The notes under the pieces were generated by a model, which saw only the letters and a program-made list of their open reading frames with translations, did not search any database and was not told the origin of the DNA. Source: an uncultured Flavobacteriales bacterium (GTDB lineage Bacteria; Bacteroidota; Bacteroidia; Flavobacteriales_D; Parvicellaceae). Taken from it: a DNA stretch of 64,000 nt. The number at the start of each line of letters is the position of its first letter. Position 1 is the first letter of the stretch. The DNA lies in NCBI GenBank assembly GCA_943788755.1, contig CALSRM010000001.1:1-64000 (forward strand), given 5' to 3'. Below, in pieces: positions 1 through 64,000 of the stretch. The position numbers and the translations under genes were made by a program.

Positions 1-984
1 GCTAGCCTCTTCATGCGTATAGATTATGGTTGAATGTCCATGAAAATCTTCAAGTTTTATGTTGAAAACCGCACCCGGACTGGTTTTGACTTTAAAAATT
101 ATTTTTGAAGTTGCTGTAATACCTCTAAAGTTCACTTGGTACCAGTTATTCCAGTTTATTCCCCACTTTGACCAATTACAATCGGGTTTGAAATTCCAAT
201 AGATATGTTGATTGTTTTCCTCTTGTCGTTCTTCCAATATTTGACAGTTATTATTCTCATATCCCCATATATCCTCTTTCAAGCTTCTTCCCGGATATAT
301 TGATTGATTAGCCTTTCCTTTTGGTTTCATGAGTTCAACTGCATCTCTCATTTGTTGGTATTCTTTTTTGGAATAATCTATTATCTCTATGTCATCAAGG
401 TAAAACGAACCTGTACCTTCTAATTGAAATTTAACCTGCTTTATGGAGTAGATATCAACTTCTTCTTCATTAACAGGAAAATCCCATAGTGGCACAACGA
501 TTTGTCTCCAAATCGAATCAATTTCTAGACCGTTAAGATATTTTTTAGCATCAACAAAATAGTAGCTTCCACCACCTCCAAAATCCTCTAAATTTGCAAC
601 TATTGGAATGGATTTAACCGGTTTAGAAGTTGATTTTACGTAAAACGATAAAGCTTTCTTAAATCTATCTTGTGATAAATCAACCGGAGCCCAATTGTTG
701 TAACTATTTCCAAATCCTGCCCACGTGCATCCTTTACCTCTATCCCATATAATTTTTATACAGCTTTTCCCGGAATGCGGCTGAATCTCATTAGTTAGAG
801 AGAATTCACCACATTCTGCTAATTCATGCCACATTGTTCCAAGTGCATCCTCAAATATGGTTTGAGCTCCTTGTTTTTTTGGCAGGGGCTTCTCATACCT
901 ATCGTAAAGGGTTTGTTTTTGGAACTTAACAGAACCGCAAGCACCTACAATAATTAGTATCCCTATGACAAATATGTTTTTCAA
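1..984 (-). CDS. Lipoprotein with carbohydrate-binding-like jelly-roll domains (3' end outside window)
   Basis: The frame stays open to base 1, so the C-terminus is missing (328 codons seen). The only reasonable start is a TTG at 984..982, which overlaps the TGA of the upstream gene as TTGA, indicating translational coupling. The N-terminus is a lipoprotein signal ending in lipobox VGAC with Cys16. Residues about 30-190 read like a CBM11/CIA30-type galactose-binding fold: a Trp-rich strand (WAGFGNSYNNW), a middle strand (KALSFYVKST) and the closing strand GSFYLDDIEII. A second, similar Trp-rich module starts near residue 235 (CNWSKWGINWNNWY). It is the last visible gene of a symporter/beta-barrel operon, so it may present or capture glycan at the cell surface. 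That role is inferred from fold resemblance and context; no catalytic motif was seen. Confidence 0.75.
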   Translation of the reverse strand, partial: MKNIFVIGILIIVGACGSVKFQKQTLYDRYEKPLPKKQGAQTIFEDALGTMWHELAECGEFSLTNEIQPHSGKSCIKIIWDRGKGCTWAGFGNSYNNWAPVDLSQDRFKKALSFYVKSTSKPVKSIPIVANLEDFGGGGSYYFVDAKKYLNGLEIDSIWRQIVVPLWDFPVNEEEVDIYSIKQVKFQLEGTGSFYLDDIEIIDYSKKEYQQMRDAVELMKPKGKANQSIYPGRSLKEDIWGYENNNCQILEERQEENNQHIYWNFKPDCNWSKWGINWNNWYQVNFRGITATSKIIFKVKTSPGAVFNIKLEDFHGHSTIIYTHEEAS

Positions 985-1991
985 GGGTTATATGGACCGT
1001 TAGAGGTGAATATTATATGGTCGAACAAGGCCTTGGCATTTCCGTTGTTTGGATCCGATAGAAAAAATAGGTTGACCGATAGCAGTTTAGAAGGCTCAGG
1101 TAAACCGTTTCCATTAGTAACTAATGGGTCACCGTTTTCATCTTGTGTTAAGCTAGCATATTCAACACTTACCAATTCCCAAATAGTATCAGTTGTCCAG
1201 TATTCATAGATATATCGGTCTTCCGTATTTGGGTCAAATATACCATCATCGTTTTCGTCTTCATCAAACCAAATTTGGATGAATGAGCTCGTTGGTCCAA
1301 CACTTTCAACTGGTTTAAGAGCCATATTAAAAAACAAATTGTTAGGGCTGGATTGTAGCGGAAAAGTTCCAGCATCTGGCTGTATAGAAACAGATCCTTT
1401 AGCCCAATCCCAGCCAACCACTCCTTCAACACTATAATGACAAGTACCCTTTGCAGATTCTCCATTTCCACATACAATTTCACCAGTTACCGTAGTTTGG
1501 TTAAAAACGACCCAATTTGATCCTGCACCATTTTCAAATCCTGTAATTAATACACCATCATCTATTTTTTCTCCTGTAATTGCCACTGTATCATACAATA
1601 CTGGCGATCCTTCTTCATTGGGAAATGTAATTTCTATGTAAACGTCCTCTATAGAGAATGCAGGGTAGGAGTTGGCTCCTCCGTTCCAAGTTGCGTTAGC
1701 ACTGGATAAAATGCGCTCCGATCCAGTAATGTTTCTTATTGCCCCAGAATTTGCTCCAGTAATAGTAATTACCCAATCCGTATTTTTCGATAATTCGCCA
1801 TTGAAAGATAGGTTTCCATCTAGAGCAAAATTTATTGGATTGTGGCTTACTGTGATGTTTTGAACAATGCTGAAAGGACCAAATAAATCATTTAAATCGG
1901 GTCCGTAGAAAGTTTCTGGTTCATTTTTTCTGCAGCCTGTAAAGAGAACCATGCCAATTGCTAATATTGATAATGTTTGTTTCATATTCAA
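981..1991 (-). CDS. Exported lipoprotein of unknown function in sugar-symporter operon
   Basis: 336 residues from a TTG at 1991, which overlaps the previous gene's stop as TTGA; an ATG at 1985 (MKQTLSIL) is the alternative start. A signal peptide ends in lipobox LFTGC with Cys20, so the protein is membrane anchored. The mature part is beta-rich, with many Asn, Thr and Gly residues, and carries an Asp-rich loop DENDDGIFDP near residues 250-260 that looks like a calcium-binding loop. A WDWAKGSVSI segment resembles strands of carbohydrate-binding modules. No family was recognised with certainty. Position between an outer-membrane barrel and a jelly-roll lipoprotein suggests a surface-exposed accessory of glycan capture. 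Confidence 0.8.
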   Translation of the reverse strand: MNMKQTLSILAIGMVLFTGCRKNEPETFYGPDLNDLFGPFSIVQNITVSHNPINFALDGNLSFNGELSKNTDWVITITGANSGAIRNITGSERILSSANATWNGGANSYPAFSIEDVYIEITFPNEEGSPVLYDTVAITGEKIDDGVLITGFENGAGSNWVVFNQTTVTGEIVCGNGESAKGTCHYSVEGVVGWDWAKGSVSIQPDAGTFPLQSSPNNLFFNMALKPVESVGPTSSFIQIWFDEDENDDGIFDPNTEDRYIYEYWTTDTIWELVSVEYASLTQDENGDPLVTNGNGLPEPSKLLSVNLFFLSDPNNGNAKALFDHIIFTSNGPYNP

Positions 1992-3706
1992 AAGAATAGG
2001 TTGTATAAAATAGTAAATTGAGACATTCCATAATCAATCACTGCATCATCTGCATGATTAATATTGAATTGCTGATAGTGCAAAGAGAAAATATTTTTTT
2101 CGCTGAATCTATATTGCAGACCCGCTGCAAGAACGTTTTCTGTGAAATTTAAATCAACAATATCGAAATCATCAATCGAATTGAATAGGTTTCTTTCATT
2201 GATAAAGGCATTTCCGCTAACTGACCATAGTTTTGCACCGGCTAGTATATCGAGTTTTTCCGCTATTTCCCAAGATAAACCAAGATCAATAAAAGTGCTT
2301 GCTAGTTGAATGTTTTCATATTCTTTTCCTGTCCTAGTGGTATTTTCATAACGCATTCCAAGATCTAATTTTAATAAACGATTCCATTTAAATAAATCAT
2401 TTAGATAAAGATCTGTTCCAGCTTCTGTAAGCAGGAAAATTTTCTTTTGAAGTGTTCCGGTTCCAACAGATTCTGTAAGTCCCGCAACTTTAATGAAAGA
2501 AGTCTTGAAACCAATAGAGTCTTTTCGCGCTAGATTAAGATAGATACCACGTCGATTTGGAGTAGCTGCTCCATAGGGGTTAGTGTTGTTGTAGGCAGCA
2601 TAATATGGCAATAGTTCTTCAGAAATTTTAAAAGAGTTGTCCGTATTACCACTAATAAAATCTGCATAGCTCAATACTCTTCCGAGTGAATTGTTTGTAA
2701 ACTGCTTATAAACTCTAGGGAATTTTGAATAGTCTATACGTTTTGTTTGAGCTGAAGGAGACCTAAAGTCTGCTCCTACATCTTTGTATCCAAGTTTTAC
2801 AATTACACCTTTATTTTTTAGGTTGGTGTAAATATTTGCATCTATAAACCAATCAGAAAGCGATTCGGGTGCTCGTGTGTCTTGATAATTGATGTAATTG
2901 GTAGATGACAATCCCATTTCCGAATTGAATCCAAATTCAAGACTGTCTTTTAAATCGTTTTTATACTCGAGGCTTGCTGTATGGACGGAATTCTTAAATT
3001 GAAGACTATCCGCTATTGTCTCAGTTAGGTCAAATATATTAGCACTATTAAAAAGGATCGACAAATTTTCTGAGGCCTCAATTCCAATCTTACCTCCCCC
3101 GAACATTCTCTCAGGTGTTGTTAATCCATCTGTCGTTTTTTGCCTCGTCATGAAGCCATGAAAATTAATAGCTTTAATACCTTTGTTGAAATTCAATCCA
3201 AATTTAGCTTGCGCTCCTTGCATACGCCAAGCATTTGAAGAGTCATTGTAAAACATATCATAATGAACAACTTGTCTTCTTGAAGCGAATATATCCGCTT
3301 CATTTATATTCCCTTCTTCCCCAAAATTCCAAACGGTATAGGGAGTTTGTTTGATGTCAATATCTCCTAATTCATAGCGAACAATATCGCCCGCTACTCC
3401 TTTTAAAGTCAATTGTCTTACATTAAAAGAAACGCCACCGCCCCAGAAACCTCCTAGTTCGTTGCGAATTCTAAACATACCAATTATTTCTGTGTTCTTG
3501 TTTGGAAAAGCACTTACTCCGAAATCTAGTAAAGAATGACCGTAGTTAGCTTTTCTGGTGGTAATGGTGTCTATATCATCATCAATATCCAAGTTATTCG
3601 AGAATATATAGGTTCTAGCACTTCCATTAATCTGGGATTTCTGTTTTTGGGCTAATACTGCTGGAATTAGCCCTAAGCATACTATTATTAGAGAAATTTT
3701 ACTCAT
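1988..3706 (-). CDS. Outer-membrane beta-barrel protein, operon member
   Basis: 572 residues. The first 19 form a signal peptide ending at AVLAQ. The rest alternates amphipathic strands with short turns, many strands starting with Gly or Asn and ending in aromatic residues, and the C-terminus is a beta-signal-like strand ending in Phe-Phe. There is no TonB plug and no carboxypeptidase-regulatory N-domain, so it is not a SusC-type receptor. The ATG overlaps the upstream stop by one base (TGATG) and the stop overlaps the downstream TTG start (TTGA). It probably forms a pore or surface scaffold for the substrate imported by the symporter of this operon; that is inference. Confidence 0.75.
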   Translation of the reverse strand: MSKISLIIVCLGLIPAVLAQKQKSQINGSARTYIFSNNLDIDDDIDTITTRKANYGHSLLDFGVSAFPNKNTEIIGMFRIRNELGGFWGGGVSFNVRQLTLKGVAGDIVRYELGDIDIKQTPYTVWNFGEEGNINEADIFASRRQVVHYDMFYNDSSNAWRMQGAQAKFGLNFNKGIKAINFHGFMTRQKTTDGLTTPERMFGGGKIGIEASENLSILFNSANIFDLTETIADSLQFKNSVHTASLEYKNDLKDSLEFGFNSEMGLSSTNYINYQDTRAPESLSDWFIDANIYTNLKNKGVIVKLGYKDVGADFRSPSAQTKRIDYSKFPRVYKQFTNNSLGRVLSYADFISGNTDNSFKISEELLPYYAAYNNTNPYGAATPNRRGIYLNLARKDSIGFKTSFIKVAGLTESVGTGTLQKKIFLLTEAGTDLYLNDLFKWNRLLKLDLGMRYENTTRTGKEYENIQLASTFIDLGLSWEIAEKLDILAGAKLWSVSGNAFINERNLFNSIDDFDIVDLNFTENVLAAGLQYRFSEKNIFSLHYQQFNINHADDAVIDYGMSQFTILYNLFF

Positions 3707-5616
3707 CAGAAGTTAATTTTTAGTTCGATTGTAGACTCATTCCCCGCAAATTTTGACAAAGCGTAACTCGTGTCTTCAAATTTGAAATACCTATGTCTAA
3801 GGTAAAGCATTGTGTTTTTTGCTAATACGTAATCTAGACCAAAACCTATTGCTAAACCATTTTGATTCAAAGGTCTATTAGATTCAATTTCTACTTGTGT
3901 AGAATAATTTCCAATTACACGCTCCAACCCTAAATATTGAGCCAGAACTAGTTTAGGATGAATTCTATAATAATTTTCAAACTGGTGAGCATAGTACCTT
4001 ATGTATGCATCTTCTGTGAATACAGTTATCGTAGAAAAATTAGGTTGGACTGAGTTATACATTCCCAAATAAAACATGTAAAATGGTCTGTCAAATAATT
4101 TGAACTCGTATTTCAATTGAGTTTCAATATTGTTGAAGTGTTTGTCGTTTACAACATTTCCACTGGCATCTAAATCAGTTAGATTAACTGTTTCGAATAC
4201 GCCTCGGTATAAAACAGAGAGTCTATTATATGGTCCAACATTGGCGGGGAAACTCCATCGCCAAAGCCTTGACATGGTTAGACCATTAATTGCATGTCCA
4301 TAGGTGATTTGATTATTGAGGTTTTCAATTTCTTGAGAAATCCCCATTCCAATGACCCCTTTGATGTGGTTCGAACCTAGTTTAATTTTGAAGTCTGAGT
4401 TAAGATTTAATCCTTGTCGGTTATTTGCCATTTGTCCAACCCCTAGCATGGCACTACCCGTTTGTTGCAGTACACCATTCGATCCGATAACTTGTTGTGA
4501 GCTAGCCGCAGCCGATGGAACTTCGACCACGGAGGTGTTAACAAATTCAGAATTGTTATTTACCACGTTCGAAGCGATGCGATATAAGTGGATCTCCATA
4601 GGTAATTTCCGAATTAACTTTTCAGTCAGTTTTATTTTGGTAGAAATGAGCTCTCCTATCCCTAAATCTTGATAAACATCTCTATATTGTCCAATACCAG
4701 CTTCTCCTGTTATTTCAATTTTATTGAACATAAAGTTAAAAGTAGTTGTATGCACGCTATTATGAATTTCATCTTGAGCAAGTAGGTCACTGTAACTATA
4801 TCGATTAAACGAGTTTAAACCTATTGAATGTTTTCCAAATACTTTGGTAAACTGACCACCATAGACATTGTTGGGGATGGTATTTTCTAGCAACCCAAGA
4901 AATGTAACCGAAGAAGAGTCTTCGGGAATACTGTTAGCTGCTGCAAATGCAGAGCCAGCATTTTGTGTTTTCCCGTAAATCAAGCTCAATGAGAGCCCTA
5001 GAGGGAGCTCTGTTATATCCATAATAAGCCCTTGAAATGCTTGCTGTGCCCATCTGGTATCTTGCGATATAGCACCTAGCTTGTAGTATTGTGAGTATCT
5101 TTCGTCAACATTTTTAAACTGTGGGTCCCAAGGGTTTCTCTCGAACAAACTGTAACGATTGAATCCGGCAAAAGACCGCATTGTAAACGGAGTCATTTGG
5201 TGCCAATGGATTCCTCCTGCTCGTATTCCAACATTTCCAAAATCAGTAGAAAAATTGCCATATAAATTGATTCCTAGCTGCAGATTTCTGTAGTAATCAA
5301 AATCTCCGGTCATTTGATTCCAGACTACTAAATCTGTCCCAAAAGATGTTTTAGAATTAGGTCTTCCACTAATATTTAGTGTCAACTCTGGCAATTGTGT
5401 AGCGTCACCAATAAGAATATTTCTTCCTTCCATATAGACCGGTTCTCCATTTGCTATTTCAAAAGCGTAAGGATCTGTTAGAAATCTGTGTTGACCGTAA
5501 AATCTATAATTACCGCTGATGCTTAGTCCTTGTAAAGGAGATGGTTTTACAAGACTGTCTTGAGCATTCGTGAATAACGAACAAATTATTGATATGGTAA
5601 TCATCCAAAATTTCAT
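3706..5616 (-). CDS. Large outer-membrane beta-barrel protein, operon member
   Basis: 636 residues from the ATG at 5616, which sits one base after the symporter stop (TAATATG); an in-frame ATG six codons upstream at 5634 is less likely because it precedes the signal peptide (MKFWMITISI to NAQ). The mature protein shows barrel-like strand periodicity throughout (for example LGINLYGNFS, MFYLGMYNS) and ends in IELKINF, a typical terminal strand with C-terminal Phe. No TonB box, plug or SusC features are visible. Two consecutive large barrels without a SusD partner is unusual for a Bacteroidota sugar locus. The substrate is unknown. Confidence 0.75.
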   Translation of the reverse strand: MKFWMITISIICSLFTNAQDSLVKPSPLQGLSISGNYRFYGQHRFLTDPYAFEIANGEPVYMEGRNILIGDATQLPELTLNISGRPNSKTSFGTDLVVWNQMTGDFDYYRNLQLGINLYGNFSTDFGNVGIRAGGIHWHQMTPFTMRSFAGFNRYSLFERNPWDPQFKNVDERYSQYYKLGAISQDTRWAQQAFQGLIMDITELPLGLSLSLIYGKTQNAGSAFAAANSIPEDSSSVTFLGLLENTIPNNVYGGQFTKVFGKHSIGLNSFNRYSYSDLLAQDEIHNSVHTTTFNFMFNKIEITGEAGIGQYRDVYQDLGIGELISTKIKLTEKLIRKLPMEIHLYRIASNVVNNNSEFVNTSVVEVPSAAASSQQVIGSNGVLQQTGSAMLGVGQMANNRQGLNLNSDFKIKLGSNHIKGVIGMGISQEIENLNNQITYGHAINGLTMSRLWRWSFPANVGPYNRLSVLYRGVFETVNLTDLDASGNVVNDKHFNNIETQLKYEFKLFDRPFYMFYLGMYNSVQPNFSTITVFTEDAYIRYYAHQFENYYRIHPKLVLAQYLGLERVIGNYSTQVEIESNRPLNQNGLAIGFGLDYVLAKNTMLYLRHRYFKFEDTSYALSKFAGNESTIELKINF

Positions 5617-5617
5617 A

Positions 5618-7264
5618 TTACCAGAATAATGCATATAAAACGATTAGCATCAAAATTACAGCAAAAGAAAGTACGTTGAACACAGGGGAGGTTGTAAATA
5701 AGGATTTATTTAAATCAATTCCTTTTTCATCATCTTGACCTTTGTTTTGACGGAAAGAAATAAGTATCATAAGAACAGCTGTAATTAGGAAAGTAAGTCC
5801 CATTTGGTGCATCCATGGCAGATCAGGGAAGAGATTACTATCGATCCATCCTTTTGACCCCACTTTGAAATAGAAGGCAATAGGAATAGATAAAAAGGCA
5901 CCTATTATCGCCGCCTTTCCAGTTGTTTTCTTCCAGAATAAGCCAAGAATAAATATAGCCAGTATTCCAGGACTAACGATTCCCGTATATTCTTGTATAT
6001 ATTGAAATGCTTGTGGTATACCACCTAGCATTGGAGCTACAAAAATGGCTATTATCAAAGCAGTTAATCCTGTAATTCTTCCAATATTTACTAATTGCTT
6101 TTCGCTTGCATTTTTATTGATAAGAGGTTTGTAGATATCCATTGTAAATATAGTGGAAGTACTATTCAGCATAGAGGCTAACGACGATACTATTGCTGCT
6201 GCAAGTGCTGCCAATACAAGTCCTTTTAAGCCGGATGGAACGTAGTTTGAGATTAGCCATGGGAATGCTTTGTCATTCATAATTTCACCATTAGGCCCTA
6301 TGAAATCAGCTGCCACTTGTGGACTATCCGTATACATTACAAATGCGATAATTCCTGGAATTACCACAATTAATGGTATAATCATTTTTAGTAGAGCGGC
6401 AAACACAATTCCTTTTTGAGCTTCTTTTAAGCTTTTTGCAGCAAATGTTCGTTGAATAATATACTGGTTAAATCCCCAATAATAAATATTTGCAATCCAC
6501 ATACCGCCAACTAGAACAGCGATGCCTGGTAGATTAGCATATTCGGGGTGACTTGAATCTAGTATCATGTCAAATTTCTCCGGAACTTTTTCATAGATGT
6601 ATTTTAACCCATTAATTATAGTATTGTCTGGAGAAACTTCAGATAGTGCAATGAATGTTGTAATTAGTCCTCCTACAACTAAAAGAATTACTTGAATTAC
6701 ATCCGTCCATGCAACAGAAGATAATCCTCCCCAAAGAGAGTAGGCGGCTGTAAATAAAGCAAGTCCTATTATACTATATACTATGGTTGAACCATCTCCA
6801 TTTCCAAGTATTGTGTCTAGCGCTGTTGCCCCTAGATAAAGCACCGACGTTAGATTAACAAATATAAAGAGCACAACCCAAAATACAGCTAATATGGATT
6901 TGACTTGAGAATTGTAACGTTTTTCTAGAAACTCAGGAATTGTATATAAACCTTTTTCGATAAAAATTGGTAAAAAGTATTTACCTACTATGATAAGCGT
7001 TAGTGCAGCCATCCATTCGTAAGAAGCAATCGCTAAACCCATGGCAAAACCAGAACCCGACATACCAATAAATTGCTCTGCAGATATGTTGGCAGCAATT
7101 AAAGAAGCTCCCACAGCCCACCATGGAAGCGATTTTGATGCTAGGAAATAATCTTTTGAGTTTTTTTCAATTCCATTTTTAGAACGTGACATGTATAATC
7201 CAACGCTTAGGATAAGAATTGAATAGACAACAAGGATTGAAACATCTAAAGTGGTAAGCATCAT
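5618..7264 (-). CDS. SGLT-type sodium:sugar symporter (vSGLT-like)
   Basis: 548 residues with about 14 hydrophobic helices; solute:sodium symporter family, LeuT fold, inner membrane. From memory it follows the Vibrio Na+/galactose transporter vSGLT almost throughout. Residues corresponding to vSGLT N64, E68, Q69 and E88 appear as N59, E63, Q64 (NISAEQF) and E83 (SYEW). The segment IANIYYWGFNQY carries the N260 and Y263 equivalents, FAALLK carries the K294 equivalent and AFQYIQEYTG the Q428 equivalent. The sodium-site segment AAIVSSLASM is intact. This supports real hexose transport, with galactose or glucose most likely. It is the first gene of a five-gene operon with a good promoter just upstream, next to the ruins of a Nudix-type sugar regulator. 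Confidence 0.95.
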   Translation of the reverse strand: MMLTTLDVSILVVYSILILSVGLYMSRSKNGIEKNSKDYFLASKSLPWWAVGASLIAANISAEQFIGMSGSGFAMGLAIASYEWMAALTLIIVGKYFLPIFIEKGLYTIPEFLEKRYNSQVKSILAVFWVVLFIFVNLTSVLYLGATALDTILGNGDGSTIVYSIIGLALFTAAYSLWGGLSSVAWTDVIQVILLVVGGLITTFIALSEVSPDNTIINGLKYIYEKVPEKFDMILDSSHPEYANLPGIAVLVGGMWIANIYYWGFNQYIIQRTFAAKSLKEAQKGIVFAALLKMIIPLIVVIPGIIAFVMYTDSPQVAADFIGPNGEIMNDKAFPWLISNYVPSGLKGLVLAALAAAIVSSLASMLNSTSTIFTMDIYKPLINKNASEKQLVNIGRITGLTALIIAIFVAPMLGGIPQAFQYIQEYTGIVSPGILAIFILGLFWKKTTGKAAIIGAFLSIPIAFYFKVGSKGWIDSNLFPDLPWMHQMGLTFLITAVLMILISFRQNKGQDDEKGIDLNKSLFTTSPVFNVLSFAVILMLIVLYALFW

Positions 7265-7287
7265 TTAATGATCTTAAATTATGACTG

Positions 7288-7318
7288 CTAAGATATTGTA
7301 AAAATTACATTAAGCAAG
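7288..7318 (-). promoter_or_regulatory. Bacteroidota-type promoter of the symporter operon
   Basis: Read on the minus strand: a TTG (7317..7315), 19 bases, then TATCTTAG (7295..7288). This matches the TTG / N19 / TAnnTTTG layout apart from one base of the -7 box. It lies 24 bases before the ATG at 7264. Confidence 0.5.
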
Positions 7319-7442
7319 TAAAAACTACAATTATCATAGAAATTTAATTCATTTTATCTGCAGTTATTGACCTATGCCTAATATAAACAAGTGCAATGAA
7401 ACCAAGATGTTTTGAATAGAGAAATAATTAGCAAATCGAGAA

Positions 7443-8159
7443 TTAAATTTCGAATGCAAACCCTTTTTCTTTTATTGTGTTATATCGCACTTCGTCAAAC
7501 TCAAAAAGTTTTGCTGGCCGGTGAGAAACATTTGCTTGTAAGCTCGCCGGTAGTTATTAAGAAATTCCATACTCAGAATTTTCTTTCTGAAGTTTCTTGT
7601 GTCCAATTTCAACGCCCAAAATAGCTTCATAGAGAAGCTGCAATTCCGTTAACGTGAATTTTGGAGGCAAAAGCTCAAAGCCGATCGGCTTTATCCTGAT
7701 GGAGCTTTGAAGTTTATCAAAGCATGTATTTAGAATTTTATTGTGGTCAAAGGCTAGTTCTGCAACATCTTCCATGTTGAACCACTTTGCTTCGCAAGCA
7801 AAAGAAGCCGGGTTTAAGCTCATAGTCGCTAATCTTTCACTAAGGTATAATAACTGGTTGTTAGGACTCTTCCAAAAGGATGCCGATCAACTTCTCCAAA
7901 TGTTTCTACTTGTTCAAAAAATAGATCATTTAGTCCTGTAAGATCATTGAGAACCTCATTGACGGAAGAATTGAGATCTTTTTCTGGTGCAAGAAGGTCT
8001 CCAGGCAGTGCCCAGTATCCCTTGAATGGACTGTCTCCTCTTTCAATTAGAAGGACTTTCAGTTTCTCACCGTCAAATCCAAATACCACACAATCAATGG
8101 ATAAGCCTAAGGTGAAAGTAATGTTTAAGTTCTTTGGGAATTAATGGGTTAGAATTCAT
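7443..8159 (-). pseudogene. Decayed Nudix-domain transcriptional regulator (NrtR/AraR type)
   Basis: About 239 codons, the usual family length, but the family sequence hops between frames. N-terminus MNSNPLIPKELK starts at 8159; then, after a shift near 8125, TFTLGLSIDCVVFGFDG. The Nudix part runs to YYTLVKD and a TAG at 7831. The peptide KISDYELKPG lies in a third frame, and ACEAKWFNMEDVAELAFDH with the winged-helix part FTLTELQLLYEAIL resumes from 7823. Another shift near 7600 gives RNFRKKILSMEFL, and one near 7540 gives the conserved end HRPAKLFEFD to KEKGFAFEI before a TAA at 7445..7443. That is at least four indels in 700 bases. Intact relatives repress sugar-catabolism genes in Bacteroidota, so this was probably the regulator of the adjacent symporter operon. 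The Nudix catalytic box looks degenerate, as is normal in this regulator family. Confidence 0.85.
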
Positions 8160-8161
8160 GA

Positions 8162-8194
8162 ATTGCAATATAACAAAAATCGACTTATTGCAAT
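8162..8194. promoter_or_regulatory. Pair of ATTGCAAT palindromes upstream of the regulator pseudogene
   Basis: The self-complementary octamer ATTGCAAT occurs at 8162-8169 and 8187-8194, 25 bases centre to centre, immediately upstream of the former regulator's start codon (8159). It could be a fossil auto-operator. Its short length and AT-rich setting keep confidence low. Confidence 0.25.
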
Positions 8195-8243
8195 TTATAT
8201 TTTTGAAAAATTAATTTTATTACAAAATAATATACTATTTTAG

Positions 8244-8265
8244 CTTATTGTTTTTAAACAATAAG
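8244..8265. promoter_or_regulatory. Perfect 10-bp inverted repeat between regulator remnant and adhesin gene
   Basis: CTTATTGTTT (8244-8253), two bases, AAACAATAAG (8256-8265): perfect arms. There is no T-tract, so an operator is more likely than a terminator. The outer halves, TTATTGT and ACAATAA, are shared with the palindrome at 13042-13064. Confidence 0.45.
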
Positions 8266-8381
8266 TGGCTCGGTTCCTATTGCATTTTGTAATATTTTGA
8301 TAGACACAGATTCAGTGCTTAAGTAACATGAAACCTGAGGCTAAATTAAAACGAACAAAAAACTAAAAATTAATATTTATT

Positions 8382-11300
8382 ATGAGAATTCTAATCGTTT
8401 ATATAATTTTCACTCTTTGTCTGTATGAATCTTTTTCTCAGGCAATAACGGTGAATGGTGTGGGTTTAACATCAGCTTCCTCGGGAGGGGCTCCAACTTC
8501 TTGCAATGGTGATTATAAATTTCAAAATAATGCGATTCCATCCCCATCCATTTCGGGTAATTGTGTTACTCTCACGGATGGAACTCCAGCTAATGGAGAG
8601 GCTGATATCTGGATATGTGGGGCGTTGGATTTAACCAATGATTTTAATCTCACTTTTACAGCAAATTTTGGAACAAACCCAAATTCAGGAGACGGTATTG
8701 CTTTTGTTCTAAACGGAAATAATGATGCCCCCCTGGGCGGTGTTGGTGGAAATATAGGATATGAGTCTCTCAACAATATAGTTGCAGTGGAGTTTGATAC
8801 TTGGCCTGATGCAGATATTAGTTGTCATCACGCTGAAATTAATCAAAATGGATTTTCAAACAACCTATCTTCTCCAATTCCTCTGAAATCTTGCTGTGGA
8901 TCAATAATTGATGGTTCCGACTATGATATTTGTATAACTTGGGATGTTTTAACCGGGACAACGGGCAACTTAATTGCTACGTTTGATGGCAATGTGGTTG
9001 GGTCTTATTCTGGTGATCTTGCGGTTCTTTTGGGTAATAATTCTTCTCCTAACTGGGGTTTTACTTCGGGATGTGGTGCTGGAGGAGGTCAAATTCAAAC
9101 AGTTTGTGATGCTGTTATGGAGAACCAGTCATTAACAGTGTCTAGTTGCTCAACATGCACCCCCCCCGCAGTAACGGCGAATCCCATAACGGAAACAATT
9201 TGCTCAGGTGAAACAACAAGTCTATCTATTTCTGGATCTGGAGGGACATCTTATTGTTGGCAAGCTTCAGATAATCTGAACGTTAATGGAGAAACTACCA
9301 CAATAACAAATGAAACATTATCAAGCTTTATTATTGGTGAAACATTGACCAACGGTGTCCCAGGGACACAAACAGTAACTTATAATGTTTACCCTGAGAG
9401 TAATTCGGGATGTTTTGGTGCACCACTAAGTCTTGTGGTTACAGTTTTGGATGCAGGGGACCCTGCTTGTAATTGCCCATCTCCTTATACGGCCAGTGCT
9501 CCTTCTAGTGCTCCCACCATTTGCTTATCTGCTCCAATAGTGGACATAACGCATAGTACAGCGAATTCTAGCGGTATAGTCAATGATGGTATTAATGGAG
9601 CCAATGGGTTACCGCCTGGAACTAGTGCCTCTTTTTCTGGTAATACAGTTAATGGTGCCATTACAATAGCCGGAACTCCAACTCAAGCAGGTACATTCAA
9701 TTATTCAATTCCTTTTACAGGTGGTTGTGGAACTGCAACTGCTACAGGAACAATTACAGTTATTCAAACTCCAACAGCAGATTCACCAACTGGATGTAAC
9801 TGCTTGTGATAGTTATGTTCTTCCATCTTTAAGCGTTGGGGATTATTTTTCATCTCCCAATGGAGTAGGTCCTATCTCGGTTGGTTCATCTATTACCATC
9901 TAACTCAGACGATTTATGTTTATGCAGAGACTGGCACTGTCCCTAATTGTACGGATGAAAATTCTTTTACAGTAACGATTAATACCGCACCAACAGCAGA
10001 TTCACCGACTGATGTAACTGCTTGTGATAGCTATGTTCTTCCACTTTTAAGCGTTGGGGATTATTTTTCATCTCCCAATGGAGTAGGACCTATCTCGGTT
10101 GGTTCATCTATTAATACTACTCAGACAATTTATGTTTATGCAGAGACAGGAACCGTACCTAATTGTACGGATGAAAATTCTTTTACAGTGACGATTAATT
10201 CGACACCAGTGGCGGATTCACCAACTGATGTAACTGCTTGCGATAGCTATGTTCTTCCATCTTTAGGTGTTGGGGATTATTTTTCATCTCCCGGTGGTGT
10301 AGGACCTATTTCAGTTGGTTCAACTATTACTGCTACTCAGACAATTTATGTTTATGCAGACTCAGGAACCGTGCCTAATTGTGCAGATGAAAATTCTTTT
10401 ACAATTGATATTGCTACATTCAATACTGGAACAGATGTTCAATTAGCTTGTGATTCATATGTTTGGATTGACGGTAACACTTATACAGCATCAAATAATA
10501 CCGCTCAGTGGACTTTAACGAATATAGCTGGATGTGATTCCCTTATTACCTTGGATCTTACAATAAACCCTTCTCTTTCTGGACCCAGTATTGACAATTC
10601 TTCCATTGTTATAATTCCAGAAACATGCGCTTCTGAAAATGGTTCGATTACTGGAATAGTCGCTTCCGGAGGACAGCTGCCTCATGTTTATGATTGGAAT
10701 GGGGTAAGTAGCTCTTCAGCTGATACATTGGGATTAGCAGGAGGAAGTTATACACTTACTGTAACAGACGATAATGGTTGTTTTTCTACATTCGGTCCTA
10801 TTGTTGTCGGCTCTATTAGTGGGCCATCAATTGACCCAACTCTTATTAGTATTATAAATGAAGATTGTAATGCAGGAAATGGTTCGATTACTGGAATAAC
10901 TATTATAGGTGGGACTGGTCCCTATTCATATGCTTGGAATGGAGTAGCTGGAAACCTGGATGCCACTAATTTATCCAACAACGATTACTCCTTGGTGGTA
11001 ACAGATGATAACGGATGTACAGATTCTTATGGCCCAATTTCAATCAGTAATTCAGGTGCTCCTAATGCTGATTTTGACTTATCTGGGAACCCGATTTCTC
11101 TGGGTGAGGCTTTATTGGTCACCAATAATTCATCTAACGGTGCAGTATCCTATTTATGGGATTTAGGCGATGGTACTACATCAACCAATGGCGATCCATC
11201 TATTACCTATAACGCTGAAGGAGCTTATACGATTTGCTTAATTGCATATACTGCAACAAACTGTCCAGATACCGCATGTCAGACAGTAGAAGTTATTGAA

Positions 11301-11582
11301 GAAGTAGAATCAGTTATTGGAATACCTACCGCATTCTCTCCAAATAACGATACCCATAATGATGTGCTTTACGTAAGAGGTTCAGGAATTCAATCTTTTA
11401 CTTTAGTTATTTACAATAGGTATGGTGAGAAGGTTTTTGAAACTAACGACTTGTCTAGTGGCTGGGATGGGACCTACAAAGGACAACCCGAAAACACTGG
11501 GGTCTTTGCTTACTACTTGGAATATGAATACGTCAATGGGGATAAAAGCTCGTTGAAAGGAAACATAACTTTGGTTAAATAA
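8382..11582 (+). pseudogene. T9SS type-B adhesin with L-type lectin domain, frameshifted in repeats
   Basis: A signal peptide (residues 1-19) is followed by an L-type (legume) lectin-like domain at about residues 20-250, recognisable from GDGIAFVLNG, VAVEFDTW, CITWD and WGFTSGCG. Then come Ig/PKD-like domains, three 72-residue repeats, two SprB-like repeats (DDNGC motifs) and a C-terminal gliding-motility sorting domain (TAFSPNNDTHNDVLYV ... WDGTYKG ... ITLVK). The frame from 8382 stops at 9809 because repeat copy 1 has an extra G near 9797 (CAACTGGATG versus CGACTGATG in copy 2). About 100 bases on, two extra bases near 9895 restore the original frame, which then runs to 11582. The net change is +3, yet the TGA remains. 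The cognate PorP/SprF gene follows 19 bases later. If the stop is real, the lectin domain is made without its sorting signal. Confidence 0.85.
9771..10421 (+). repeat. Three tandem 72-residue (216-219 bp) repeats
   Basis: Units begin at 9771, 9990 and 10206 with the theme ADSPTDVTACDSYVLP, then VGDYFSSPxGVGPISVGS and TQTIYVYA. Copy 1 is 219 bp because of three inserted bases at two places; copies 2 and 3 are close to 216 bp. Confidence 0.85.
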
Positions 11583-11601
11583 ATTGTTAAAACAACAAGA
11601 C

Positions 11602-12612
11602 ATGAAAAAATTAGTATTTAGCATATTAGCCTTAAGCATATTCATAAATGGACAAGCGCAACAAGACAGACACTACAGTATGTTTTACGCCTCTCCAATG
11701 GCAATAAACCCGGGAGCAACGGGATTTTTTCCTGGCGATATTCAATTGTTTACAGGATTTAAAAACCAATGGAAAGCAATTAGTTCAAACCCTTACAATA
11801 CAATTTCAGCAAGTATCGACTCTAAACTAATGAAAGGAAAATCAAACAATAGTTTTCTAGGGTTGGGAGTCAATTTCTACAACGATAAGGCTGGTGATAG
11901 TCAATTGACAACAAACATAACGAACATAAGCATAAATTACGCAATTGAAGTAGCTGAAAACCATCAACTAGCGCTAGGTATTCAACCTTCATTTTTCCAA
12001 AGATTTGCAAGTATGGAATCCTTAACTTGGGACGAACAATGGACAGGATCAAATTTTGATTCAAATTTGGAAAACGGAGAAACATTAGGAACTAATAAAT
12101 CATTTAAATTTGACATTAATTCAGGACTTTACTATTTTGGAAAACTAAACAACCAAAACTCCCTAAATTTTGGTGTTTCTGTGGCGCACTTATTGAAACC
12201 GCAAAACACATTGCTAAATGCAAATGAAAACCTCTATCAAAAGTATACGATTCATGGAGGGGGAGAGTTTAGTCCAGACAATTCTAAAATAGCCTTTTCG
12301 CCAAATATGATTTACTTTATCCAAGGTCCAAATCAGTCATTATCAGTTGGAACAGATTTCATTTACTCTCTTCAAGAAAGTTCTAAATATACCGGCTATT
12401 ATGACAAATCAACTATTTCAATGGGAGCTTATGTACGAGTTGGAGATGCCTTTTATACTACGCTATTCTTAAATTTCGCTTCCTTTTCCTTAGGTGTAAG
12501 CTATGACTTAAATATGTCAGGATTAGCCCTTGCTAGTGAGGGAAGAGGAGGAATGGAAATGTTGCTTAGGTATAGAATGAATCTATCTAAACAAGGAGCT
12601 GCTAGTTTTTAG
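11602..12612 (+). CDS. PorP/SprF family type IX secretion partner protein
   Basis: 336 residues from the ATG at 11602 (an in-frame TTG at 11584 precedes the signal peptide MKKLVFSIL to GQAQ). The family signature is clear: QDRHYSMFYASPMAINPGATGFF, then KNQW near residue 60, LGLGVNFYNDKAGDS, and the final strands SFSLGVSYDLN and GGMEMLLRYRM. The family forms outer-membrane beta-barrels. SprF is needed for secretion of SprB, and related proteins sit next to type-B sorting-domain substrates. That arrangement is seen here, since the gene follows the lectin adhesin at 8382-11582. This partner gene is intact although its substrate is frameshifted. Confidence 0.92.
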   Translation: MKKLVFSILALSIFINGQAQQDRHYSMFYASPMAINPGATGFFPGDIQLFTGFKNQWKAISSNPYNTISASIDSKLMKGKSNNSFLGLGVNFYNDKAGDSQLTTNITNISINYAIEVAENHQLALGIQPSFFQRFASMESLTWDEQWTGSNFDSNLENGETLGTNKSFKFDINSGLYYFGKLNNQNSLNFGVSVAHLLKPQNTLLNANENLYQKYTIHGGGEFSPDNSKIAFSPNMIYFIQGPNQSLSVGTDFIYSLQESSKYTGYYDKSTISMGAYVRVGDAFYTTLFLNFASFSLGVSYDLNMSGLALASEGRGGMEMLLRYRMNLSKQGAASF

Positions 12613-12663
12613 AAGATTGTTATTTTTCCCCCAATAATATTAAAATAACCTTCGTTGTGAGGT

Positions 12664-13038
12664 TTAGATGTTGTTCACTATACCCTTGAATAGGAGATTT
12701 GCACTGGCTGGATTTGTTGCCAAAGGGACATCATGTACGTCACAAATTCTCATAAGCATAGAGATATCTGGTTCGTGCGGATGTTTGTCTAGTGGATCTC
12801 TGAAGAAAATAACAATATCACATTTCCCTTCGGCGACGCGCGCAGCTATTTGGGCGTCACCTCCGATTGGTCCGGATAATAATTTAGTCACTTTGAAACC
12901 TGCTTTTTCTACCTTTGAACCTGTCGTTCCCGTTGATATAAGTGTTACTTCATTTTTGTGAAGGGTTTCCGCTTGTTCATTTAAAAACTGAACCATCTCA
13001 GCTTTCTTTCCGTCATGTGCAATTATTGCAATTTCCAT
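12664..13038 (-). CDS. mgsA: Methylglyoxal synthase
   Basis: 124 residues. Converts dihydroxyacetone phosphate to methylglyoxal and phosphate (EC 4.2.3.3), a cytoplasmic bypass of lower glycolysis. Diagnostic segments are STGTTG (phosphate loop), SGPIGGDAQIAARVAEG, the DPLDKHPHEPDI block with the conserved catalytic Asp and His, and CDVHDVPLATNPASA. The length is normal (bacterial enzymes are 120-155 residues). It is a single gene, convergent with the PorP/SprF gene, and lies directly behind a perfect palindrome and a consensus -7 box. That arrangement suggests dedicated control. Confidence 0.96.
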   Translation of the reverse strand: MEIAIIAHDGKKAEMVQFLNEQAETLHKNEVTLISTGTTGSKVEKAGFKVTKLLSGPIGGDAQIAARVAEGKCDIVIFFRDPLDKHPHEPDISMLMRICDVHDVPLATNPASANLLFKGIVNNI

Positions 13039-13041
13039 ATA

Positions 13042-13064
13042 GTTATTGTATTAAATACAATAAC
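13042..13064. promoter_or_regulatory. Perfect 23-bp palindrome between promoter and start of mgsA
   Basis: GTTATTGTATT, one central A, AATACAATAAC: 11-bp perfect arms. It occupies nearly all the space between the -7 box (13064-13071) and the mgsA ATG (13038), so it would cover the transcription start. It could act as an operator or as a 5'-UTR hairpin. Confidence 0.6.
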
Positions 13065-13071
13065 AAAGATA
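13064..13071 (-). promoter_or_regulatory. -7 box of mgsA promoter
   Basis: TATCTTTG on the minus strand, an exact TAnnTTTG, 26 bases before the mgsA ATG. No clear TTG lies at the usual -33 spacing. Confidence 0.5.
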
Positions 13072-13464
13072 CACTTTTATTGATTAAGACCTTTTTTAAT
13101 AATTGTAAACAATATCATTTGAGTGATTATATAGTATATATTAATTTTACTCCAAGAAAAGAACTTGATTGAAAAGGAGAAAAATCGTTTAAACAGAAAT
13201 CATAAATGGGTACAGTCATAAAAAATTTGGAGCCTTTAAAAACATATAAAACCTCTATTATATTTTGTATGTTTTATTTTGTTGGATTTTTTAGACTAAA
13301 TTATGTATGGAGAAAATTTCATTTCAAATCTCATAAGCTCTTATTTTTATTGCTCTCAACTTTACTTTTGTTTGAAGTAATGTCACTTTTCAATATGATA
13401 AAGTGTGTATCGTTTGTCTTTTGGATCTTTTTTGCGTTTTATTGATGTTTTACCTTCGATTTTC
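13072..13464. other. AT-rich stretch without convincing gene
   Basis: Nothing solid. A 79-codon frame at 13206-13445 (plus strand) is hydrophobic and AT-rich but has no family features. It ends just before the OmpA remnant and may be decayed upstream sequence. Confidence 0.3.
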
Positions 13465-13638
13465 ATGTTACTTTCTAAGAAAAGAGCAGAAGCGGTAAAA
13501 GAATTTTTAATACAATTTGGTATTGATGAAAATAGAATTGTAGTAGACTTTTCTGGCGAAACTAAACCGATATCTACTAACGATACTGAAGAAGAAAGAA
13601 GTCATAACCGTAGGGTGGATATGGTTGTTATTCATTAA
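13465..13638 (+). pseudogene. C-terminal fragment of an OmpA-family protein
   Basis: 57 codons. LSKKRAEAVKEFLIQFGID, RIVVDFSGETKP and the final SHNRRVDMVV are the closing third of an OmpA peptidoglycan-binding domain. The N-terminal half, including the conserved TGHTD region, and any barrel are absent upstream. The remnant is followed directly by repeat copy 1 and its terminator. Confidence 0.75.
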
Positions 13639-13668
13639 TAATGAAAGGTGTTTTCAAGGAGATTTAAA

Positions 13669-13734
13669 GCGGTTATTCCAACGCTTTCAAATCCTCCAAA
13701 AAGTTTGAACTCCTTCCTGTCGAGGTCACTAAAG
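13669..13734 (+). repeat. Dispersed terminator-linked repeat, copy 1
   Basis: The core CCTCCAAAAAGTTTGAACTC, 11 variable bases, then GAGGTCACTAAAG, preceded by TTATTCCAACGCTTTCAAAT. The block is shared with 22169-22236 and 23205-23250 in the same orientation, and each copy is followed by a hairpin plus T-run. Confidence 0.75.
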
Positions 13735-13735
13735 T

Positions 13736-13774
13736 AAAAGGCAATTATCTATATTATAGGTAGTTGCCTTTTTT
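13736..13774 (+). terminator. Intrinsic terminator after repeat copy 1
   Basis: Arms AAAAGGCAA (13736-13744) and TTGCCTTTT (13764-13772), with a run of T into 13774. The A-rich left arm could let it work on the minus strand too. Confidence 0.7.
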
Positions 13775-13932
13775 GATTCCCCACATATTCCCCACATTGA
13801 GTGATTTAATTACTTATTCTTGTGTTTCCTCCTCCATTTAGATTTCTCATACTTCCAAGATGTAGGGCGAGAGAATAGCATATGAATAGTAGTTCAATGT
13901 ATTTCACTTGTAGTTAGATTAAAATTTAAATT

Positions 13933-14485
13933 ATGAAAAAGATATTGTTTGTATTGTTCGTTTTCTCTTTAGTATTTGCAGGCTGCAAAAAAAAAGGGAT
14001 GTACGGATCCTGCTGCTAATAACTATGATCCCAATGCAACTCAATAAGATGGCTCTTTTGAGTTTGCTACATTAACAACTGCAAGTGCAACTAATGTAAC
14101 TACTGCATCAGCAACCTTAGGTGGTAATATAACTGCTAACGGAGGCAGCTCAGTAATCCAAAGAAGAGTATGCTACGGCACATCAACCAGCCCAACCACA
14201 TCTAATAGCGCTACTAATGATGGAAGCGGAATAGGAAGTTTTAGTATTAACCTTACAGGTTTAACGGCAGGGACAACTTATTACGTTAGGGCTTACGTAA
14301 CAAATAGCGCAGGCACAGCTTATGGTAATGAAGTTAGTTTTACAACTACAGCCGGTGGTGGAGTTGGCCTTGCAATAGGTGACAGTTATCAAGGTGGTAT
14401 TATCTTTTATTTAGATGGATGTGGCGGAGGCTTAATTGCTGCTCCCTCAGATCAATCTACATCCGCTGAATGGAATAGAATCTAG
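13933..14485 (+). pseudogene. Decayed lipoprotein with FN3-like domain
   Basis: A good signal and lipobox (FAGC) start at 13933, but a run of nine A at 13987-13995 shifts the frame and TAA follows within a few codons. In the next frame the known Bacteroidota motif GCTDPAANNYDPNATQ appears, then a TAA at 14045-14047, then DGSFEF (normally DGSCEF). After that comes an FN3-like domain (ATNVTTASATLGGNIT to GTTYYVRAYVTNSAGTAYG) and GDSYQGGIIFYLD ... GLIAAPSDQS, which opens a DUF1566-like C-domain that is cut off at 14485. Two lesions plus truncation make this a pseudogene. Confidence 0.8.
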
Positions 14486-14696
14486 TCCTTCAGGAAACAT
14501 TATGTATAAAGAAGAACATGAAGCTTTTACAGATCATAATGGTTTGTTCTCGTTGGTGATTGGGCACGGAGATATTACAAGTTTAAGTGTTGTTAATACT
14601 GTTCTTGATGTAAATTGGGGAACGTATAAACATTTTCTACAAGATACAAATCGATTTGATGGTCAATTGTTTTTAATCAACTTGTATCTTTTATAG
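14469..14696 (+). pseudogene. Fragment of tail-like exported protein
   Basis: In a frame different from the preceding remnant: SPSGNIMYKEEHEAFTDHNG, FSLVIGHG and NWGTYKHFLQ. This is the pattern seen in large Bacteroidota surface proteins (NxxGxxxLxIGxG ... WGxxxHFLxV). No start and no complete domain. It appears to be a second dead fragment joined to the end of the lipoprotein pseudogene. Confidence 0.55.
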
Positions 14697-14807
14697 GAGT
14701 TAATTTTAAAGTTTTTCCCTTATTAATTAAGCGATACGCTCTTTTATCAATAATTTGAAAAATATTTGGATTTTTATATCAGCGAACAAAAGATGCTAAA
14801 ATAACCT

Positions 14808-16625
14808 TTATTTTTTTTTAAATGTTATTTCAAAACAAGTGCCCTCTCCCAAAATTGATTTAGCGACAATTTTTCCTTTGTTAACTTCAACGTATTCTTT
14901 AGCGATACTTAAACCTAAGCCCGTCCCCTGAATTTCTGTTACATTGTCTGCACGGAAAAATGGTTCAAATAAATGTTCTTGTTCTTTTTCTGGAATACCT
15001 AAACCATAATCTTTCACCGAAATAACCACTTCTTTTGGTTTAAAATCGATCCGTAATTCCGGATTTTTATTTCCTTTAGAATATTTAAAAGCATTACTGA
15101 TTAAATTAGACAATGTATGATCGAGTAATTTGGGGTCTAATTTCATATTACAAGTTTCTCCGCTTATCAAAAAATCAATTACTCTTTTGTCTTCCTGAAT
15201 TAAATTGAATTTTTTAACCAAATTATTACAAAAATCATGGACATTTAAAGCCTCTGGATTATAGGCAACAGCTCCAGATGTAAGTTTGCCAAGTGCAAGA
15301 ACGTCATCCATTAATTCCGTCATTTTGGAAATTGATTCTATAATACGATTGGTTATTTTTTTATATTTTTCTTTACTCTGTTTATTATCCGAAGTACCTA
15401 ACATTTCCAATAATTCTGTATTCGACTGAATAACTGAGAGAGGTGTTCTAAATTGATGAGATGCAACGGCAACAAAACTAGATTTTAATTGACCTAGCTC
15501 TTTTTCTTTAATTAATGATTTGTATATTAAAAACACAATAGTTAAAGTGCCCAAAAGCAAAACCGCTATTGCAAGTATAATTAGATTCTGTCTTTTATCT
15601 TTTTCAGCTGCAAGTAACTCCTTTTTTTCTTGTTCTAATTGAATTTTGTCACGTTCTTTATCGTATTTATATTCCATTTCTGCTATTGCCAAAGCTTCAA
15701 CATTTTCTCTTTTTTGAAGCGAATCACGAACATTAATAAATAACTGATAATACAGATATGCGCTTTCTAAATCATCTTCCACTTCATAAATGAGATATAG
15801 CTTTTCAAAAGCATCTTTCATGCCTTCCATGTAATTAATTTCTTGTGCATTAATCATGGCATTTTCATAATATTCAATGGCTATGGCAGTCTTTCCAATG
15901 TCGGCATAAATGTTCCCAGAGTTGATTTGTAATATACACAAGCTTTGAAAATCTTCATTTTTTTCTGCGCTGACAATCGCTATATTGAAAAATTTTAGTG
16001 CGTCTTCTTGTTTTCCACTGCTATTATAAATACTGCCGATAGTTGAGTAAACTGAAATAAGCTTTTTATTATCCTCCAATATAGCGTAGATAATTTTTGC
16101 TTTTTCAGCAGAGGAGAGTGCTTTTTCAAACTCTCCCGTCAAATAGAATACATTCGCCATATTGATATGCGTATGGCCTATTCCTGCTTGGTCATTTATT
16201 CGTGTATTTATCTCAAGGGCTTTAGAAAAATAATTTTCAGCTTTCTCTGCGTCGTTTGTGACCAAATAAATATTTCCAATGTTGTTAAGGTCAATGGCTA
16301 TAGAGGCATCATCATTGAGCGTTTCATCTGTTTTCAACCCTTTAAAATAATAGGAAAGACTTTTAGCGTAATTTCCTTTCATGTACCATGAAGTTCCTAG
16401 GATAGTATAGGCTTTTGAAAGTAAGCTCATTTGCTTCAGTGTATCTAGCTTACTCAAACTTCTTTCCGCTAGAACAATAGCTGAATCAGGATAACTGTAC
16501 AATATTTCATCCGCATTTTTGAGAAGAATATTAATTTCTTTATCCCTGGATTCATTTTGCGCATAAAAAATTTGTGTGTTTGCAAGGATTGTAAGTAATA
16601 GAAAATATTTCAGTATTTTTTGCAC
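14808..16625 (-). CDS. Tetratricopeptide-repeat sensor histidine kinase
   Basis: 605 residues. A signal peptide (ending near residue 22) leads into about six TPR units (residues 40-300), a coiled-coil (DKERDKIQLEQEKKELLAAE), one membrane helix (LIILAIAVLLLGTLTIVFLIY, about 345-365), a HisKA dimerisation domain with phospho-acceptor His in ASHQFRTPL, and a HATPase domain with N-box NLISNAFKYS and G-boxes DYGLGIP and GTGLGLSI. The periplasmic TPR part probably senses a protein or peptide signal and the cytoplasmic kinase phosphorylates a response regulator that is not encoded nearby, so it is an orphan kinase. The 3' end is A-rich (EITFKKK). Confidence 0.93.
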   Translation of the reverse strand: MQKILKYFLLLTILANTQIFYAQNESRDKEINILLKNADEILYSYPDSAIVLAERSLSKLDTLKQMSLLSKAYTILGTSWYMKGNYAKSLSYYFKGLKTDETLNDDASIAIDLNNIGNIYLVTNDAEKAENYFSKALEINTRINDQAGIGHTHINMANVFYLTGEFEKALSSAEKAKIIYAILEDNKKLISVYSTIGSIYNSSGKQEDALKFFNIAIVSAEKNEDFQSLCILQINSGNIYADIGKTAIAIEYYENAMINAQEINYMEGMKDAFEKLYLIYEVEDDLESAYLYYQLFINVRDSLQKRENVEALAIAEMEYKYDKERDKIQLEQEKKELLAAEKDKRQNLIILAIAVLLLGTLTIVFLIYKSLIKEKELGQLKSSFVAVASHQFRTPLSVIQSNTELLEMLGTSDNKQSKEKYKKITNRIIESISKMTELMDDVLALGKLTSGAVAYNPEALNVHDFCNNLVKKFNLIQEDKRVIDFLISGETCNMKLDPKLLDHTLSNLISNAFKYSKGNKNPELRIDFKPKEVVISVKDYGLGIPEKEQEHLFEPFFRADNVTEIQGTGLGLSIAKEYVEVNKGKIVAKSILGEGTCFEITFKKK

Positions 16626-16722
16626 GCTAAACTTTCAATATAACATCTAAAGTTAATCTTTTATCACAATAAATGCATATATTCGATTAAAATTCAGAGA
16701 ATTAAAACTTTAAATTAAAATT

Positions 16723-16998
16723 ATGAAACAAATTTTCAGCCTTTTTATTGGTGTTTTTTTGTTTGGAATATGTTTTGGACAAGAACACAAAGAACACAAA
16801 GAGCACAAAGAGCATACATCCTATTGTTGTGTGCAAAAGGATTACTGTGGTGAAAAAGCAAAAAAATGTCCCAAGTGCGCAAAGCCATTAATCAAAGCAG
16901 GCCTTTACTACTGCAATAAGTGTTCTCATTCCCGCAAAAAACCAGGTACTTGTGGTAAATGTGACATTACTCTTATTAAAATGGAAGGTAAGAATTAA
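16723..16998 (+). CDS. Small exported Cys/His-rich protein with heavy-metal-binding-like motifs
   Basis: 91 residues. Signal peptide MKQIFSLFIGV to FGQ, then a charged tract of EHK triplets (EHKEHKEHKEH, encoded by near-identical 9-bp repeats), then two Cys-rich halves. CGEKAKKCPKCAKPLI and CNKCSHSRKKPGTCGKCDITLIKM both follow the HMBD pattern (C...KPGKCPKCG..L). In total nine Cys and a His tract suggest periplasmic or surface binding of Zn, Cu or Ni. No efflux genes adjoin it, so the metal and partner are unknown. It stands alone, divergent from the histidine kinase. Confidence 0.75.
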   Translation: MKQIFSLFIGVFLFGICFGQEHKEHKEHKEHTSYCCVQKDYCGEKAKKCPKCAKPLIKAGLYYCNKCSHSRKKPGTCGKCDITLIKMEGKN

Positions 16999-17258
16999 GA
17001 GTTGAATTAGTCGGTCAAAAATTGCTGTAACTAATACAATTAAACCATTATTCTATGATTTATGGTAGGGTATGAGTTGTTTGTTCGGCCATAGGTAGTG
17101 TAAAACCAGGTAAAATATTCTAGAGACAAAGTGTTCTGTTAGATAATAGATTACACAAAAATGAATTCGGAGCCATTGAAAGAAATGAGCTTTCCCAGGA
17201 CAAAAAAGAAGAAATAATTAAATAGATTCTAAAATAAGTATAGTCTAGAAATTAAATC

Positions 17259-19517
17259 TTAGCCTTTTTTTGAAATAAGAAAAGCTGGTAACACAGTAAA
17301 ATCGGTCAAAATTGCTACAATAAGCGAGCTACTTATTAAAACCCCAATCGTTGAAATGCTTGTGAATTGTGATCCGATAAAAACGAGAAATCCGAGGCTT
17401 AATACAATCGTTGTATGGGTCATTGGTTTTTTTACCGTTAAGTAGGTCTTTTTTAGTGCATCAATACGTGTTGTTCCCTTTTTTATTTCCTGAAAATTAT
17501 AAAGAAAATGCATTGTGTCATCTACTGCTAAACCGTATATAATTGTAAAAACCATTGCGGTACCAATTTTAAAAGGGATTCCAAAAATCCACATTACCAT
17601 CCCTGCAAAAACAAGAGGTAATGCATTAGGAATAATACTAATTAGCGACAATCTTATAGATCTGGTAAGCAGAAATACGCAGAGGGATGAAATTAAAATT
17701 GCAAAAGAAATTCCTAACAACAAGTTGGATGTAATGTTCAAATTGGTTCTATCCATTAGATAAGCAGCGCCAGTAATTTGAACATTTACATGCTGTAACT
17801 CTTTATTTACAAAAGTCAATAAGTTTTTGTTTTTCTGCGATAGCACTGTGCTTCCCCAATCTTCTGAGCGTCCAGAAATTCGAGTGCTGTTCCACGAACT
17901 ATCTATCAATGGAATAAACTTAGTTTCTAAATTTCTCTTTTTGATCAGATGAATTACTTTATTTAGTTCCTTTTTGGAGGATGGAATTTTAAAATGTTCC
18001 GAATTACCTCCATGCATTGTTTTATTAACCGATTTTATCAATAATGAAAGACTAGAAACAGATTTAATTTCATATTTCGTAATCAAGTAGTTAGCTAGAA
18101 TATCAATTTCCTTAACGACCTCTTTGCTTTCTAGTTTTTCATTGTCTTTTGTAGTTATTACTATTTCAAAAGGGCGAATACCGTTAAAGTTTTCCTCAAA
18201 AAAAGCTAGGTCTTGTCTTAAAGATGATTTTTCATGAAGATCATCCAGAAAAAAATTATTGATGTTAATATTCGTAATTCCCCAAATGCCAATTATAAAA
18301 AATAATAGCGTTGCTAGTTTGACTTTTAAAGATTGCTGTAAAATTGATTCGTATAAAATGGGAAGTCTTACTGTTTTATCAATCTTTGGCAATGTTTTAG
18401 ACCGATCAAATTGAAGAATCGAAGCAGGAAGCAATAACATCCCCGTAAAATATGTAACCATTATCCCCATTGCTGTAAGAAGTCCAAATTTTTGGATTGG
18501 TTCTACAGGAATTAGCCACAATGAAGCAAAACCAATAGCTGTTGTAAGTGCATTAAAAAATATTGGAACTCCCGCTTCTTTTATTGTCTCATGTAACGCA
18601 TATTCCTTATTTTTTCCAGTAGCAATATGTTCTTTGAATTTGGATAGAATGTGAACGCTTCCAGAAGTCCCTGTAATTAACAATATAGCAGGAAGTAAGG
18701 TTATCATCAAATTAATTGGATAATTCAGAAATCCAATTAAAGCAAAGGTTAATAATAAAGCTACCAGTAGAACTGCTAACACCCATAACATGTATTTAAG
18801 TCGCTTGAGGACAATCCAAAGAGAAACGATTAATATTAGAAATGTTAAACTAGCAAAAAGTTGCATCTCTGACCTCATTTCTGAAATATAAAACTGTTGA
18901 GTTCTTAAACGACCAGCTATATGCCATTTGTCAAAATCATATTGAGCTATTATAGTCTCAATGTTTTTAAGGATTTTATTTCCTTCTTTTGGGCTTGAGT
19001 ATTTATCAACTTTAAGTAATACCTGGACCGATAATGTATCTTTTGAAAAAAAGGATCGACTGAAGTCTGAAGAAGCATAAATTCTATTTTTGTCTTCTTG
19101 GAATTGGGATTGATCATCCAAATGAATAATTGGAAATTGAGTGATTCCAACAAGAGGAACATTTACAAAGTTTGATAAATTGGTTGGAGAATAAACTTTA
19201 GTGATTTTATCTGGACTCTTTAGTTGATTTGTTAGAGAGTCTATTCTATCAAGGAAAACTTTAGTAAAAACTCCTTCGTTGTTTTTAATTCCAATAAGTA
19301 AATAGTTATTCTCATTTTCAAATTTCTCTTTGAAATCAATGTAAAAATCTACCTCAGAATCATTTTCTGCGAAAAAACTCTCGATATTATAATCAAATAG
19401 AAGTTTGGTTAACTGTGGTGATAAACACCCAACTAATAATCCAAACAAAGCAATAGTCCAGAGTGGTTTCACCTTCATAGAAATGCGAACAATACCATTT
19501 TGAAGTCTATTATTCAT
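17259..19517 (-). CDS. RND-superfamily exporter (MMPL/patched-like)
   Basis: 752 residues with the classic RND layout in two halves: one N-terminal helix (residues 18-38), a periplasmic loop of about 170 residues, five helices, then a second helix/loop/five-helix half. The motif GLAVDDTMHFLYNF in the second half (and GTSGSVHILSKF in the first) is the patched/MMPL version of the proton-relay helix. Size and loop lengths fit the predicted exporters that move lipids such as hopanoids or glycolipids, not drug AcrB pumps, which are over 1,000 residues. The start ATG overlaps the end of a decayed frame upstream. The substrate cannot be read from the sequence. Confidence 0.88.
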   Translation of the reverse strand: MNNRLQNGIVRISMKVKPLWTIALFGLLVGCLSPQLTKLLFDYNIESFFAENDSEVDFYIDFKEKFENENNYLLIGIKNNEGVFTKVFLDRIDSLTNQLKSPDKITKVYSPTNLSNFVNVPLVGITQFPIIHLDDQSQFQEDKNRIYASSDFSRSFFSKDTLSVQVLLKVDKYSSPKEGNKILKNIETIIAQYDFDKWHIAGRLRTQQFYISEMRSEMQLFASLTFLILIVSLWIVLKRLKYMLWVLAVLLVALLLTFALIGFLNYPINLMITLLPAILLITGTSGSVHILSKFKEHIATGKNKEYALHETIKEAGVPIFFNALTTAIGFASLWLIPVEPIQKFGLLTAMGIMVTYFTGMLLLPASILQFDRSKTLPKIDKTVRLPILYESILQQSLKVKLATLLFFIIGIWGITNININNFFLDDLHEKSSLRQDLAFFEENFNGIRPFEIVITTKDNEKLESKEVVKEIDILANYLITKYEIKSVSSLSLLIKSVNKTMHGGNSEHFKIPSSKKELNKVIHLIKKRNLETKFIPLIDSSWNSTRISGRSEDWGSTVLSQKNKNLLTFVNKELQHVNVQITGAAYLMDRTNLNITSNLLLGISFAILISSLCVFLLTRSIRLSLISIIPNALPLVFAGMVMWIFGIPFKIGTAMVFTIIYGLAVDDTMHFLYNFQEIKKGTTRIDALKKTYLTVKKPMTHTTIVLSLGFLVFIGSQFTSISTIGVLISSSLIVAILTDFTVLPAFLISKKG

Positions 19518-19843
19518 GAAAAATAGTGCTTTGTTTTTCCAAGGTTTCTTTTGCTAAGTGTAACCAGATGGATTCGAGATGATAGCTTAACGATAACGAT
19601 TTAATAATTCCTTTATAATTAATAAAGAATAATGGCGGATAAGCTCTTGTTACATATTTTTTCACTGATGTTTGACCAATTCCCTTTTCCATATCCATTT
19701 TATCATTAAAAAAATTGTGACTAAATTGAAGGAACAGAGTCTCCAACGAATAATCCTACTGCTTCAGTTACCGGTTTATTTTCTTGTGAATTTATAAAAT
19801 TATAAACTAATAGAGTAACAAGCGTTATTATTGATTTTAGTTT
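19510..19843 (-). pseudogene. Possible remnant of an exported thioredoxin-like protein
   Basis: Two frames together look like one exported protein. From about 19843 a signal-like stretch (KLKSIITLVTLLVYNFINSQENK) runs into VGLFVGDSVPSI and a TAG, without any ATG. A shifted frame (from a TTG at 19746) continues to SVKKYVTRAYPPLFFINYKGII, where YPPLFFIN.KG resembles the cis-Pro strand of thioredoxin-fold proteins, and stops inside the start of the RND gene. No CxxC is seen. Both assignment and boundaries are tentative. Confidence 0.35.
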
Positions 19844-19873
19844 AAATGCCTATTGTGCCGCTACTCTTGAATA

Positions 19874-20792
19874 TTATAGGTTAACAAAAGAAATTTTTTC
19901 ATTTTTCTGAATAACAGAAACTTTTGCACAGTGAGAAGGATAGGTGAAATAAAACTCAATATACGGGTCAAACTCTTGAGTTGTTACAAACCTTCCTGAA
20001 CATTCTAAGTTTCCCTCAGGTGAAAAGCGATCTATTTGAAAGTTATTTTTTGTATCCGTAATTTGCACATAAAACCAGGAACCAGCTCCTTCTCCTGAAA
20101 GCCATTTGGCATTTTCAGGAATTAACATATTTCGTTTTGGTTCTGGCAATAAACTTGGTAGATCTTGTTTCATAAATCGGAATATTATTTAATTGATGGT
20201 CAATACTTAATTCATTTGCAGCTTTTACATTCCATAAAGGTGTTGGAGTGAGCATAACAGGAAATTGAAGTTTTAGTTTTTTAATTGAATACTTAATACC
20301 TTTTAATGCAACAGTTCTCACAAATCTTGAACAATTTGTTCCGGAGAGTACAAAAGGACCATATTGCATAAAATCTCTTTTTTGTAATCCCTTAGCGCTG
20401 GAATAGGCTTTATCAAAGTTAATAGAAACGATTCCTGCTTTTATTTCTCCCGTACCATGGCAAGAAATATTTTCGCTTAGTTCGTGTAAAAGTTGCGCTA
20501 AGTTTAAAGGATCTCCAGAAATGTCAAAACTAATTTTTGTGTTGACCGCTAAATCATGATCTGTTGAAGCATCTCTCACTCTGCCATATCCTCTTGGGGT
20601 ATGATATCTGCCGAAATCAAAATAAAAACAATCGCCCGTATCTCTTTTTACTAAAACAATTGCTGCATGGCCTACTTTATAATATCCATTTTTGTTAATG
20701 GCTAGCCATTTCAAAAAATTATCGTACCAAGCTCCTGCTTGTTTACAGAGAGTTTCTGGCCAGGCGATTATTACTGCAAGATCTTTTTCCAT
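19874..20792 (-). pseudogene. DUF6695-family protein, probably split by a frameshift
   Basis: Fragment A (20792 to 20115, 225 residues) begins VIIAWPETLCKQAGAWYDN and contains KVGHAAIVLV, FYFDFGRYHTPRGYGRVRD and LSGTNCSRFV, which I recall from DUF6695. Its end runs through KTKYVNS in a frame that differs from fragment B. Fragment B (20173 to 19874, 99 residues) carries PENAKWLSGEGAGSWFYV and SPEGNLECSGRF, which in relatives follow on the same chain. The frames overlap by 59 bases, so one indel would give a chain of about 310 residues. A genuine two-gene arrangement is possible but less likely. It is third in a DinB-NRDE-DUF6695 operon. The function is unknown; a conserved Cys (TNCSRF) and His (VGHAA) could suggest a papain-like fold. 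Confidence 0.7.
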
Positions 20793-21493
20793 CGTTGTAC
20801 TTTGGTAGTTGTTTGTTTATTCAATGTTTCGTAATAATTCATTATACCTTCTGAAGAGCTTAGATGAAGCTGAGTAATACTCACTGTTTCCATTCCTTCT
20901 TCTCCTTTAAGGATAAACCCATTTTCTTGATCAGTTGATGAATGAAGAGAGAATATCAGATTCTCATCTATTTTTTGAAGGTTTTGATTCCAATTTTCAA
21001 AATATTCGGTTCTGTTTTTTATAAACCCTGAAGAATAAAGCGTTGCTGAAGACCAAATATGATGTTGATTAGCATCTAAATGTTGGATATGTTTAGTAGA
21101 TCCATCCCAACGTAATTCTGTTAGTTTTTGATCATTTTGCACATCAAAAAGAATTAACGTAAAAGGCTCTATTTCTCGAAAATCATATAGTGCTGTAAAC
21201 TCATCTAAAGTTCCATATCGATAAACATCCAACAGTACTTGACCTCGACTTTTTCTATAGCGGGCTTGGCGTTCATGCGCTATAAAAGCACCATTTAAGA
21301 GACAGCAAACGATTCCATTTGACCCCATAGAAATCCATGTTCCTGCAGCTACCTTATCTTTTGGATAAAGCACCTGAAGATTTCCAACCTGAAAATTTTC
21401 GGGAAGCAATGTCTCTCTTGTTATTTTCTCATCGCGGTTGGAGGTTACGATATAACCTCCCAGATAATCTTTTATAAATGTTACGGTGCACAT
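20771..21493 (-). CDS. NRDE-family protein (TANGO2-like)
   Basis: 240 residues, opening with MCTVTFIKDYLGGYIVTSNRDEK. The N-terminal Cys2 and the NRDE motif define the family (related to eukaryotic TANGO2 and to Ntn-hydrolase folds). GTWISMGSNGIVCCLLNG and KSRGQVLLDV also fit. Cys2 could be an autoprocessed nucleophile, as in Ntn hydrolases; that is inference. The gene overlaps DinB upstream by 13 bases and DUF6695 downstream by 22 bases, so the three are almost certainly co-translated. Confidence 0.9.
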   Translation of the reverse strand: MCTVTFIKDYLGGYIVTSNRDEKITRETLLPENFQVGNLQVLYPKDKVAAGTWISMGSNGIVCCLLNGAFIAHERQARYRKSRGQVLLDVYRYGTLDEFTALYDFREIEPFTLILFDVQNDQKLTELRWDGSTKHIQHLDANQHHIWSSATLYSSGFIKNRTEYFENWNQNLQKIDENLIFSLHSSTDQENGFILKGEEGMETVSITQLHLSSSEGIMNYYETLNKQTTTKVQRWKKILQ

Positions 21494-21987
21494 GTTTCTC
21501 CTCTATATCTAATAGTTGATGCAGCAACGCCTATATTTTCATCAATTTCTTGTCCAGAATCTGTAAATGAAATTTTCACAATGGCCAAATGGTGAACTGT
21601 ATGATCCAATAAATAGGCCAGTTCGCGAAAAAAAGTAGAATTGATTTCTGTTGTACTTTCAGCATTTTTTGAGTAATTCGCTTTCAGAATCAGTTGATAG
21701 TCCATTTTTACAGAATCAATAAATGTACAGAGATTATCAATTACCTGAATTGCATAGTTTCTATTTTGTTCAATTTCAGTGTCTCTTTTTCTTTCGTCAT
21801 AGCAGACATATCCTGTTTCACGGCTATGTTCAACACAAATGTAAAACTCAAGAATATGACGAATGTGCTGACCAACAGTAACCCCGGAAATAATAGATCT
21901 TGGCTCAATATAACTTTGATCTGTTACATTAACAAGTAACTCTTTTATCTGTTTTAAGTTACTAATATTATGTGCTATTAAATTCAT
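21481..21987 (-). CDS. DinB-family protein
   Basis: 168 residues. It shows the four-helix DinB/YfiT pattern with metal-ligand histidines: VGQHIRHILEFY (residues about 38-49) and LLDHTVHHLAIVK (about 127-139). DinB-fold enzymes are often metal-dependent thiol transferases. First gene of the DinB-NRDE-DUF6695 operon. The coupling suggests a shared small-molecule or thiol substrate, but nothing in the sequence names it. Confidence 0.85.
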   Translation of the reverse strand: MNLIAHNISNLKQIKELLVNVTDQSYIEPRSIISGVTVGQHIRHILEFYICVEHSRETGYVCYDERKRDTEIEQNRNYAIQVIDNLCTFIDSVKMDYQLILKANYSKNAESTTEINSTFFRELAYLLDHTVHHLAIVKISFTDSGQEIDENIGVAASTIRYRGETCAP

Positions 21988-22168
21988 GCCGTTATTTTTA
22001 TGATTAATTCAATCGGTTATGTAGCATCTAATTTAACTAAAATAATTATTTAGTTACATTTAAATCAAAAAGATCTGCTCACACTTGAACAGATTCACTT
22101 GGCCGTAGCTCATATATGGAAAGGGTTCGTTGTATTATCATAGAGAAATGGGATTTAATTATTTCAAT
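21988..22168. other. AT-rich spacer upstream of repeat copy 2
   Basis: Together with repeat copy 2 and the spacer up to 22398 this is a 411-base gene-free stretch. Apart from the repeat and its hairpin nothing is recognisable. Confidence 0.4.
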
Positions 22169-22236
22169 GAAGCTATTCCAATACTTTCAATGCCTCCAAA
22201 AAGTTTCAACTCTGTCCTTGGGAGGTCACACGAAAT
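22169..22236 (+). repeat. Dispersed terminator-linked repeat, copy 2
   Basis: Matches copy 1 over about 65 bases (GCTATTCCAATACTTTCAA, then CCTCCAAAAAGTTTCAACTC, 11 bases, GAGGTCAC). The small AGTT/AACT stem is kept while its two-base loop changes from TG to TC. Confidence 0.75.
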
Positions 22237-22237
22237 G

Positions 22238-22271
22238 ACAAATTGTTAAATTTACAGTTTGTACTCTTTTT
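22238..22271 (+). terminator. Intrinsic terminator after repeat copy 2
   Basis: Arms ACAAATTGT (22238-22246) and ACAGTTTGT (22254-22262) pair with one G-U, followed by ACTCTTTTT. Confidence 0.55.
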
Positions 22272-22398
22272 CTATACACAAAAATCGCTGATAAACACAG
22301 AAGTAACTCTATTACAGAATTTGTTTGTTTTATTGCTCGGTTTCATAAATAAACACCCTCAATGTCTTAAGAATAATTCTATTCAACTCTTCAAATAG

Positions 22399-23109
22399 CT
22401 AATGAAGGTGTTCAGACGGGCCTTGTGACTCTCTGTTTTTGATAATTCTTTTTTTTACCATTGGCCAGCAAGTTTGTCTGATATCAATTTTTATTTCTGT
22501 TGTAATATCGGCCAATGTTATGCTACTATCATCCCAGCGCCATGCCTTGGGGTTTAGAGTTTTTCTAATTCCAAAATCTAATTCTAATCTTTTCAAATTT
22601 TCCGGAAGTATTTGTTGCTCCCAATAAAGCCGCTCAAATATCTCTAAGAATTTTATGATATACTTAAAGTCATCCTTATCTACATTAATATTAAAAAGGT
22701 CACGGTTGACATGTTTTATTTTGAAATATTCTTTATTTCTATCAACTTCGAGATAGGTAAATTCAAAACCACCAAGGTTAAAAACTGCCATGCTTTCATT
22801 TTTAATAGCCCAATCTTTTTGTAATGAGAGTTCAAAGCGACTGTTATTCATATAATCTATGACCTGCTCTTTGCAATAGCTCTCATATCGATGATATTCA
22901 GAAAGCTCCTCGAATTCCAGGAAAATATCAACAAATAATTTGTCATCATAAATCTCAAAAAAATCATCATCTATCCATTTTAAGAATCCTAGAAGTCTTT
23001 CGAATTCTTCACTGTATTTTAATAACAACCACTCTAACTTATCCATTGAGATATAGGGCTGGTCTATCTCCTTGAACATTTCGTAATATTTGATTTCTTG
23101 AATTGCCAT
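22399..23109 (-). CDS. Hypothetical protein, orphan gene between two repeat copies
   Basis: 236 residues, cytoplasmic, acidic and aromatic-rich (many Glu, Asp, Tyr, Phe and Trp), predicted mostly helical at first (YEMFKEIDQPY, LLLKYSEEFERLLGFLKWIDDDFF) and mixed later (VFNLGGFEFTYLEVD). No signal peptide or membrane helix, and no family recognised. The frame is clean over its whole length, so it is likely real. It is bracketed by direct copies of the terminator-linked repeat (22169-22271 and 23205-23293) and has no operon partner. That is consistent with a cassette-like acquired gene, which is inference. Confidence 0.7.
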   Translation of the reverse strand: MAIQEIKYYEMFKEIDQPYISMDKLEWLLLKYSEEFERLLGFLKWIDDDFFEIYDDKLFVDIFLEFEELSEYHRYESYCKEQVIDYMNNSRFELSLQKDWAIKNESMAVFNLGGFEFTYLEVDRNKEYFKIKHVNRDLFNINVDKDDFKYIIKFLEIFERLYWEQQILPENLKRLELDFGIRKTLNPKAWRWDDSSITLADITTEIKIDIRQTCWPMVKKRIIKNRESQGPSEHLH

Positions 23110-23204
23110 GATTAATGCTTCAAATATTGCATTTATTTTTTAGAGTATCAATAAAACATTTCCTACTATTTATTTTCCTAGTGAAGGACAACAAAGATGG
23201 AAAA

Positions 23205-23250
23205 GGTCCTCCAAAAAGTTTGAACTCTCACCAGCGGAGGTCACTAAAGC
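23205..23250 (+). repeat. Dispersed terminator-linked repeat, copy 3
   Basis: CCTCCAAAAAGTTTGAACTC, 11 bases, GAGGTCACTAAAG. It is identical to copy 1 in both conserved blocks but lacks the upstream TTCCAANNCTTTCAA part. Confidence 0.75.
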
Positions 23251-23293
23251 GGAGAATTGGTTAAAATTAACTGGTTCTCCACTTTTTATTTTT
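23251..23293 (+). terminator. Intrinsic terminator after repeat copy 3
   Basis: GGAGAATTGGTTAA pairs with TTAACTGGTTCTCC (ending at 23280), fully base-paired as RNA if three G-U pairs are counted, followed by ACTTTTTATTTTT. The rest of the 366-base gene-free stretch up to 23475 shows nothing else. Confidence 0.7.
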
Positions 23294-23475
23294 GCTAAAT
23301 CCTTTGACGAAAAAGGGGGCTGGCTCACAAAGTCTTTTTATCCTTTTTGGATTGTCTTGATTTTTTCGTTCTTTTACATCAAGGTAAAAGGACAAGGAAG
23401 ATAAAAAATGGTACAGGGTTTTAATGTCCAAATAAATTATATTCTTTACAATTTAACCAAAGCCATAAATATCTT

Positions 23476-24063
23476 ATGAAATTAGTTTTCGCAACCAACA
23501 ATCAAAATAAAGTCAACGAGATAAAATCTTTACTTGGAGAAGGAGTTGAAATATTATCACTAAAAGACATTGGTTGCAATGAAGAATTACCTGAAACACA
23601 AGAAACATTAGAAGGAAACGCTTTGCAAAAAGCAAGATATGTTGCCGATAATTATCATGTAAATTGTTTCGCAGACGATACAGGATTAGAAGTAGCGTCA
23701 TTGAATGGTGCTCCGGGAGTTTATTCTGCTCGTTATGCAGGTGAACAATGTGACGCTGAAGATAATATGACTAAAATCCTTTCTGAATTAGATGGTAAAC
23801 AAAATCGGGAATCAAAATTTAGAACCATTGTTGCCCTTATATTAAACGATGAAGAACACTTCTTTGAAGGGAGAATAGAAGGGAGTATTACGCATTCTAA
23901 AAGTGGTTCTGATGGTTTTGGATATGATCCAATATTTCAGCCAAATGGATTTGACATCACTTTTTCAGAAATGTCGATGGCGGAAAAGAATGCCATAAGC
24001 CACCGTGGGAAAGCTGCTGCTAAGTTGATTGCGTTTTTAAAGGAGGAATTCCCAAGATTCTAG
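23476..24063 (+). CDS. rdgB: XTP/dITP diphosphatase (RdgB/HAM1)
   Basis: 195 residues. Removes deaminated purine nucleotides (dITP, XTP) by hydrolysis to the monophosphate, a cytoplasmic house-cleaning enzyme. Signatures: VFATNNQNKVNEI at the N-terminus (SxxTxNxxK nucleotide loop), FADDTGLEV with the catalytic/metal Asp pair, GAPGVYSARYAG, and SDGFGYDPIF ... SHRGKA near the end. Length is normal. Convergent with ddl; the stop codons share the bases CTAG. Confidence 0.97.
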   Translation: MKLVFATNNQNKVNEIKSLLGEGVEILSLKDIGCNEELPETQETLEGNALQKARYVADNYHVNCFADDTGLEVASLNGAPGVYSARYAGEQCDAEDNMTKILSELDGKQNRESKFRTIVALILNDEEHFFEGRIEGSITHSKSGSDGFGYDPIFQPNGFDITFSEMSMAEKNAISHRGKAAAKLIAFLKEEFPRF

Positions 24064-25034
24064 CCTTTCAGTGCTACTTCAATCACATCTTGAAACAATT
24101 GTTTTAATGAAAGACCTTCATGTGCTGCCATTTTTGGAATAATGCTTTCTGCAGATTGTCCAGGAACAGCATTGATTTCAATTAAATGCGGTTCCCCATT
24201 ATGAATGATGTAATCTGCTCTAGCAATTCCTGAAAAATCAAGAATTTCATAAATTTTTAATGTCATTCCCTTGATTTTAGAAGTCATTTCCGCTTCCAAG
24301 TCAGCTGGGGTAATTTCGTTAGATTCTCCTTTGTACTTTGCGTCAAAATCAAAGAAAGCATTTTCAGTTACTATTTCCGTTATTGGTAATACATGTAATC
24401 CTCTTAGTGACTTATAAATACCATTAGTGACTTCTCTTCCGTTTAAAAAAGATTCTATCACCGCTTGTGTACCGTGTTTTAATGCTAAAGTGATAGCATC
24501 TTCTAATTCACTTTCATTCTCTACTTTAGTCACACCATAACTACTTCCACCGTCTGTAGGCTTAACAAAACAAGGAAGCCCAACTTTTTCTATTATTTCT
24601 AAACCATTAATCGCTTCATTTTCCCGAACCAATAAGGCTTTAGCAACAGGGATATCGAAACTGTCTAAGAAACGATTGCAGGCAAATTTATTGAATGTAA
24701 GGGTAGCCGCTAAGTGACTACAAGTTGTATAGGGTATGTCTAGCATGTCAAAATAAGCTTGCAATTTTCCATCTTCTCCCGGAGTACCGTGAATTACAAT
24801 AAAAGCACAGTCGATTGTTATTTTTTGCCCATTTATGCCAAAAGAAAAATCAGTTCGGTTGATAAGTTGTTTCTTGTCATTTTCATCAAAACCAAACCAC
24901 CCGTCTTTATCAATTTGAATTTTATATACATTATATTTTTTCGCATCTATATTCTCAAAAACTGTTTTAGCACTTTTTAAGGAAATACCTTTTTCGTTAC
25001 TATATCCACCTCCAATTACAGCAATGTTTTTCAT
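24060..25034 (-). CDS. ddl: D-alanine--D-alanine ligase
   Basis: 324 residues. ATP-dependent formation of D-Ala-D-Ala for peptidoglycan. ATP-grasp enzyme with N-terminal IAVIGGGYSNEKGISLKSA, the HGTPGEDGKLQA substrate loop, PCFVKPTDGGSSYGVTKV (ATP-binding Lys), ARADYIIHNGEPHLIEINAVPGQS (metal-binding Glu and Asn) at the end. Length is typical. The divergent gene at 25364 is a PASTA protein; the combination ddl, PASTA protein, T9SS protein and RluA synthase recurs in Flavobacteriales as I remember it. Confidence 0.97.
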   Translation of the reverse strand: MKNIAVIGGGYSNEKGISLKSAKTVFENIDAKKYNVYKIQIDKDGWFGFDENDKKQLINRTDFSFGINGQKITIDCAFIVIHGTPGEDGKLQAYFDMLDIPYTTCSHLAATLTFNKFACNRFLDSFDIPVAKALLVRENEAINGLEIIEKVGLPCFVKPTDGGSSYGVTKVENESELEDAITLALKHGTQAVIESFLNGREVTNGIYKSLRGLHVLPITEIVTENAFFDFDAKYKGESNEITPADLEAEMTSKIKGMTLKIYEILDFSGIARADYIIHNGEPHLIEINAVPGQSAESIIPKMAAHEGLSLKQLFQDVIEVALKG

Positions 25035-25343
25035 GTTACTTCTTAATAAAATTCGACAATAATTATGTATCTATTATACAAGATTGCTCTTCAAAGTTAT
25101 GTTTCTGTTCATTCATTTATTAAAAGCTCTAAACTAATTATTAACAGCGGTTCGTTATTGTGATATTCAAACTAACTTAGTATTCGGAGAATTGGATGAA
25201 TTATTTTTCCCGGCAGCAAAGCAAAATTTAGAATAATAGGGTAAGTTCCATGACAAAACTTTATAGAAGTTAAGTGGTTAAACACGAAGCGAAAAATTCG
25301 TGAAGTAAAATGGGTTGAATATGTGTTTACAAAGCAATATTTT
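25035..25343. other. 309-base intergenic region, ddl/PASTA divergent
   Basis: No convincing gene. A short plus-strand frame ending FGELDELFFPAAKQNLE at about 25231 looks protein-like but has no start. The distal end holds the promoter of the PASTA gene. Confidence 0.35.
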
Positions 25344-25351
25344 TATCTTTG
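25344..25351 (+). promoter_or_regulatory. -7 box of the PASTA operon promoter
   Basis: TATCTTTG, an exact TAnnTTTG, 12 bases before the ATG at 25364. The 5' leader would therefore be only a few bases long. No clear TTG at the ideal distance. Confidence 0.45.
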
Positions 25352-25363
25352 TTTCGATTTACA

Positions 25364-26239
25364 ATGAATATGGGTATAGTTAAAGCATTTTTCAGATTTT
25401 TAATTAGTAAGTTGTTCTTAATCAACCTTACGCTTGTGATCTTAGTTGGATTTATGATTCCTTATTGTTCTTTAGGAGCTTTAGAAGATTTTACAAACAA
25501 TGATTCTGAAGATTATCAGCGTAATTATATAGCGGTGCCAAATTTTATTGGCGTCCATATGGATAAGATTGATGATTTTATTGGAAGTAAAGACTTGAAC
25601 TACGTTATCAATGATTCTGTGTATTCTGACAATGCGCCTGCAGGCTCTGTGATTAGTCAAGATCCAGATCCTCATATTGAAACGGCTACTGATACAATCC
25701 CTTCTTTTGTAAAGCCTGGTCGTAGAATATACCTAACAGTTGTAAAAAAAGCAGGAGAGTATAAAGTTCTGCCCGATTTATTATCAGTAAATAATTCCAA
25801 AAAATTGGCCAAGGTAAAATTAGAAATGCTTGGTTTTAAAGTGAATTTCGAACCAAAACCCCATAAGGATGATGGACGTGTTTTGGAATTGAAATACAAA
25901 GGAAAAAAGATAGAAGCAGGTAATAAATTGCTGAAAGGTTCCGTTATACAAGTCATCTACGGAAGCGGGGAAGGTGGGAAACCTGTTAATTTACCAATGT
26001 TGGTTGGAGAAACGGCGTTTAATGCGCAACAATTATTGGCATTATCAGCCTTAGATTCTGAAGTGCTATACGAAAATGCATTAACAGCTGAAGACTCTCT
26101 ATCCTTTGTGGTTTATAGACAGAGTCCTCATCCTCGAAGTGTTGTTGAAGGTGTAGTTTCTTCGGGTTCTCTGGTTACAATAATGGCCAGAAAACTGGTT
26201 GTTGTAACTGATACAGCAGCAGTCGCAGATTCATTGTAG
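25364..26239 (+). CDS. PASTA-domain membrane protein
   Basis: 291 residues from ATG 25364 (a second ATG, two codons on, is equally possible; a TTG at 25349 lies within the -7 box). One N-terminal membrane helix (LISKLFLINLTLVILVGFMIPY) anchors three PASTA domains outside the membrane: about residues 50-125 (VPNFIGVHMDKIDDFI), 130-205 (LPDLLSVNNSKKLAKVKLE) and 208-280 (LPMLVGETAFNAQQLLA). PASTA domains bind peptidoglycan or muropeptides; here there is no kinase domain. First gene of the run PASTA, T9SS protein, RluA synthase, esterase. Confidence 0.9.
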   Translation: MNMGIVKAFFRFLISKLFLINLTLVILVGFMIPYCSLGALEDFTNNDSEDYQRNYIAVPNFIGVHMDKIDDFIGSKDLNYVINDSVYSDNAPAGSVISQDPDPHIETATDTIPSFVKPGRRIYLTVVKKAGEYKVLPDLLSVNNSKKLAKVKLEMLGFKVNFEPKPHKDDGRVLELKYKGKKIEAGNKLLKGSVIQVIYGSGEGGKPVNLPMLVGETAFNAQQLLALSALDSEVLYENALTAEDSLSFVVYRQSPHPRSVVEGVVSSGSLVTIMARKLVVVTDTAAVADSL

Positions 26240-26257
26240 ATATTGATTGACTGATTA

Positions 26258-28510
26258 ATGAGAAAAATAATAGTTCTACTTACGGTATTCATTTCTTTTG
26301 CAACTTATGCACAAGAAGAACTGCAGCCATTAAGATACAATGGTAAAATAATGAAAGAGGAAGCGCAGCAGAAAGCTAGTGTTTTGCATGAGTCCTTTAC
26401 TTATATATTTGATACATTAGATCTTCCTTTTTTTGATGACTTTTCGAGTGACCATTTCAAAACCTTCAATGATACCATTGGTGGTTCAAACGTCGAAGAT
26501 TCAACTTGGTTTTTGTTAGAAATAGCGGGTGTTCCAAATGCTTGGGGAAGCTCTTACATGCTGGATACAAGCTACCGCTACGAATATGATACGGTTCCAG
26601 GATATGGTTTTGACTCTATTTCGATTGATACCATTGCATTACCATCTTCATTTGTTGACGTATTTATATTGGATAATTATCCAGTTACGTTTTCAAACAA
26701 AGAAGTATGGCCTTCTTTTTATACCATAGATTCGCTTTGGACTATTCCCTCACCAGACGCAACAATTATTGAAGTAAACCCAGATTTACTTCAGGATTCC
26801 CTAACGATGTATTTCGTGGTTGAATCTGCCGAGGATGTTGATGTTTTTTGGCAAGATCGGTTTGTTTATTTAAATGATACTTACCCCATTCAGCCCCATT
26901 CTATTGGTGTTGCTACTTTTGATGGGATTGATGATGTTGGATATCCTTATGATTGGTCTTCTCCCTCTGCGACTGGGTTGTCGGATGTATTAACTTCCAA
27001 GCCAATAAACCTTTTAGGAACAGTTGGAGATGTTTATTTTAGTTTTTTATATCAAGGAGGAGGAATTGGAGAAGCACCCGATCAATTTGATTCGTTAACC
27101 TTAGAATTCTGGTCACCTGTTACTTCTCAATGGTTTTCTGTCTGGAATACTACTGGGAGTTCTTCTTCAACCTTTACCCAAGTGTTATTCCCAATAACAA
27201 GTGCGCAATATAAACAGAATGGTTTTCAATTCCGCTTTAAAAGCTATGGTTCACTTACTGGAAGTTTGGATCATTGGCATATTGATTATGTTGAATTGGC
27301 AGATAATAGAGCATTCGATGATTTTTACGAAGATGAATGGGCTTTTCAATATTACCCTACATCACTTATCAAAGAATATACTTCTATGCCCTGGACACAT
27401 TACCAAGTGGATCCAAAAAATCGGATGGTAAATGACAGCTTAATTTTGTCCACTTATAGCTCTAATCCCAATCTAGCGGGAATAAATGTATCAGGAGGCA
27501 CTGGAATGGAATTGTATTATGATGGAATATTGCTCAATTCAATTGATTATTTGGGGGCAGCGACGGTAAATCCTTTATCTAAATTTGATTTAAAATATCA
27601 CCTTCCGGATTCTGGACCTGAGGAGTTTTGGTTTGATACTGCTTATGCAGATACATTTGCAATTTTTGATTTAAAGCATTTTCTGGGGACTGATACTGAT
27701 AATTTATTTCAAGGAAATGATACCCTTTGGCAGCAACAAATTTTCCAAAATTACTATGCCTACGATGATGGCAGTGCAGAATCTGCATATGGAATAGTCG
27801 GAAGTGGTGCAGAAGTAGCTTATAAGTTTACAATACCAAACGGAGTAGTCGATTCTATACGAGCAGTAAAAATGCATTTTGAAGCCTCTGTAAACGATGC
27901 GAGTAGTGAGCTGTTTTATATTCAAATATGGAATGAAATTAACGGTGAGCCCGGAGATTTAATTTATACTACGGATGATGAGTTACTGCCAACGTCCTAC
28001 CTTCCAAAGTACAAGTATGGTGTAAATGGATATTATGAATATGTATTACCTGAAACTGTTGCTTTATCTGGGACTTTTTATATAGGGTGGAAACAGTCGT
28101 CAGCAGACAGGTTAAATATTGGATTTGACAAAAACATCAATAACCAAGACAAAATATTTTATGATACTGGTTCAGGTTGGTTAAATACAAGCTTTGAAGG
28201 CTCATTAATGATTCGCCCAGTTTTTATCTCTGGATATGATGAGATATTGGCGTCTATACATTCAAATAAGACGGCGTTAACTTTTCAGATGTATCCAAAT
28301 CCAGCAAATGATTTATTAACTATAAAGGTTCAGGATGGACTTGAAGGTGAATTGAAAATCTACGATATGCAAGGGAAGTTATTGATAATTGAAAATTTAC
28401 TTGGCTCAGACCAAGTAAGTATTACTGACTTGTCGGTTGGAATTTATATAGTTCAAATAATAAGTAAAAAGGGTGATATTGCAACAAGTAGATTGTCCGT
28501 TTCAAGATAA
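26258..28510 (+). CDS. T9SS type-A sorting-domain protein
   Basis: 750 residues. Signal peptide ending at TYAQ; large beta-rich extracellular part with a MAM/jelly-roll-like segment (residues 250-350, YFSFLYQGGG and WHIDYVEL) and a later module with YYAYDDGSAESAYG. The C-terminal 75 residues are a type-A sorting domain: MYPNPANDLLTIK, LKIYDMQGKLL, LSVGIYIVQI. The protein should cross the outer membrane by T9SS and be cleaved and anchored or released. Substrate and role are unknown. Its stop overlaps the next start by one base (TAATG). Confidence 0.9.
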   Translation: MRKIIVLLTVFISFATYAQEELQPLRYNGKIMKEEAQQKASVLHESFTYIFDTLDLPFFDDFSSDHFKTFNDTIGGSNVEDSTWFLLEIAGVPNAWGSSYMLDTSYRYEYDTVPGYGFDSISIDTIALPSSFVDVFILDNYPVTFSNKEVWPSFYTIDSLWTIPSPDATIIEVNPDLLQDSLTMYFVVESAEDVDVFWQDRFVYLNDTYPIQPHSIGVATFDGIDDVGYPYDWSSPSATGLSDVLTSKPINLLGTVGDVYFSFLYQGGGIGEAPDQFDSLTLEFWSPVTSQWFSVWNTTGSSSSTFTQVLFPITSAQYKQNGFQFRFKSYGSLTGSLDHWHIDYVELADNRAFDDFYEDEWAFQYYPTSLIKEYTSMPWTHYQVDPKNRMVNDSLILSTYSSNPNLAGINVSGGTGMELYYDGILLNSIDYLGAATVNPLSKFDLKYHLPDSGPEEFWFDTAYADTFAIFDLKHFLGTDTDNLFQGNDTLWQQQIFQNYYAYDDGSAESAYGIVGSGAEVAYKFTIPNGVVDSIRAVKMHFEASVNDASSELFYIQIWNEINGEPGDLIYTTDDELLPTSYLPKYKYGVNGYYEYVLPETVALSGTFYIGWKQSSADRLNIGFDKNINNQDKIFYDTGSGWLNTSFEGSLMIRPVFISGYDEILASIHSNKTALTFQMYPNPANDLLTIKVQDGLEGELKIYDMQGKLLIIENLLGSDQVSITDLSVGIYIVQIISKKGDIATSRLSVSR

Positions 28511-29556
28511 TGGGTATGGATGAAGAGTTAGCAGAGAATGGGGATAATATAGAAGAGCAAAGTGAGTTATTCGAACACCATCATTTTCTAGTTGATCCAG
28601 GACAGCAACCCTTAAGAATAGATAAATTCTTGATGGCGCGTATTCCTAATATTTCAAGAAACAAGTTGCAAATTGTTGCTAAAAATGGAAACATTCTGGT
28701 AAATAAGGTTGTTGTTAAACAGAATTATCGCGTTAAGGCAAATGACGATATTTCCATTGTGATGCCGGAACCTGTCAAGGTTTTTGAAATGATTCCCGAA
28801 GATATTCCAATTAATATTGAGTATGAAGATGATGAATTGGTGATTGTAAACAAAGATCCAGGAATGGTTGTTCATCCGGGTTTTGGAAATTACTCCGGAA
28901 CACTAGTGCATGCATTATCATTTCATTTCGACAATCTTCCATCGTTGCCTACAGACTATTTTGGAAGACCAGGGTTAGTGCACCGATTAGATAAAAATAC
29001 CTCAGGAATAATGGTTGTTGCTAAAACTGAAAATACACTAACAAACTTAGCAAAACAGTTTTTCGATAGAACAACTTTTCGTAGATATTATGCTTTGGTT
29101 TGGGGAGATTTTGATGAGGAGGAAGGAACGATAGAAGGTAATATTGGGCGTTCTCAGCAAAATAGAAAGGTTATGGATGTATTTCCGGATGGCGATATGG
29201 GAAAACATGCCGTTACACATTATCAAATTTTAGAACGATTTGGTTACGTTACGCTAATAGAGTGTCGTTTAGAGACTGGCCGAACGCACCAGATTCGAGT
29301 CCACATGAAACACATAGGGCATCCAATATTTAATGATTACGAATACGGAGGTGATAGAATAGTGAAAGGAACTATTTTTTCTAAATACAAGCAATTTATA
29401 GGTAATTGTTTTGCAGCTATTCCACGTCACGCTTTACATGCAAAGTCTCTTGGTTTTACGCACCCTAAAACGGGAGAAGAAATGCGTTTTGACTCGGAAT
29501 TGCCAGAAGATCTAGTAAATGTTCTAGAGAAATGGAGACGCTATAAAGGAAATTAA
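28510..29556 (+). CDS. RluA-family 23S rRNA pseudouridine synthase (RluD-like)
   Basis: 348 residues. N-terminal S4 RNA-binding domain (about 30-95: LRIDKFLMARIPNISRNKLQ), then the RluA catalytic domain with GLVHRLDKNTSGIMVVAK, in which the Asp is the catalytic nucleophile (about residue 161). LETGRTHQIRVHMKHIGHPI and PRHALHAKSLGFTHP are further family signatures. Likely modifies the helix 69 uridines like RluD, though the exact site cannot be told from sequence. Start overlaps the upstream stop (TAATG). Confidence 0.95.
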   Translation: MGMDEELAENGDNIEEQSELFEHHHFLVDPGQQPLRIDKFLMARIPNISRNKLQIVAKNGNILVNKVVVKQNYRVKANDDISIVMPEPVKVFEMIPEDIPINIEYEDDELVIVNKDPGMVVHPGFGNYSGTLVHALSFHFDNLPSLPTDYFGRPGLVHRLDKNTSGIMVVAKTENTLTNLAKQFFDRTTFRRYYALVWGDFDEEEGTIEGNIGRSQQNRKVMDVFPDGDMGKHAVTHYQILERFGYVTLIECRLETGRTHQIRVHMKHIGHPIFNDYEYGGDRIVKGTIFSKYKQFIGNCFAAIPRHALHAKSLGFTHPKTGEEMRFDSELPEDLVNVLEKWRRYKGN

Positions 29557-29565
29557 TTGTTTTAG

Positions 29566-30048
29566 ATGATGAAAATTTTATATATCCACGGTTTAGATAG
29601 TTCTCCAAAACCAGATAAGATAGAGATACTCAAGCAATATGCGGATGTTATTGGTCTTCATTTGGATTACAAGAAAGAAGAAGATCCCTTTAAATTGTTA
29701 AACGATACAATTGAAAATGAAAATATTTCGCACATCGTTGGAAGTAGCTTAGGTGGGTTTTTAGGGTTTTGGTTAGGCGAGAAGAATAGTCTGCCTTGTT
29801 TACTTTTTAATCCTGCAATGGGAATGCGGTCTATTGACATTTCGGTAGAAAGAAACTATAATAAATGCCCCAAAAGATTAATTGTATTAGGAGAAAGAGA
29901 TGAGGTAGTCTTACCTTATCATACAATAGAATTTTTACGTCCGTTAAGTCGAAAGAAAACGAAACAAGAAATCATTATTGATTCTACTATGGAACATCGA
30001 ATCAGTGATAAAAATTTCAAAAAATATGTCAGGTATTTTTTTAACTAA
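29566..30048 (+). CDS. YqiA/YcfP-family alpha/beta hydrolase
   Basis: 160 residues (two adjacent ATGs, 29566 or 29569). Opens MMKILYIHGLDSSPKPDK and has the nucleophile elbow GSSLGGFLGFWLG (Ser at about 66), an Asp in GERDEVV and a late His in MEHRISD, a complete hydrolase triad. The family consists of small esterases of uncertain natural substrate. Ten bases after the RluA stop, so probably the last gene of that transcript. Confidence 0.88.
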   Translation: MMKILYIHGLDSSPKPDKIEILKQYADVIGLHLDYKKEEDPFKLLNDTIENENISHIVGSSLGGFLGFWLGEKNSLPCLLFNPAMGMRSIDISVERNYNKCPKRLIVLGERDEVVLPYHTIEFLRPLSRKKTKQEIIIDSTMEHRISDKNFKKYVRYFFN

Positions 30049-30112
30049 TTAGGTCAATATCCTTGAAGGCAAATATAAAGAAGCGATTTAAGTCAATAAT
30101 TAATCCTTAAAT

Positions 30113-32625
30113 TTGCTTCTTCAAAATCAAACTTTGAGCTTTAAATACCAAACTATAGATTTACCTGTTGTAGAAGTTATTCCTGAAATTCAGGTGAAAC
30201 TAACAACAGACACTACACTTATTGTTAAGGCCCCTCCTGGAGCCGGAAAGAGTACGCTCGTTCCACTTACTTTAATGAATGAGCCTTGGTTAAAAGGTCA
30301 AAAAATATTGATGCTGGAACCAAGGAGATTAGCGGCGAAAACGATCGCAAATCGTATGGCTGATTTATTAGGAGAGCAATTAGGGGAATCTATTGGTTTT
30401 AGAATTCGTTTTGAAAATAGAGTAGGACCAAATACACAAATTGAAGTTGTAACAGAGGGGATTCTTACAAGGATGATCCAGCAAGATAACGGACTAGAAG
30501 GAGTTGGTTTGGTAATTTTTGATGAATTCCATGAAAGAAGTATTCACGCTGATGTGGCCATGGCACTATGCCGTGAAGCCCAGCAAATCTTGCGTCCTGA
30601 CTTGCGAATAATGGTAATGTCGGCTACGTTGGATATGCCTGAATTATCTGCAATGCTCAATGCCTCGGTTGTAATTAGCGAAGGACGGCAATATCCAGTA
30701 GAGATCAACTACTCTGGAGAAAGTGATATGCGTTTGTTACCTGAATTGGCAGCTAGAGTGGTTAAGTCCGCATTACAAAAACATGAAGGAGACATATTGG
30801 TTTTTCTACCTGGACAAGGTGAAATTCGGAAATGTGAGGAGTTTTTGCGCAGTTCTATAAAGGGAGTAATGATTCATCCATTATATGGACAGTTACCACC
30901 AAATAAGCAGTTTGCTGCAATTATGCCCAATCGAGAAGGTAAACGAAAGATTGTTTTAGCAACTTCTATTGCCGAGACTAGTTTGACGATAGAAGGGGTT
31001 AAGGTGGTTGTGGATTCTGGTTTTGGGAGAACGTCTCGTTTTGATCCAAATTCAGGATTGTCTCGATTAGAGACCGTTCAGGTTTCAAAGGACTCTGCTG
31101 ATCAGAGAGCAGGAAGGGCAGGTAGGTTAAGTGCTGGAGTTTGTTATCGTATGTGGACTTTGGCAACCCAATCTCGTTTAAAAGAACATGGAACTCCTGA
31201 GATAGAGCATGCAGATTTATCATCATTAGTCTTGGATATGGCGCAATGGGGAATCGTAGATCCGCAACAACTTTCATGGTTAACACCACCACCTAAGGGT
31301 CATGTAGCCCAAGCATCTGAATTACTCCATGAATTAGAAGCTTTAGAGAATAATCGTATTACAGAACATGGTAAACAATTACATCGCTTACCAACACACC
31401 CTCGAATTGCGCACATGCTAATTCGCGCCAAAGAAGAAGGTCAATTGGATTTGGCAACGGACATAGCTGCAATAGTAGAAGAAAGAGATCCTTTACCAAA
31501 AGAAGCCGGAATAGATATTAATTTACGAATAGATGCATTACGTCGCTACCGAAAAGAAAATGTAGGCGGAAGGAAATTGGCTAGAATTGAGAAAATTGCG
31601 GATCAATACCGTAGAACTTTTAAGATAGAAGCAGACAATAACTCGCACAGTGATTTTGAAACAGGACTTTTGATAGCTTACGCATATCCAGAAAGAATAG
31701 CTTGTGCAAGACCTGGTAATAATGCACAATTTCAAATGGCAAATGGCCGATATGCAGCTGCCGGACATCGAGATGACTTGGCAGATGAGCCGTGGTTGGC
31801 TGTTGCGCATGTAAACGATAGAGATCGAAGTGGTAAAATATTTATGGCTGCTCCTCTTAACCCAACTGATTTACAACCTTTAGTTAAAACGCAAGAGGTA
31901 ATTACTTGGGATACACGTAAAGGAGGCTTAATTGCAACTTTGGATATGCGAATTGGAAGTATAATTTTAAAAAGTACTCCTTTACCAGATCCAGATGATA
32001 GTCAGTTGATAAAGGCAATTACTGACGCGGTTCAAAAAGAGGGTGGTACTTTATTGAACTGGAATGAAGAAGTAGAGCAATGGCAAAATAGAGTTTTGTC
32101 TTTGCGTAAATGGAATCCTCAAGAAGGTTGGCCAGACGTTAGTATGGAAACTTTACTATTGACAAATGCCGAATGGTTAACTCCATATTTGAACAATATA
32201 AAGAAACCAGAGGCTCTTAAGAAAATTAACCTAAAGGAGATTTTACAATACAGTTTACCACAAGAGTTACAAAAAAATTAAATGTTTTAGCTCCAACGAA
32301 AATAGATGTTCCCAGTGGATCAACGATTAAATTAAACTATCAAACCAGTGGATCTGACCCTATATTGGCTGTAAGGCTGCAAGAGTGTTTTGGTCTAGAA
32401 GATACACCAACAGTTAATAAGGGCAAGAAGAATGTGTTGATGCATTTACTTTCTCCAGGCTACAAAGTTGTGCAAATCACAGATGATTTAAAAAGCTTTT
32501 GGGCAAATGCTTATTTCGATGTTCGAAAAGATTTAAAGGGGCAGTATAAGCGGCATTTTTGGCCGGAAGATCCACATAGATGCAAAAGCTATAAAGGGAC
32601 GAAAAGGCAGAATAATATTAAATAA
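30113..32625 (+). pseudogene. hrpB: ATP-dependent helicase HrpB, one frameshift near the 3' end
   Basis: Main frame 30113-32281 (722 residues; starts at TTG 30113 or TTG 30134, no ATG available). DExH helicase: APPGAGKSTLVPL (Walker A), FDEFHERS (DEFH), SATLD, TSIAETSLTIEGV, DQRAGRAGR, then the HrpB-specific C-terminal region. It ends at a TAA just after seven A (32271-32277). With one more A the frame reads LNVLAPTKIDVPSGSTIKLNYQ and continues through 32625 (VRLQECFGLEDTP, SPGYKVVQITDDL, WANAYFDVRKDLKGQYKRHFWPEDP), the normal end of HrpB, giving about 835 residues, the family length. A missing A in a homopolymer is the simple explanation. The heptamer A AAA AAT also fits a -1 slippery site. 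Confidence 0.85.
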
Positions 32626-32785
32626 GTATCGTGCCGGTTAAATTTCATTCTAATAAAAAGAGGTTTCTGCAATTTTTTCAAACTTTGTCAATGACGCTTT
32701 ACAGCTAATCATGAATATACGTTAAGCGTAAAATGTGGCCATACTTTTTTTAAGCATTTCGATTAGGTCTTTACAAATCTTTTCT

Positions 32786-32793
32786 TATCTTAG
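32786..32793 (+). promoter_or_regulatory. Possible -7 box before the XRE-S24 regulator
   Basis: TATCTTAG, one mismatch to TAnnTTTG, 37 bases before the ATG at 32831. No good -33 element. Confidence 0.3.
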
Positions 32794-32830
32794 CTTAAAT
32801 ATTGAACATTTAAAGATTAAAAATTAATCA

Positions 32831-33625
32831 ATGTCAAAGTTTTCAGAAAACGTAAGGTACCTTCGCAATAAGAGAGCAATCTCCCAAGAAGCTTTTGCAG
32901 AAGAATTACAATTAACACGAAGCAAAGTAGCCGCATACGAAGAGGCAAGGGCAGAGCCTAATATTCATACTTTAATTGGGTATTCTGAATATTTTCGACT
33001 TCCTGTAGATGCATTGATTAAAACGAATTTAACGAAGGGGCGTGAGGATACGTTTATTGATATTGGAAACAATAGAGTTTTGTTTCCCGTTCTTATTAAT
33101 GAGGAAAATGAAGATGTCATTGAATTAATATCGAAAGAGGCTTCCGCGGGTTATTTAGCAGGATATAGCGATACTGAATACATTGCCAATCTTCCAATAA
33201 TGAACCTTAATTTCCTGCCCACTGGAAAATACAGGGCATTTCCAATAAAAGGAGATTCAATGTATCCTTGGGTGAAGGATGGTGACTTTGTTGTTGGAAA
33301 ATTTATGGAAGATCCTAAATTGGTTCGAAATAACAACTGCTATATTATTCTTACTAAAGAAAATGGGTTGGTATATAAACGTGTTATGACAGATAGACTT
33401 GAAGATGATTATATTATTTTGTCTTCCGATAACAAGCAATATCATCCTTACGATTTACATACTTCTGAAGTTCTGGAAATTTGGGAATTTACCGTCAACT
33501 TAAGTCTTGGTCAATATGAAGAAGATGAGGTTAACCCTGCTCATGTAATGAGTTTACTAAGGAGTGTAGGAGTGGAGTTGAAAGATTTAAAGGAACGTGT
33601 GTCTAGTATAGAAACGCAAGCTTAG
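32831..33625 (+). CDS. XRE-family regulator with LexA/S24 peptidase domain
   Basis: 264 residues. N-terminal helix-turn-helix (about 5-60: VRYLRNKRAISQEAFAEELQLTRSKVAAYEEARAEP region) and a C-terminal S24 domain with Ser in KGDSMYPWVKDGD (about residue 143) and Lys in LVYKRVM (about residue 183), the serine/lysine dyad of LexA and CI repressors. EASAGYLAGYSD before the S24 domain could hold the self-cleavage site, as an Ala-Gly bond. Such proteins control stress or mobile-element genes; none is adjacent here, and in Flavobacteriales a chromosomal copy like this is common. A C-terminal coiled tail (LLRSVGVELKDLKERV) may dimerise. Confidence 0.9.
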   Translation: MSKFSENVRYLRNKRAISQEAFAEELQLTRSKVAAYEEARAEPNIHTLIGYSEYFRLPVDALIKTNLTKGREDTFIDIGNNRVLFPVLINEENEDVIELISKEASAGYLAGYSDTEYIANLPIMNLNFLPTGKYRAFPIKGDSMYPWVKDGDFVVGKFMEDPKLVRNNNCYIILTKENGLVYKRVMTDRLEDDYIILSSDNKQYHPYDLHTSEVLEIWEFTVNLSLGQYEEDEVNPAHVMSLLRSVGVELKDLKERVSSIETQA

Positions 33626-33726
33626 CTACATTTTGTTTATTATGCTAATTAAATTGTTGTTATTGAGATAAAGATCAAACAGGAAACTGAGGTGTTTAAT
33701 TATCTATATTTTTAATATCATTTTTT

Positions 33727-34185
33727 ATGAAAACATTAGAAGATTGGCTTGATGCCTACGCAGTAAGCCACCAAAATAAAACGAATAAGTTGATCCATTA
33801 CTTTTGCGTTCCCGCAATCTACTTTTCAATTGTGGGACTGTTAATGTCCATTCCTATCGGGGTTCTGTCAAAAGTAAATATTAACGATCCTATAATAGTT
33901 AATTGGGCGGTTGTTGTACTAATCCCAGTTTTCATATTTTATGCAAGGCTTTCCATAAAAGTGGCTATCTTAATTTTGTTTTTTTCTGCCATCTGTGTTT
34001 TCATTAATTATCAAATAGCCATAATAGCTAACTTATGGGTTGTTTCTGTTGTTATTTTTGCAATTGCTTGGGTCTTTCAATTTTATGGACATCACTTGGA
34101 GGGAAAGAAACCCTCTTTTTTGAAAGACATTCAATTTTTATTAATTGGACCAGCATGGATATTGGACGCGCTTTTTAAAAAGTAA
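33727..34185 (+). CDS. Mpo1/YGL010w-like (DUF962) membrane protein
   Basis: 152 residues with four hydrophobic helices. The conserved His motifs are present: SHQNKTNKLIHYFCVP at the N-terminus and QFYGHHLEGKKPSF near residue 117. In yeast, Mpo1 is an iron-dependent dioxygenase that shortens 2-hydroxy fatty acids by alpha-oxidation. In bacteria the activity is untested, though sphingolipid- or hydroxy-fatty-acid-rich Bacteroidota would have substrates. Stands alone, convergent with the next gene three bases away. Confidence 0.85.
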   Translation: MKTLEDWLDAYAVSHQNKTNKLIHYFCVPAIYFSIVGLLMSIPIGVLSKVNINDPIIVNWAVVVLIPVFIFYARLSIKVAILILFFSAICVFINYQIAIIANLWVVSVVIFAIAWVFQFYGHHLEGKKPSFLKDIQFLLIGPAWILDALFKK

Positions 34186-34188
34186 TGC

Positions 34189-35247
34189 TTACTCCGTATA
34201 TAGATAGTTCAAATTGATAATAGCGGTACTATTCATAGTTGAATTGAGCGTAATAGCCTTTTTTATAAATCCTGATTTAATTTCTAATGCCGCTGAATTC
34301 GGTTTTACACTACCTTCATTGTGCGCAACCATTTTTAAAATATTTTCACCAGTTTCCAGCTTTATTTTAATCTTCTTTTTATTGTGTGTTATTTTATAAT
34401 TGGATAAAATAACCCTGTCGTTCAGGGTAAATGAAATAGTATCATTGTCGATAATCCCAAAATCCCAAACTTTAATGGTAATTAGTCGACTTCTACAATC
34501 CATTTTTCCTTGTTGTTTCAGTTCTCTGGCTAAATGATCATCTGGTAAGTCTTTTTCCCATTGATTAGGAGTGCTTTTTTCTTTTTTACGTAAATCGTAG
34601 TCAACGATTAAATTCAATCCTAAGTAATTTCCTAGATGACTAGATTTAGCTTCTGAATTAGTTGAACTCAAATCAAATGTAATAAATGGATTTTCTAGGT
34701 AAACATATGTGTACTGGAGCATTAATGAATAACCAAAGCGTTCATCTCTTTTGTAAGTTCCAATTTGTGGAGAAATAAAGAACGGTGCACTCTTATGAGA
34801 ATTGGTTAATACATTAAAATTACCTTCTTCCTTTTTCAGTTGATCATTCGAATGGTAAATGTAGCCAGCTCCAATCCCTAAAGCTATATAATCCACATCA
34901 CCATTTATGTAAAAGTACTTGTTCAAGATACTTTCAGTTTTTAAACCTATGTAATTAACAGTGTAGTTGTATCCAGGAATTGAAAATTCGTAATTATATA
35001 AGTTAAGGCCTCCTCCGAAAGAAATAGCAAGGTTGTTTTTCCACCTTAATTTAATGCTAGGTTCAAGTGTTATTACGGGAGCAATTGAAGTTCTCCATTG
35101 TTCCTCTCCATTATTCTCAATAGAATTATACAGTGCCCCAATTGTTAGCCTTCCTGATGCAGCTAGTTTCAGTCTTGCTTGTCCAATTGCAGTAGTTGTT
35201 AAAAAGCAAAGAATGCAAATTATTGATATGTGTTGACTTTTAAAGAT
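34189..35247 (-). CDS. Putative outer-membrane protein without a standard start codon
   Basis: An open frame of about 352 codons. The first ordinary start (TTG 34926) would remove a clear signal peptide encoded upstream (SQHISIICILCFLTTTAIGQA, followed by barrel-like strands LAISFGGGLNLYNYEF). In frame before the signal only ATC (35247), TTT, AAA, AGT and similar codons occur, so start is by a rare codon, by a sequencing error in what was ATGAAAAGTC, or the gene is dead. The N-terminal two thirds look like a small beta-barrel. The C-terminal part (RLITIKVWDFGIIDNDTISFTLND) looks like a soluble beta-sandwich and ends LNYLYTE. Overlaps the DinB stop, suggesting an operon. Confidence 0.6.
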   Translation of the reverse strand: MFKSQHISIICILCFLTTTAIGQARLKLAASGRLTIGALYNSIENNGEEQWRTSIAPVITLEPSIKLRWKNNLAISFGGGLNLYNYEFSIPGYNYTVNYIGLKTESILNKYFYINGDVDYIALGIGAGYIYHSNDQLKKEEGNFNVLTNSHKSAPFFISPQIGTYKRDERFGYSLMLQYTYVYLENPFITFDLSSTNSEAKSSHLGNYLGLNLIVDYDLRKKEKSTPNQWEKDLPDDHLARELKQQGKMDCRSRLITIKVWDFGIIDNDTISFTLNDRVILSNYKITHNKKKIKIKLETGENILKMVAHNEGSVKPNSAALEIKSGFIKKAITLNSTMNSTAIINLNYLYTE

Positions 35248-35746
35248 ACCTCTCTTTTAGTATTTTAATGTGATGTTTTTGATGGCCTGCATTGATATAA
35301 ATTAAGTCAATTACTTTCATGTTACTGCCATTTGCATTTCCTGCCATTTGTAGCATTTCAGCAGAAAAAGAAGCGATTAAGTCATTAGTAGATTGGTGAA
35401 GGTTTTTATATTCCTTCAAAAGAGAAGCAAAACTTCTATTTTTAGCTTTCGCACAAGCAACATAATCGTTATGGTCATATCCTAAGATAGCTTGTTTTTC
35501 TCCCCTGGAAATTGCAACCATTCTATAAGTGAAGATCCTTTCTGAATCAATAATATGCTGTAATATGTCCTTTATTGTCCATTTACCTTCCGCGTAAGCG
35601 TAGTTTGCCTTTTCTTCAGATATATCAATCAAAATGTTAATTGCATCAGCATAAACGTTACCTAAAAGATCTAAGTAATCAGCATCCAAAACGGATTGAA
35701 TGTAGCCTCTGTAAAATTCTGGAATTGCATTTAAATCAGGTTTCAT
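35240..35746 (-). CDS. DinB-family protein
   Basis: 168 residues from the ATG at 35746 (a GTG seven codons earlier is possible). Begins MKPDLNAIPEFYRGYI and shows KWTIKDILQHIIDSERIFTYR (first metal His), YDHNDYV and NAGHQKHHIKILKE (paired His), the complete three-His DinB site, missing nothing. Probably a metal-dependent thiol transferase or related enzyme, substrate unknown. Its stop overlaps the following barrel-like gene. Confidence 0.9.
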   Translation of the reverse strand: MKPDLNAIPEFYRGYIQSVLDADYLDLLGNVYADAINILIDISEEKANYAYAEGKWTIKDILQHIIDSERIFTYRMVAISRGEKQAILGYDHNDYVACAKAKNRSFASLLKEYKNLHQSTNDLIASFSAEMLQMAGNANGSNMKVIDLIYINAGHQKHHIKILKERYL

Positions 35747-35791
35747 ATTCGCATTTAATGTTAACACTTATAAATTTATCATATAGATGTT

Positions 35792-35799
35792 CAAATATA
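35792..35799 (-). promoter_or_regulatory. Possible -7 box before the DinB gene
   Basis: TATATTTG on the minus strand, an exact TAnnTTTG, 46 bases before the ATG at 35746. Confidence 0.35.
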
Positions 35800-36029
35800 T
35801 TGAATTGAGTTTATAGTTTCACTTAAGCTATAGAGGCTTTTCTTTTTTCTTTCAAACTTGTCGTCATTACGAAAGTTTAAAAAACCAGAAGCAATCTCAC
35901 CCTTGAAAGAAGTGGTTTAATTAAATCTTACAGGGATATGGATATAATGAATAGCTATATAATTGTTAACAATCCTTTCTCTTATCATCCAATCTTCCTA
36001 TGTTTGGTGAGGTCAAAATTTAAAGATAC

Positions 36030-36605
36030 ATGAAAAGAGTATATTTTTTTACTGCATTATTGTTAAGTGCTTTTATAGTGGGTTGCGGACCAACTACAGA
36101 GGAGAAAGAAAAAGAAGAAAAGGAGATGTCTACTCAAAAGCGATTAACAATTGAGACTATATTGGAAGAGTATAACGATTGCAGTGCAAATGCAGAAAGC
36201 AGAAATGATTGTAAAAACTTTACTGCTCGTGCTATTTGCGAGTATTACGGGATTGATGATTTGAAGAAGGGTGGAGAATACGTGGAATACCATGACATTT
36301 TCGATTTTGTAACTACGGATGCTAGCTGGAAAAATTTGGGAATGGCAACAGTACAAGAAACTTTAGATAATGCGCAACAAATGTCTAACGATGGTTTTGC
36401 CGTGGTTGCTATTGATACAGAAGATAAACACAAATTGGTGATAGTTATTATTGAAGGAGAACAAGTAAAATCCGGTTCTTGGGGATTAAATGCTCCAACG
36501 TGTGCAGCATTTTTCCCAGCTAGTGGTCCTAAACCTTTTATTCACAAGACATTAAATTATGCTTTTAGTTCACCTAAGGGTATTCAACTTTGGGTAAAAA
36601 AATAA
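36030..36605 (+). CDS. Lipoprotein, possible papain-like/amidase fold
   Basis: 191 residues. Lipobox FIVGC (Cys19) and a charged linker (EEKEKEEKEM). The soluble part has a Cys-bearing helix (NDCKNFTARAICEYYG, about 59-74) followed later by a His-bearing strand (TEDKHKLVIVIIEG, about 128-141) and a Gly/Ser-rich finish (SGSWGLNAPTCAAFFPASG). A Cys helix then a His strand is how NlpC/P60, CHAP and Tae-type amidases are built, and the SGSWG strand recurs in such proteins, but I cannot assign a family. Three bases upstream of the SulP transporter, so probably co-transcribed. Confidence 0.7.
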   Translation: MKRVYFFTALLLSAFIVGCGPTTEEKEKEEKEMSTQKRLTIETILEEYNDCSANAESRNDCKNFTARAICEYYGIDDLKKGGEYVEYHDIFDFVTTDASWKNLGMATVQETLDNAQQMSNDGFAVVAIDTEDKHKLVIVIIEGEQVKSGSWGLNAPTCAAFFPASGPKPFIHKTLNYAFSSPKGIQLWVKK

Positions 36606-36608
36606 CTT

Positions 36609-38300
36609 ATGGCATTCTTAGCTAAATATAAAAAAGGTTTTAAAGGTGATTTTACCGGTGGTGTTACTGCCGCAATAGTTGCAATTCCATTGGGGTTAGG
36701 TTTTGGTGGCTTAAGTGGACTTGGGGCAGAAGCTGGTTTATATGCTGCTATTATATTGGCTATTATAGCGTCTATAATTGGAGGTACTCAAACTTTAATT
36801 AGTGACCCTACTGCTCCTATGGCTTTTGTTGCAGGAGCAATAATTGCGACAGGAATTGATTCAAATGGAGGTATTTTGGATGATCATGCTTGGGTTCATA
36901 TTATATTGACATTTGCTTTAGCTGGACTTTTCCAAATTTTATTTGGGTTCCTAAAAATTGCACAATATGTACGGTTTATTCCGTACCCTGTTATTTCAGG
37001 GTTTATGGGTGGAATAGGTATCATAATTATGATTGGGCAGTTGTTTCCAATAATGGGGCATACCTCTCCTAAAGGTGCTATCAATATTTTTAGTGAAATC
37101 AGCCAGCCTTTAGGAAGTGTTAATACTTGGGCTCTAATATTAGGGCTTGGAACTATTGCTCTTATTTATATAGTACCGTTAATTTCTAAGAAAATTCCTT
37201 CGGTGTTAGTGGCGCTAGTCATAATGACGCTCATTTCTTATTTTGCAATGCCAGCAGGAGCTTTTGAAATTGTTGGAGCTTTTAAAGGTGGGCTTCCTTC
37301 TCCAAAAATTGATGTATTGGCAAATATACAATTTCAAGATATTCTTAATGTAATGGTACCCGCTATTACTTTGGCTTCTTTAGGGACAATAGATACATTG
37401 CTAACATCTGTAGTTGCTGATAATATGACTAAAACCAAGCACAATGGTAATAGAGAGTTAATGGGGCAAGGACTAGGTAATTTTGTTGGAGCATTTTTTG
37501 GAGCTCTTCCTGGTGCAGGGTCTACTACAGGTACTGTTATTAATATAAAATCAGGCGCTACCACTCATATGTCTGGAATCATAAAAGGGGTGTTTTTAAT
37601 CCTTGTTTTGTTGTTCTTGGCCCCAGTTGTTAAATATGTTCCATTACCTGTTCTGGCCGGTATACTTTTTACAATAGGAATAGGGGTGCTGGATTTAAAA
37701 GGCTTAGGTATGCTATTAAAAGTGCCACGAGCAGATTCTGCAATACTTATTATTACTTTGCTGGTTACTGTTTTCGATACGCTTTTGGATGCAGTTGCAA
37801 TAGGGGCTTTAATGGCTGTAGTTACCTTCATGAAAAAGATGTCTGAAGTAATGGAAGATATGACTAAAGAAGGTGATTTAGGGGCCTTTACGCGGGATGA
37901 TAAATTACCCGAAGAATTATTGAAAAAGATATACGTTAAACAATTAGATGGACCTATGTTTTTTGGTTTTGCAGATCAGTTTAGACAACAGATGAGATCT
38001 ATAAAAGGTTATGAAGCTGTAATAATTGATATGAAGCAAGTTCCTTTTATTGATGAAACAGGTTTATTGACATTGGAAGATGCAGTTGCCGATTTATACG
38101 AACGAAAAATCGCAATTTATATAAGTGGCGCAAATGATTCTATTTATACGCAGTTTGAAAAGGTCAAAATTCCCGGAAACCTTGTTCCAGAAGATCATTT
38201 CTTTCCTTATTTTAAGCACTGTATAAAACATTTGCGTAATAAGCATAAGTATGAGCAAAGCTTATTGGAAAAGGAAGCATCAGAGTCAGAAACGGAATAA
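36609..38300 (+). CDS. SulP-family anion transporter with STAS domain
   Basis: 563 residues. About 12-14 membrane segments beginning FTGGVTAAIVAIPLGLGFG; the conserved IGGTQTLISDPTAPMAF segment matches the SulP substrate region. A cytoplasmic STAS domain occupies about residues 430-545 (GPMFFGFADQFRQQM, VIIDMKQVPFIDETGLLTLED). Carries bicarbonate, sulfate or similar anions; the substrate cannot be told. The following gene begins at the base after the stop. Confidence 0.95.
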   Translation: MAFLAKYKKGFKGDFTGGVTAAIVAIPLGLGFGGLSGLGAEAGLYAAIILAIIASIIGGTQTLISDPTAPMAFVAGAIIATGIDSNGGILDDHAWVHIILTFALAGLFQILFGFLKIAQYVRFIPYPVISGFMGGIGIIIMIGQLFPIMGHTSPKGAINIFSEISQPLGSVNTWALILGLGTIALIYIVPLISKKIPSVLVALVIMTLISYFAMPAGAFEIVGAFKGGLPSPKIDVLANIQFQDILNVMVPAITLASLGTIDTLLTSVVADNMTKTKHNGNRELMGQGLGNFVGAFFGALPGAGSTTGTVINIKSGATTHMSGIIKGVFLILVLLFLAPVVKYVPLPVLAGILFTIGIGVLDLKGLGMLLKVPRADSAILIITLLVTVFDTLLDAVAIGALMAVVTFMKKMSEVMEDMTKEGDLGAFTRDDKLPEELLKKIYVKQLDGPMFFGFADQFRQQMRSIKGYEAVIIDMKQVPFIDETGLLTLEDAVADLYERKIAIYISGANDSIYTQFEKVKIPGNLVPEDHFFPYFKHCIKHLRNKHKYEQSLLEKEASESETE

Positions 38301-39200
38301 ATGAAATTTGGCCAATTAGATACTTGGGAGAATGTTAATTTTAGTTTTCCAAAATTGTCCAAACAAACAAAAAGTTATTTATCAGCTTTAAAGAAAGTTG
38401 CGAAACCTAACTTTTATATTGGAGCCCCTGTATTTTCGGATAAAAATTACAAAGGAACTTTGTTTCCTTCTGACACCAAGCAAAAGTATTTTTTACAGGC
38501 ATATGGCGAGCAATTTAATAGTATAGAAGTTGCTGCTACTCGTTTCGGTACTCCAAAAGAATCAACCCTACAAAAGTGGAAAGATAGTGTAGGTGATGAT
38601 TTTAAATTTTCGTTAAAGTTTCCGCAGGTAATTACACATCGAAAAGATATTAATGAAGCTGCCGCAAAGCAAAGACTAGAGGATTTTTTGATAGCTCTGG
38701 ATTTTTTGGGAGAAAAAAATGGGGTAGCTTTTGCGGTTATGGCGAATTATTTTCGCCCCGATAAATTTGAAGGACTCATTAAGTTCGCTGAGTATTTACC
38801 GAAGGATGTTCCATTTGCAATTGAACTAAGAGCTCCTGAATGGTTTGAATCAGATACTTTACAAAATGAATGGCAGGCGTTATTTGCAGAGAATAACATT
38901 ACTCCTGTTTTAACGGATACCCCAGGTAGGAGGGACGTTTTAAGTTTTAAATTGACAAACGAAAACTTATTCATTCGATACGTAGGTGATTTTTCTAACC
39001 CTCTTGATCAAAAACGGATCGACCAATGGATCGTGAGAATAATTGAACTTATAAATTTAGGAGTAAAAAATGTATGGTTTTATGCCCACCAGCCAGGAGA
39101 AAAAAGAGAGTTGATAGTTGATTTTTTTAACTATTTAATAGAAAGGGTAAACAAAGAATTGAATCTATCAATCAATAAACTGATTAATTATAAGAGATAA
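38301..39200 (+). CDS. DUF72-family protein
   Basis: 299 residues. TIM-barrel-like DUF72 signatures: FYIGAPVFSDKNYKGTLFP at the front, FNSIEVAATRFGTP, FKFSLKFPQVITHRKDI, PFAIELRAPEWF and NVWFYAHQPGE near the end. The function of the family is unknown. ATG follows the SulP TAA directly, so they are co-transcribed. Convergent with the TonB-type receptor. Confidence 0.92.
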   Translation: MKFGQLDTWENVNFSFPKLSKQTKSYLSALKKVAKPNFYIGAPVFSDKNYKGTLFPSDTKQKYFLQAYGEQFNSIEVAATRFGTPKESTLQKWKDSVGDDFKFSLKFPQVITHRKDINEAAAKQRLEDFLIALDFLGEKNGVAFAVMANYFRPDKFEGLIKFAEYLPKDVPFAIELRAPEWFESDTLQNEWQALFAENNITPVLTDTPGRRDVLSFKLTNENLFIRYVGDFSNPLDQKRIDQWIVRIIELINLGVKNVWFYAHQPGEKRELIVDFFNYLIERVNKELNLSINKLINYKR

Positions 39201-39220
39201 ATTGAAACAACTAGGATTCG

Positions 39221-41686
39221 CTAAAATTCATCCGAACTGTCTGCTTTTACTGGTTTTCTGCTGTAATTATTTAAACGCATTGATAGAGCAATACTTACCA
39301 TTGGTGTGATTGGCTCCTGGAAGGAAATCGTTTTAAGGTTCGTGTTTTCCTTTTCTGTTATTGTTCTGGAGGTACTAAAGGCATCTCTCACCTGCATGGA
39401 AATAGACATCTTTTTACTATTTAAATCTTTTTTAATTGATAAGTCCATTGAGTAATTATCAGCCTGACTACCTAGCGGAGTAACGATTGCACTATTGTAT
39501 TTTCCAGTGACTTGAAGTCTCCAGTTTCCTTTTAAAGTAAATGTATTGTTAATTCTCCCGTTATAGCTAAATGATTGCTGGTCAAAAGATCTTTCACTAA
39601 GTTGTCCTGTAACCTTGTAGTTGTATACGTTTCCAGAAAGCGCTAGTTTCCAACATTTTGCTAATGGATAGTTATAGGAAGCTTCTATACCTGTAGCGTA
39701 TTCTTTTCCAATATTTTCTGGTTTAGTAATAATTACGTTTGCTGAATAAACAGAGCTAATTCGTTGAATTTTATTGCTTACGTCTTTATGATATGCTTCT
39801 AAAGAAAAGTTTCCTTTTTTTAATTTTCGAATCCATCCAATTTCATAGGATAAAATATATTCTGGGATAAGGCGCGCATTTCCGGTTCTCACAGAAAAAG
39901 CATTTTGCCAAGTAATAAAAGGTTCGAAATACCAACTTCTAGGCCTTTGTATTCTTCTTGACGCATTCGCCATAAATTGATTTTCTTTATCCACTTCATA
40001 GGAAAAGTGAGCACTTGGAAATAAGTCTAATCGGTCTATTTTAGTGGTGGCAGAAACTCCGGTAGAGGTAATCGTACGGTCTGTATATTCTCCTCTGAAA
40101 CCAAATTGATACCCTAATTTTTTATGTTTCCCTGCCAAAATTGAATACCCAGCATAAATATTCCGAAAATAGTCAACAGTAGTATTGAAAGCCGTTTGCT
40201 CTATGTAATTTTCTGAAACAGTATCGTATTGAAAAGCAGTGGTTTGATCACCGCTTACTCCAAGTTGCGCTTGAAAACCTGTCTCAAATCTTGCTATTTT
40301 CTTTAGAGGACGAACATAATCCAAATTAATTCTTCCCATATTGGATGGTCCAGTTTCATAATTAATATTTCCACCTTGTATCTCATTATTTACATTGAAA
40401 TATTCAGTGCTTGATATTTCGTTACCATCATGTACATTATAATTTGCTCTTATATTTAAATAATGCTTTTTATCTCCTCTAAAATTGTAGATTAAGGATG
40501 TGTTTAAAGCATAATTAAGAAAATCTCTAGTAGCTATTTCAATGTTGTGATATTGATTGGATAAAGTATTTTCAGCACTTTCTTTGAAAATAAGATCTGA
40601 ACTGGAATCATATTTTCTTTTCCCCAGTTTTCCTCCGGCTGTAAAAATCGTTTTTCGATTAGGTCTCCATTCAAATTCAAAGTTAGCGCCATAGCCACCA
40701 AAGTTTCTGCTTACTATTCCCTCTTGTTCAACGTTTGATAATATTGAGTCAAAAATAGTTTCGTTAGTGGCTCTTTTGAATCTAGGCTTTTCTCCTTCTT
40801 TATAATTACCACCAATTGTTAATGATGTTTTTTTATGATTAATATTGACTAGGAAATCACCTCCTAACTGATTAAATTCACCTATTTCAGTACCGGGAAC
40901 GGTTCCTAAATTTGTGCCTGTATTCGCATTTATTAATGCGCTAATCCCGCTGAGTCTATTTTTCTTTAGAATAATATTGATGATTCCGCTAACTCCTTCT
41001 GCATCGTATCTTGCTGATGGGTTTGTGATTACTTCAATTTCTTGGATAGCGTTTGCAGGAATTAATTTTAATGCATCTGTAACATCCAAATTAGTTGGCT
41101 TATTATCAATTAATAATGTAAAACTAGAATTCCCTCTTAAACTTACATTTCCATCGATATCAACGTTGATAGATGGAATGTTTTCCAATACTTCAACTGC
41201 TGATTCTGAAGCTGTTGTGTTCAAGTTGCTAACGTCAATTACTTTTTTATCTATTTCATATTTAACAAATGGTTTGTCACTCGTAATATTAACTTCGTCT
41301 AATTGGTTGTCGATAGATGATAAAAGAATTTTACCTAAATCAATACTGCTGTTTTGTGGATGTATTTTTACAGAGTCCATAATTTTTGTAGTGTATCCAA
41401 TAAATGAAAATCGTATTTGATACATCCCACCTTTAATACTTTCCAATACAAATTCGCCATTTTTTCCGGAAGTAATTCCCGAAGCTAATTCCATGGTATG
41501 CAAGCGAAAAACCGTGATGGTGGCATATTCCATTGGTTTGTTTGAGGTCTTGTCAATGATTTTTCCGCTAATTTGCCCTACAAAATCACCGCTTCTTCCT
41601 CCTGGTTTTCTTCCTCCTCCAGGTCTTTGAGCCTCTGTAAATAGACAACTTAATAGTAGAGTTGCAAATAGTAAAGCTTTTAGCAT
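39221..41686 (-). CDS. TonB-dependent receptor-like outer-membrane protein (OMP_b-brl_3 type)
   Basis: 821 residues. Signal peptide, a Gly/Arg-rich start (GGGRKPGGRSG), a carboxypeptidase-regulatory-like domain (about 38-120: ISGKIIDKTSNKPMEYATITVF), a plug domain (about 135-245: SAVEVLENIPSINVDIDGNVSLRG, ASARYDAEGVSGIINIILKK-type segment) and a 22-strand-type barrel. The family is widespread in Bacteroidota, without SusD partners and mostly of unknown ligand. It has its own promoter and no close neighbour on the same strand. Confidence 0.93.
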   Translation of the reverse strand: MLKALLFATLLLSCLFTEAQRPGGGRKPGGRSGDFVGQISGKIIDKTSNKPMEYATITVFRLHTMELASGITSGKNGEFVLESIKGGMYQIRFSFIGYTTKIMDSVKIHPQNSSIDLGKILLSSIDNQLDEVNITSDKPFVKYEIDKKVIDVSNLNTTASESAVEVLENIPSINVDIDGNVSLRGNSSFTLLIDNKPTNLDVTDALKLIPANAIQEIEVITNPSARYDAEGVSGIINIILKKNRLSGISALINANTGTNLGTVPGTEIGEFNQLGGDFLVNINHKKTSLTIGGNYKEGEKPRFKRATNETIFDSILSNVEQEGIVSRNFGGYGANFEFEWRPNRKTIFTAGGKLGKRKYDSSSDLIFKESAENTLSNQYHNIEIATRDFLNYALNTSLIYNFRGDKKHYLNIRANYNVHDGNEISSTEYFNVNNEIQGGNINYETGPSNMGRINLDYVRPLKKIARFETGFQAQLGVSGDQTTAFQYDTVSENYIEQTAFNTTVDYFRNIYAGYSILAGKHKKLGYQFGFRGEYTDRTITSTGVSATTKIDRLDLFPSAHFSYEVDKENQFMANASRRIQRPRSWYFEPFITWQNAFSVRTGNARLIPEYILSYEIGWIRKLKKGNFSLEAYHKDVSNKIQRISSVYSANVIITKPENIGKEYATGIEASYNYPLAKCWKLALSGNVYNYKVTGQLSERSFDQQSFSYNGRINNTFTLKGNWRLQVTGKYNSAIVTPLGSQADNYSMDLSIKKDLNSKKMSISMQVRDAFSTSRTITEKENTNLKTISFQEPITPMVSIALSMRLNNYSRKPVKADSSDEF

Positions 41687-41714
41687 TTATTGGTTTTTTC
41701 TTCGGTTGAGACTA

Positions 41715-41722
41715 CAAAGATA
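41715..41722 (-). promoter_or_regulatory. -7 box of the receptor gene
   Basis: TATCTTTG on the minus strand, exact TAnnTTTG, 29 bases before the ATG at 41686. Confidence 0.45.
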
Positions 41723-41803
41723 ATAGAAGGTTTAATCGATTTTTAAATTAAATGTTAAACGGAAATTTTTAAATGCTAGTAAGGTGCTTAATTTTTTTTT
41801 AGG

Positions 41804-42376
41804 TCAAAAATCGTAATCGTCTATGTTCTCATGACCTTCACCTTCACTTTCTTCGCCAAATTCATTGTCGCTATATTCATTTAGGATATCATCGATTTCG
41901 TCTTGCTGTGATTTCTTTTTTGGTTCTTCATCAAACATTCCTTCCGTTAAGTCTGGAATTTCTTTCGAGGTCTCTTCTGGAGATAAACCAGCTTCTCGAA
42001 TACACCTAGGGTATCTGGTTCCTTCTTTAAAGTCTCTTTCTTCAAAAAATTCAACGTAAAAAATCCACATTCTAAGAAAATCATATAGGTATAATATCTT
42101 TTGGTTTTTTTCATTTACCATTTCCTTAATAGTGGTAACGTTCATCATTCGGGGTCCTTGTTCTTCCTCAAACCCCATATCCATTAGTCCAATCTCTTCA
42201 CCTTTGTCCCAGTTTTCATCACTCATGTAAAAGGATGCCATTTGGTCTCCTGTAAAATCGAAAGATTCTATAATCATATCGTGTAAGTCTTCAAAGTTTT
42301 GAGAACCTAAAATCTCAATATCTCTAAAAACATCTTCTTCGATGTCAGCTACTACTCTAAAAACGTATGTCTTCAT
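41804..42376 (-). CDS. pRiA4b ORF-3-like protein
   Basis: 190 residues. MKTYVFRVVADIEEDVFRDIEILGSQNFEDLHDMI is the N-terminal signature of the pRiA4b ORF-3/IS1096 TnpR-passenger family, and the Phe/Trp-rich middle (LYDFLRMWIFYVEFFEE) fits. The C-terminal 50 residues are very acidic (EEPKKKSQQDEIDDILNEY to EGEGHENIDDYDF), probably disordered. The family occurs both on plasmids and in chromosomes; function is unknown. One base downstream of the CCA-transferase stop, so co-transcribed. Confidence 0.82.
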   Translation of the reverse strand: MKTYVFRVVADIEEDVFRDIEILGSQNFEDLHDMIIESFDFTGDQMASFYMSDENWDKGEEIGLMDMGFEEEQGPRMMNVTTIKEMVNEKNQKILYLYDFLRMWIFYVEFFEERDFKEGTRYPRCIREAGLSPEETSKEIPDLTEGMFDEEPKKKSQQDEIDDILNEYSDNEFGEESEGEGHENIDDYDF

Positions 42377-42377
42377 T

Positions 42378-43820
42378 TTAATTAGTTTGGGCTATAAGTC
42401 CTAATTCTTCCCCTTTTATCAGCATAAAATTATATGCAGCATCGTAATTGTTTTCAATTTCTCCCTCTAAGATAGCTTCTTTTATAGCATCTTTTATGTT
42501 TCCAATGTGCTTGCATGGTTTCAAGTTAAAAGTCTTTATAATAACTTCTCCAGAAACGGGTGGTTGCCAATTTCGTATTCTATCTCTTTCTTCGACTTTT
42601 TTAATTTTGTTTTCAACTTCTGAAAATCGCTCTAAATATTTTTTGACTTTAGTTTCATTCTTTGAAGTAATATCCGCTCTACAAAGTTTCATCAAGGCCT
42701 CTAAGTCTTGATTTGCATCAAAAAGTAAGCGTCTTAAAGCACTATCTGTAACAATTTCTTTGGTCAGTGCAATTGGGCGCAAATGAAGTTGAACCATTTT
42801 TTGTACAAACTTCATTTTATGATCTAAAGGTAACTTCATTCGTTTGAAAATGATAGGAACCATTCTTGCTCCTTTATCTTCATGTCCATGAAAAGTCCAT
42901 CCTACTTTTGGATGAAATCGTTTGGTTGGCGGTTTTGCAATATCGTGCATAATTGCAGCCCACCTTAACCATAAATCATTCGTATTGGGTAAGATGTTTT
43001 CTAAAACCTCTAAAGTGTGGTAGAAGTTATCTTTATGCGTTTTCCCATTTTTATTTTCAACCCCATGCAAGTCTGCCATTTCTGGAAAAATAAGCTGTAA
43101 AATACCCGATGAGAATAAGGACTTAAAACCGATTGAAGGATGATTCGAAAGAATAATCTTATTCATTTCATCCGTAATCCTTTCTTGGGTAATAATTTCG
43201 ATTCTATTCTTATTAACTTTAAGAGCTTTGAACACGTCTGAGTCAATATTGAAATCTAATTGTGAAGCAAAACGCACTGCACGCATCATTCTTAAAGGGT
43301 CATCCGAAAAAGTAACATCAGGATCGAGTGGGGTTTTAATAACTCCCTTTTCTAAATGTTCAATTCCTCCAAATGGATCGATTAACGTTCCATAATTATC
43401 TTTATTCAAACTTATGGCCATTGCGTTAATGGTAAAATCTCTCCTTCTTTGATCGTCTTCCAATGTTCCATCTTCGATCATAGGGTTTCTCGATTCTCGC
43501 TTGTAAGATTCTTTTCTGGCACCAACGAATTCCAGGTCAAAACCTTTGTAGTGGATCATTGCAGTACCGTAAGTTTTAAAGAAAGAAACTTTTGTTGCTT
43601 TTAGTTTTTTAGCTACTAGCTCTGCTAATGCAATGCCGGATCCGGCTATCACAAAATCCATGTCTTTACTCGGTCTTTCCAGAATTACATCACGAACATA
43701 TCCACCAATAACAAAAACAGGTTTACCTAATTCTTCTCCGCATTCAGCCACAATCCTAAACACCTCGTCATGAATTACTTTTTGAATTTTCTTTTTATTT
43801 TCTGATGATATCGAGTTCAC
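42378..43820 (-). CDS. CCA tRNA nucleotidyltransferase / poly(A) polymerase family with HD domain
   Basis: 480 residues. Class II nucleotidyltransferase: VIGGYVRDVILERPSKDMDFV with the metal Asp pair, RRDFTINAMAISL, PLRMMRAVRFASQLDF. Then an HD domain (WAAIMHDIAKPPTKRF, FHGHEDKGARM) as in bacterial enzymes of this kind. Adds or repairs the CCA end of tRNA. Its start overlaps the end of the threonylcarbamoyl-AMP synthase gene by 26 bases, so two tRNA-maturation genes are coupled. Confidence 0.95.
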   Translation of the reverse strand: MNSISSENKKKIQKVIHDEVFRIVAECGEELGKPVFVIGGYVRDVILERPSKDMDFVIAGSGIALAELVAKKLKATKVSFFKTYGTAMIHYKGFDLEFVGARKESYKRESRNPMIEDGTLEDDQRRRDFTINAMAISLNKDNYGTLIDPFGGIEHLEKGVIKTPLDPDVTFSDDPLRMMRAVRFASQLDFNIDSDVFKALKVNKNRIEIITQERITDEMNKIILSNHPSIGFKSLFSSGILQLIFPEMADLHGVENKNGKTHKDNFYHTLEVLENILPNTNDLWLRWAAIMHDIAKPPTKRFHPKVGWTFHGHEDKGARMVPIIFKRMKLPLDHKMKFVQKMVQLHLRPIALTKEIVTDSALRRLLFDANQDLEALMKLCRADITSKNETKVKKYLERFSEVENKIKKVEERDRIRNWQPPVSGEVIIKTFNLKPCKHIGNIKDAIKEAILEGEIENNYDAAYNFMLIKGEELGLIAQTN

Positions 43821-44355
43821 CTTTTGGGCCTATTTTAATTATTGATGATGGTTCGTTGTTTTTTTCAGAAGCGCGCAAATGTACTACATGGTCCACTGCT
43901 TTCAAAATTTCAGGGGCTATGTCTTTAAAATCTTTTGGAGCATTGCTCCCCGCGATATTTGCAGAGGTTGAAACAATAGGGTTTTTAAACCGCTGTATTA
44001 ATTTTCTGCAGAAATCATCTTTTGTAATCCGGATGGCAATTGATCCATCTGAAGCTACTAAATTTTTTGGTAAATTGATGGCTTCGGGATAAATAACAGT
44101 CGTAGGTTTTATAGCGTAATCTAAAATGTCCCACACAACTTCAGGTACTTCCCTGACAAAACGATTCAATTTTCGGTCATCGTCTAAAAGAATTATCAAT
44201 GATTTAGAATGTATTCTTTTTTTTATTTCGTAGATTCTTTGAACAGCTGCTTGGTTCTTAGCATCACAACCTAGTCCCCAAATAGTATCTGTAGGGTAAA
44301 GAATAATCCCTCCATTTTCCAGTACGGTTATAACTTTGTTGATCTCTTCTTGCAT
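43795..44355 (-). CDS. Threonylcarbamoyl-AMP synthase (YrdC/Sua5-type)
   Basis: 186 residues, a YrdC domain without the Sua5 C-terminal extension. GGIILYPTDTIWGLGCDA, KKRIHSKSLIILLDD, TTVIYPEAINLPKNLV and NPIVSTSANIAGSNAP are diagnostic. Makes the threonylcarbamoyl adenylate used to form t6A37 in tRNA; the YciO side-branch is possible. First gene of the run YrdC, CCA transferase, pRiA4b-like protein. Confidence 0.92.
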   Translation of the reverse strand: MQEEINKVITVLENGGIILYPTDTIWGLGCDAKNQAAVQRIYEIKKRIHSKSLIILLDDDRKLNRFVREVPEVVWDILDYAIKPTTVIYPEAINLPKNLVASDGSIAIRITKDDFCRKLIQRFKNPIVSTSANIAGSNAPKDFKDIAPEILKAVDHVVHLRASEKNNEPSSIIKIGPKGELDIIRK

Positions 44356-44360
44356 GGGTG

Positions 44361-44368
44361 CAAATTTA
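44361..44368 (-). promoter_or_regulatory. -7 box giving a nearly leaderless transcript
   Basis: TAAATTTG on the minus strand, exact TAnnTTTG, ends only five bases before the ATG at 44355. If used, the mRNA would be leaderless or nearly so. Confidence 0.35.
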
Positions 44369-44465
44369 CTATGTTATTGTTTAAAACTGCTAATAAACTT
44401 TAAATTTACCTTATCAAATTGCTTGAAAATAAAATGAACTAAAGGATATTTCTTATCTTCGTTCC

Positions 44466-45068
44466 ATGAGTATTAATCATCTTATCATATTTGTTAAAAA
44501 CCCAGAACTAGGGAAGGTGAAAACGCGATTAGCTAGGACAATTGGAGATGAAAAAGCTTTGTATATCTATAAGTTGTTGTTAGAGCAAACTTTTCAGGTT
44601 ACCTTACCTGTATTGGCTGAAAAGAAGTTGTATTATTCAGAATTTGTCCAGAATATGGATCAATTTAACGATTTGGTTTATGAAAAGCATATTCAGAGTG
44701 GAGATGGTTTAGGCGATAAAATGTACAATGCTATCAAACATAGCTTTGCTGAATGGGCAGGTAAAGTTGTTTTAATTGGAAGTGATTGTTTTGAATTAAA
44801 TTCAGGTATAATCGAAGAGGCGTTTAAAGCTCTTGAGGAAAGTGACTATGTCCTCGGACCAGCTAAAGATGGAGGGTATTATTTGATTGGCATGAAAGAA
44901 CTTAATTTAGAAATATTTCAAAATAAGGAATGGAGTTCCGAAAATGTATTTTTAGATACTTTACTGGATATCAAAAACCAAGAGAAATCACATTATTTAT
45001 TACCGACTCTTTCTGATGTAGATATAGAAGATGATTTAGGAGACCTAAGAGGGTATATTGATGGGTAA
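44466..45068 (+). CDS. TIGR04282-family glycosyltransferase (DUF2064)
   Basis: 200 residues. MSINHLIIFVKNPELGKVKTRLA is the nucleotide-sugar-binding front of the DUF2064 GT-A-like family, with VLIGSDCFELNSGIIEEAF (DxD-like position) and VLGPAKDGGYYLIGM in the middle. Members are annotated as arsenosugar-biosynthesis glycosyltransferases by gene context, but no arsenic genes adjoin here. 40 bases upstream of purine-nucleoside phosphorylase. Confidence 0.9.
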   Translation: MSINHLIIFVKNPELGKVKTRLARTIGDEKALYIYKLLLEQTFQVTLPVLAEKKLYYSEFVQNMDQFNDLVYEKHIQSGDGLGDKMYNAIKHSFAEWAGKVVLIGSDCFELNSGIIEEAFKALEESDYVLGPAKDGGYYLIGMKELNLEIFQNKEWSSENVFLDTLLDIKNQEKSHYLLPTLSDVDIEDDLGDLRGYIDG

Positions 45069-45107
45069 GTCAATAAACCGAATTAGTCCTAAGAGAAAAA
45101 AATAAGA

Positions 45108-45923
45108 ATGAATCTAGAACGGATTGCCGAATCGACAAGATTTTTAAAAGGAAAAGGAGTTACAACTCCTCAAATTGGAATTGTATTAGGAACGGGCTTA
45201 GGAAACTTGGTTAAAGAGATAAAAGTTGAATTAGAGATACCTTATGAACAAATCCCAAATTTCCCATTATCTACAGTTGAGTCGCATTCAGGTAAGTTAC
45301 TGTATGGAGTCTTAGGTGGTAAACAAATACTTGCAATGCAGGGACGTTTTCATGCTTATGAGGGTTATTCAATGGAAGAGATTGTATTTCCTGTTCGGGT
45401 ATTAAAACAATTGGGAATAGAAGTATTATTACTATCAAATGCAGCTGGCGCTATGAATCTTGAATTCAAACAAGGAGACTTGATGTTAATTACAGATCAT
45501 ATTAATAAATTTCCTTTCAACCCTTTATTAGGGAAAAATGAAAATGATTTAGGTACTCGATTTCCTGATATGCATGAAGCTTATTCAATTGATTTAGGTA
45601 ATAAATTGCATGTTATAGCTAAAAGGGAAGGGGTTGTTTTGAACAGAGGAGTATATATCTCTGCTGAAGGACCAATGTTAGAAACACCTGCAGAATATAG
45701 AATGTTAAGAACATTAGGAGGAGATGCTGTTGGTATGAGTACTATTCCGGAGGTTATTGCTGCTCGACATATGGAATTGACATGTTGCGCTGTTTCTGTT
45801 TTAACGGATGAATGCGACCCTAATAATTTAAAGCCAGTCAAAATAGAAGATATTATTGCGATTGCGGCCAAAGCAGAAAAGAAGCTAACGAAGCTTTTTG
45901 TTGGTTTGATTGAAGAGATTTAA
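45108..45923 (+). CDS. Purine-nucleoside phosphorylase (trimeric type)
   Basis: 271 residues. Phosphorolysis of (deoxy)guanosine/inosine to base and sugar-1-phosphate. IGIVLGTGLGNLV (phosphate loop), VESHSGKLLYG, MQGRFHAYEGYS, LLSNAAGAMN, ISAEGPMLETPAEYRML, GGDAVGMSTIPEVIAARH are the trimeric-PNP signatures. Normal length. Middle gene of a three-gene plus-strand run. Confidence 0.96.
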   Translation: MNLERIAESTRFLKGKGVTTPQIGIVLGTGLGNLVKEIKVELEIPYEQIPNFPLSTVESHSGKLLYGVLGGKQILAMQGRFHAYEGYSMEEIVFPVRVLKQLGIEVLLLSNAAGAMNLEFKQGDLMLITDHINKFPFNPLLGKNENDLGTRFPDMHEAYSIDLGNKLHVIAKREGVVLNRGVYISAEGPMLETPAEYRMLRTLGGDAVGMSTIPEVIAARHMELTCCAVSVLTDECDPNNLKPVKIEDIIAIAAKAEKKLTKLFVGLIEEI

Positions 45924-45943
45924 GAATTATTAATATTGTAACA

Positions 45944-46288
45944 ATGAAACGAATATTGTTTATCTTTTGTCTATTAATCCAGGTAGCATCCTTTAGTCAG
46001 AGTGACTCAGTTCCAAATACTATTGAAACTTCTGGAAATATTGAGTTTTCAATTGATTCAATATATAAAGGAGACAATATTAATTTTGAGTTCATTACAG
46101 AGTTCAACAAGCAAGTTAGCTTAAAACTATATTCATTGGAAGGTGTGTTGATTAGCACAACATTAATAGAGGTTTTTTCTGATAGGGGATTGGCATTAGC
46201 AACCCGAAGTTTTGAAGTTGGAACTTATTATATGTGTTTAAAATTGAAAACGAAGACTTTGATTAAAAAGGTAACGATAAAAGCCTAA
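45944..46288 (+). CDS. Miniature exported protein resembling a lone T9SS sorting domain
   Basis: 114 residues. Signal peptide (MKRILFIFCLLIQVASFSQ), 30 linker residues, then about 65 residues that look like a type-A C-terminal domain: VSLKLYSLEGVLI, RSFEVGTYYMCLKLK, TLIKKVTIKA. No cargo domain lies between. It could be a real small surface protein or the remnant of a larger cargo that lost its middle. Stop overlaps the converging DUF1684 stop by four bases (CTAA). Confidence 0.7.
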   Translation: MKRILFIFCLLIQVASFSQSDSVPNTIETSGNIEFSIDSIYKGDNINFEFITEFNKQVSLKLYSLEGVLISTTLIEVFSDRGLALATRSFEVGTYYMCLKLKTKTLIKKVTIKA

Positions 46289-46875
46289 TGTTCTTTGTAT
46301 GCTTTTTCCCCTGCTTCAATTCTAAGGTCTAAAAAATTCTCTTTTGGTGGTATTGGACAATTATATCCAGTTGTATAATGACAATAAGGGTTAAAACAAT
46401 AGTTAAAGTCTAAGTTAAATGTATTTGAAGTAGGTATTGTAGCTTCAATATATCTTCCGCCTCCATAGGTTTCTTCTCCATTTGTTAAATCTGTAAAAGG
46501 AATAAAGATATAATCTCGGTAAAGAGGATTCGTCATCAACTTTAAATTCTGGTAGATCGGAAGAACATAATCGATACTATCTATCCTGAAGAGGAGATTA
46601 CCATAAACTCTAAATTTTTTTGATTTCCCAGAAGAAGTTGTCATGTCGAAAGGGGCCCCAAGTTCTTTTATAAATTTTGCCTGAATATTGAATTTTGGAT
46701 TCGGCGCAAAATAATTCAAACTGTCAAAATTAGCAATGTCCTTATGAAAAGGAGATGTTAATGAGTCTTTGTATTCAGTGTTTTTATTTGTTCTGTGCTC
46801 TAATACCTTTTCGATGTACTGATTTTGAGAGTGCGTGATGAATGGAAGAAATAAAAGTAGTAAGGCTAATTTCAT
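46285..46875 (-). CDS. DUF1684 protein, exported
   Basis: 196 residues. N-terminal signal-like segment (LALLLLFLPFITHSQ), then DUF1684 motifs: KDSLTSPFHKDIANFDSLNYFAPN, FIPFTDLTNGEETYGGGRYIE, LDFNYCFNPYCHYTTGYNCPIPPKENFL. The Cys/His cluster (CFNPYCHYTTGYNCP) is the conserved end of the family; function unknown. Last gene of the mutase-kdsB run. Confidence 0.9.
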   Translation of the reverse strand: MKLALLLLFLPFITHSQNQYIEKVLEHRTNKNTEYKDSLTSPFHKDIANFDSLNYFAPNPKFNIQAKFIKELGAPFDMTTSSGKSKKFRVYGNLLFRIDSIDYVLPIYQNLKLMTNPLYRDYIFIPFTDLTNGEETYGGGRYIEATIPTSNTFNLDFNYCFNPYCHYTTGYNCPIPPKENFLDLRIEAGEKAYKEH

Positions 46876-46886
46876 ATAACTTTGGC

Positions 46887-47654
46887 TTAATCAAATTTAA
46901 TGCCTCTTTTTTGAATTATTTCAATCACTTCATCCAAATCTTCTTGCGTGTCTACAGATAAAGCATGATGGGTAGTATGAGCTACTTTTATTTTACCTCC
47001 ATTTTCTAACCAGCGCAACTGTTCTAAAGATTCTGATTTTTCCAGCCTTGTTTGATCCATCGAAGCAAATTGCTTAATTCCTTTGGGAGTAAATCCATAC
47101 ATTCCAATATGCTTGTAATAAGCATGGTGCTCAATCCAATCATCTTTGAGCGCACCTCTAACGTGCGGTATTACCTCTCTACTGAAATATAAGGCATAAT
47201 CATTTTTGTCAATTACAACCCAAATATCACTCGTAGATAAAAGTTCTTTTTTATCATGCACTGGCCTTATTAATGTTGCCATTTCGGTTGAAGGATCATT
47301 AAAACAATTCGCTAAGCTTGTTAGAGTTTCAGGTTCGAGTAAAGGCTCATCTCCTTGGATGTTTAGTACAGCATCAAAATCAATATTTAACTCCTTTTGA
47401 ACTATGTTATATGCTTCAACACATCTATTGGTTCCAGTAGTGTGTTCTGCCGATGTCATTATCACATTTCCAGCAAAGCTTTTCACTTCCGCTTCTATTC
47501 GAGAATCATCCGTTGCAATATAAACGTGTTCTAGAGCTTGTGTTGCTTTTTCATAGACGCGCTGAATCATTGTTTTTCCACAAATATCTTTCAATGGTTT
47601 TCCTTCAAGGCGAGTAGAAGCAAATCGAGCTGGTATTATTCCTAGTATTTTCAT
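46887..47654 (-). CDS. kdsB: 3-deoxy-manno-octulosonate cytidylyltransferase
   Basis: 255 residues. Activates Kdo as CMP-Kdo for lipopolysaccharide inner core. GIIPARFASTRLEGKPL at the N-terminus (CTP loop), VYIATDDSRI, NIQGDEPLLEPE, YFSREVIPHVRG, HIGMYGFT are diagnostic. Length is normal. Its ATG overlaps the preceding stop by one base. Confidence 0.97.
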   Translation of the reverse strand: MKILGIIPARFASTRLEGKPLKDICGKTMIQRVYEKATQALEHVYIATDDSRIEAEVKSFAGNVIMTSAEHTTGTNRCVEAYNIVQKELNIDFDAVLNIQGDEPLLEPETLTSLANCFNDPSTEMATLIRPVHDKKELLSTSDIWVVIDKNDYALYFSREVIPHVRGALKDDWIEHHAYYKHIGMYGFTPKGIKQFASMDQTRLEKSESLEQLRWLENGGKIKVAHTTHHALSVDTQEDLDEVIEIIQKRGIKFD

Positions 47655-48115
47655 TAAATATTCAAAGTATGTGGATCATTATTCCTCATCTCAATATGGT
47701 TTTTTACTTCCGCCATTTTAAAAGCTAAGGTTGCATAAATCATATCATATTCTCTCAGCCATTTTTGAGCTCCTGGGTGGTTATCTATAGCTAATCCCAT
47801 GTATTTTAACAAATCAAATTCAAATTCAGTTAACCATTTTAAAGCTATTTCGTCACCTTCACCAGCAGAAATCATTGCCAATAAATGCGGGTATCCGTTA
47901 TTCATTAGCCAGTCTTTCCCTTTGACATCGTTTTTTAATGCATGGCAAAAAATACCGAGCTCAGGATAACCGTTTTTCATTAACCAATCTAGTATTTTTG
48001 AATTTCCAGAAATAGCTTCACCCCAAGCAACTAATATCTTTGGAGGATAATTAATTGGTTTAATAGAAGACTTTCCAGCTTTCTTCTTGTCCTTATTTTT
48101 TTTGAATAACCCCAT
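47654..48115 (-). CDS. Hypothetical helical-repeat protein between mutase and kdsB
   Basis: 153 residues, no signal peptide; Lys-rich start (KKNKDKKKAGK). The body has a repeated pattern of about 33 residues: DWLMKNGYPELGIFCHALKND, DWLMNNGYPHLLAMISAGEGD, KWLTEFEFDLLKYMGLAIDN, KWLREYDMIYATLAFKMAEV. This predicts four short alpha-helical hairpins. No family recognised. The clean frame and one-base overlaps with its neighbours show it is a real operon member. Confidence 0.75.
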   Translation of the reverse strand: MGLFKKNKDKKKAGKSSIKPINYPPKILVAWGEAISGNSKILDWLMKNGYPELGIFCHALKNDVKGKDWLMNNGYPHLLAMISAGEGDEIALKWLTEFEFDLLKYMGLAIDNHPGAQKWLREYDMIYATLAFKMAEVKNHIEMRNNDPHTLNI

Positions 48116-48117
48116 GT

Positions 48118-50247
48118 TTAACCAGCCCCTTCAATAAGTATTTGTAATATATCCTGTGCTGCTTTACTAATTTTTGTTCCAGGTCCAAAAACAGCTGCAA
48201 CTCCAGCATCAAACAAAAATTGGTAGTCTTTCTGTGGGATTACACCTCCAGCAATTACCATAATATCTCCCCTGTTTAATTTTTCTAATTCTGCTATTAC
48301 TTGCGGGACCAGCGTTTTGTGACCAGCAGCTAGAGATGAAATTCCTAATAAGTGAACGTCATTTTCTACAGCTTGTTTCGCAGCTTCTTCTGGTGTCTGA
48401 AACAAAGGCCCAATATCAACGTCAAATCCTATGTCTGCAAACGAAGTAGAAACAACTTTTGCACCTCTATCGTGTCCATCTTGCCCCATCTTTGCAATCA
48501 TGATACGTGGTCTCCGGCCCTCTAGTTTTTCAAACTGATTGCTTAACTCAATTGCTTTTTTAAAGTCTTTGTCTTCCATAGCTTCTGATGAGTATACACC
48601 CGATATAGAACGAATTGTGGCCTTAAATCTATTAAAATGTTTTTCCATTGCCAAAGAAATTTCTCCTAAAGAAGCTCTTTCTTTTGCTGCAATAATTGCG
48701 AGTTCTAGTAAATTACCTTCACCCGTTTCAGCAGCTTCGGTTATGTTGTTTAACGCATCTTGAACTTTTTCAGTATTTCTTTCAGATTTCATTTTATCCA
48801 AACGTGCAATTTGGGAAAGTCGAACTTTTGTATTGTCAACTTCTAGTATGTCGATTTCTTCTTTACTTTCCGTCTGATAAGCATTAACTCCAACTAAAAT
48901 ATCTTTTCCAGAGTCTATTCGTGCTTGCTTTCTTGCAGCAGCTTCTTCAATTCTCATTTTCGGTACTCCAGACTCAATTGCCTTTGCCATTCCTCCTAAT
49001 TCTTCTACTTCTTCAATTAAACTCCAAGCTTTTTCCATTATGTCCTTGGTAAGTTTCTCTACATAGTAGGATCCAGCCCAAGGGTCTATAGCTTTTGTAA
49101 TGTCAGTCTCCTGCTGAATGTACAGTTGCGTGTTTCTTGCAATTCTTGCTGAAAAATCAGTAGGTAGAGCAATTGCCTCGTCTAATGCGTTGGTATGGAG
49201 AGATTGCGTTCCACCTAGAGTTGCGGCCATTGCTTCTATACAAGTTCGCGCAACATTGTTAAATGGATCTTGCTCGGTTAAACTCCAGCCACTGGTTTGA
49301 CAATGTGTTCTCAATGCCATTGACTTGTCACTTTTTGGATTGAATTCTTTTACAATTTTTGCCCATAGTAATCTTCCAGCTCTTAATTTGGCAATTTCCA
49401 TAAAATGATTCATGCCTATTCCCCAAAAGAATGAGAGCCTTGGAGCAAAAGTATCAATGTCTAATCCTGACTTTATTCCAGCTCTGAGGTATTCCATACC
49501 ATCAGCTAGGGTGTATGCCAACTCAATATCCGCTGTAGCCCCCGCTTCTTGCATGTGATATCCAGAAATACTTATAGAATTATACTTTGGCATGTTTTGC
49601 GAAGTATATTCAAAAATATCCGAAATAATTCGCATCGATGGAAGAGGAGGGTATATGTATGTATTTCTTACCATGAATTCCTTTAGAATATCATTTTGAA
49701 TAGTACCAGATAAAAGTTTTTTATCAACTCCTTGCTCTTCTGCTGCTACAATATAAAAAGCTAAAATTGGAAGTACTGCTCCATTCATAGTCATGGAGAC
49801 AGACATCTTATCTAATGGGATTTGATCAAACAATATTTTCATGTCCAATACTGAATCAATAGCAACACCTGCCATACCAACATCGCCAACTACTCTTTCA
49901 TGGTCAGAATCATAACCTCTGTGAGTTGCTAAATCAAATGCAACAGATAGTCCTTTTTGACCTGCAGCCAAATTTCTTCTGTAAAAAGCATTCGATTCTT
50001 CCGCAGTACTAAAACCAGCATATTGTCTTATTGTCCAAGGACGAGAAATGAACATAGTGGAGTAAGGTCCCCTCAAAAACGGAGGTAAACCTGAAACATA
50101 ATTAAGGTGAGTAACATCAGCTAAATCTGTTTTGGTATAGCGGTTTTTTATAGGAATTTGTTCAGGAGAATTCAGTACATTTTCTGAAGATGCTGTTAGT
50201 TTCTCCTCTGACGATTCAATATTCACATTTGTAAAATCTTTTCTCAT
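48118..50247 (-). CDS. scpA: Methylmalonyl-CoA mutase, large/catalytic chain
   Basis: 709 residues. B12-dependent interconversion of methylmalonyl-CoA and succinyl-CoA. The N-terminal TIM-barrel mutase domain ([67 protein letters not shown]) is followed by a C-terminal B12 domain with the DGHDRG cobalt-ligand motif (about residue 590), GISSLAAGH and [11 protein letters not shown]. Length and motifs are normal. It is preceded by an 83-residue unknown gene and by the small subunit, which is split. Confidence 0.97.
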
Positions 50248-50248
50248 T

Positions 50249-50500
50249 CTACTTCTTTGTTTTGTAAGGTAAGTGTTTTGTTAATTGAATTCCTTTAAAA
50301 AATATGCCATTAGCAGTTTTTTTGCGATTGAATATTAAGAGAACTGCAAATATGACTTCCGATACACTTTGAGAGGTGAAAAAAGCAGCAGGTGCCTTAA
50401 TATTATTGAGGAGGTCAAAAACATTAAAGGGTTTAGGTGATCTAAATACACCTTCTGTATAAGTTTTATCTAAATCAATTATGTCACAATACTTATTCAT
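50249..50500 (-). CDS. Unknown 83-residue protein within the mutase operon
   Basis: [14 protein letters not shown] start, basic C-terminus ([11 protein letters not shown]), one weakly hydrophobic segment ([12 protein letters not shown]). No family recognised. It overlaps the end of the small-subunit gene by eight bases and ends one base before scpA, so it is translated with them. It may be a genuine small operon gene or the shortened end of another protein. Confidence 0.55.
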
Positions 50501-51867
50501 AACTGGCGCTTAACCTAATTTGTGGGATAGGGTTAATAGACGTGTTCTCTAATCTACCTTTCAATTCTGAACCTACGGTATAGTCGTCAGTTTCATTTAT
50601 AAACTTATTGACTCCAATCATTGTTCGCTTATCTTCTTTTAAATCATTAACCTTTTTCTCTAGCTCTTTATTGATTTGCTTCTGAATATCACCATTTTTT
50701 AATGCAGTTATAAACCCACCAGTTTTTTCGATGGAGAGAAAATTAGCCCAAGACTTTTTCTTTATGATGCTAATCAAGTTTTCAACGTAGTAAGAGCCTT
50801 TTGAAGTGTCTTTAACTTGGTTTAAATAGCTTTCTTCTTGAAAGAGTAATTGAATATTTTTTGAAATTCGTTGACCAAACTCATTATTACCCGTAGTATT
50901 GAGGTTAAATGGAAGAAGTGAGAGTGAGTGGCAGCCTCCGAGCACTGCGCTCATGCCTGATGTAGTGGCTCTCAAAAGATTGTTATACATGTCCTTGTTA
51001 GAATAGTATAAGTTCGCATTAATAGCGTGAATTTTTGTTTCAATATCTTCTATCAAAATGTATTGATTAATTATGATTGACCAAAGAGACCGAAAAGCTC
51101 TCAATTTACCAATTTCTAAAAAATACGATGTTCCAACCCCAAAAGCAAATTCTGTTTTTTGAATTATCTTTTCAAGAATAATAAGGTCATCTTTAAATAG
51201 GTTTAAATACTCGTTAGCATGCGCTATAGCATATGCTATTTGTGTATCCACATTTGCTCCTCCATTACAATAAGTTGCAGCATTAATAGTTAAGAATAGA
51301 GAAATTATTGAAATTATCTGCAGCTAAAAGTACTTCTGCAATTGAGGATAAATCTTTTTTTTCATCTTCCACCCAATTTCCAGATAATGCAACATTTCCA
51401 ATAGGGTCGTAGATAAACCCACCTTTCAGGTTTTTAGTGTCAATGTTTTCCGAAGTACAATATTGATAAAATGTATCAATAATAGATTTAGGATTAGTTG
51501 TGTTAATGTCGATATAAACGTGAATAATATCAAGCATAACTCCACTAAAAACATCGTTAATGTTTTTAGATGATAAATTAGATATCTCAATAGAATTAAC
51601 GCCTCCTTTTAAAGCTAATAAAATTTGCTCATTTGCTCCTTTCGCAGCAGCGTCAAATCGTTGTCTAATGTTCCAACTGTTGTTTTCTTTTTGCTGGAAG
51701 TTGTCAGAGGTAACTTCTTCATAATGAAAAAGAACGGGATTTATTGGTCCTATTTCAGACTCCCAAAATAGAGATTCTAGCGATTTTCCTTTTAAATCAG
51801 AAGTGATTTTATTTAACCATCCTTCCTGGGTTCCTGGTTCAAAAACACTTAATAAATCCTTTGTCAT
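50493..51867 (-). pseudogene. mutA: Methylmalonyl-CoA mutase small subunit, frameshifted
   Basis: Fragment 1, 51867 to 51283 (194 residues): FEPGTQEGWLNKITSDLKGKSLESLFWE, NNSWNIRQRFDAAAKGANEQILLALKGGVNSIEI. Fragment 2, 51251 to 50493: NVDTQIAYAIAHANEYL ... GVGTSYFLEIGKLRAFRSLWS, VLGGCHSLSLLPFN, KGSYYVENL. The peptide joining them, TINAATYCNGGAN, is present in the frame of fragment 2 at about 51293-51254, and the first frame ends SILNY then TAA. A single base near 51293-51305 is therefore inserted (or two lost), not in a homopolymer. Full length would be about 458 residues, close to the family norm. If the shift is real the heterodimer is lost, though the large chain might still act alone as a homodimer. 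Confidence 0.85.
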
Positions 51868-51935
51868 AATAGGTTGTTGTCAAGTCGCTAAAATACGAAA
51901 AGTTGAAAATGTAAGGATATAAAGGGGTTTTGTTT

Positions 51936-51951
51936 CAAACGTACAAAGGTA
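51936..51951 (-). promoter_or_regulatory. Double -7 element upstream of the mutase operon
   Basis: TACCTTTG (51951..51944) immediately followed by TACGTTTG (51943..51936) on the minus strand, both exact TAnnTTTG, 69 bases upstream of the ATG at 51867. No clear -33. Confidence 0.4.
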
Positions 51952-51964
51952 GTAATGTAAAGAT

Positions 51965-53022
51965 TTACATTGCTGCCGGTTTTTTCCAACCTTTCGTTCT
52001 TCTTCCTTTGAACAGCGCATTATTTATATTCGCCCATTGGAATGAAACTTCAAAGCCTCCTTGAGCTGCATTGTTTAATTTGGAAGTTGTTATTTCATAA
52101 CTAAGACCAATACTATAGTTTCCTAGTTCAAGTTGAATTTGAGGTACAATTGCATCCTTAGACCTGTATGTTGCTCCAATAGAGAAATAGGACTCAGAGT
52201 ATAGATCCAGTATATCGAGTTCCTTCATGAATCCTAAATTTCTACGAGTAAGGTACTTAGCACTTCTTTAAATTTATGTTGCCGGAAATAAGCGAATGAC
52301 GGCGCAACTGTGATTTTTGACCCTGGAATATCCAATTGCATTCCACCATGGAATACCATTTTAGAATGAAGGCTATCGGCTGCGCCATTACCATAGTTTA
52401 AAACAGGTTGTGAGAAATGAAAGTAAGAGATTCCTCCGTAGAAATTTTTTATTTCCTCTCTTACGAAGGTAGATTTATGACCATTATATCTGTAAAAAAC
52501 GCCAGCTCCAAAATCTGGGTAAATAAATGAACTAATATTTGCTTCATTAGATGCAATTTGAGAGTCAAAACCATCTTGCCCATTAAATTGATTTCCCCAA
52601 TTTAATTTACTCACATCACCACTTCTTTGGGCTCCTCCAACTTCAATACCAACAGATGCTGTTTGGTCTTCTGCAACTTGAATAATACCATTAAGCGCTA
52701 AGCTAAATTTATTTGTTCCAAATTTGGCATCACCTGCAACATCGCTGTAAAAATTTAACCCTATTCCCAAATAACCTTTGCTCGTACCATTTTCATTTTT
52801 TAAAAGGTTTAAGTCAGCAGAAAGTTGTGAAGTAACATAAGGACTTCCTACAGAAAGCCATTGTTGACGATGTGAAATACTTACTCTTTCCCAGCCGTCA
52901 AAAACACCTGCAGTAGCCGGGTTTATTAATTGTGGGGTAGTAGAAGATTGCACGAAATGTACATCTTGTCCACATAAAGTGAAAGGCACGATTAGAAGTA
53001 ATATGTAAACTAATTTATTCAC
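51965..53022 (-). pseudogene. PorP/SprF family protein, frameshifted near the 3' end
   Basis: Frame 1, 53022 to 52234 (262 residues): signal peptide then QDVHFVQSSTTPQLINPATAGVFDG, HRQQWLSVGSPY, LGIGLNFYSDVAGDAKFG, FGAGVFYRYN, HGGMQLDI. It ends TLLVEI and TAG. Frame 2, 52228 to 51965, supplies the normal finish: SYFSIGATYRSKDAIVPQIQLELGNYSIGLSYEI ... GGFEVSFQW. The change lies near 52245-52255 (one base). Combined length is about 352 residues, normal for the family. It directly follows (three bases) a type-B T9SS substrate, the second such pair in the window. Confidence 0.88.
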
Positions 53023-53024
53023 CC

Positions 53025-55556
53025 TTAATTTGCTGAATTTCTAACAAGTGTAATATTCCCTCCTTTAACTTCGGTTGTGCCATCCATATATTGAATGTTT
53101 ATCTTGTATACAAAAACTGAAGTGCTTAATTCTATACCCTTATATGTACCGTCCCAAAAAGTTAGTTTATCACCTGTTTCAAATATTTTTTCTCCCCATC
53201 TATTGTAAATTACAAATAAGAAATCTTCTACATTTCCACCAATGTAAGTTTGCAAGAAATCATTGTTTCCGTCATTGTTAGGTGAGAATGCAGTGGGAAC
53301 ATAAACTCCCTCAAAAGTTGGAGTAGGTGGTGTTCCTTCAGTTCTAAAATGAGCTGTAATTATTTGATCTCCAGTTATTAATGTAGATGCGTCTATTGAG
53401 TCTGCTACGGGATTGATAGGGTCGGAAATTGAGGACTCCCAATAATCAAATATGAATCCTGGATTGGCATTTGCTTTTAAGAGTATATCAATTCCTCCAT
53501 AATATGTTCCCGTCCAAGGGTATTGGTCAAGTGTGGTTGAATTAACTTTAATCGTACCTGATGCAACCGGTGCAACATCGTAAGTTACCTCATAAGGCCC
53601 AACAAGGTCATAACAGTCTACTAGTCCGGTCTCAATCTCAACGCATCTGTCAGTAATAAAATCTCTCAGCGTTTGAACATTTGCTTCCCAAGTTGAAACA
53701 CTGCTTCCCCAACGTGCAACTTGCGCAGGCATTTCTGGAGTTATTAATGCAATAAGACTATCTAAATGACTTAGCATAAAATCACAACTAAAAACAGTGT
53801 TTCCCAAATCAATATATCTTGAAATGTAGTATTGTTCAAAAGTTGGGTTATTCATTAATTCAGTCATAATTTCAGTATGACCTTGTTCTCCTGGATCAGG
53901 TAAAGCTTCAACAGCACATGGATCTGCAGTAGCACCTTGGTCAGGAATTCCTGTATAATTAACGTAATGACCAAAAGTGGCATCCATGTCCCACAAGGTA
54001 TAACGCCATTTTTTCTTATCTCCATTAGGATCTAAACCTCTCCACCAGGATGTGTTCCAATTGAGCCAATCCGCAGAGACAATATAACTGTTTAAACAAA
54101 AATAGTCCACTAAGCTTTTCCAGTTAAAAACGCTGTCAACATAATCAAAATTTGCTTGAATACTCATGTCGTTTCCTGTAATAAAATTTACCAGTGTATT
54201 CCAATCATTCTGAGCATTTGGAGCACCCATTTCTTCCCAAGTAGCCCCCCAAGTTCTTAAAAATTGAACATCATTAGGACCTCCACCATACTTCTCGTCT
54301 TGATCATAATAGTAACTCGTAAAATCAGAATCACCTACTTTCTCTCTTATTTCATATAGACCCCAGTACTGGCCATTTACGTAAAGTATTGCAGGTTCGT
54401 ATGATCTTTCATCCATTCTTAAACCTCCTACTTGAGATAAGGATTGAACATATGCATCTCTTATATGCGCTCCTCCTGTTTCAAAAGAAACATTATCGTT
54501 AGCTGCCGCTTTTATCATCAATCGTTGATGACTAGTTCTGCTTTTACCCCTGTATATTTGGTCTTGAATAGCATAATTGTATCCATACTGATCTCTCATT
54601 ATGAAGTCAATACCTCTCTGGTCGTATGCCCAACTATCGTTTCCATGTTTATTAAATTCGCCTTCTCCCTCGTCAATTAGCGCGCCTGATGAAGTGAAAA
54701 ACTCTAATGCTCCTCTAAAATTACTTGAAAAAGAGCCGGGTGCCTGATCATTGATGAAATCCATTACCTCATCTCCACATATAGCTAGGATTTTCATTGT
54801 ATGGGATATATTGAAAAAGTAAGTGTTCGTTTCTACAAAACTTTGTGGGATGTTAGGGTCAGTACTAATTGAAATGCAACGAATCACAGTATTATTAGTA
54901 AGCGCAATCGCTCCTGATACAGGAGTTGATCCAGCGTTTGGCGTTGAGCCATCAGTTGTGTAATACAATGAAACGTTTGCATCTGGAGAACTTATTGTTA
55001 AATTAATATTACCGCTTTGAATACCGGATACAATATCAAATAATGGTTTAGTTGCATATTCTTGCTTAGCGTTTGCATTAGAACTTCCAAGCGATGGTGA
55101 TGTAAATAAAGACCAAGTTGAAGCACCATCAGTTGTTCTCCCTCTAGAATGTCCAAGCTGGCATGGGACCATTTGAATTTGGTCTACCAAAATTCCACCT
55201 GCGTCTGAGATTAGTATTTCTTCCGGTTTTGTTTGCGTTAGTTTGAATGATGTGTGCAGGTTTCCATCTGAAAATTCATCTCTCCCAGAACAAAAAACTT
55301 TAAGATATTCCCCGGCTGGGACCATCCCACCAGTAACTACGTTTTTTAAAGGATTGGAAATTTTATCAGATAAGTACCATCCAGTAATGTCGATATCAGT
55401 TCCCCCCGTGTTGTAAAGCTCTATCCAATCTCCAAACTCACCGTAATTATCTGCGGTTGAATTCATATTTGCTCCGGAATATTCGTTAATCACAATTTGC
55501 GAATAACAATTCCCTAAAATTGCGATAAAAAAAGCACAGGTTAATTTTAACTTCAT
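53025..55556 (-). CDS. T9SS type-B protein with lamin-tail and CotH domains
   Basis: 843 residues. Signal peptide (to NCYSQ); lamin-tail domain (about 20-140: IVINEYSGANMNSTADNYGEFGDWIELYNTGG); chitobiase/hexosaminidase-C-like domain (about 175-250: VSLYYTTDGSTP); CotH domain (about 260-640: NKHGNDSWAYDQRGIDF, LMIKAAANDN, YVNGQYWGLYEIREKVG, LWDMDATFGHY); then an InlB-like Gly-rich strand repeat and a C-terminal gliding-motility type-B sorting domain (TAFSPNNDGNNDFLQTYIG ... FWDGTYKGIEL ... GNITLVR). CotH proteins are atypical protein kinases in spores; the extracellular Bacteroidota relatives have no known substrate. The partner PorP gene follows. Confidence 0.92.
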   Translation of the reverse strand: MKLKLTCAFFIAILGNCYSQIVINEYSGANMNSTADNYGEFGDWIELYNTGGTDIDITGWYLSDKISNPLKNVVTGGMVPAGEYLKVFCSGRDEFSDGNLHTSFKLTQTKPEEILISDAGGILVDQIQMVPCQLGHSRGRTTDGASTWSLFTSPSLGSSNANAKQEYATKPLFDIVSGIQSGNINLTISSPDANVSLYYTTDGSTPNAGSTPVSGAIALTNNTVIRCISISTDPNIPQSFVETNTYFFNISHTMKILAICGDEVMDFINDQAPGSFSSNFRGALEFFTSSGALIDEGEGEFNKHGNDSWAYDQRGIDFIMRDQYGYNYAIQDQIYRGKSRTSHQRLMIKAAANDNVSFETGGAHIRDAYVQSLSQVGGLRMDERSYEPAILYVNGQYWGLYEIREKVGDSDFTSYYYDQDEKYGGGPNDVQFLRTWGATWEEMGAPNAQNDWNTLVNFITGNDMSIQANFDYVDSVFNWKSLVDYFCLNSYIVSADWLNWNTSWWRGLDPNGDKKKWRYTLWDMDATFGHYVNYTGIPDQGATADPCAVEALPDPGEQGHTEIMTELMNNPTFEQYYISRYIDLGNTVFSCDFMLSHLDSLIALITPEMPAQVARWGSSVSTWEANVQTLRDFITDRCVEIETGLVDCYDLVGPYEVTYDVAPVASGTIKVNSTTLDQYPWTGTYYGGIDILLKANANPGFIFDYWESSISDPINPVADSIDASTLITGDQIITAHFRTEGTPPTPTFEGVYVPTAFSPNNDGNNDFLQTYIGGNVEDFLFVIYNRWGEKIFETGDKLTFWDGTYKGIELSTSVFVYKINIQYMDGTTEVKGGNITLVRNSAN

Positions 55557-55597
55557 TTTATCTTTGATTGACGCTTATTATATTCGTATAGTTGCTT

Positions 55598-55605
55598 CAA
55601 AAATA
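55598..55605 (-). promoter_or_regulatory. -7 box of the CotH/PorP operon
   Basis: TATTTTTG on the minus strand, exact TAnnTTTG, 42 bases before the ATG at 55556. No clear -33. Confidence 0.4.
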
Positions 55606-55930
55606 TAAAGTTAATGATAAATATTATTTAAGGGGTATTTAAAATGAACCAATTGTAAAGTTGGGTGTATCTTGATTTTAAAAATTAGTATAACTATGAA
55701 GTATTTTTTCAGGTTTTTTTCATCATTTTTTGTATTGAAAGCTTATGCTTTCTCGAGTTTTTTTGAATTAAAACTTACAGGATATAAATTTTTTTCAATA
55801 TTGAAAATAAGGGTAATAAATAAGTAACGTTTTCGCATATAATACGTTATACAGTCGGTTTAATAAAATGAAGCATATCTTTCAAGTTATCGTTATAATT
55901 AGCGATATTTGTTGATTGCAGTTCAAAAAT
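55606..55930. other. Divergent intergenic region between CotH operon and giant repeat protein
   Basis: About 325 AT-rich bases without a gene. No palindrome or repeat was seen, and I could not place a convincing promoter for the plus-strand gene. Confidence 0.4.
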
Positions 55931-58900
55931 ATGGGTAGATATACCAAAATATTATTATTTATAATTACGACATTTTTAGCATTTGTTGGAAGTAATGTTA
56001 ATGCGCAAGAAGATGACCCAATTCTTATGTTTTCTGGGAAAATCACAAATTCTTCAGGTAGTAAATTAGCTGGTGTATCGGTTGAGTTTTTTAAGAATAA
56101 TGTTTTATTTAAAACTGTGTCAACAGCCTCTTCTGGAAAGTATCCAGCGGTAGAGGCGGAATATGGGCATGTATATAAAGTAGTATTTAGTAAGGAGGGC
56201 TATGTGAATAAATCTGTGGTAATTGATGCGAAAAAAGGTTTTTTTGCAGAAGACATAAATGAAAAAAAGACCTATCTAGATGAATTAGGAACCTCTCTAA
56301 TTAATCAGCAGCCTAACATTGATTACGCTGTTATTACTAGTCGTCCAGTAGCAAAAGCACATATTGATCCTACTACAGGGAGTTTAGGATTTGATTTTGG
56401 ATATATAAAAACACGTAAAAAAGAAATTGATAAGTTTATTGCAGCTCTTGCTAATGCGGATAATGAGCATGAGCAAAAATTTATGCAATTGGTTAAGGCG
56501 GGAGATAATGCAATTAGTTCTAAACAATATGTCAATGCTATTGCTAAATACAAAGAGGCGTTAAAAATAAAAGAGGACAAGAGTGTTACAGCAAAAATTG
56601 CCGACGCAGAAAACAAATTAATAGAATTCGAAGAGCAAAAAGTACTTAATGAAGAATTTAATAAGGCCATAAAAAAAGGAGACCAATTACTTGCTTCAAA
56701 TGATTTTGACGCCGCTATTGTTGAATATAACAATGCAAAAGCAATTAAACCAAATGATTCATTGCCGGACGAAAAGATTAAAGCGGTTAATGATAAACAA
56801 AAGTTAGCGGATGATGCGGCCTTATTTAAAGAATACAACGATAAGATGCGACAAGCCGATATCCAGTTCAAAGCGAATGAGTTGAAGGAAGCGGAAGATT
56901 TGTATAAAGAAGCATCGCAGATAAAGCCAAGTGAAAAAGCCCCAAAAGATAAAATTGCCGAAATTGAAGCTCTTCTAAAATCAAGAAAAGAACTAGATGA
57001 AAAATACAATAGCTTAATTACTTCAGGTGATTTAGCCATGACAGGAGAAAAATATGATGAAGCAATTGCAGCTTTTGAGGAAGCATCAGCATTAAAACCG
57101 AATGAAGCTTACCCGAAGAAACAAATAATAAAGGCGAGAGAGTTATCTGACTCAAAAGCAGATAAAGCTGCAAAACAAAAGAAATACGATGATCTTATTT
57201 CAAAAGGAACTGGAGAATATGGTAGTGAAAATTGGGAGTCAGCAAAATCCACTTTCAAAGAAGCTTTAGCTGTTTTTCCAAATGAGCAATTACCAAAAGA
57301 TAAATTAGCAGAAATCGAGGTCAAATTAAAAGAGTTAGCTGGAGTAAAAGCGGATAAAGCTGCCCAACAAAAGAAATATGACAATTTAATTTCAAAGGCA
57401 ACCAGTGAATTTGGAAGGGAGAGTTGGGAGTCAGCAAAATCCACTTTCCAAGAAGCTTTAGCTGTTTTTCCAAATGAGCAATTGCCAAAAGAAAAAATAG
57501 CAGAAATAGACGCGAAATTAAAACAGTTGGCTGATGCTAAAGCAGCAGATGCTGATGAAAATAAAAGGAAAGAAGAGTTTGATGATTTAGTGGAAAGTGC
57601 TAAAAATCAACTAAAGGAAGGAGAACTGGATAAGGCTAAAAATTCATTTATTGAAGCTTCTAAAATATATCCAGAGAATAAGCTTGTAAAAGATAAGTTG
57701 TTAGAGGTAAGTGAAAAAATAGCATCGGAAACAAAACAAAACGAATTAGCTGCTAAATACAATGAAATAATATCCAAGGCCGATGCTGCTCGAGATGCTG
57801 AAAGCTGGGATGCAGCAAAGCAACTATATAAGGATGCAAATAAAGAAAAACCATCTGATTCTTACCCCCAAGAGCAAATAGATTGGATAAATGATAAAAT
57901 GAAATCTCAATTGTCAGATGATCTACATAAACAATATCAAAAAATAATTGATGTAGCCGATAAAATGTTTGCAGATGAAAATTATTCTAAGGCGAAGGAA
58001 CTTTTTACGCGCGCAACAAAATTTGAAACAGCGGATGCCTATCCGTCAGAGAAAATCGTAGAAATTGAACAAATACTAGCAGACAATTTTGCAAACGCAT
58101 CAAAAGAAAACAAGTATAGTTCTTTAATTGCGAAGGCTGATAATGAATTTGAATCTGAAAACTGGGACGAAGCTCGAATTTCATACAACAAGGCATTAGG
58201 TGTTATCGATAAACAATATCCGAAAGATCAAATAGCAGAAATTGATAACAAATTAAATGACAAGAAAAATAAGCAAGAGAAATATAATCAACTAATAACA
58301 AAAGCTGATGGTGAATTTATGGCTGAAGATTGGCAAAACTCGAAAAGTAATTATGAAAAAGCATTGGCACTATTGACTAAGGATTATCCAAAAAACCAAA
58401 TTAATATTATTGAAAGAAAGTTGCAGGATTTAGGAGAAAGTAAGTCAATAGATAAAGAATACGAGGATAAAATAGCATTGGCAGATGCTGCGCGCGATGC
58501 TAAAAATTGGGATCCAGCGAAACAATTGTACAAAGAAGCGCATAAGATTAAATATTCAGAGCCTTACCCACAGGAGCAAATTAAATGGATAAATAATCAG
58601 ATGCAAAATTCATTAGCAGATGAGGTTAATAAACAATATCAAAAAATTATTGATGCAGCCGATAAACTATTTAGCGAAGAGGATTATGTGAAATCTGAAG
58701 AGTTGTATCAACGTGCAAAGAGAATGAAGTTAGAAGATTCTTATCCACCAACACAGATAAAAAAGATAAAACGTTTGATTGCCGAGAAGAATAAGCAAAA
58801 TAAATTGTATTCTTCTTACATTAAATCTGGAAATTCTGAATTTGGTAATAAATCGTATAGCAAATCTTTGAAGGCATTTAAGAGTGCTCTTAGCCTTAAG

Positions 58901-60763
58901 CCAAATGCTCCATACCCCCAAAAGAAGATTGATGAGATAAATGAGTTATTGGGGCAATTAGCTGCGGAAAAATTAGAGCAAGATAAATTGAAACCAGTTG
59001 AGTTTGTTGAAAATCTCTATGGGGAAGAGATAACTGGAAAATATACGGAAGCCGATGTTAAGTTTATGATGACAAGTGGAAGAATCGATGATAATGATAT
59101 AAATGCTGAAACTATAACAAAGACAAAGGAAGAAATGGCGCTAAGGTTGGAAACATCTGCTAATAATCAACATGAATTAGGTGATAAAATTAATGCGATC
59201 AATGAGGATATGGAAACAAGGATGAATGATTTTAGTATGGATTCAGATATTCACCGTGAAGAAAATGTAAAGTCGGTTGAGCACTATCACGAAAAGGAAT
59301 TTGCGATTAAATCAATTCTTGAAGAAATTACCTTAGATAAAATTTACAATACTTTTGAAGAACAAGAAGACTTAATTACTGAGATAAATGAAAGTGTTTT
59401 GGAATCCGACGGACATCGACAAGATAATGTTAATATGATGGAGGATTTACGGCAGGATGATTATACGAAGCTTGTAGATCGAATTGGTTTTGGAACAGAT
59501 CGAACTTATGATAATGAATTAGCCACTGAAACAATGGAGACACAGATTACTGATTTTTCAAGTGAATCTGATGATTATAGACAAGAGAATGTTGAATCGA
59601 TGGAGGATTACCAGCAGAGTGATTATACGGAACAAGAAGATCGAATTGGTTTCGGAACGGATCGAACGTATGATAATGAATTAGCCAATGAGAGTATGGA
59701 GACACGGATTACTGATTTTTCAAGTGAATTTGATGATCACCGACAAGATAATGTTGAATCGATGGAGGATTATCAGCAGGGTGATTATTCGGAACAAGGA
59801 GAAAGAATTGGTTTTGGAACGGATCGAACGTATGATAATGAATTAGCCAATGAGACTATGGAGACACGGATTACTGATTTTTCAAGTGAATTTGATGATA
59901 ACCGACAAGATAATGTTGAATCGATGGAGGATTACCAGCAGGATGGTTATTCGGAACAAGGAGAAAGAATCGGTTTTGGAACGGATCGAACGTATGATAA
60001 TGAATTAGCCAATGAGACTATGGAAACTCGGATTACTGATTTTTCAAGTGAATTTGATGATCACCGACAAGATAATGTTGAATCGATGGAGGATTATCAA
60101 CAGGATGATTATACGGAACAAGGAGAAAGAATTGATTTCGGAACGGATCGAACGTATGATAATGAATTAGCCAATGAGACTATGGAAACGCGTATTAATG
60201 ATTTTTCAAGTGAGTCTGATGAGAGCCGCCAAAACAATGTGAAATCGATGGATAATTTCGAGCAAGATGAATTTAAGGTACAAGCAAATAGAGTCGGTTT
60301 TGGCGCAAATAGGACTTATGATAATGAGCTGGCAAACGAGGAAATGGAAACAAGAGTTGCCGATTTTTCAGTTGACGCAGATGATTCTAGAGAAAGAAAC
60401 GCTGAAGCTTTGAGTGAATATGATGACGTATTAAAGGATGAAAATAGTGATTCCTACAATAGGAATAAAGATGTAGGTGTTGAAAATGCTGAGGAATTGG
60501 ATCGGATAAAAAATCAAAGTGTTACTATGTTTACAGATGAAAATAGACAAAAGCTGGCGACTCAATATCCAGAGGGAATTACTGAAAAGATGTTCGAAAG
60601 AAGAAACGGACGAGGAGATGTAATTGAAATTACAATATTGCGCGTTATAGTTAAAGGTGTAAAAGGTGACGAATACAAAAAAGTTTCTGCAAAATGGGGT
60701 ACAAATTATTTCAAAAATGGAGCAGTAATATCCGAGTATATTTGGGATACGGAGACCAATTAA
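55931..60763 (+). CDS. Giant exported repeat protein (TPR-like units plus 54-residue tandem repeats)
   Basis: About 1,610 residues from ATG 55931 (a TTG at 55916 precedes the signal peptide MGRYTKILLFII to NAQ). A carboxypeptidase-regulatory-like domain (about 27-110: MFSGKITNSSGSKLAGVSVEFFKN) is followed by 14 TPR-like units of 55-65 residues (about 175-1040), each with the theme KY..LI.KAD.....W..AK..Y..A....P...YP..QI.EI. Units 8-9 and 12-13 are near-duplicate blocks (ADAARDA.NWD.AKQLYK). Next come six regular 54-residue repeats (about 1184-1507; RIGFGTDRTYDNELANETMETRITDFSS theme) plus two divergent upstream ones. It ends with a compact C-domain (LATQYPEGITEKMFERRNGRGDVIEITILRVIVKG ... 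KWGTNYFKNG). No T9SS sorting domain or anchor is evident. Divergent from the CotH/PorP operon. Confidence 0.92.
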   Translation: MGRYTKILLFIITTFLAFVGSNVNAQEDDPILMFSGKITNSSGSKLAGVSVEFFKNNVLFKTVSTASSGKYPAVEAEYGHVYKVVFSKEGYVNKSVVIDAKKGFFAEDINEKKTYLDELGTSLINQQPNIDYAVITSRPVAKAHIDPTTGSLGFDFGYIKTRKKEIDKFIAALANADNEHEQKFMQLVKAGDNAISSKQYVNAIAKYKEALKIKEDKSVTAKIADAENKLIEFEEQKVLNEEFNKAIKKGDQLLASNDFDAAIVEYNNAKAIKPNDSLPDEKIKAVNDKQKLADDAALFKEYNDKMRQADIQFKANELKEAEDLYKEASQIKPSEKAPKDKIAEIEALLKSRKELDEKYNSLITSGDLAMTGEKYDEAIAAFEEASALKPNEAYPKKQIIKARELSDSKADKAAKQKKYDDLISKGTGEYGSENWESAKSTFKEALAVFPNEQLPKDKLAEIEVKLKELAGVKADKAAQQKKYDNLISKATSEFGRESWESAKSTFQEALAVFPNEQLPKEKIAEIDAKLKQLADAKAADADENKRKEEFDDLVESAKNQLKEGELDKAKNSFIEASKIYPENKLVKDKLLEVSEKIASETKQNELAAKYNEIISKADAARDAESWDAAKQLYKDANKEKPSDSYPQEQIDWINDKMKSQLSDDLHKQYQKIIDVADKMFADENYSKAKELFTRATKFETADAYPSEKIVEIEQILADNFANASKENKYSSLIAKADNEFESENWDEARISYNKALGVIDKQYPKDQIAEIDNKLNDKKNKQEKYNQLITKADGEFMAEDWQNSKSNYEKALALLTKDYPKNQINIIERKLQDLGESKSIDKEYEDKIALADAARDAKNWDPAKQLYKEAHKIKYSEPYPQEQIKWINNQMQNSLADEVNKQYQKIIDAADKLFSEEDYVKSEELYQRAKRMKLEDSYPPTQIKKIKRLIAEKNKQNKLYSSYIKSGNSEFGNKSYSKSLKAFKSALSLKPNAPYPQKKIDEINELLGQLAAEKLEQDKLKPVEFVENLYGEEITGKYTEADVKFMMTSGRIDDNDINAETITKTKEEMALRLETSANNQHELGDKINAINEDMETRMNDFSMDSDIHREENVKSVEHYHEKEFAIKSILEEITLDKIYNTFEEQEDLITEINESVLESDGHRQDNVNMMEDLRQDDYTKLVDRIGFGTDRTYDNELATETMETQITDFSSESDDYRQENVESMEDYQQSDYTEQEDRIGFGTDRTYDNELANESMETRITDFSSEFDDHRQDNVESMEDYQQGDYSEQGERIGFGTDRTYDNELANETMETRITDFSSEFDDNRQDNVESMEDYQQDGYSEQGERIGFGTDRTYDNELANETMETRITDFSSEFDDHRQDNVESMEDYQQDDYTEQGERIDFGTDRTYDNELANETMETRINDFSSESDESRQNNVKSMDNFEQDEFKVQANRVGFGANRTYDNELANEEMETRVADFSVDADDSRERNAEALSEYDDVLKDENSDSYNRNKDVGVENAEELDRIKNQSVTMFTDENRQKLATQYPEGITEKMFERRNGRGDVIEITILRVIVKGVKGDEYKKVSAKWGTNYFKNGAVISEYIWDTETN
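59480..60451 (+). repeat. Six tandem 162-bp (54-residue) coding repeats
   Basis: Units start at 59480 and every 162 bases (last at 60290) with GATCGAACGTATGATAATGA as the most conserved stretch. Units 2-5 are very similar at the nucleotide level; unit 1 and unit 6 are more diverged, as expected of an array growing from the middle. Confidence 0.9.
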
Positions 60764-61335
60764 GCTGTCTGAACTTCTTGGTGTCTAAAACAACCAACAG
60801 TATGATCATTCACCATTCCTGTTGCTTGCATGTAAGCATAAATCATAGTCGGTCCTACAAATTTAAATCCCCTTTTCTTTAAATCTTTACTGAGCTTATC
60901 TGAAGTTGCGGTAGTAGCTTTAACTTCGGACATTGATTTGATGTTGTTTTGTATTGGAGTGTCATTTACAAACCCCCAGATATACTTACTAAAAGAACCG
61001 AATTCCTTTTGAATTTTCATAAATGCAACAGCATTCGAAATAGTAGCTCTAACTTTTAGTTTGTTTCTTATGATTCCAGCATCTTGAAGAAGTTCTGTAA
61101 TTTTAACTTCGTCGTAAAGCGCTATCTTTTTGTAATCAAAATTATCCAATACTTTTCTAAAGTTTTCTCTCTTTCGAAGAACTGTAATCCAACTTAATCC
61201 AGCTTGAAAAGTTTCTAATACTAAAAATTCAAACAATTTTTGCTCATCCCGAAGGGGAACTCCCCATTCAGTATCATGGTATTCAACATAAAGAGGGTCG
61301 TCTCCACACCAAGAGCATCTAGTTTTACTTTTCAT
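60760..61335 (-). CDS. tag: DNA-3-methyladenine glycosylase I
   Basis: 191 residues. Excises 3-methyladenine from alkylated DNA. RCSWCGDDPLYVEYHDTEWGVPLRDEQKLFEFLVLE at the front (zinc Cys and base-recognition residues), QAGLSWITVLRKR, KRGFKFVGPTMIYAYMQATGMVNDH and the zinc His/Cys of CFRHQE at the end are all diagnostic. Normal length. Its TAA overlaps the giant gene's TAA (TTAA). Confidence 0.97.
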   Translation of the reverse strand: MKSKTRCSWCGDDPLYVEYHDTEWGVPLRDEQKLFEFLVLETFQAGLSWITVLRKRENFRKVLDNFDYKKIALYDEVKITELLQDAGIIRNKLKVRATISNAVAFMKIQKEFGSFSKYIWGFVNDTPIQNNIKSMSEVKATTATSDKLSKDLKKRGFKFVGPTMIYAYMQATGMVNDHTVGCFRHQEVQTA

Positions 61336-61347
61336 TTATAGTTTTTA

Positions 61348-61731
61348 CTAAGGTCTTATTTTTTTCATCATTGTAATAACTATTCTAAATCCATCAGGGT
61401 CTATATACATTGAGCCATTGTTATTCCAATATGGATTTTTTGATTGAACAGAACTAAATCCATTGTCATTGAATTTCTGCTTTAGAAGAATGTATTCTTC
61501 TTCCGAATCGAGGTAAAAGACTAACAAATTGTCTTTGTCAGTCTGGTGTTTCGGACTTTCCTCTGATGAGGTAAATTCGAGATGCCAATTCAATCCTTCT
61601 TTGCCGATAAATACGCCGTCATATTTATTATGATTGGTGAATTCTCCAATGACTTCCAATCCTAACAAATCTCTATAAAACTTAATTATTGTTTCTAAAT
61701 TATCTGTATGTCTAGCAACTCTAAAGTTCAT
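61348..61731 (-). CDS. VOC-family (glyoxalase-like) protein
   Basis: 127 residues: RVARHTDNLETIIKFYRDLLGLEVIGEF, LNWHLEFTSSEES, GSMYIDPDGFRIVITM. This is one glyoxalase/bleomycin-resistance fold with His7, His64-type and Glu positions for a metal. Substrate unknown. 12 bases upstream of tag and six downstream of the M3 peptidase, so the three form an operon. Confidence 0.88.
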   Translation of the reverse strand: MNFRVARHTDNLETIIKFYRDLLGLEVIGEFTNHNKYDGVFIGKEGLNWHLEFTSSEESPKHQTDKDNLLVFYLDSEEEYILLKQKFNDNGFSSVQSKNPYWNNNGSMYIDPDGFRIVITMMKKIRP

Positions 61732-61737
61732 GTGCGT

Positions 61738-63780
61738 TTAGACTTCAATTAACCCTGTTTTAACTAATAACGCCTTTGTCGAAGGTTCCTTTCCTCTAAA
61801 TTTCTTGTACAATTCCATAGGGTGCTCACTTCCTCCTCTAGAAAGTATGTTTTCTAAAAAGTTGGTAGCAGTTTCTTTGTTATATATACCAGTTTCTTTA
61901 AATAATTCAAATGTATCTGCCTCTAATACTTCTGCCCATTTATAACTATAGTATCCAGCAGAGTATCCTCCTTGGAAAATATGTGAAAAAGCGCAAGATG
62001 TAGTAGTTTCTTTTGATGGAGGAAATAGCTCAGTCTCCTTTATCGCATTTTCTTCAAATTCATAAACGCTGTTAGTTGGAATAGAAGTCAAATTGTGCCA
62101 AGACATATCCAGTCTTCCCAATCCAACTTGACGAACCGTTTGATAACCACTTAAAAAGTTGGCGCTATCTTTAATTTTTTGAACCAAATCAATTGGGATA
62201 ATTTCATCCGTTTCATAATGTCGTGCAAAGAGGTCTAAACACTCTTTTTCATAACACCAGTTTTCCATTAACTGAGAAGGAAGTTCTACAAAATCCCAAT
62301 AAACAGAAGTTCCACTTAAACTTTCATAATGGCCATTTGCCATCATTCCGTGTAATGCATGTCCAAACTCATGGAACAACGTGGTTACTTCTCCAAAAGT
62401 CAATAAGGAGGGCTTTGTGTCAGTAGGTTTAGTGAAATTACAGACAATAGAAACCAGTGGTCTAGTATCTAAACCATCGTATTTATTTTGACCACTAAAA
62501 GAAGTCATCCATGCACCATCTCGTTTTCCAGCTCTTGGAAAGAAATCTGCATAGAAAACGGAAAGATGTTTACCTTTTTTATCTTTAACTGCATAAGTAA
62601 TTACATCATCATGGTATTTCTGAATGTTCTCTAATTTTTCGAATGTAATTCCATATAATTTTTCTGCAGTTAAAAAAGCACCATCAATTACCTTTTCTAA
62701 TTGGAAGTATGGTTTTAAAATTTCGTCATTGATTGCAAATTTTTCATTTTTTAATTTTTCTGAATAGTAAGAGAAATCCCACCTTTCTATTGGAGAAGGT
62801 CCATTCAGTCTATTACTTAATTCTTGAATTTCTTCCATTTCTTTTTTAGCAACTGGCAAAGCATGTTCCAATAGTTCGTCTAATAATTGATATACTTTAC
62901 CCGGCTTTTCGGCCATTCTTTCTTCTAGTATTAGACTAGCATGAGAAGCATATCCTAATAAATTGGCTTTTTGGTGTCTAAGTTTTGAAATTTCTCGAAC
63001 GTTACTTTCGTTATTGTTCTCGTCTTTTTGAAATGAACGTGATCCAAAAGCCAAATAGAGTTTTTTTCTTAATTCTCTATTCTCAGAATACTTCATAAAA
63101 GGAATGAATGAAGGATATTCTAATGTTATTAACCAAGTGTTTTCTTTGCCTTTAGCTTTTGCCGCAATAGCACAAGCCTCTTTGAACCCGTCAGGTAGCC
63201 CAACTAATTCATCTTCCTTATCAATCCACATTTCAAAAGCATTGGAAGCTTTTAAAAGATTTTCTCCAAATGTTAAACTTAGTTTAGAAAGGTCGGTATT
63301 TAATGTTTTTAGTGTTTCCTTATCTTTTCCTTGAAGATTTGCTCCATTCCTTACAAAACTTTTAAATGTTTTTTCTCGTAACATTTTTTGTTCAGCGTTT
63401 AGGTTGTCTTCGCTTGAGTTTTCGTATGCTTGTTTTATACGTGTAAATAACTCTTCGTCCATTAAAATGTCGTTAGAGTAAGCGGTTAACATTGGAGATA
63501 GTTCCTGTGCTAATTGTTGCATTTCTTCACTTGTTTCAGAACTATTTAAATTAAAAAATACACTCGATGCTGTGTCTAATAACTTCCCGCACCTTTCTAA
63601 CGTTTCAAAAGTGTTTTCAAAATTCGCTGGCAATGGATTGTCTTTAATTGCAGCAATTTCAGCCTTTCCCAATTCAATGCCTTTTTTCATTGCAGGCATG
63701 TAATGTTTAAGTTTTATTTCTTCAAAAGGAATTGTATTAAAAGGGGTGCTAAACGCTGAAAGCAGTAATGGATTACTCAT
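61738..63780 (-). CDS. M3-family oligopeptidase (Dcp/OpdA-like)
   Basis: 680 residues without a signal peptide, so cytoplasmic. Zinc motif FHEFGHALHG (about residue 468) with downstream Glu in YWDFVELPSQLMENW, and TFEKLENIQKYHDDV, YADFFPRAGKRDGAW, GQNKYDGLDTRPLVSIVCNF and the C-terminal RGKEPSTKALL are typical of the dipeptidyl carboxypeptidase/oligopeptidase A group. Degrades short peptides. First gene of the M3, VOC, tag run. Confidence 0.95.
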   Translation of the reverse strand: MSNPLLLSAFSTPFNTIPFEEIKLKHYMPAMKKGIELGKAEIAAIKDNPLPANFENTFETLERCGKLLDTASSVFFNLNSSETSEEMQQLAQELSPMLTAYSNDILMDEELFTRIKQAYENSSEDNLNAEQKMLREKTFKSFVRNGANLQGKDKETLKTLNTDLSKLSLTFGENLLKASNAFEMWIDKEDELVGLPDGFKEACAIAAKAKGKENTWLITLEYPSFIPFMKYSENRELRKKLYLAFGSRSFQKDENNNESNVREISKLRHQKANLLGYASHASLILEERMAEKPGKVYQLLDELLEHALPVAKKEMEEIQELSNRLNGPSPIERWDFSYYSEKLKNEKFAINDEILKPYFQLEKVIDGAFLTAEKLYGITFEKLENIQKYHDDVITYAVKDKKGKHLSVFYADFFPRAGKRDGAWMTSFSGQNKYDGLDTRPLVSIVCNFTKPTDTKPSLLTFGEVTTLFHEFGHALHGMMANGHYESLSGTSVYWDFVELPSQLMENWCYEKECLDLFARHYETDEIIPIDLVQKIKDSANFLSGYQTVRQVGLGRLDMSWHNLTSIPTNSVYEFEENAIKETELFPPSKETTTSCAFSHIFQGGYSAGYYSYKWAEVLEADTFELFKETGIYNKETATNFLENILSRGGSEHPMELYKKFRGKEPSTKALLVKTGLIEV

Positions 63781-63863
63781 ATATTTTTTGATTATATTAT
63801 TGTCTTCCTACAAAGTAAATGAATTTTGATTTAGTTGATTATCTTTATTCACAAATATTGAAT

Positions 63864-64000
63864 ATGAAAGTTATATTAATTCTGTTTTTATTTTTTATTG
63901 CAGGCTCAGCCGAAGCTCAACTTGAAAATAAATCATCATTATCCATAAGCACTATTATGGAGGGGGAAGGGTTTATAGGAAACCTTCCGCATTCGATTAG
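63864..64000 (+). CDS. Start of an exported protein (3' end outside window)
   Basis: 45 codons. Signal peptide MKVILILFLFFIAGSAEAQ, then STIMEGEGFIGNLPHSI. This resembles the mature start of S9/S41-type beta-propeller peptidases of Bacteroidota (IMQGExFVGxxP), a weak cue. Divergent from the M3 peptidase gene. An upstream TATCTTTA at about 63840 could be its -7 box. Confidence 0.5.
   Translation, partial: MKVILILFLFFIAGSAEAQLENKSSLSISTIMEGEGFIGNLPHSI

Follow-up and report, generated by a model that had tools for sequence, protein, structure and literature searches.

A broken regulator gene and its neighbours

The window analysed here, meaning the whole 64 000-nucleotide stretch at the start of a contig from an uncultured Flavobacteriales bacterium (genome G000), carries, less than 13 kb from the contig start, a gene for an NrtR/AraR-type regulator (7443–8159, minus strand) that combines a Nudix-like domain with a winged helix-turn-helix (wHTH). 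From the ATG to the stop, which fall exactly at these two positions, the full-length protein is readable across three frames, with several frame changes needed on the way. A profile search with this read-through peptide matched the Pfam families NUDIX (2e-5), NrtR_WHD (4e-24) and AraR_C (2e-13) in the expected order, which confirms the original prediction of a full-length regulator with each of its segments intact at the peptide level. Set against two intact relatives (see below), the lesions are six single-base insertions, near 8117, 7837, 7817, 7613, 7560 and 7545, with no net deletions; at least four indels had been predicted.

On one side of the regulator lies an intact SSF sodium:solute symporter gene (5618–7264, minus strand; Pfam SSF, 6.9e-73), whose conserved adjacency makes it the probable target gene. 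The same operon includes intact genes for a 642-aa protein (3706–5634, minus strand) and a 572-aa protein (1988–3706, minus strand), both putatively outer-membrane-like and neither matched by any Pfam or NCBIfam model, and a gene for a 336-aa protein that, judged by eye from its N-terminus, is probably a lipoprotein (981–1991, minus strand). The symporter and the two outer-membrane-like genes (1988–7264) carry no indel. On the other side is the gene of a divergent repeat protein (8382–11582, plus strand). The repeat proteins of the window and of the two related loci L035 and L036 are secreted and are built of tandem units of ~216 bp whose number varies: three units were counted in the window and eight in L036 (copy B below), with fewer matched by the same pattern in L035 (copy A). 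Upstream of the regulator, a palindrome, TTATTGTTTTTAAACAATAA (8245–8264), occurs also in both related copies. Its matches in the window are no more numerous than expected by chance, so its candidacy as an operator, which we regard as weak, rests on position and conservation.

Relationship to AraR and NrtR

When the intact copy A was used as query, the nearest solved structure was Bacteroides thetaiotaomicron AraR (1.6e-44), followed by the Nudix-family regulator 3gz5/3gz6; together with the Pfam domains, this supports the predicted family. As in other NrtR-family proteins, an N-terminal Nudix-like domain is followed by an NrtR-type winged HTH, and the catalytic Nudix box is impaired. In the canonical motif (GX5EX7REUXEEXGU) the glutamates are replaced in this family (PMC4666351), and the EE pair is absent from both intact copies.

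AraR itself (BT0354; PDB 5bs6, 5dd4, 5ddg, 5deq; PMC4666351) has the Nudix-like domain and winged HTH in common with our regulator, and at the positions of its sugar contacts Arg34, Arg86 and His131 the regulator has Arg40, Arg92 and His138, which are invariant in 12 relatives. In contrast, the AraR pocket residues Phe36, Gly48 and Phe49 are replaced by Asp42, Asp54 and Leu55. Since the three contact residues are kept while other pocket residues differ, the ligand is expected to be a sugar other than that of AraR. The linkage of AraR to arabinose genes is not shared either: the regulator's neighbours are the SSF symporter and the outer-membrane proteins, then, on contig C5 of the related genome G003, members of families GH3 and GH16. 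The same domain architecture is found in NrtR, the ADP-ribose-responsive repressor of NAD metabolism (Shewanella, PDB 3gz5/3gz6). However, scores against the NCBIfam model for that protein, NF050029, were 138.2 and 143.8 bits, far under its equivalog cut-off of 400 bits, and there were no NAD genes among the regulator neighbours examined.

A conserved operon of probable beta-glucan type

In G039, L055 and L056 the regulator is followed, in the same order as here, by the SSF symporter, the ~640-aa and ~570-aa proteins and the lipoprotein, whose gene is cut by the contig end in L055. Looser versions of the regulator–symporter–outer-membrane order occur at L085 and L094, and at L097, L120, L126 and L132 the last three genes of the operon lie near the regulator, with SSF undetected. 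This synteny supports the earlier proposal that the adjacent symporter operon is the probable target.

On contig C5 of G003, the next genes of the operon encode a protein with a weak, below-cut-off CBM30 match, a GH3 enzyme, a T9SS-sorted protein, a GH16 enzyme and a GH2-type hydrolase. Beyond an opposite-strand gene follow glucose-6-phosphate dehydrogenase, 6-phosphogluconolactonase and a 6-phosphogluconate-dehydratase-type enzyme. This gene content suggests that the operon serves the uptake and use of beta-glucan. No SusC or SusD match was found among the genes scanned in the operon (window 1–7264, L045:1529–13486), and Entner–Doudoroff-type genes come after it. By homology, the regulator would repress this symporter, outer-membrane and glycoside-hydrolase operon as an NrtR-family protein responding to a sugar or glycan, with repression relieved by the sugar, as the analogy with AraR would have it.

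Two intact copies in a related genome

Among the 40 related genomes of our comparison set, G003, a same-genus metagenome-assembled genome (uncultured Flavobacteriales bacterium isolate AF_MB37), has the regulator twice, full-length and in a single frame each time, as copy A (contig C23, locus L035) and copy B (contig C16, locus L036). The read-through peptide is 94% and 92% identical to these copies. Both adjoin the same symporter and outer-membrane genes; of their 711 bases 91 differ, and neither copy has an indel relative to the other. They are known only from G003. Its contigs are tangled, in that they share, overlap and break within the same block, and the contig of copy A has single-base insertions near the window equivalents of 6295 and 11212, which split its symporter and repeat-protein genes.

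The genome of the window contains a single assembled copy of the block, and a second was not found in it. The right flank of copy A was located in this genome at C1:~190–204 kb, where the genes before it, judged by eye to be glycosyltransferase-like and XerD-like, stand in place of the block.

The first 13 kb of the window are close to other genomes. Positions 1–13136 are 95–100% identical to several overlapping G003 pieces (1–2512 at 99.9%), and 1–3302 are 97% identical to G002; unlike these, 23476–55331 are 87–91% identical to G003. The high identity of the first 13 kb could reflect either a recent interspecies transfer or a shared collapsed assembly block.

Further along, three window genes (30134–32622, 50496–51867 and 51968–53022) are frame-broken relative to G003, with net single-base changes near 32276, 51293, 52243 and 52205. 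A histidine kinase gene (14808–16625) has a C-terminal part with ~69–74% DNA identity to a tandem kinase array found elsewhere on the same contig (G000:C1:190–204 kb, L139) and in G003. Between the methylglyoxal synthase and kinase genes (13040–14800) there are only short ORFs, one of which (13405–13638) resembles, by eye, a C-terminal fragment of OmpA.

A fine mosaic of two haplotypes

Three-way alignment of the window with copies A and B, summarized in 250-base bins, divided the first part of the window into alternating haplotypes. From 2513 to ~7250 the window is nearly identical to B, and from ~8250 to ~9740 it is close to A. Between them lies a mixed zone (approximately 7250–8270, from the alignment and its site list) in which the sequence passes from B to A as a fine mosaic, intermediate between the two copies and with hardly any substitutions of the window's own. 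Beyond ~10190 B predominates again, apart from a brief A-like stretch around 12200–12400. Inside the regulator, 31 of the 84 adjacent site pairs show a change of allele, in places even between neighbouring bases, and there is one window-unique substitution.

The repeat gene is itself chimeric, with an A-type 5′ part and a B-type 3′ part, and a second switch zone, from A to B, lies in one of its repeat units (9777–9971, plus strand). This unit equals that of copy A except for three inserted bases (9791, ~9900 and 9904), each accounted for by a base found in a different one of the repeat units of A or B, and the frame effects of the three cancel.

Inserted bases are second alleles

A dynamic programme in which each A/B difference may emit the A allele, the B allele or both accounted for all but one of the edits in the regulator. 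Its coding region (717 bases) required 41 edits if derived from A alone and 50 if derived from B alone; an A/B mosaic without the ‘both’ option required seven, whereas the model with it left one edit unexplained, and the repeat unit left none, as would be expected of an artefact of mixed templates. All six insertions in the regulator are sites at which the A and the B allele are both retained. None of 600 mosaics simulated with six insertions, random or duplicated, came below three unexplained edits. In the gap between regulator and symporter, one more inserted base fits the same model, while two (7428–7429) are left over by it in its simple form. The nine both-allele events of the regulator and the repeat gene sit at the two places where the contig switches between A and B.

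Allele choice within the regulator is also skewed in composition. At sites that set a strong against a weak base, the window takes the G or C allele in 62 of 72 cases (one-sided binomial P = 1e-10), with A supplying 30 of these alleles and B 32, and the long flanks display no comparably strong preference. A plain random mix of templates would not predict this. Polarization with G039 as outgroup gave an apparent excess of ‘derived’ alleles, which is probably an effect of composition.

Origin of the frame breaks

We consider it very probable that the lesions of the regulator are a consensus artefact of mixed templates. Reads of two near-identical templates, A and B, which may be two strains or two copies of a block of roughly 10–13 kb, would have been merged into a single contig close to its end. 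Where this contig passes from B to A, the consensus would have chosen one allele per site, mostly G or C, and at some sites would have written both alleles side by side, thereby shifting the frame. It is possible that a polisher with an asymmetric error model favoured the same base in every 50:50 column, and the same polisher could have written both bases where it cost less to assume a deletion in each read than a rare substitution in half the reads. Collapsed alleles are known to yield mosaic consensus sequences, with possible frameshifting errors (HiCanu; PMC7545148), and strains about 98% identical are merged by Flye into consensus contigs (PMC8302730). The setting of the locus points the same way: it lies near a contig start, and the block around it is common to several G003 contigs, which overlap and are interrupted there. 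Our case resembles these in that one consensus alternates between two real sequences and acquires frameshifts in coding regions. It differs in that the mixture is deduced from relatives, and in the both-allele insertions and the G/C preference, which are described from this case alone. As a counterpoint, A and B come from G003 while the genome of the window has a single assembled copy, the contigs of G003 are themselves tangled, and that of copy A also contains single-base insertions, at two sites.

The original prediction was of a recent pseudogene accumulating indels beside a symporter operon that had become constitutive or had come under other control, and six frame-breaking indels in one gene, with the adjoining symporter and outer-membrane genes intact, do have that appearance. 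Neutral decay, however, is expected to add substitutions as well as indels, and to place those indels without exact regard to the differences between two relatives. Here all six are insertions, all lie at A/B differences and all equal the other allele, so that neither allele-independent lesions nor the substitutions of a separate lineage (there is one unique substitution) are in evidence, and the next gene has events of the same kind at the other switch point. We thus regard decay as very unlikely, and with it falls the support for a loss of operon control. Ordinary random long-read consensus error, dense in the regulator by chance, fails on the same ground and is the least probable of the readings: other single-base indels do break genes at ~32276, 51293, 52205 and 52243, but these amount to about four net frame-breaking sites in the roughly 32 kb compared, as against six in 0.7 kb, and random insertions miss the A and B alleles, as the simulations showed. 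The density of lesions had been taken to argue against random consensus error. That they are not random stands, yet their pattern fits a systematic two-template consensus error. Nor is the contrast with neighbouring genes as clean as was claimed, since the symporter and the two outer-membrane-like genes are free of indels whereas the repeat gene carries shifts of +1 (~9791) and +2 (~9900–9904) and three further genes of the window are frame-broken relative to G003.

An in vivo recombination junction between A and B, with ~1 kb of heteroduplex whose mismatches were repaired singly, with a G/C bias and base-adding errors, would place the mosaic exactly where B gives way to A, as observed, and would accommodate the choice of G or C from both copies nearly alike (30 from A, 32 from B, of the 72 strong/weak sites). 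Against it, switching between adjacent bases would need single-base repair patches throughout. Furthermore, we know of no repair process that retains both alleles side by side, and such retention would have had to occur nine times over two junctions. We hold this origin of the insertions to be highly improbable, and it is extremely unlikely that the mixed zone is a real, fossilized junction, with ~1 kb of heteroduplex and most mismatches repaired towards G/C; if it were, it would document, down to the single base, a strong GC bias of conversion in a bacterium.

We also considered, and rejected, the possibility that the window represents the true ancestral haplotype of A and B. That history would require six spots at which A lost one of two neighbouring bases and B the other. 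In addition, the protein of the window, when set against relatives, mixes A-specific and B-specific states.

Implications

A mixed-template consensus of this kind can be recognized without reads: where a cluster of frameshifts falls at the differences between two relatives and the inserted base is the other allele, a consensus error from mixed templates is the probable cause. Such clusters, dense and limited to a single gene, can mislead surveys of pseudogenes in metagenome or repeat-rich assemblies. For the locus studied here, both the supposed pseudogene and the supposed loss of regulation fall away. The real genome or genomes most likely hold an intact regulator, and the gene is probably an ordinary regulator of a conserved beta-glucan-type operon.
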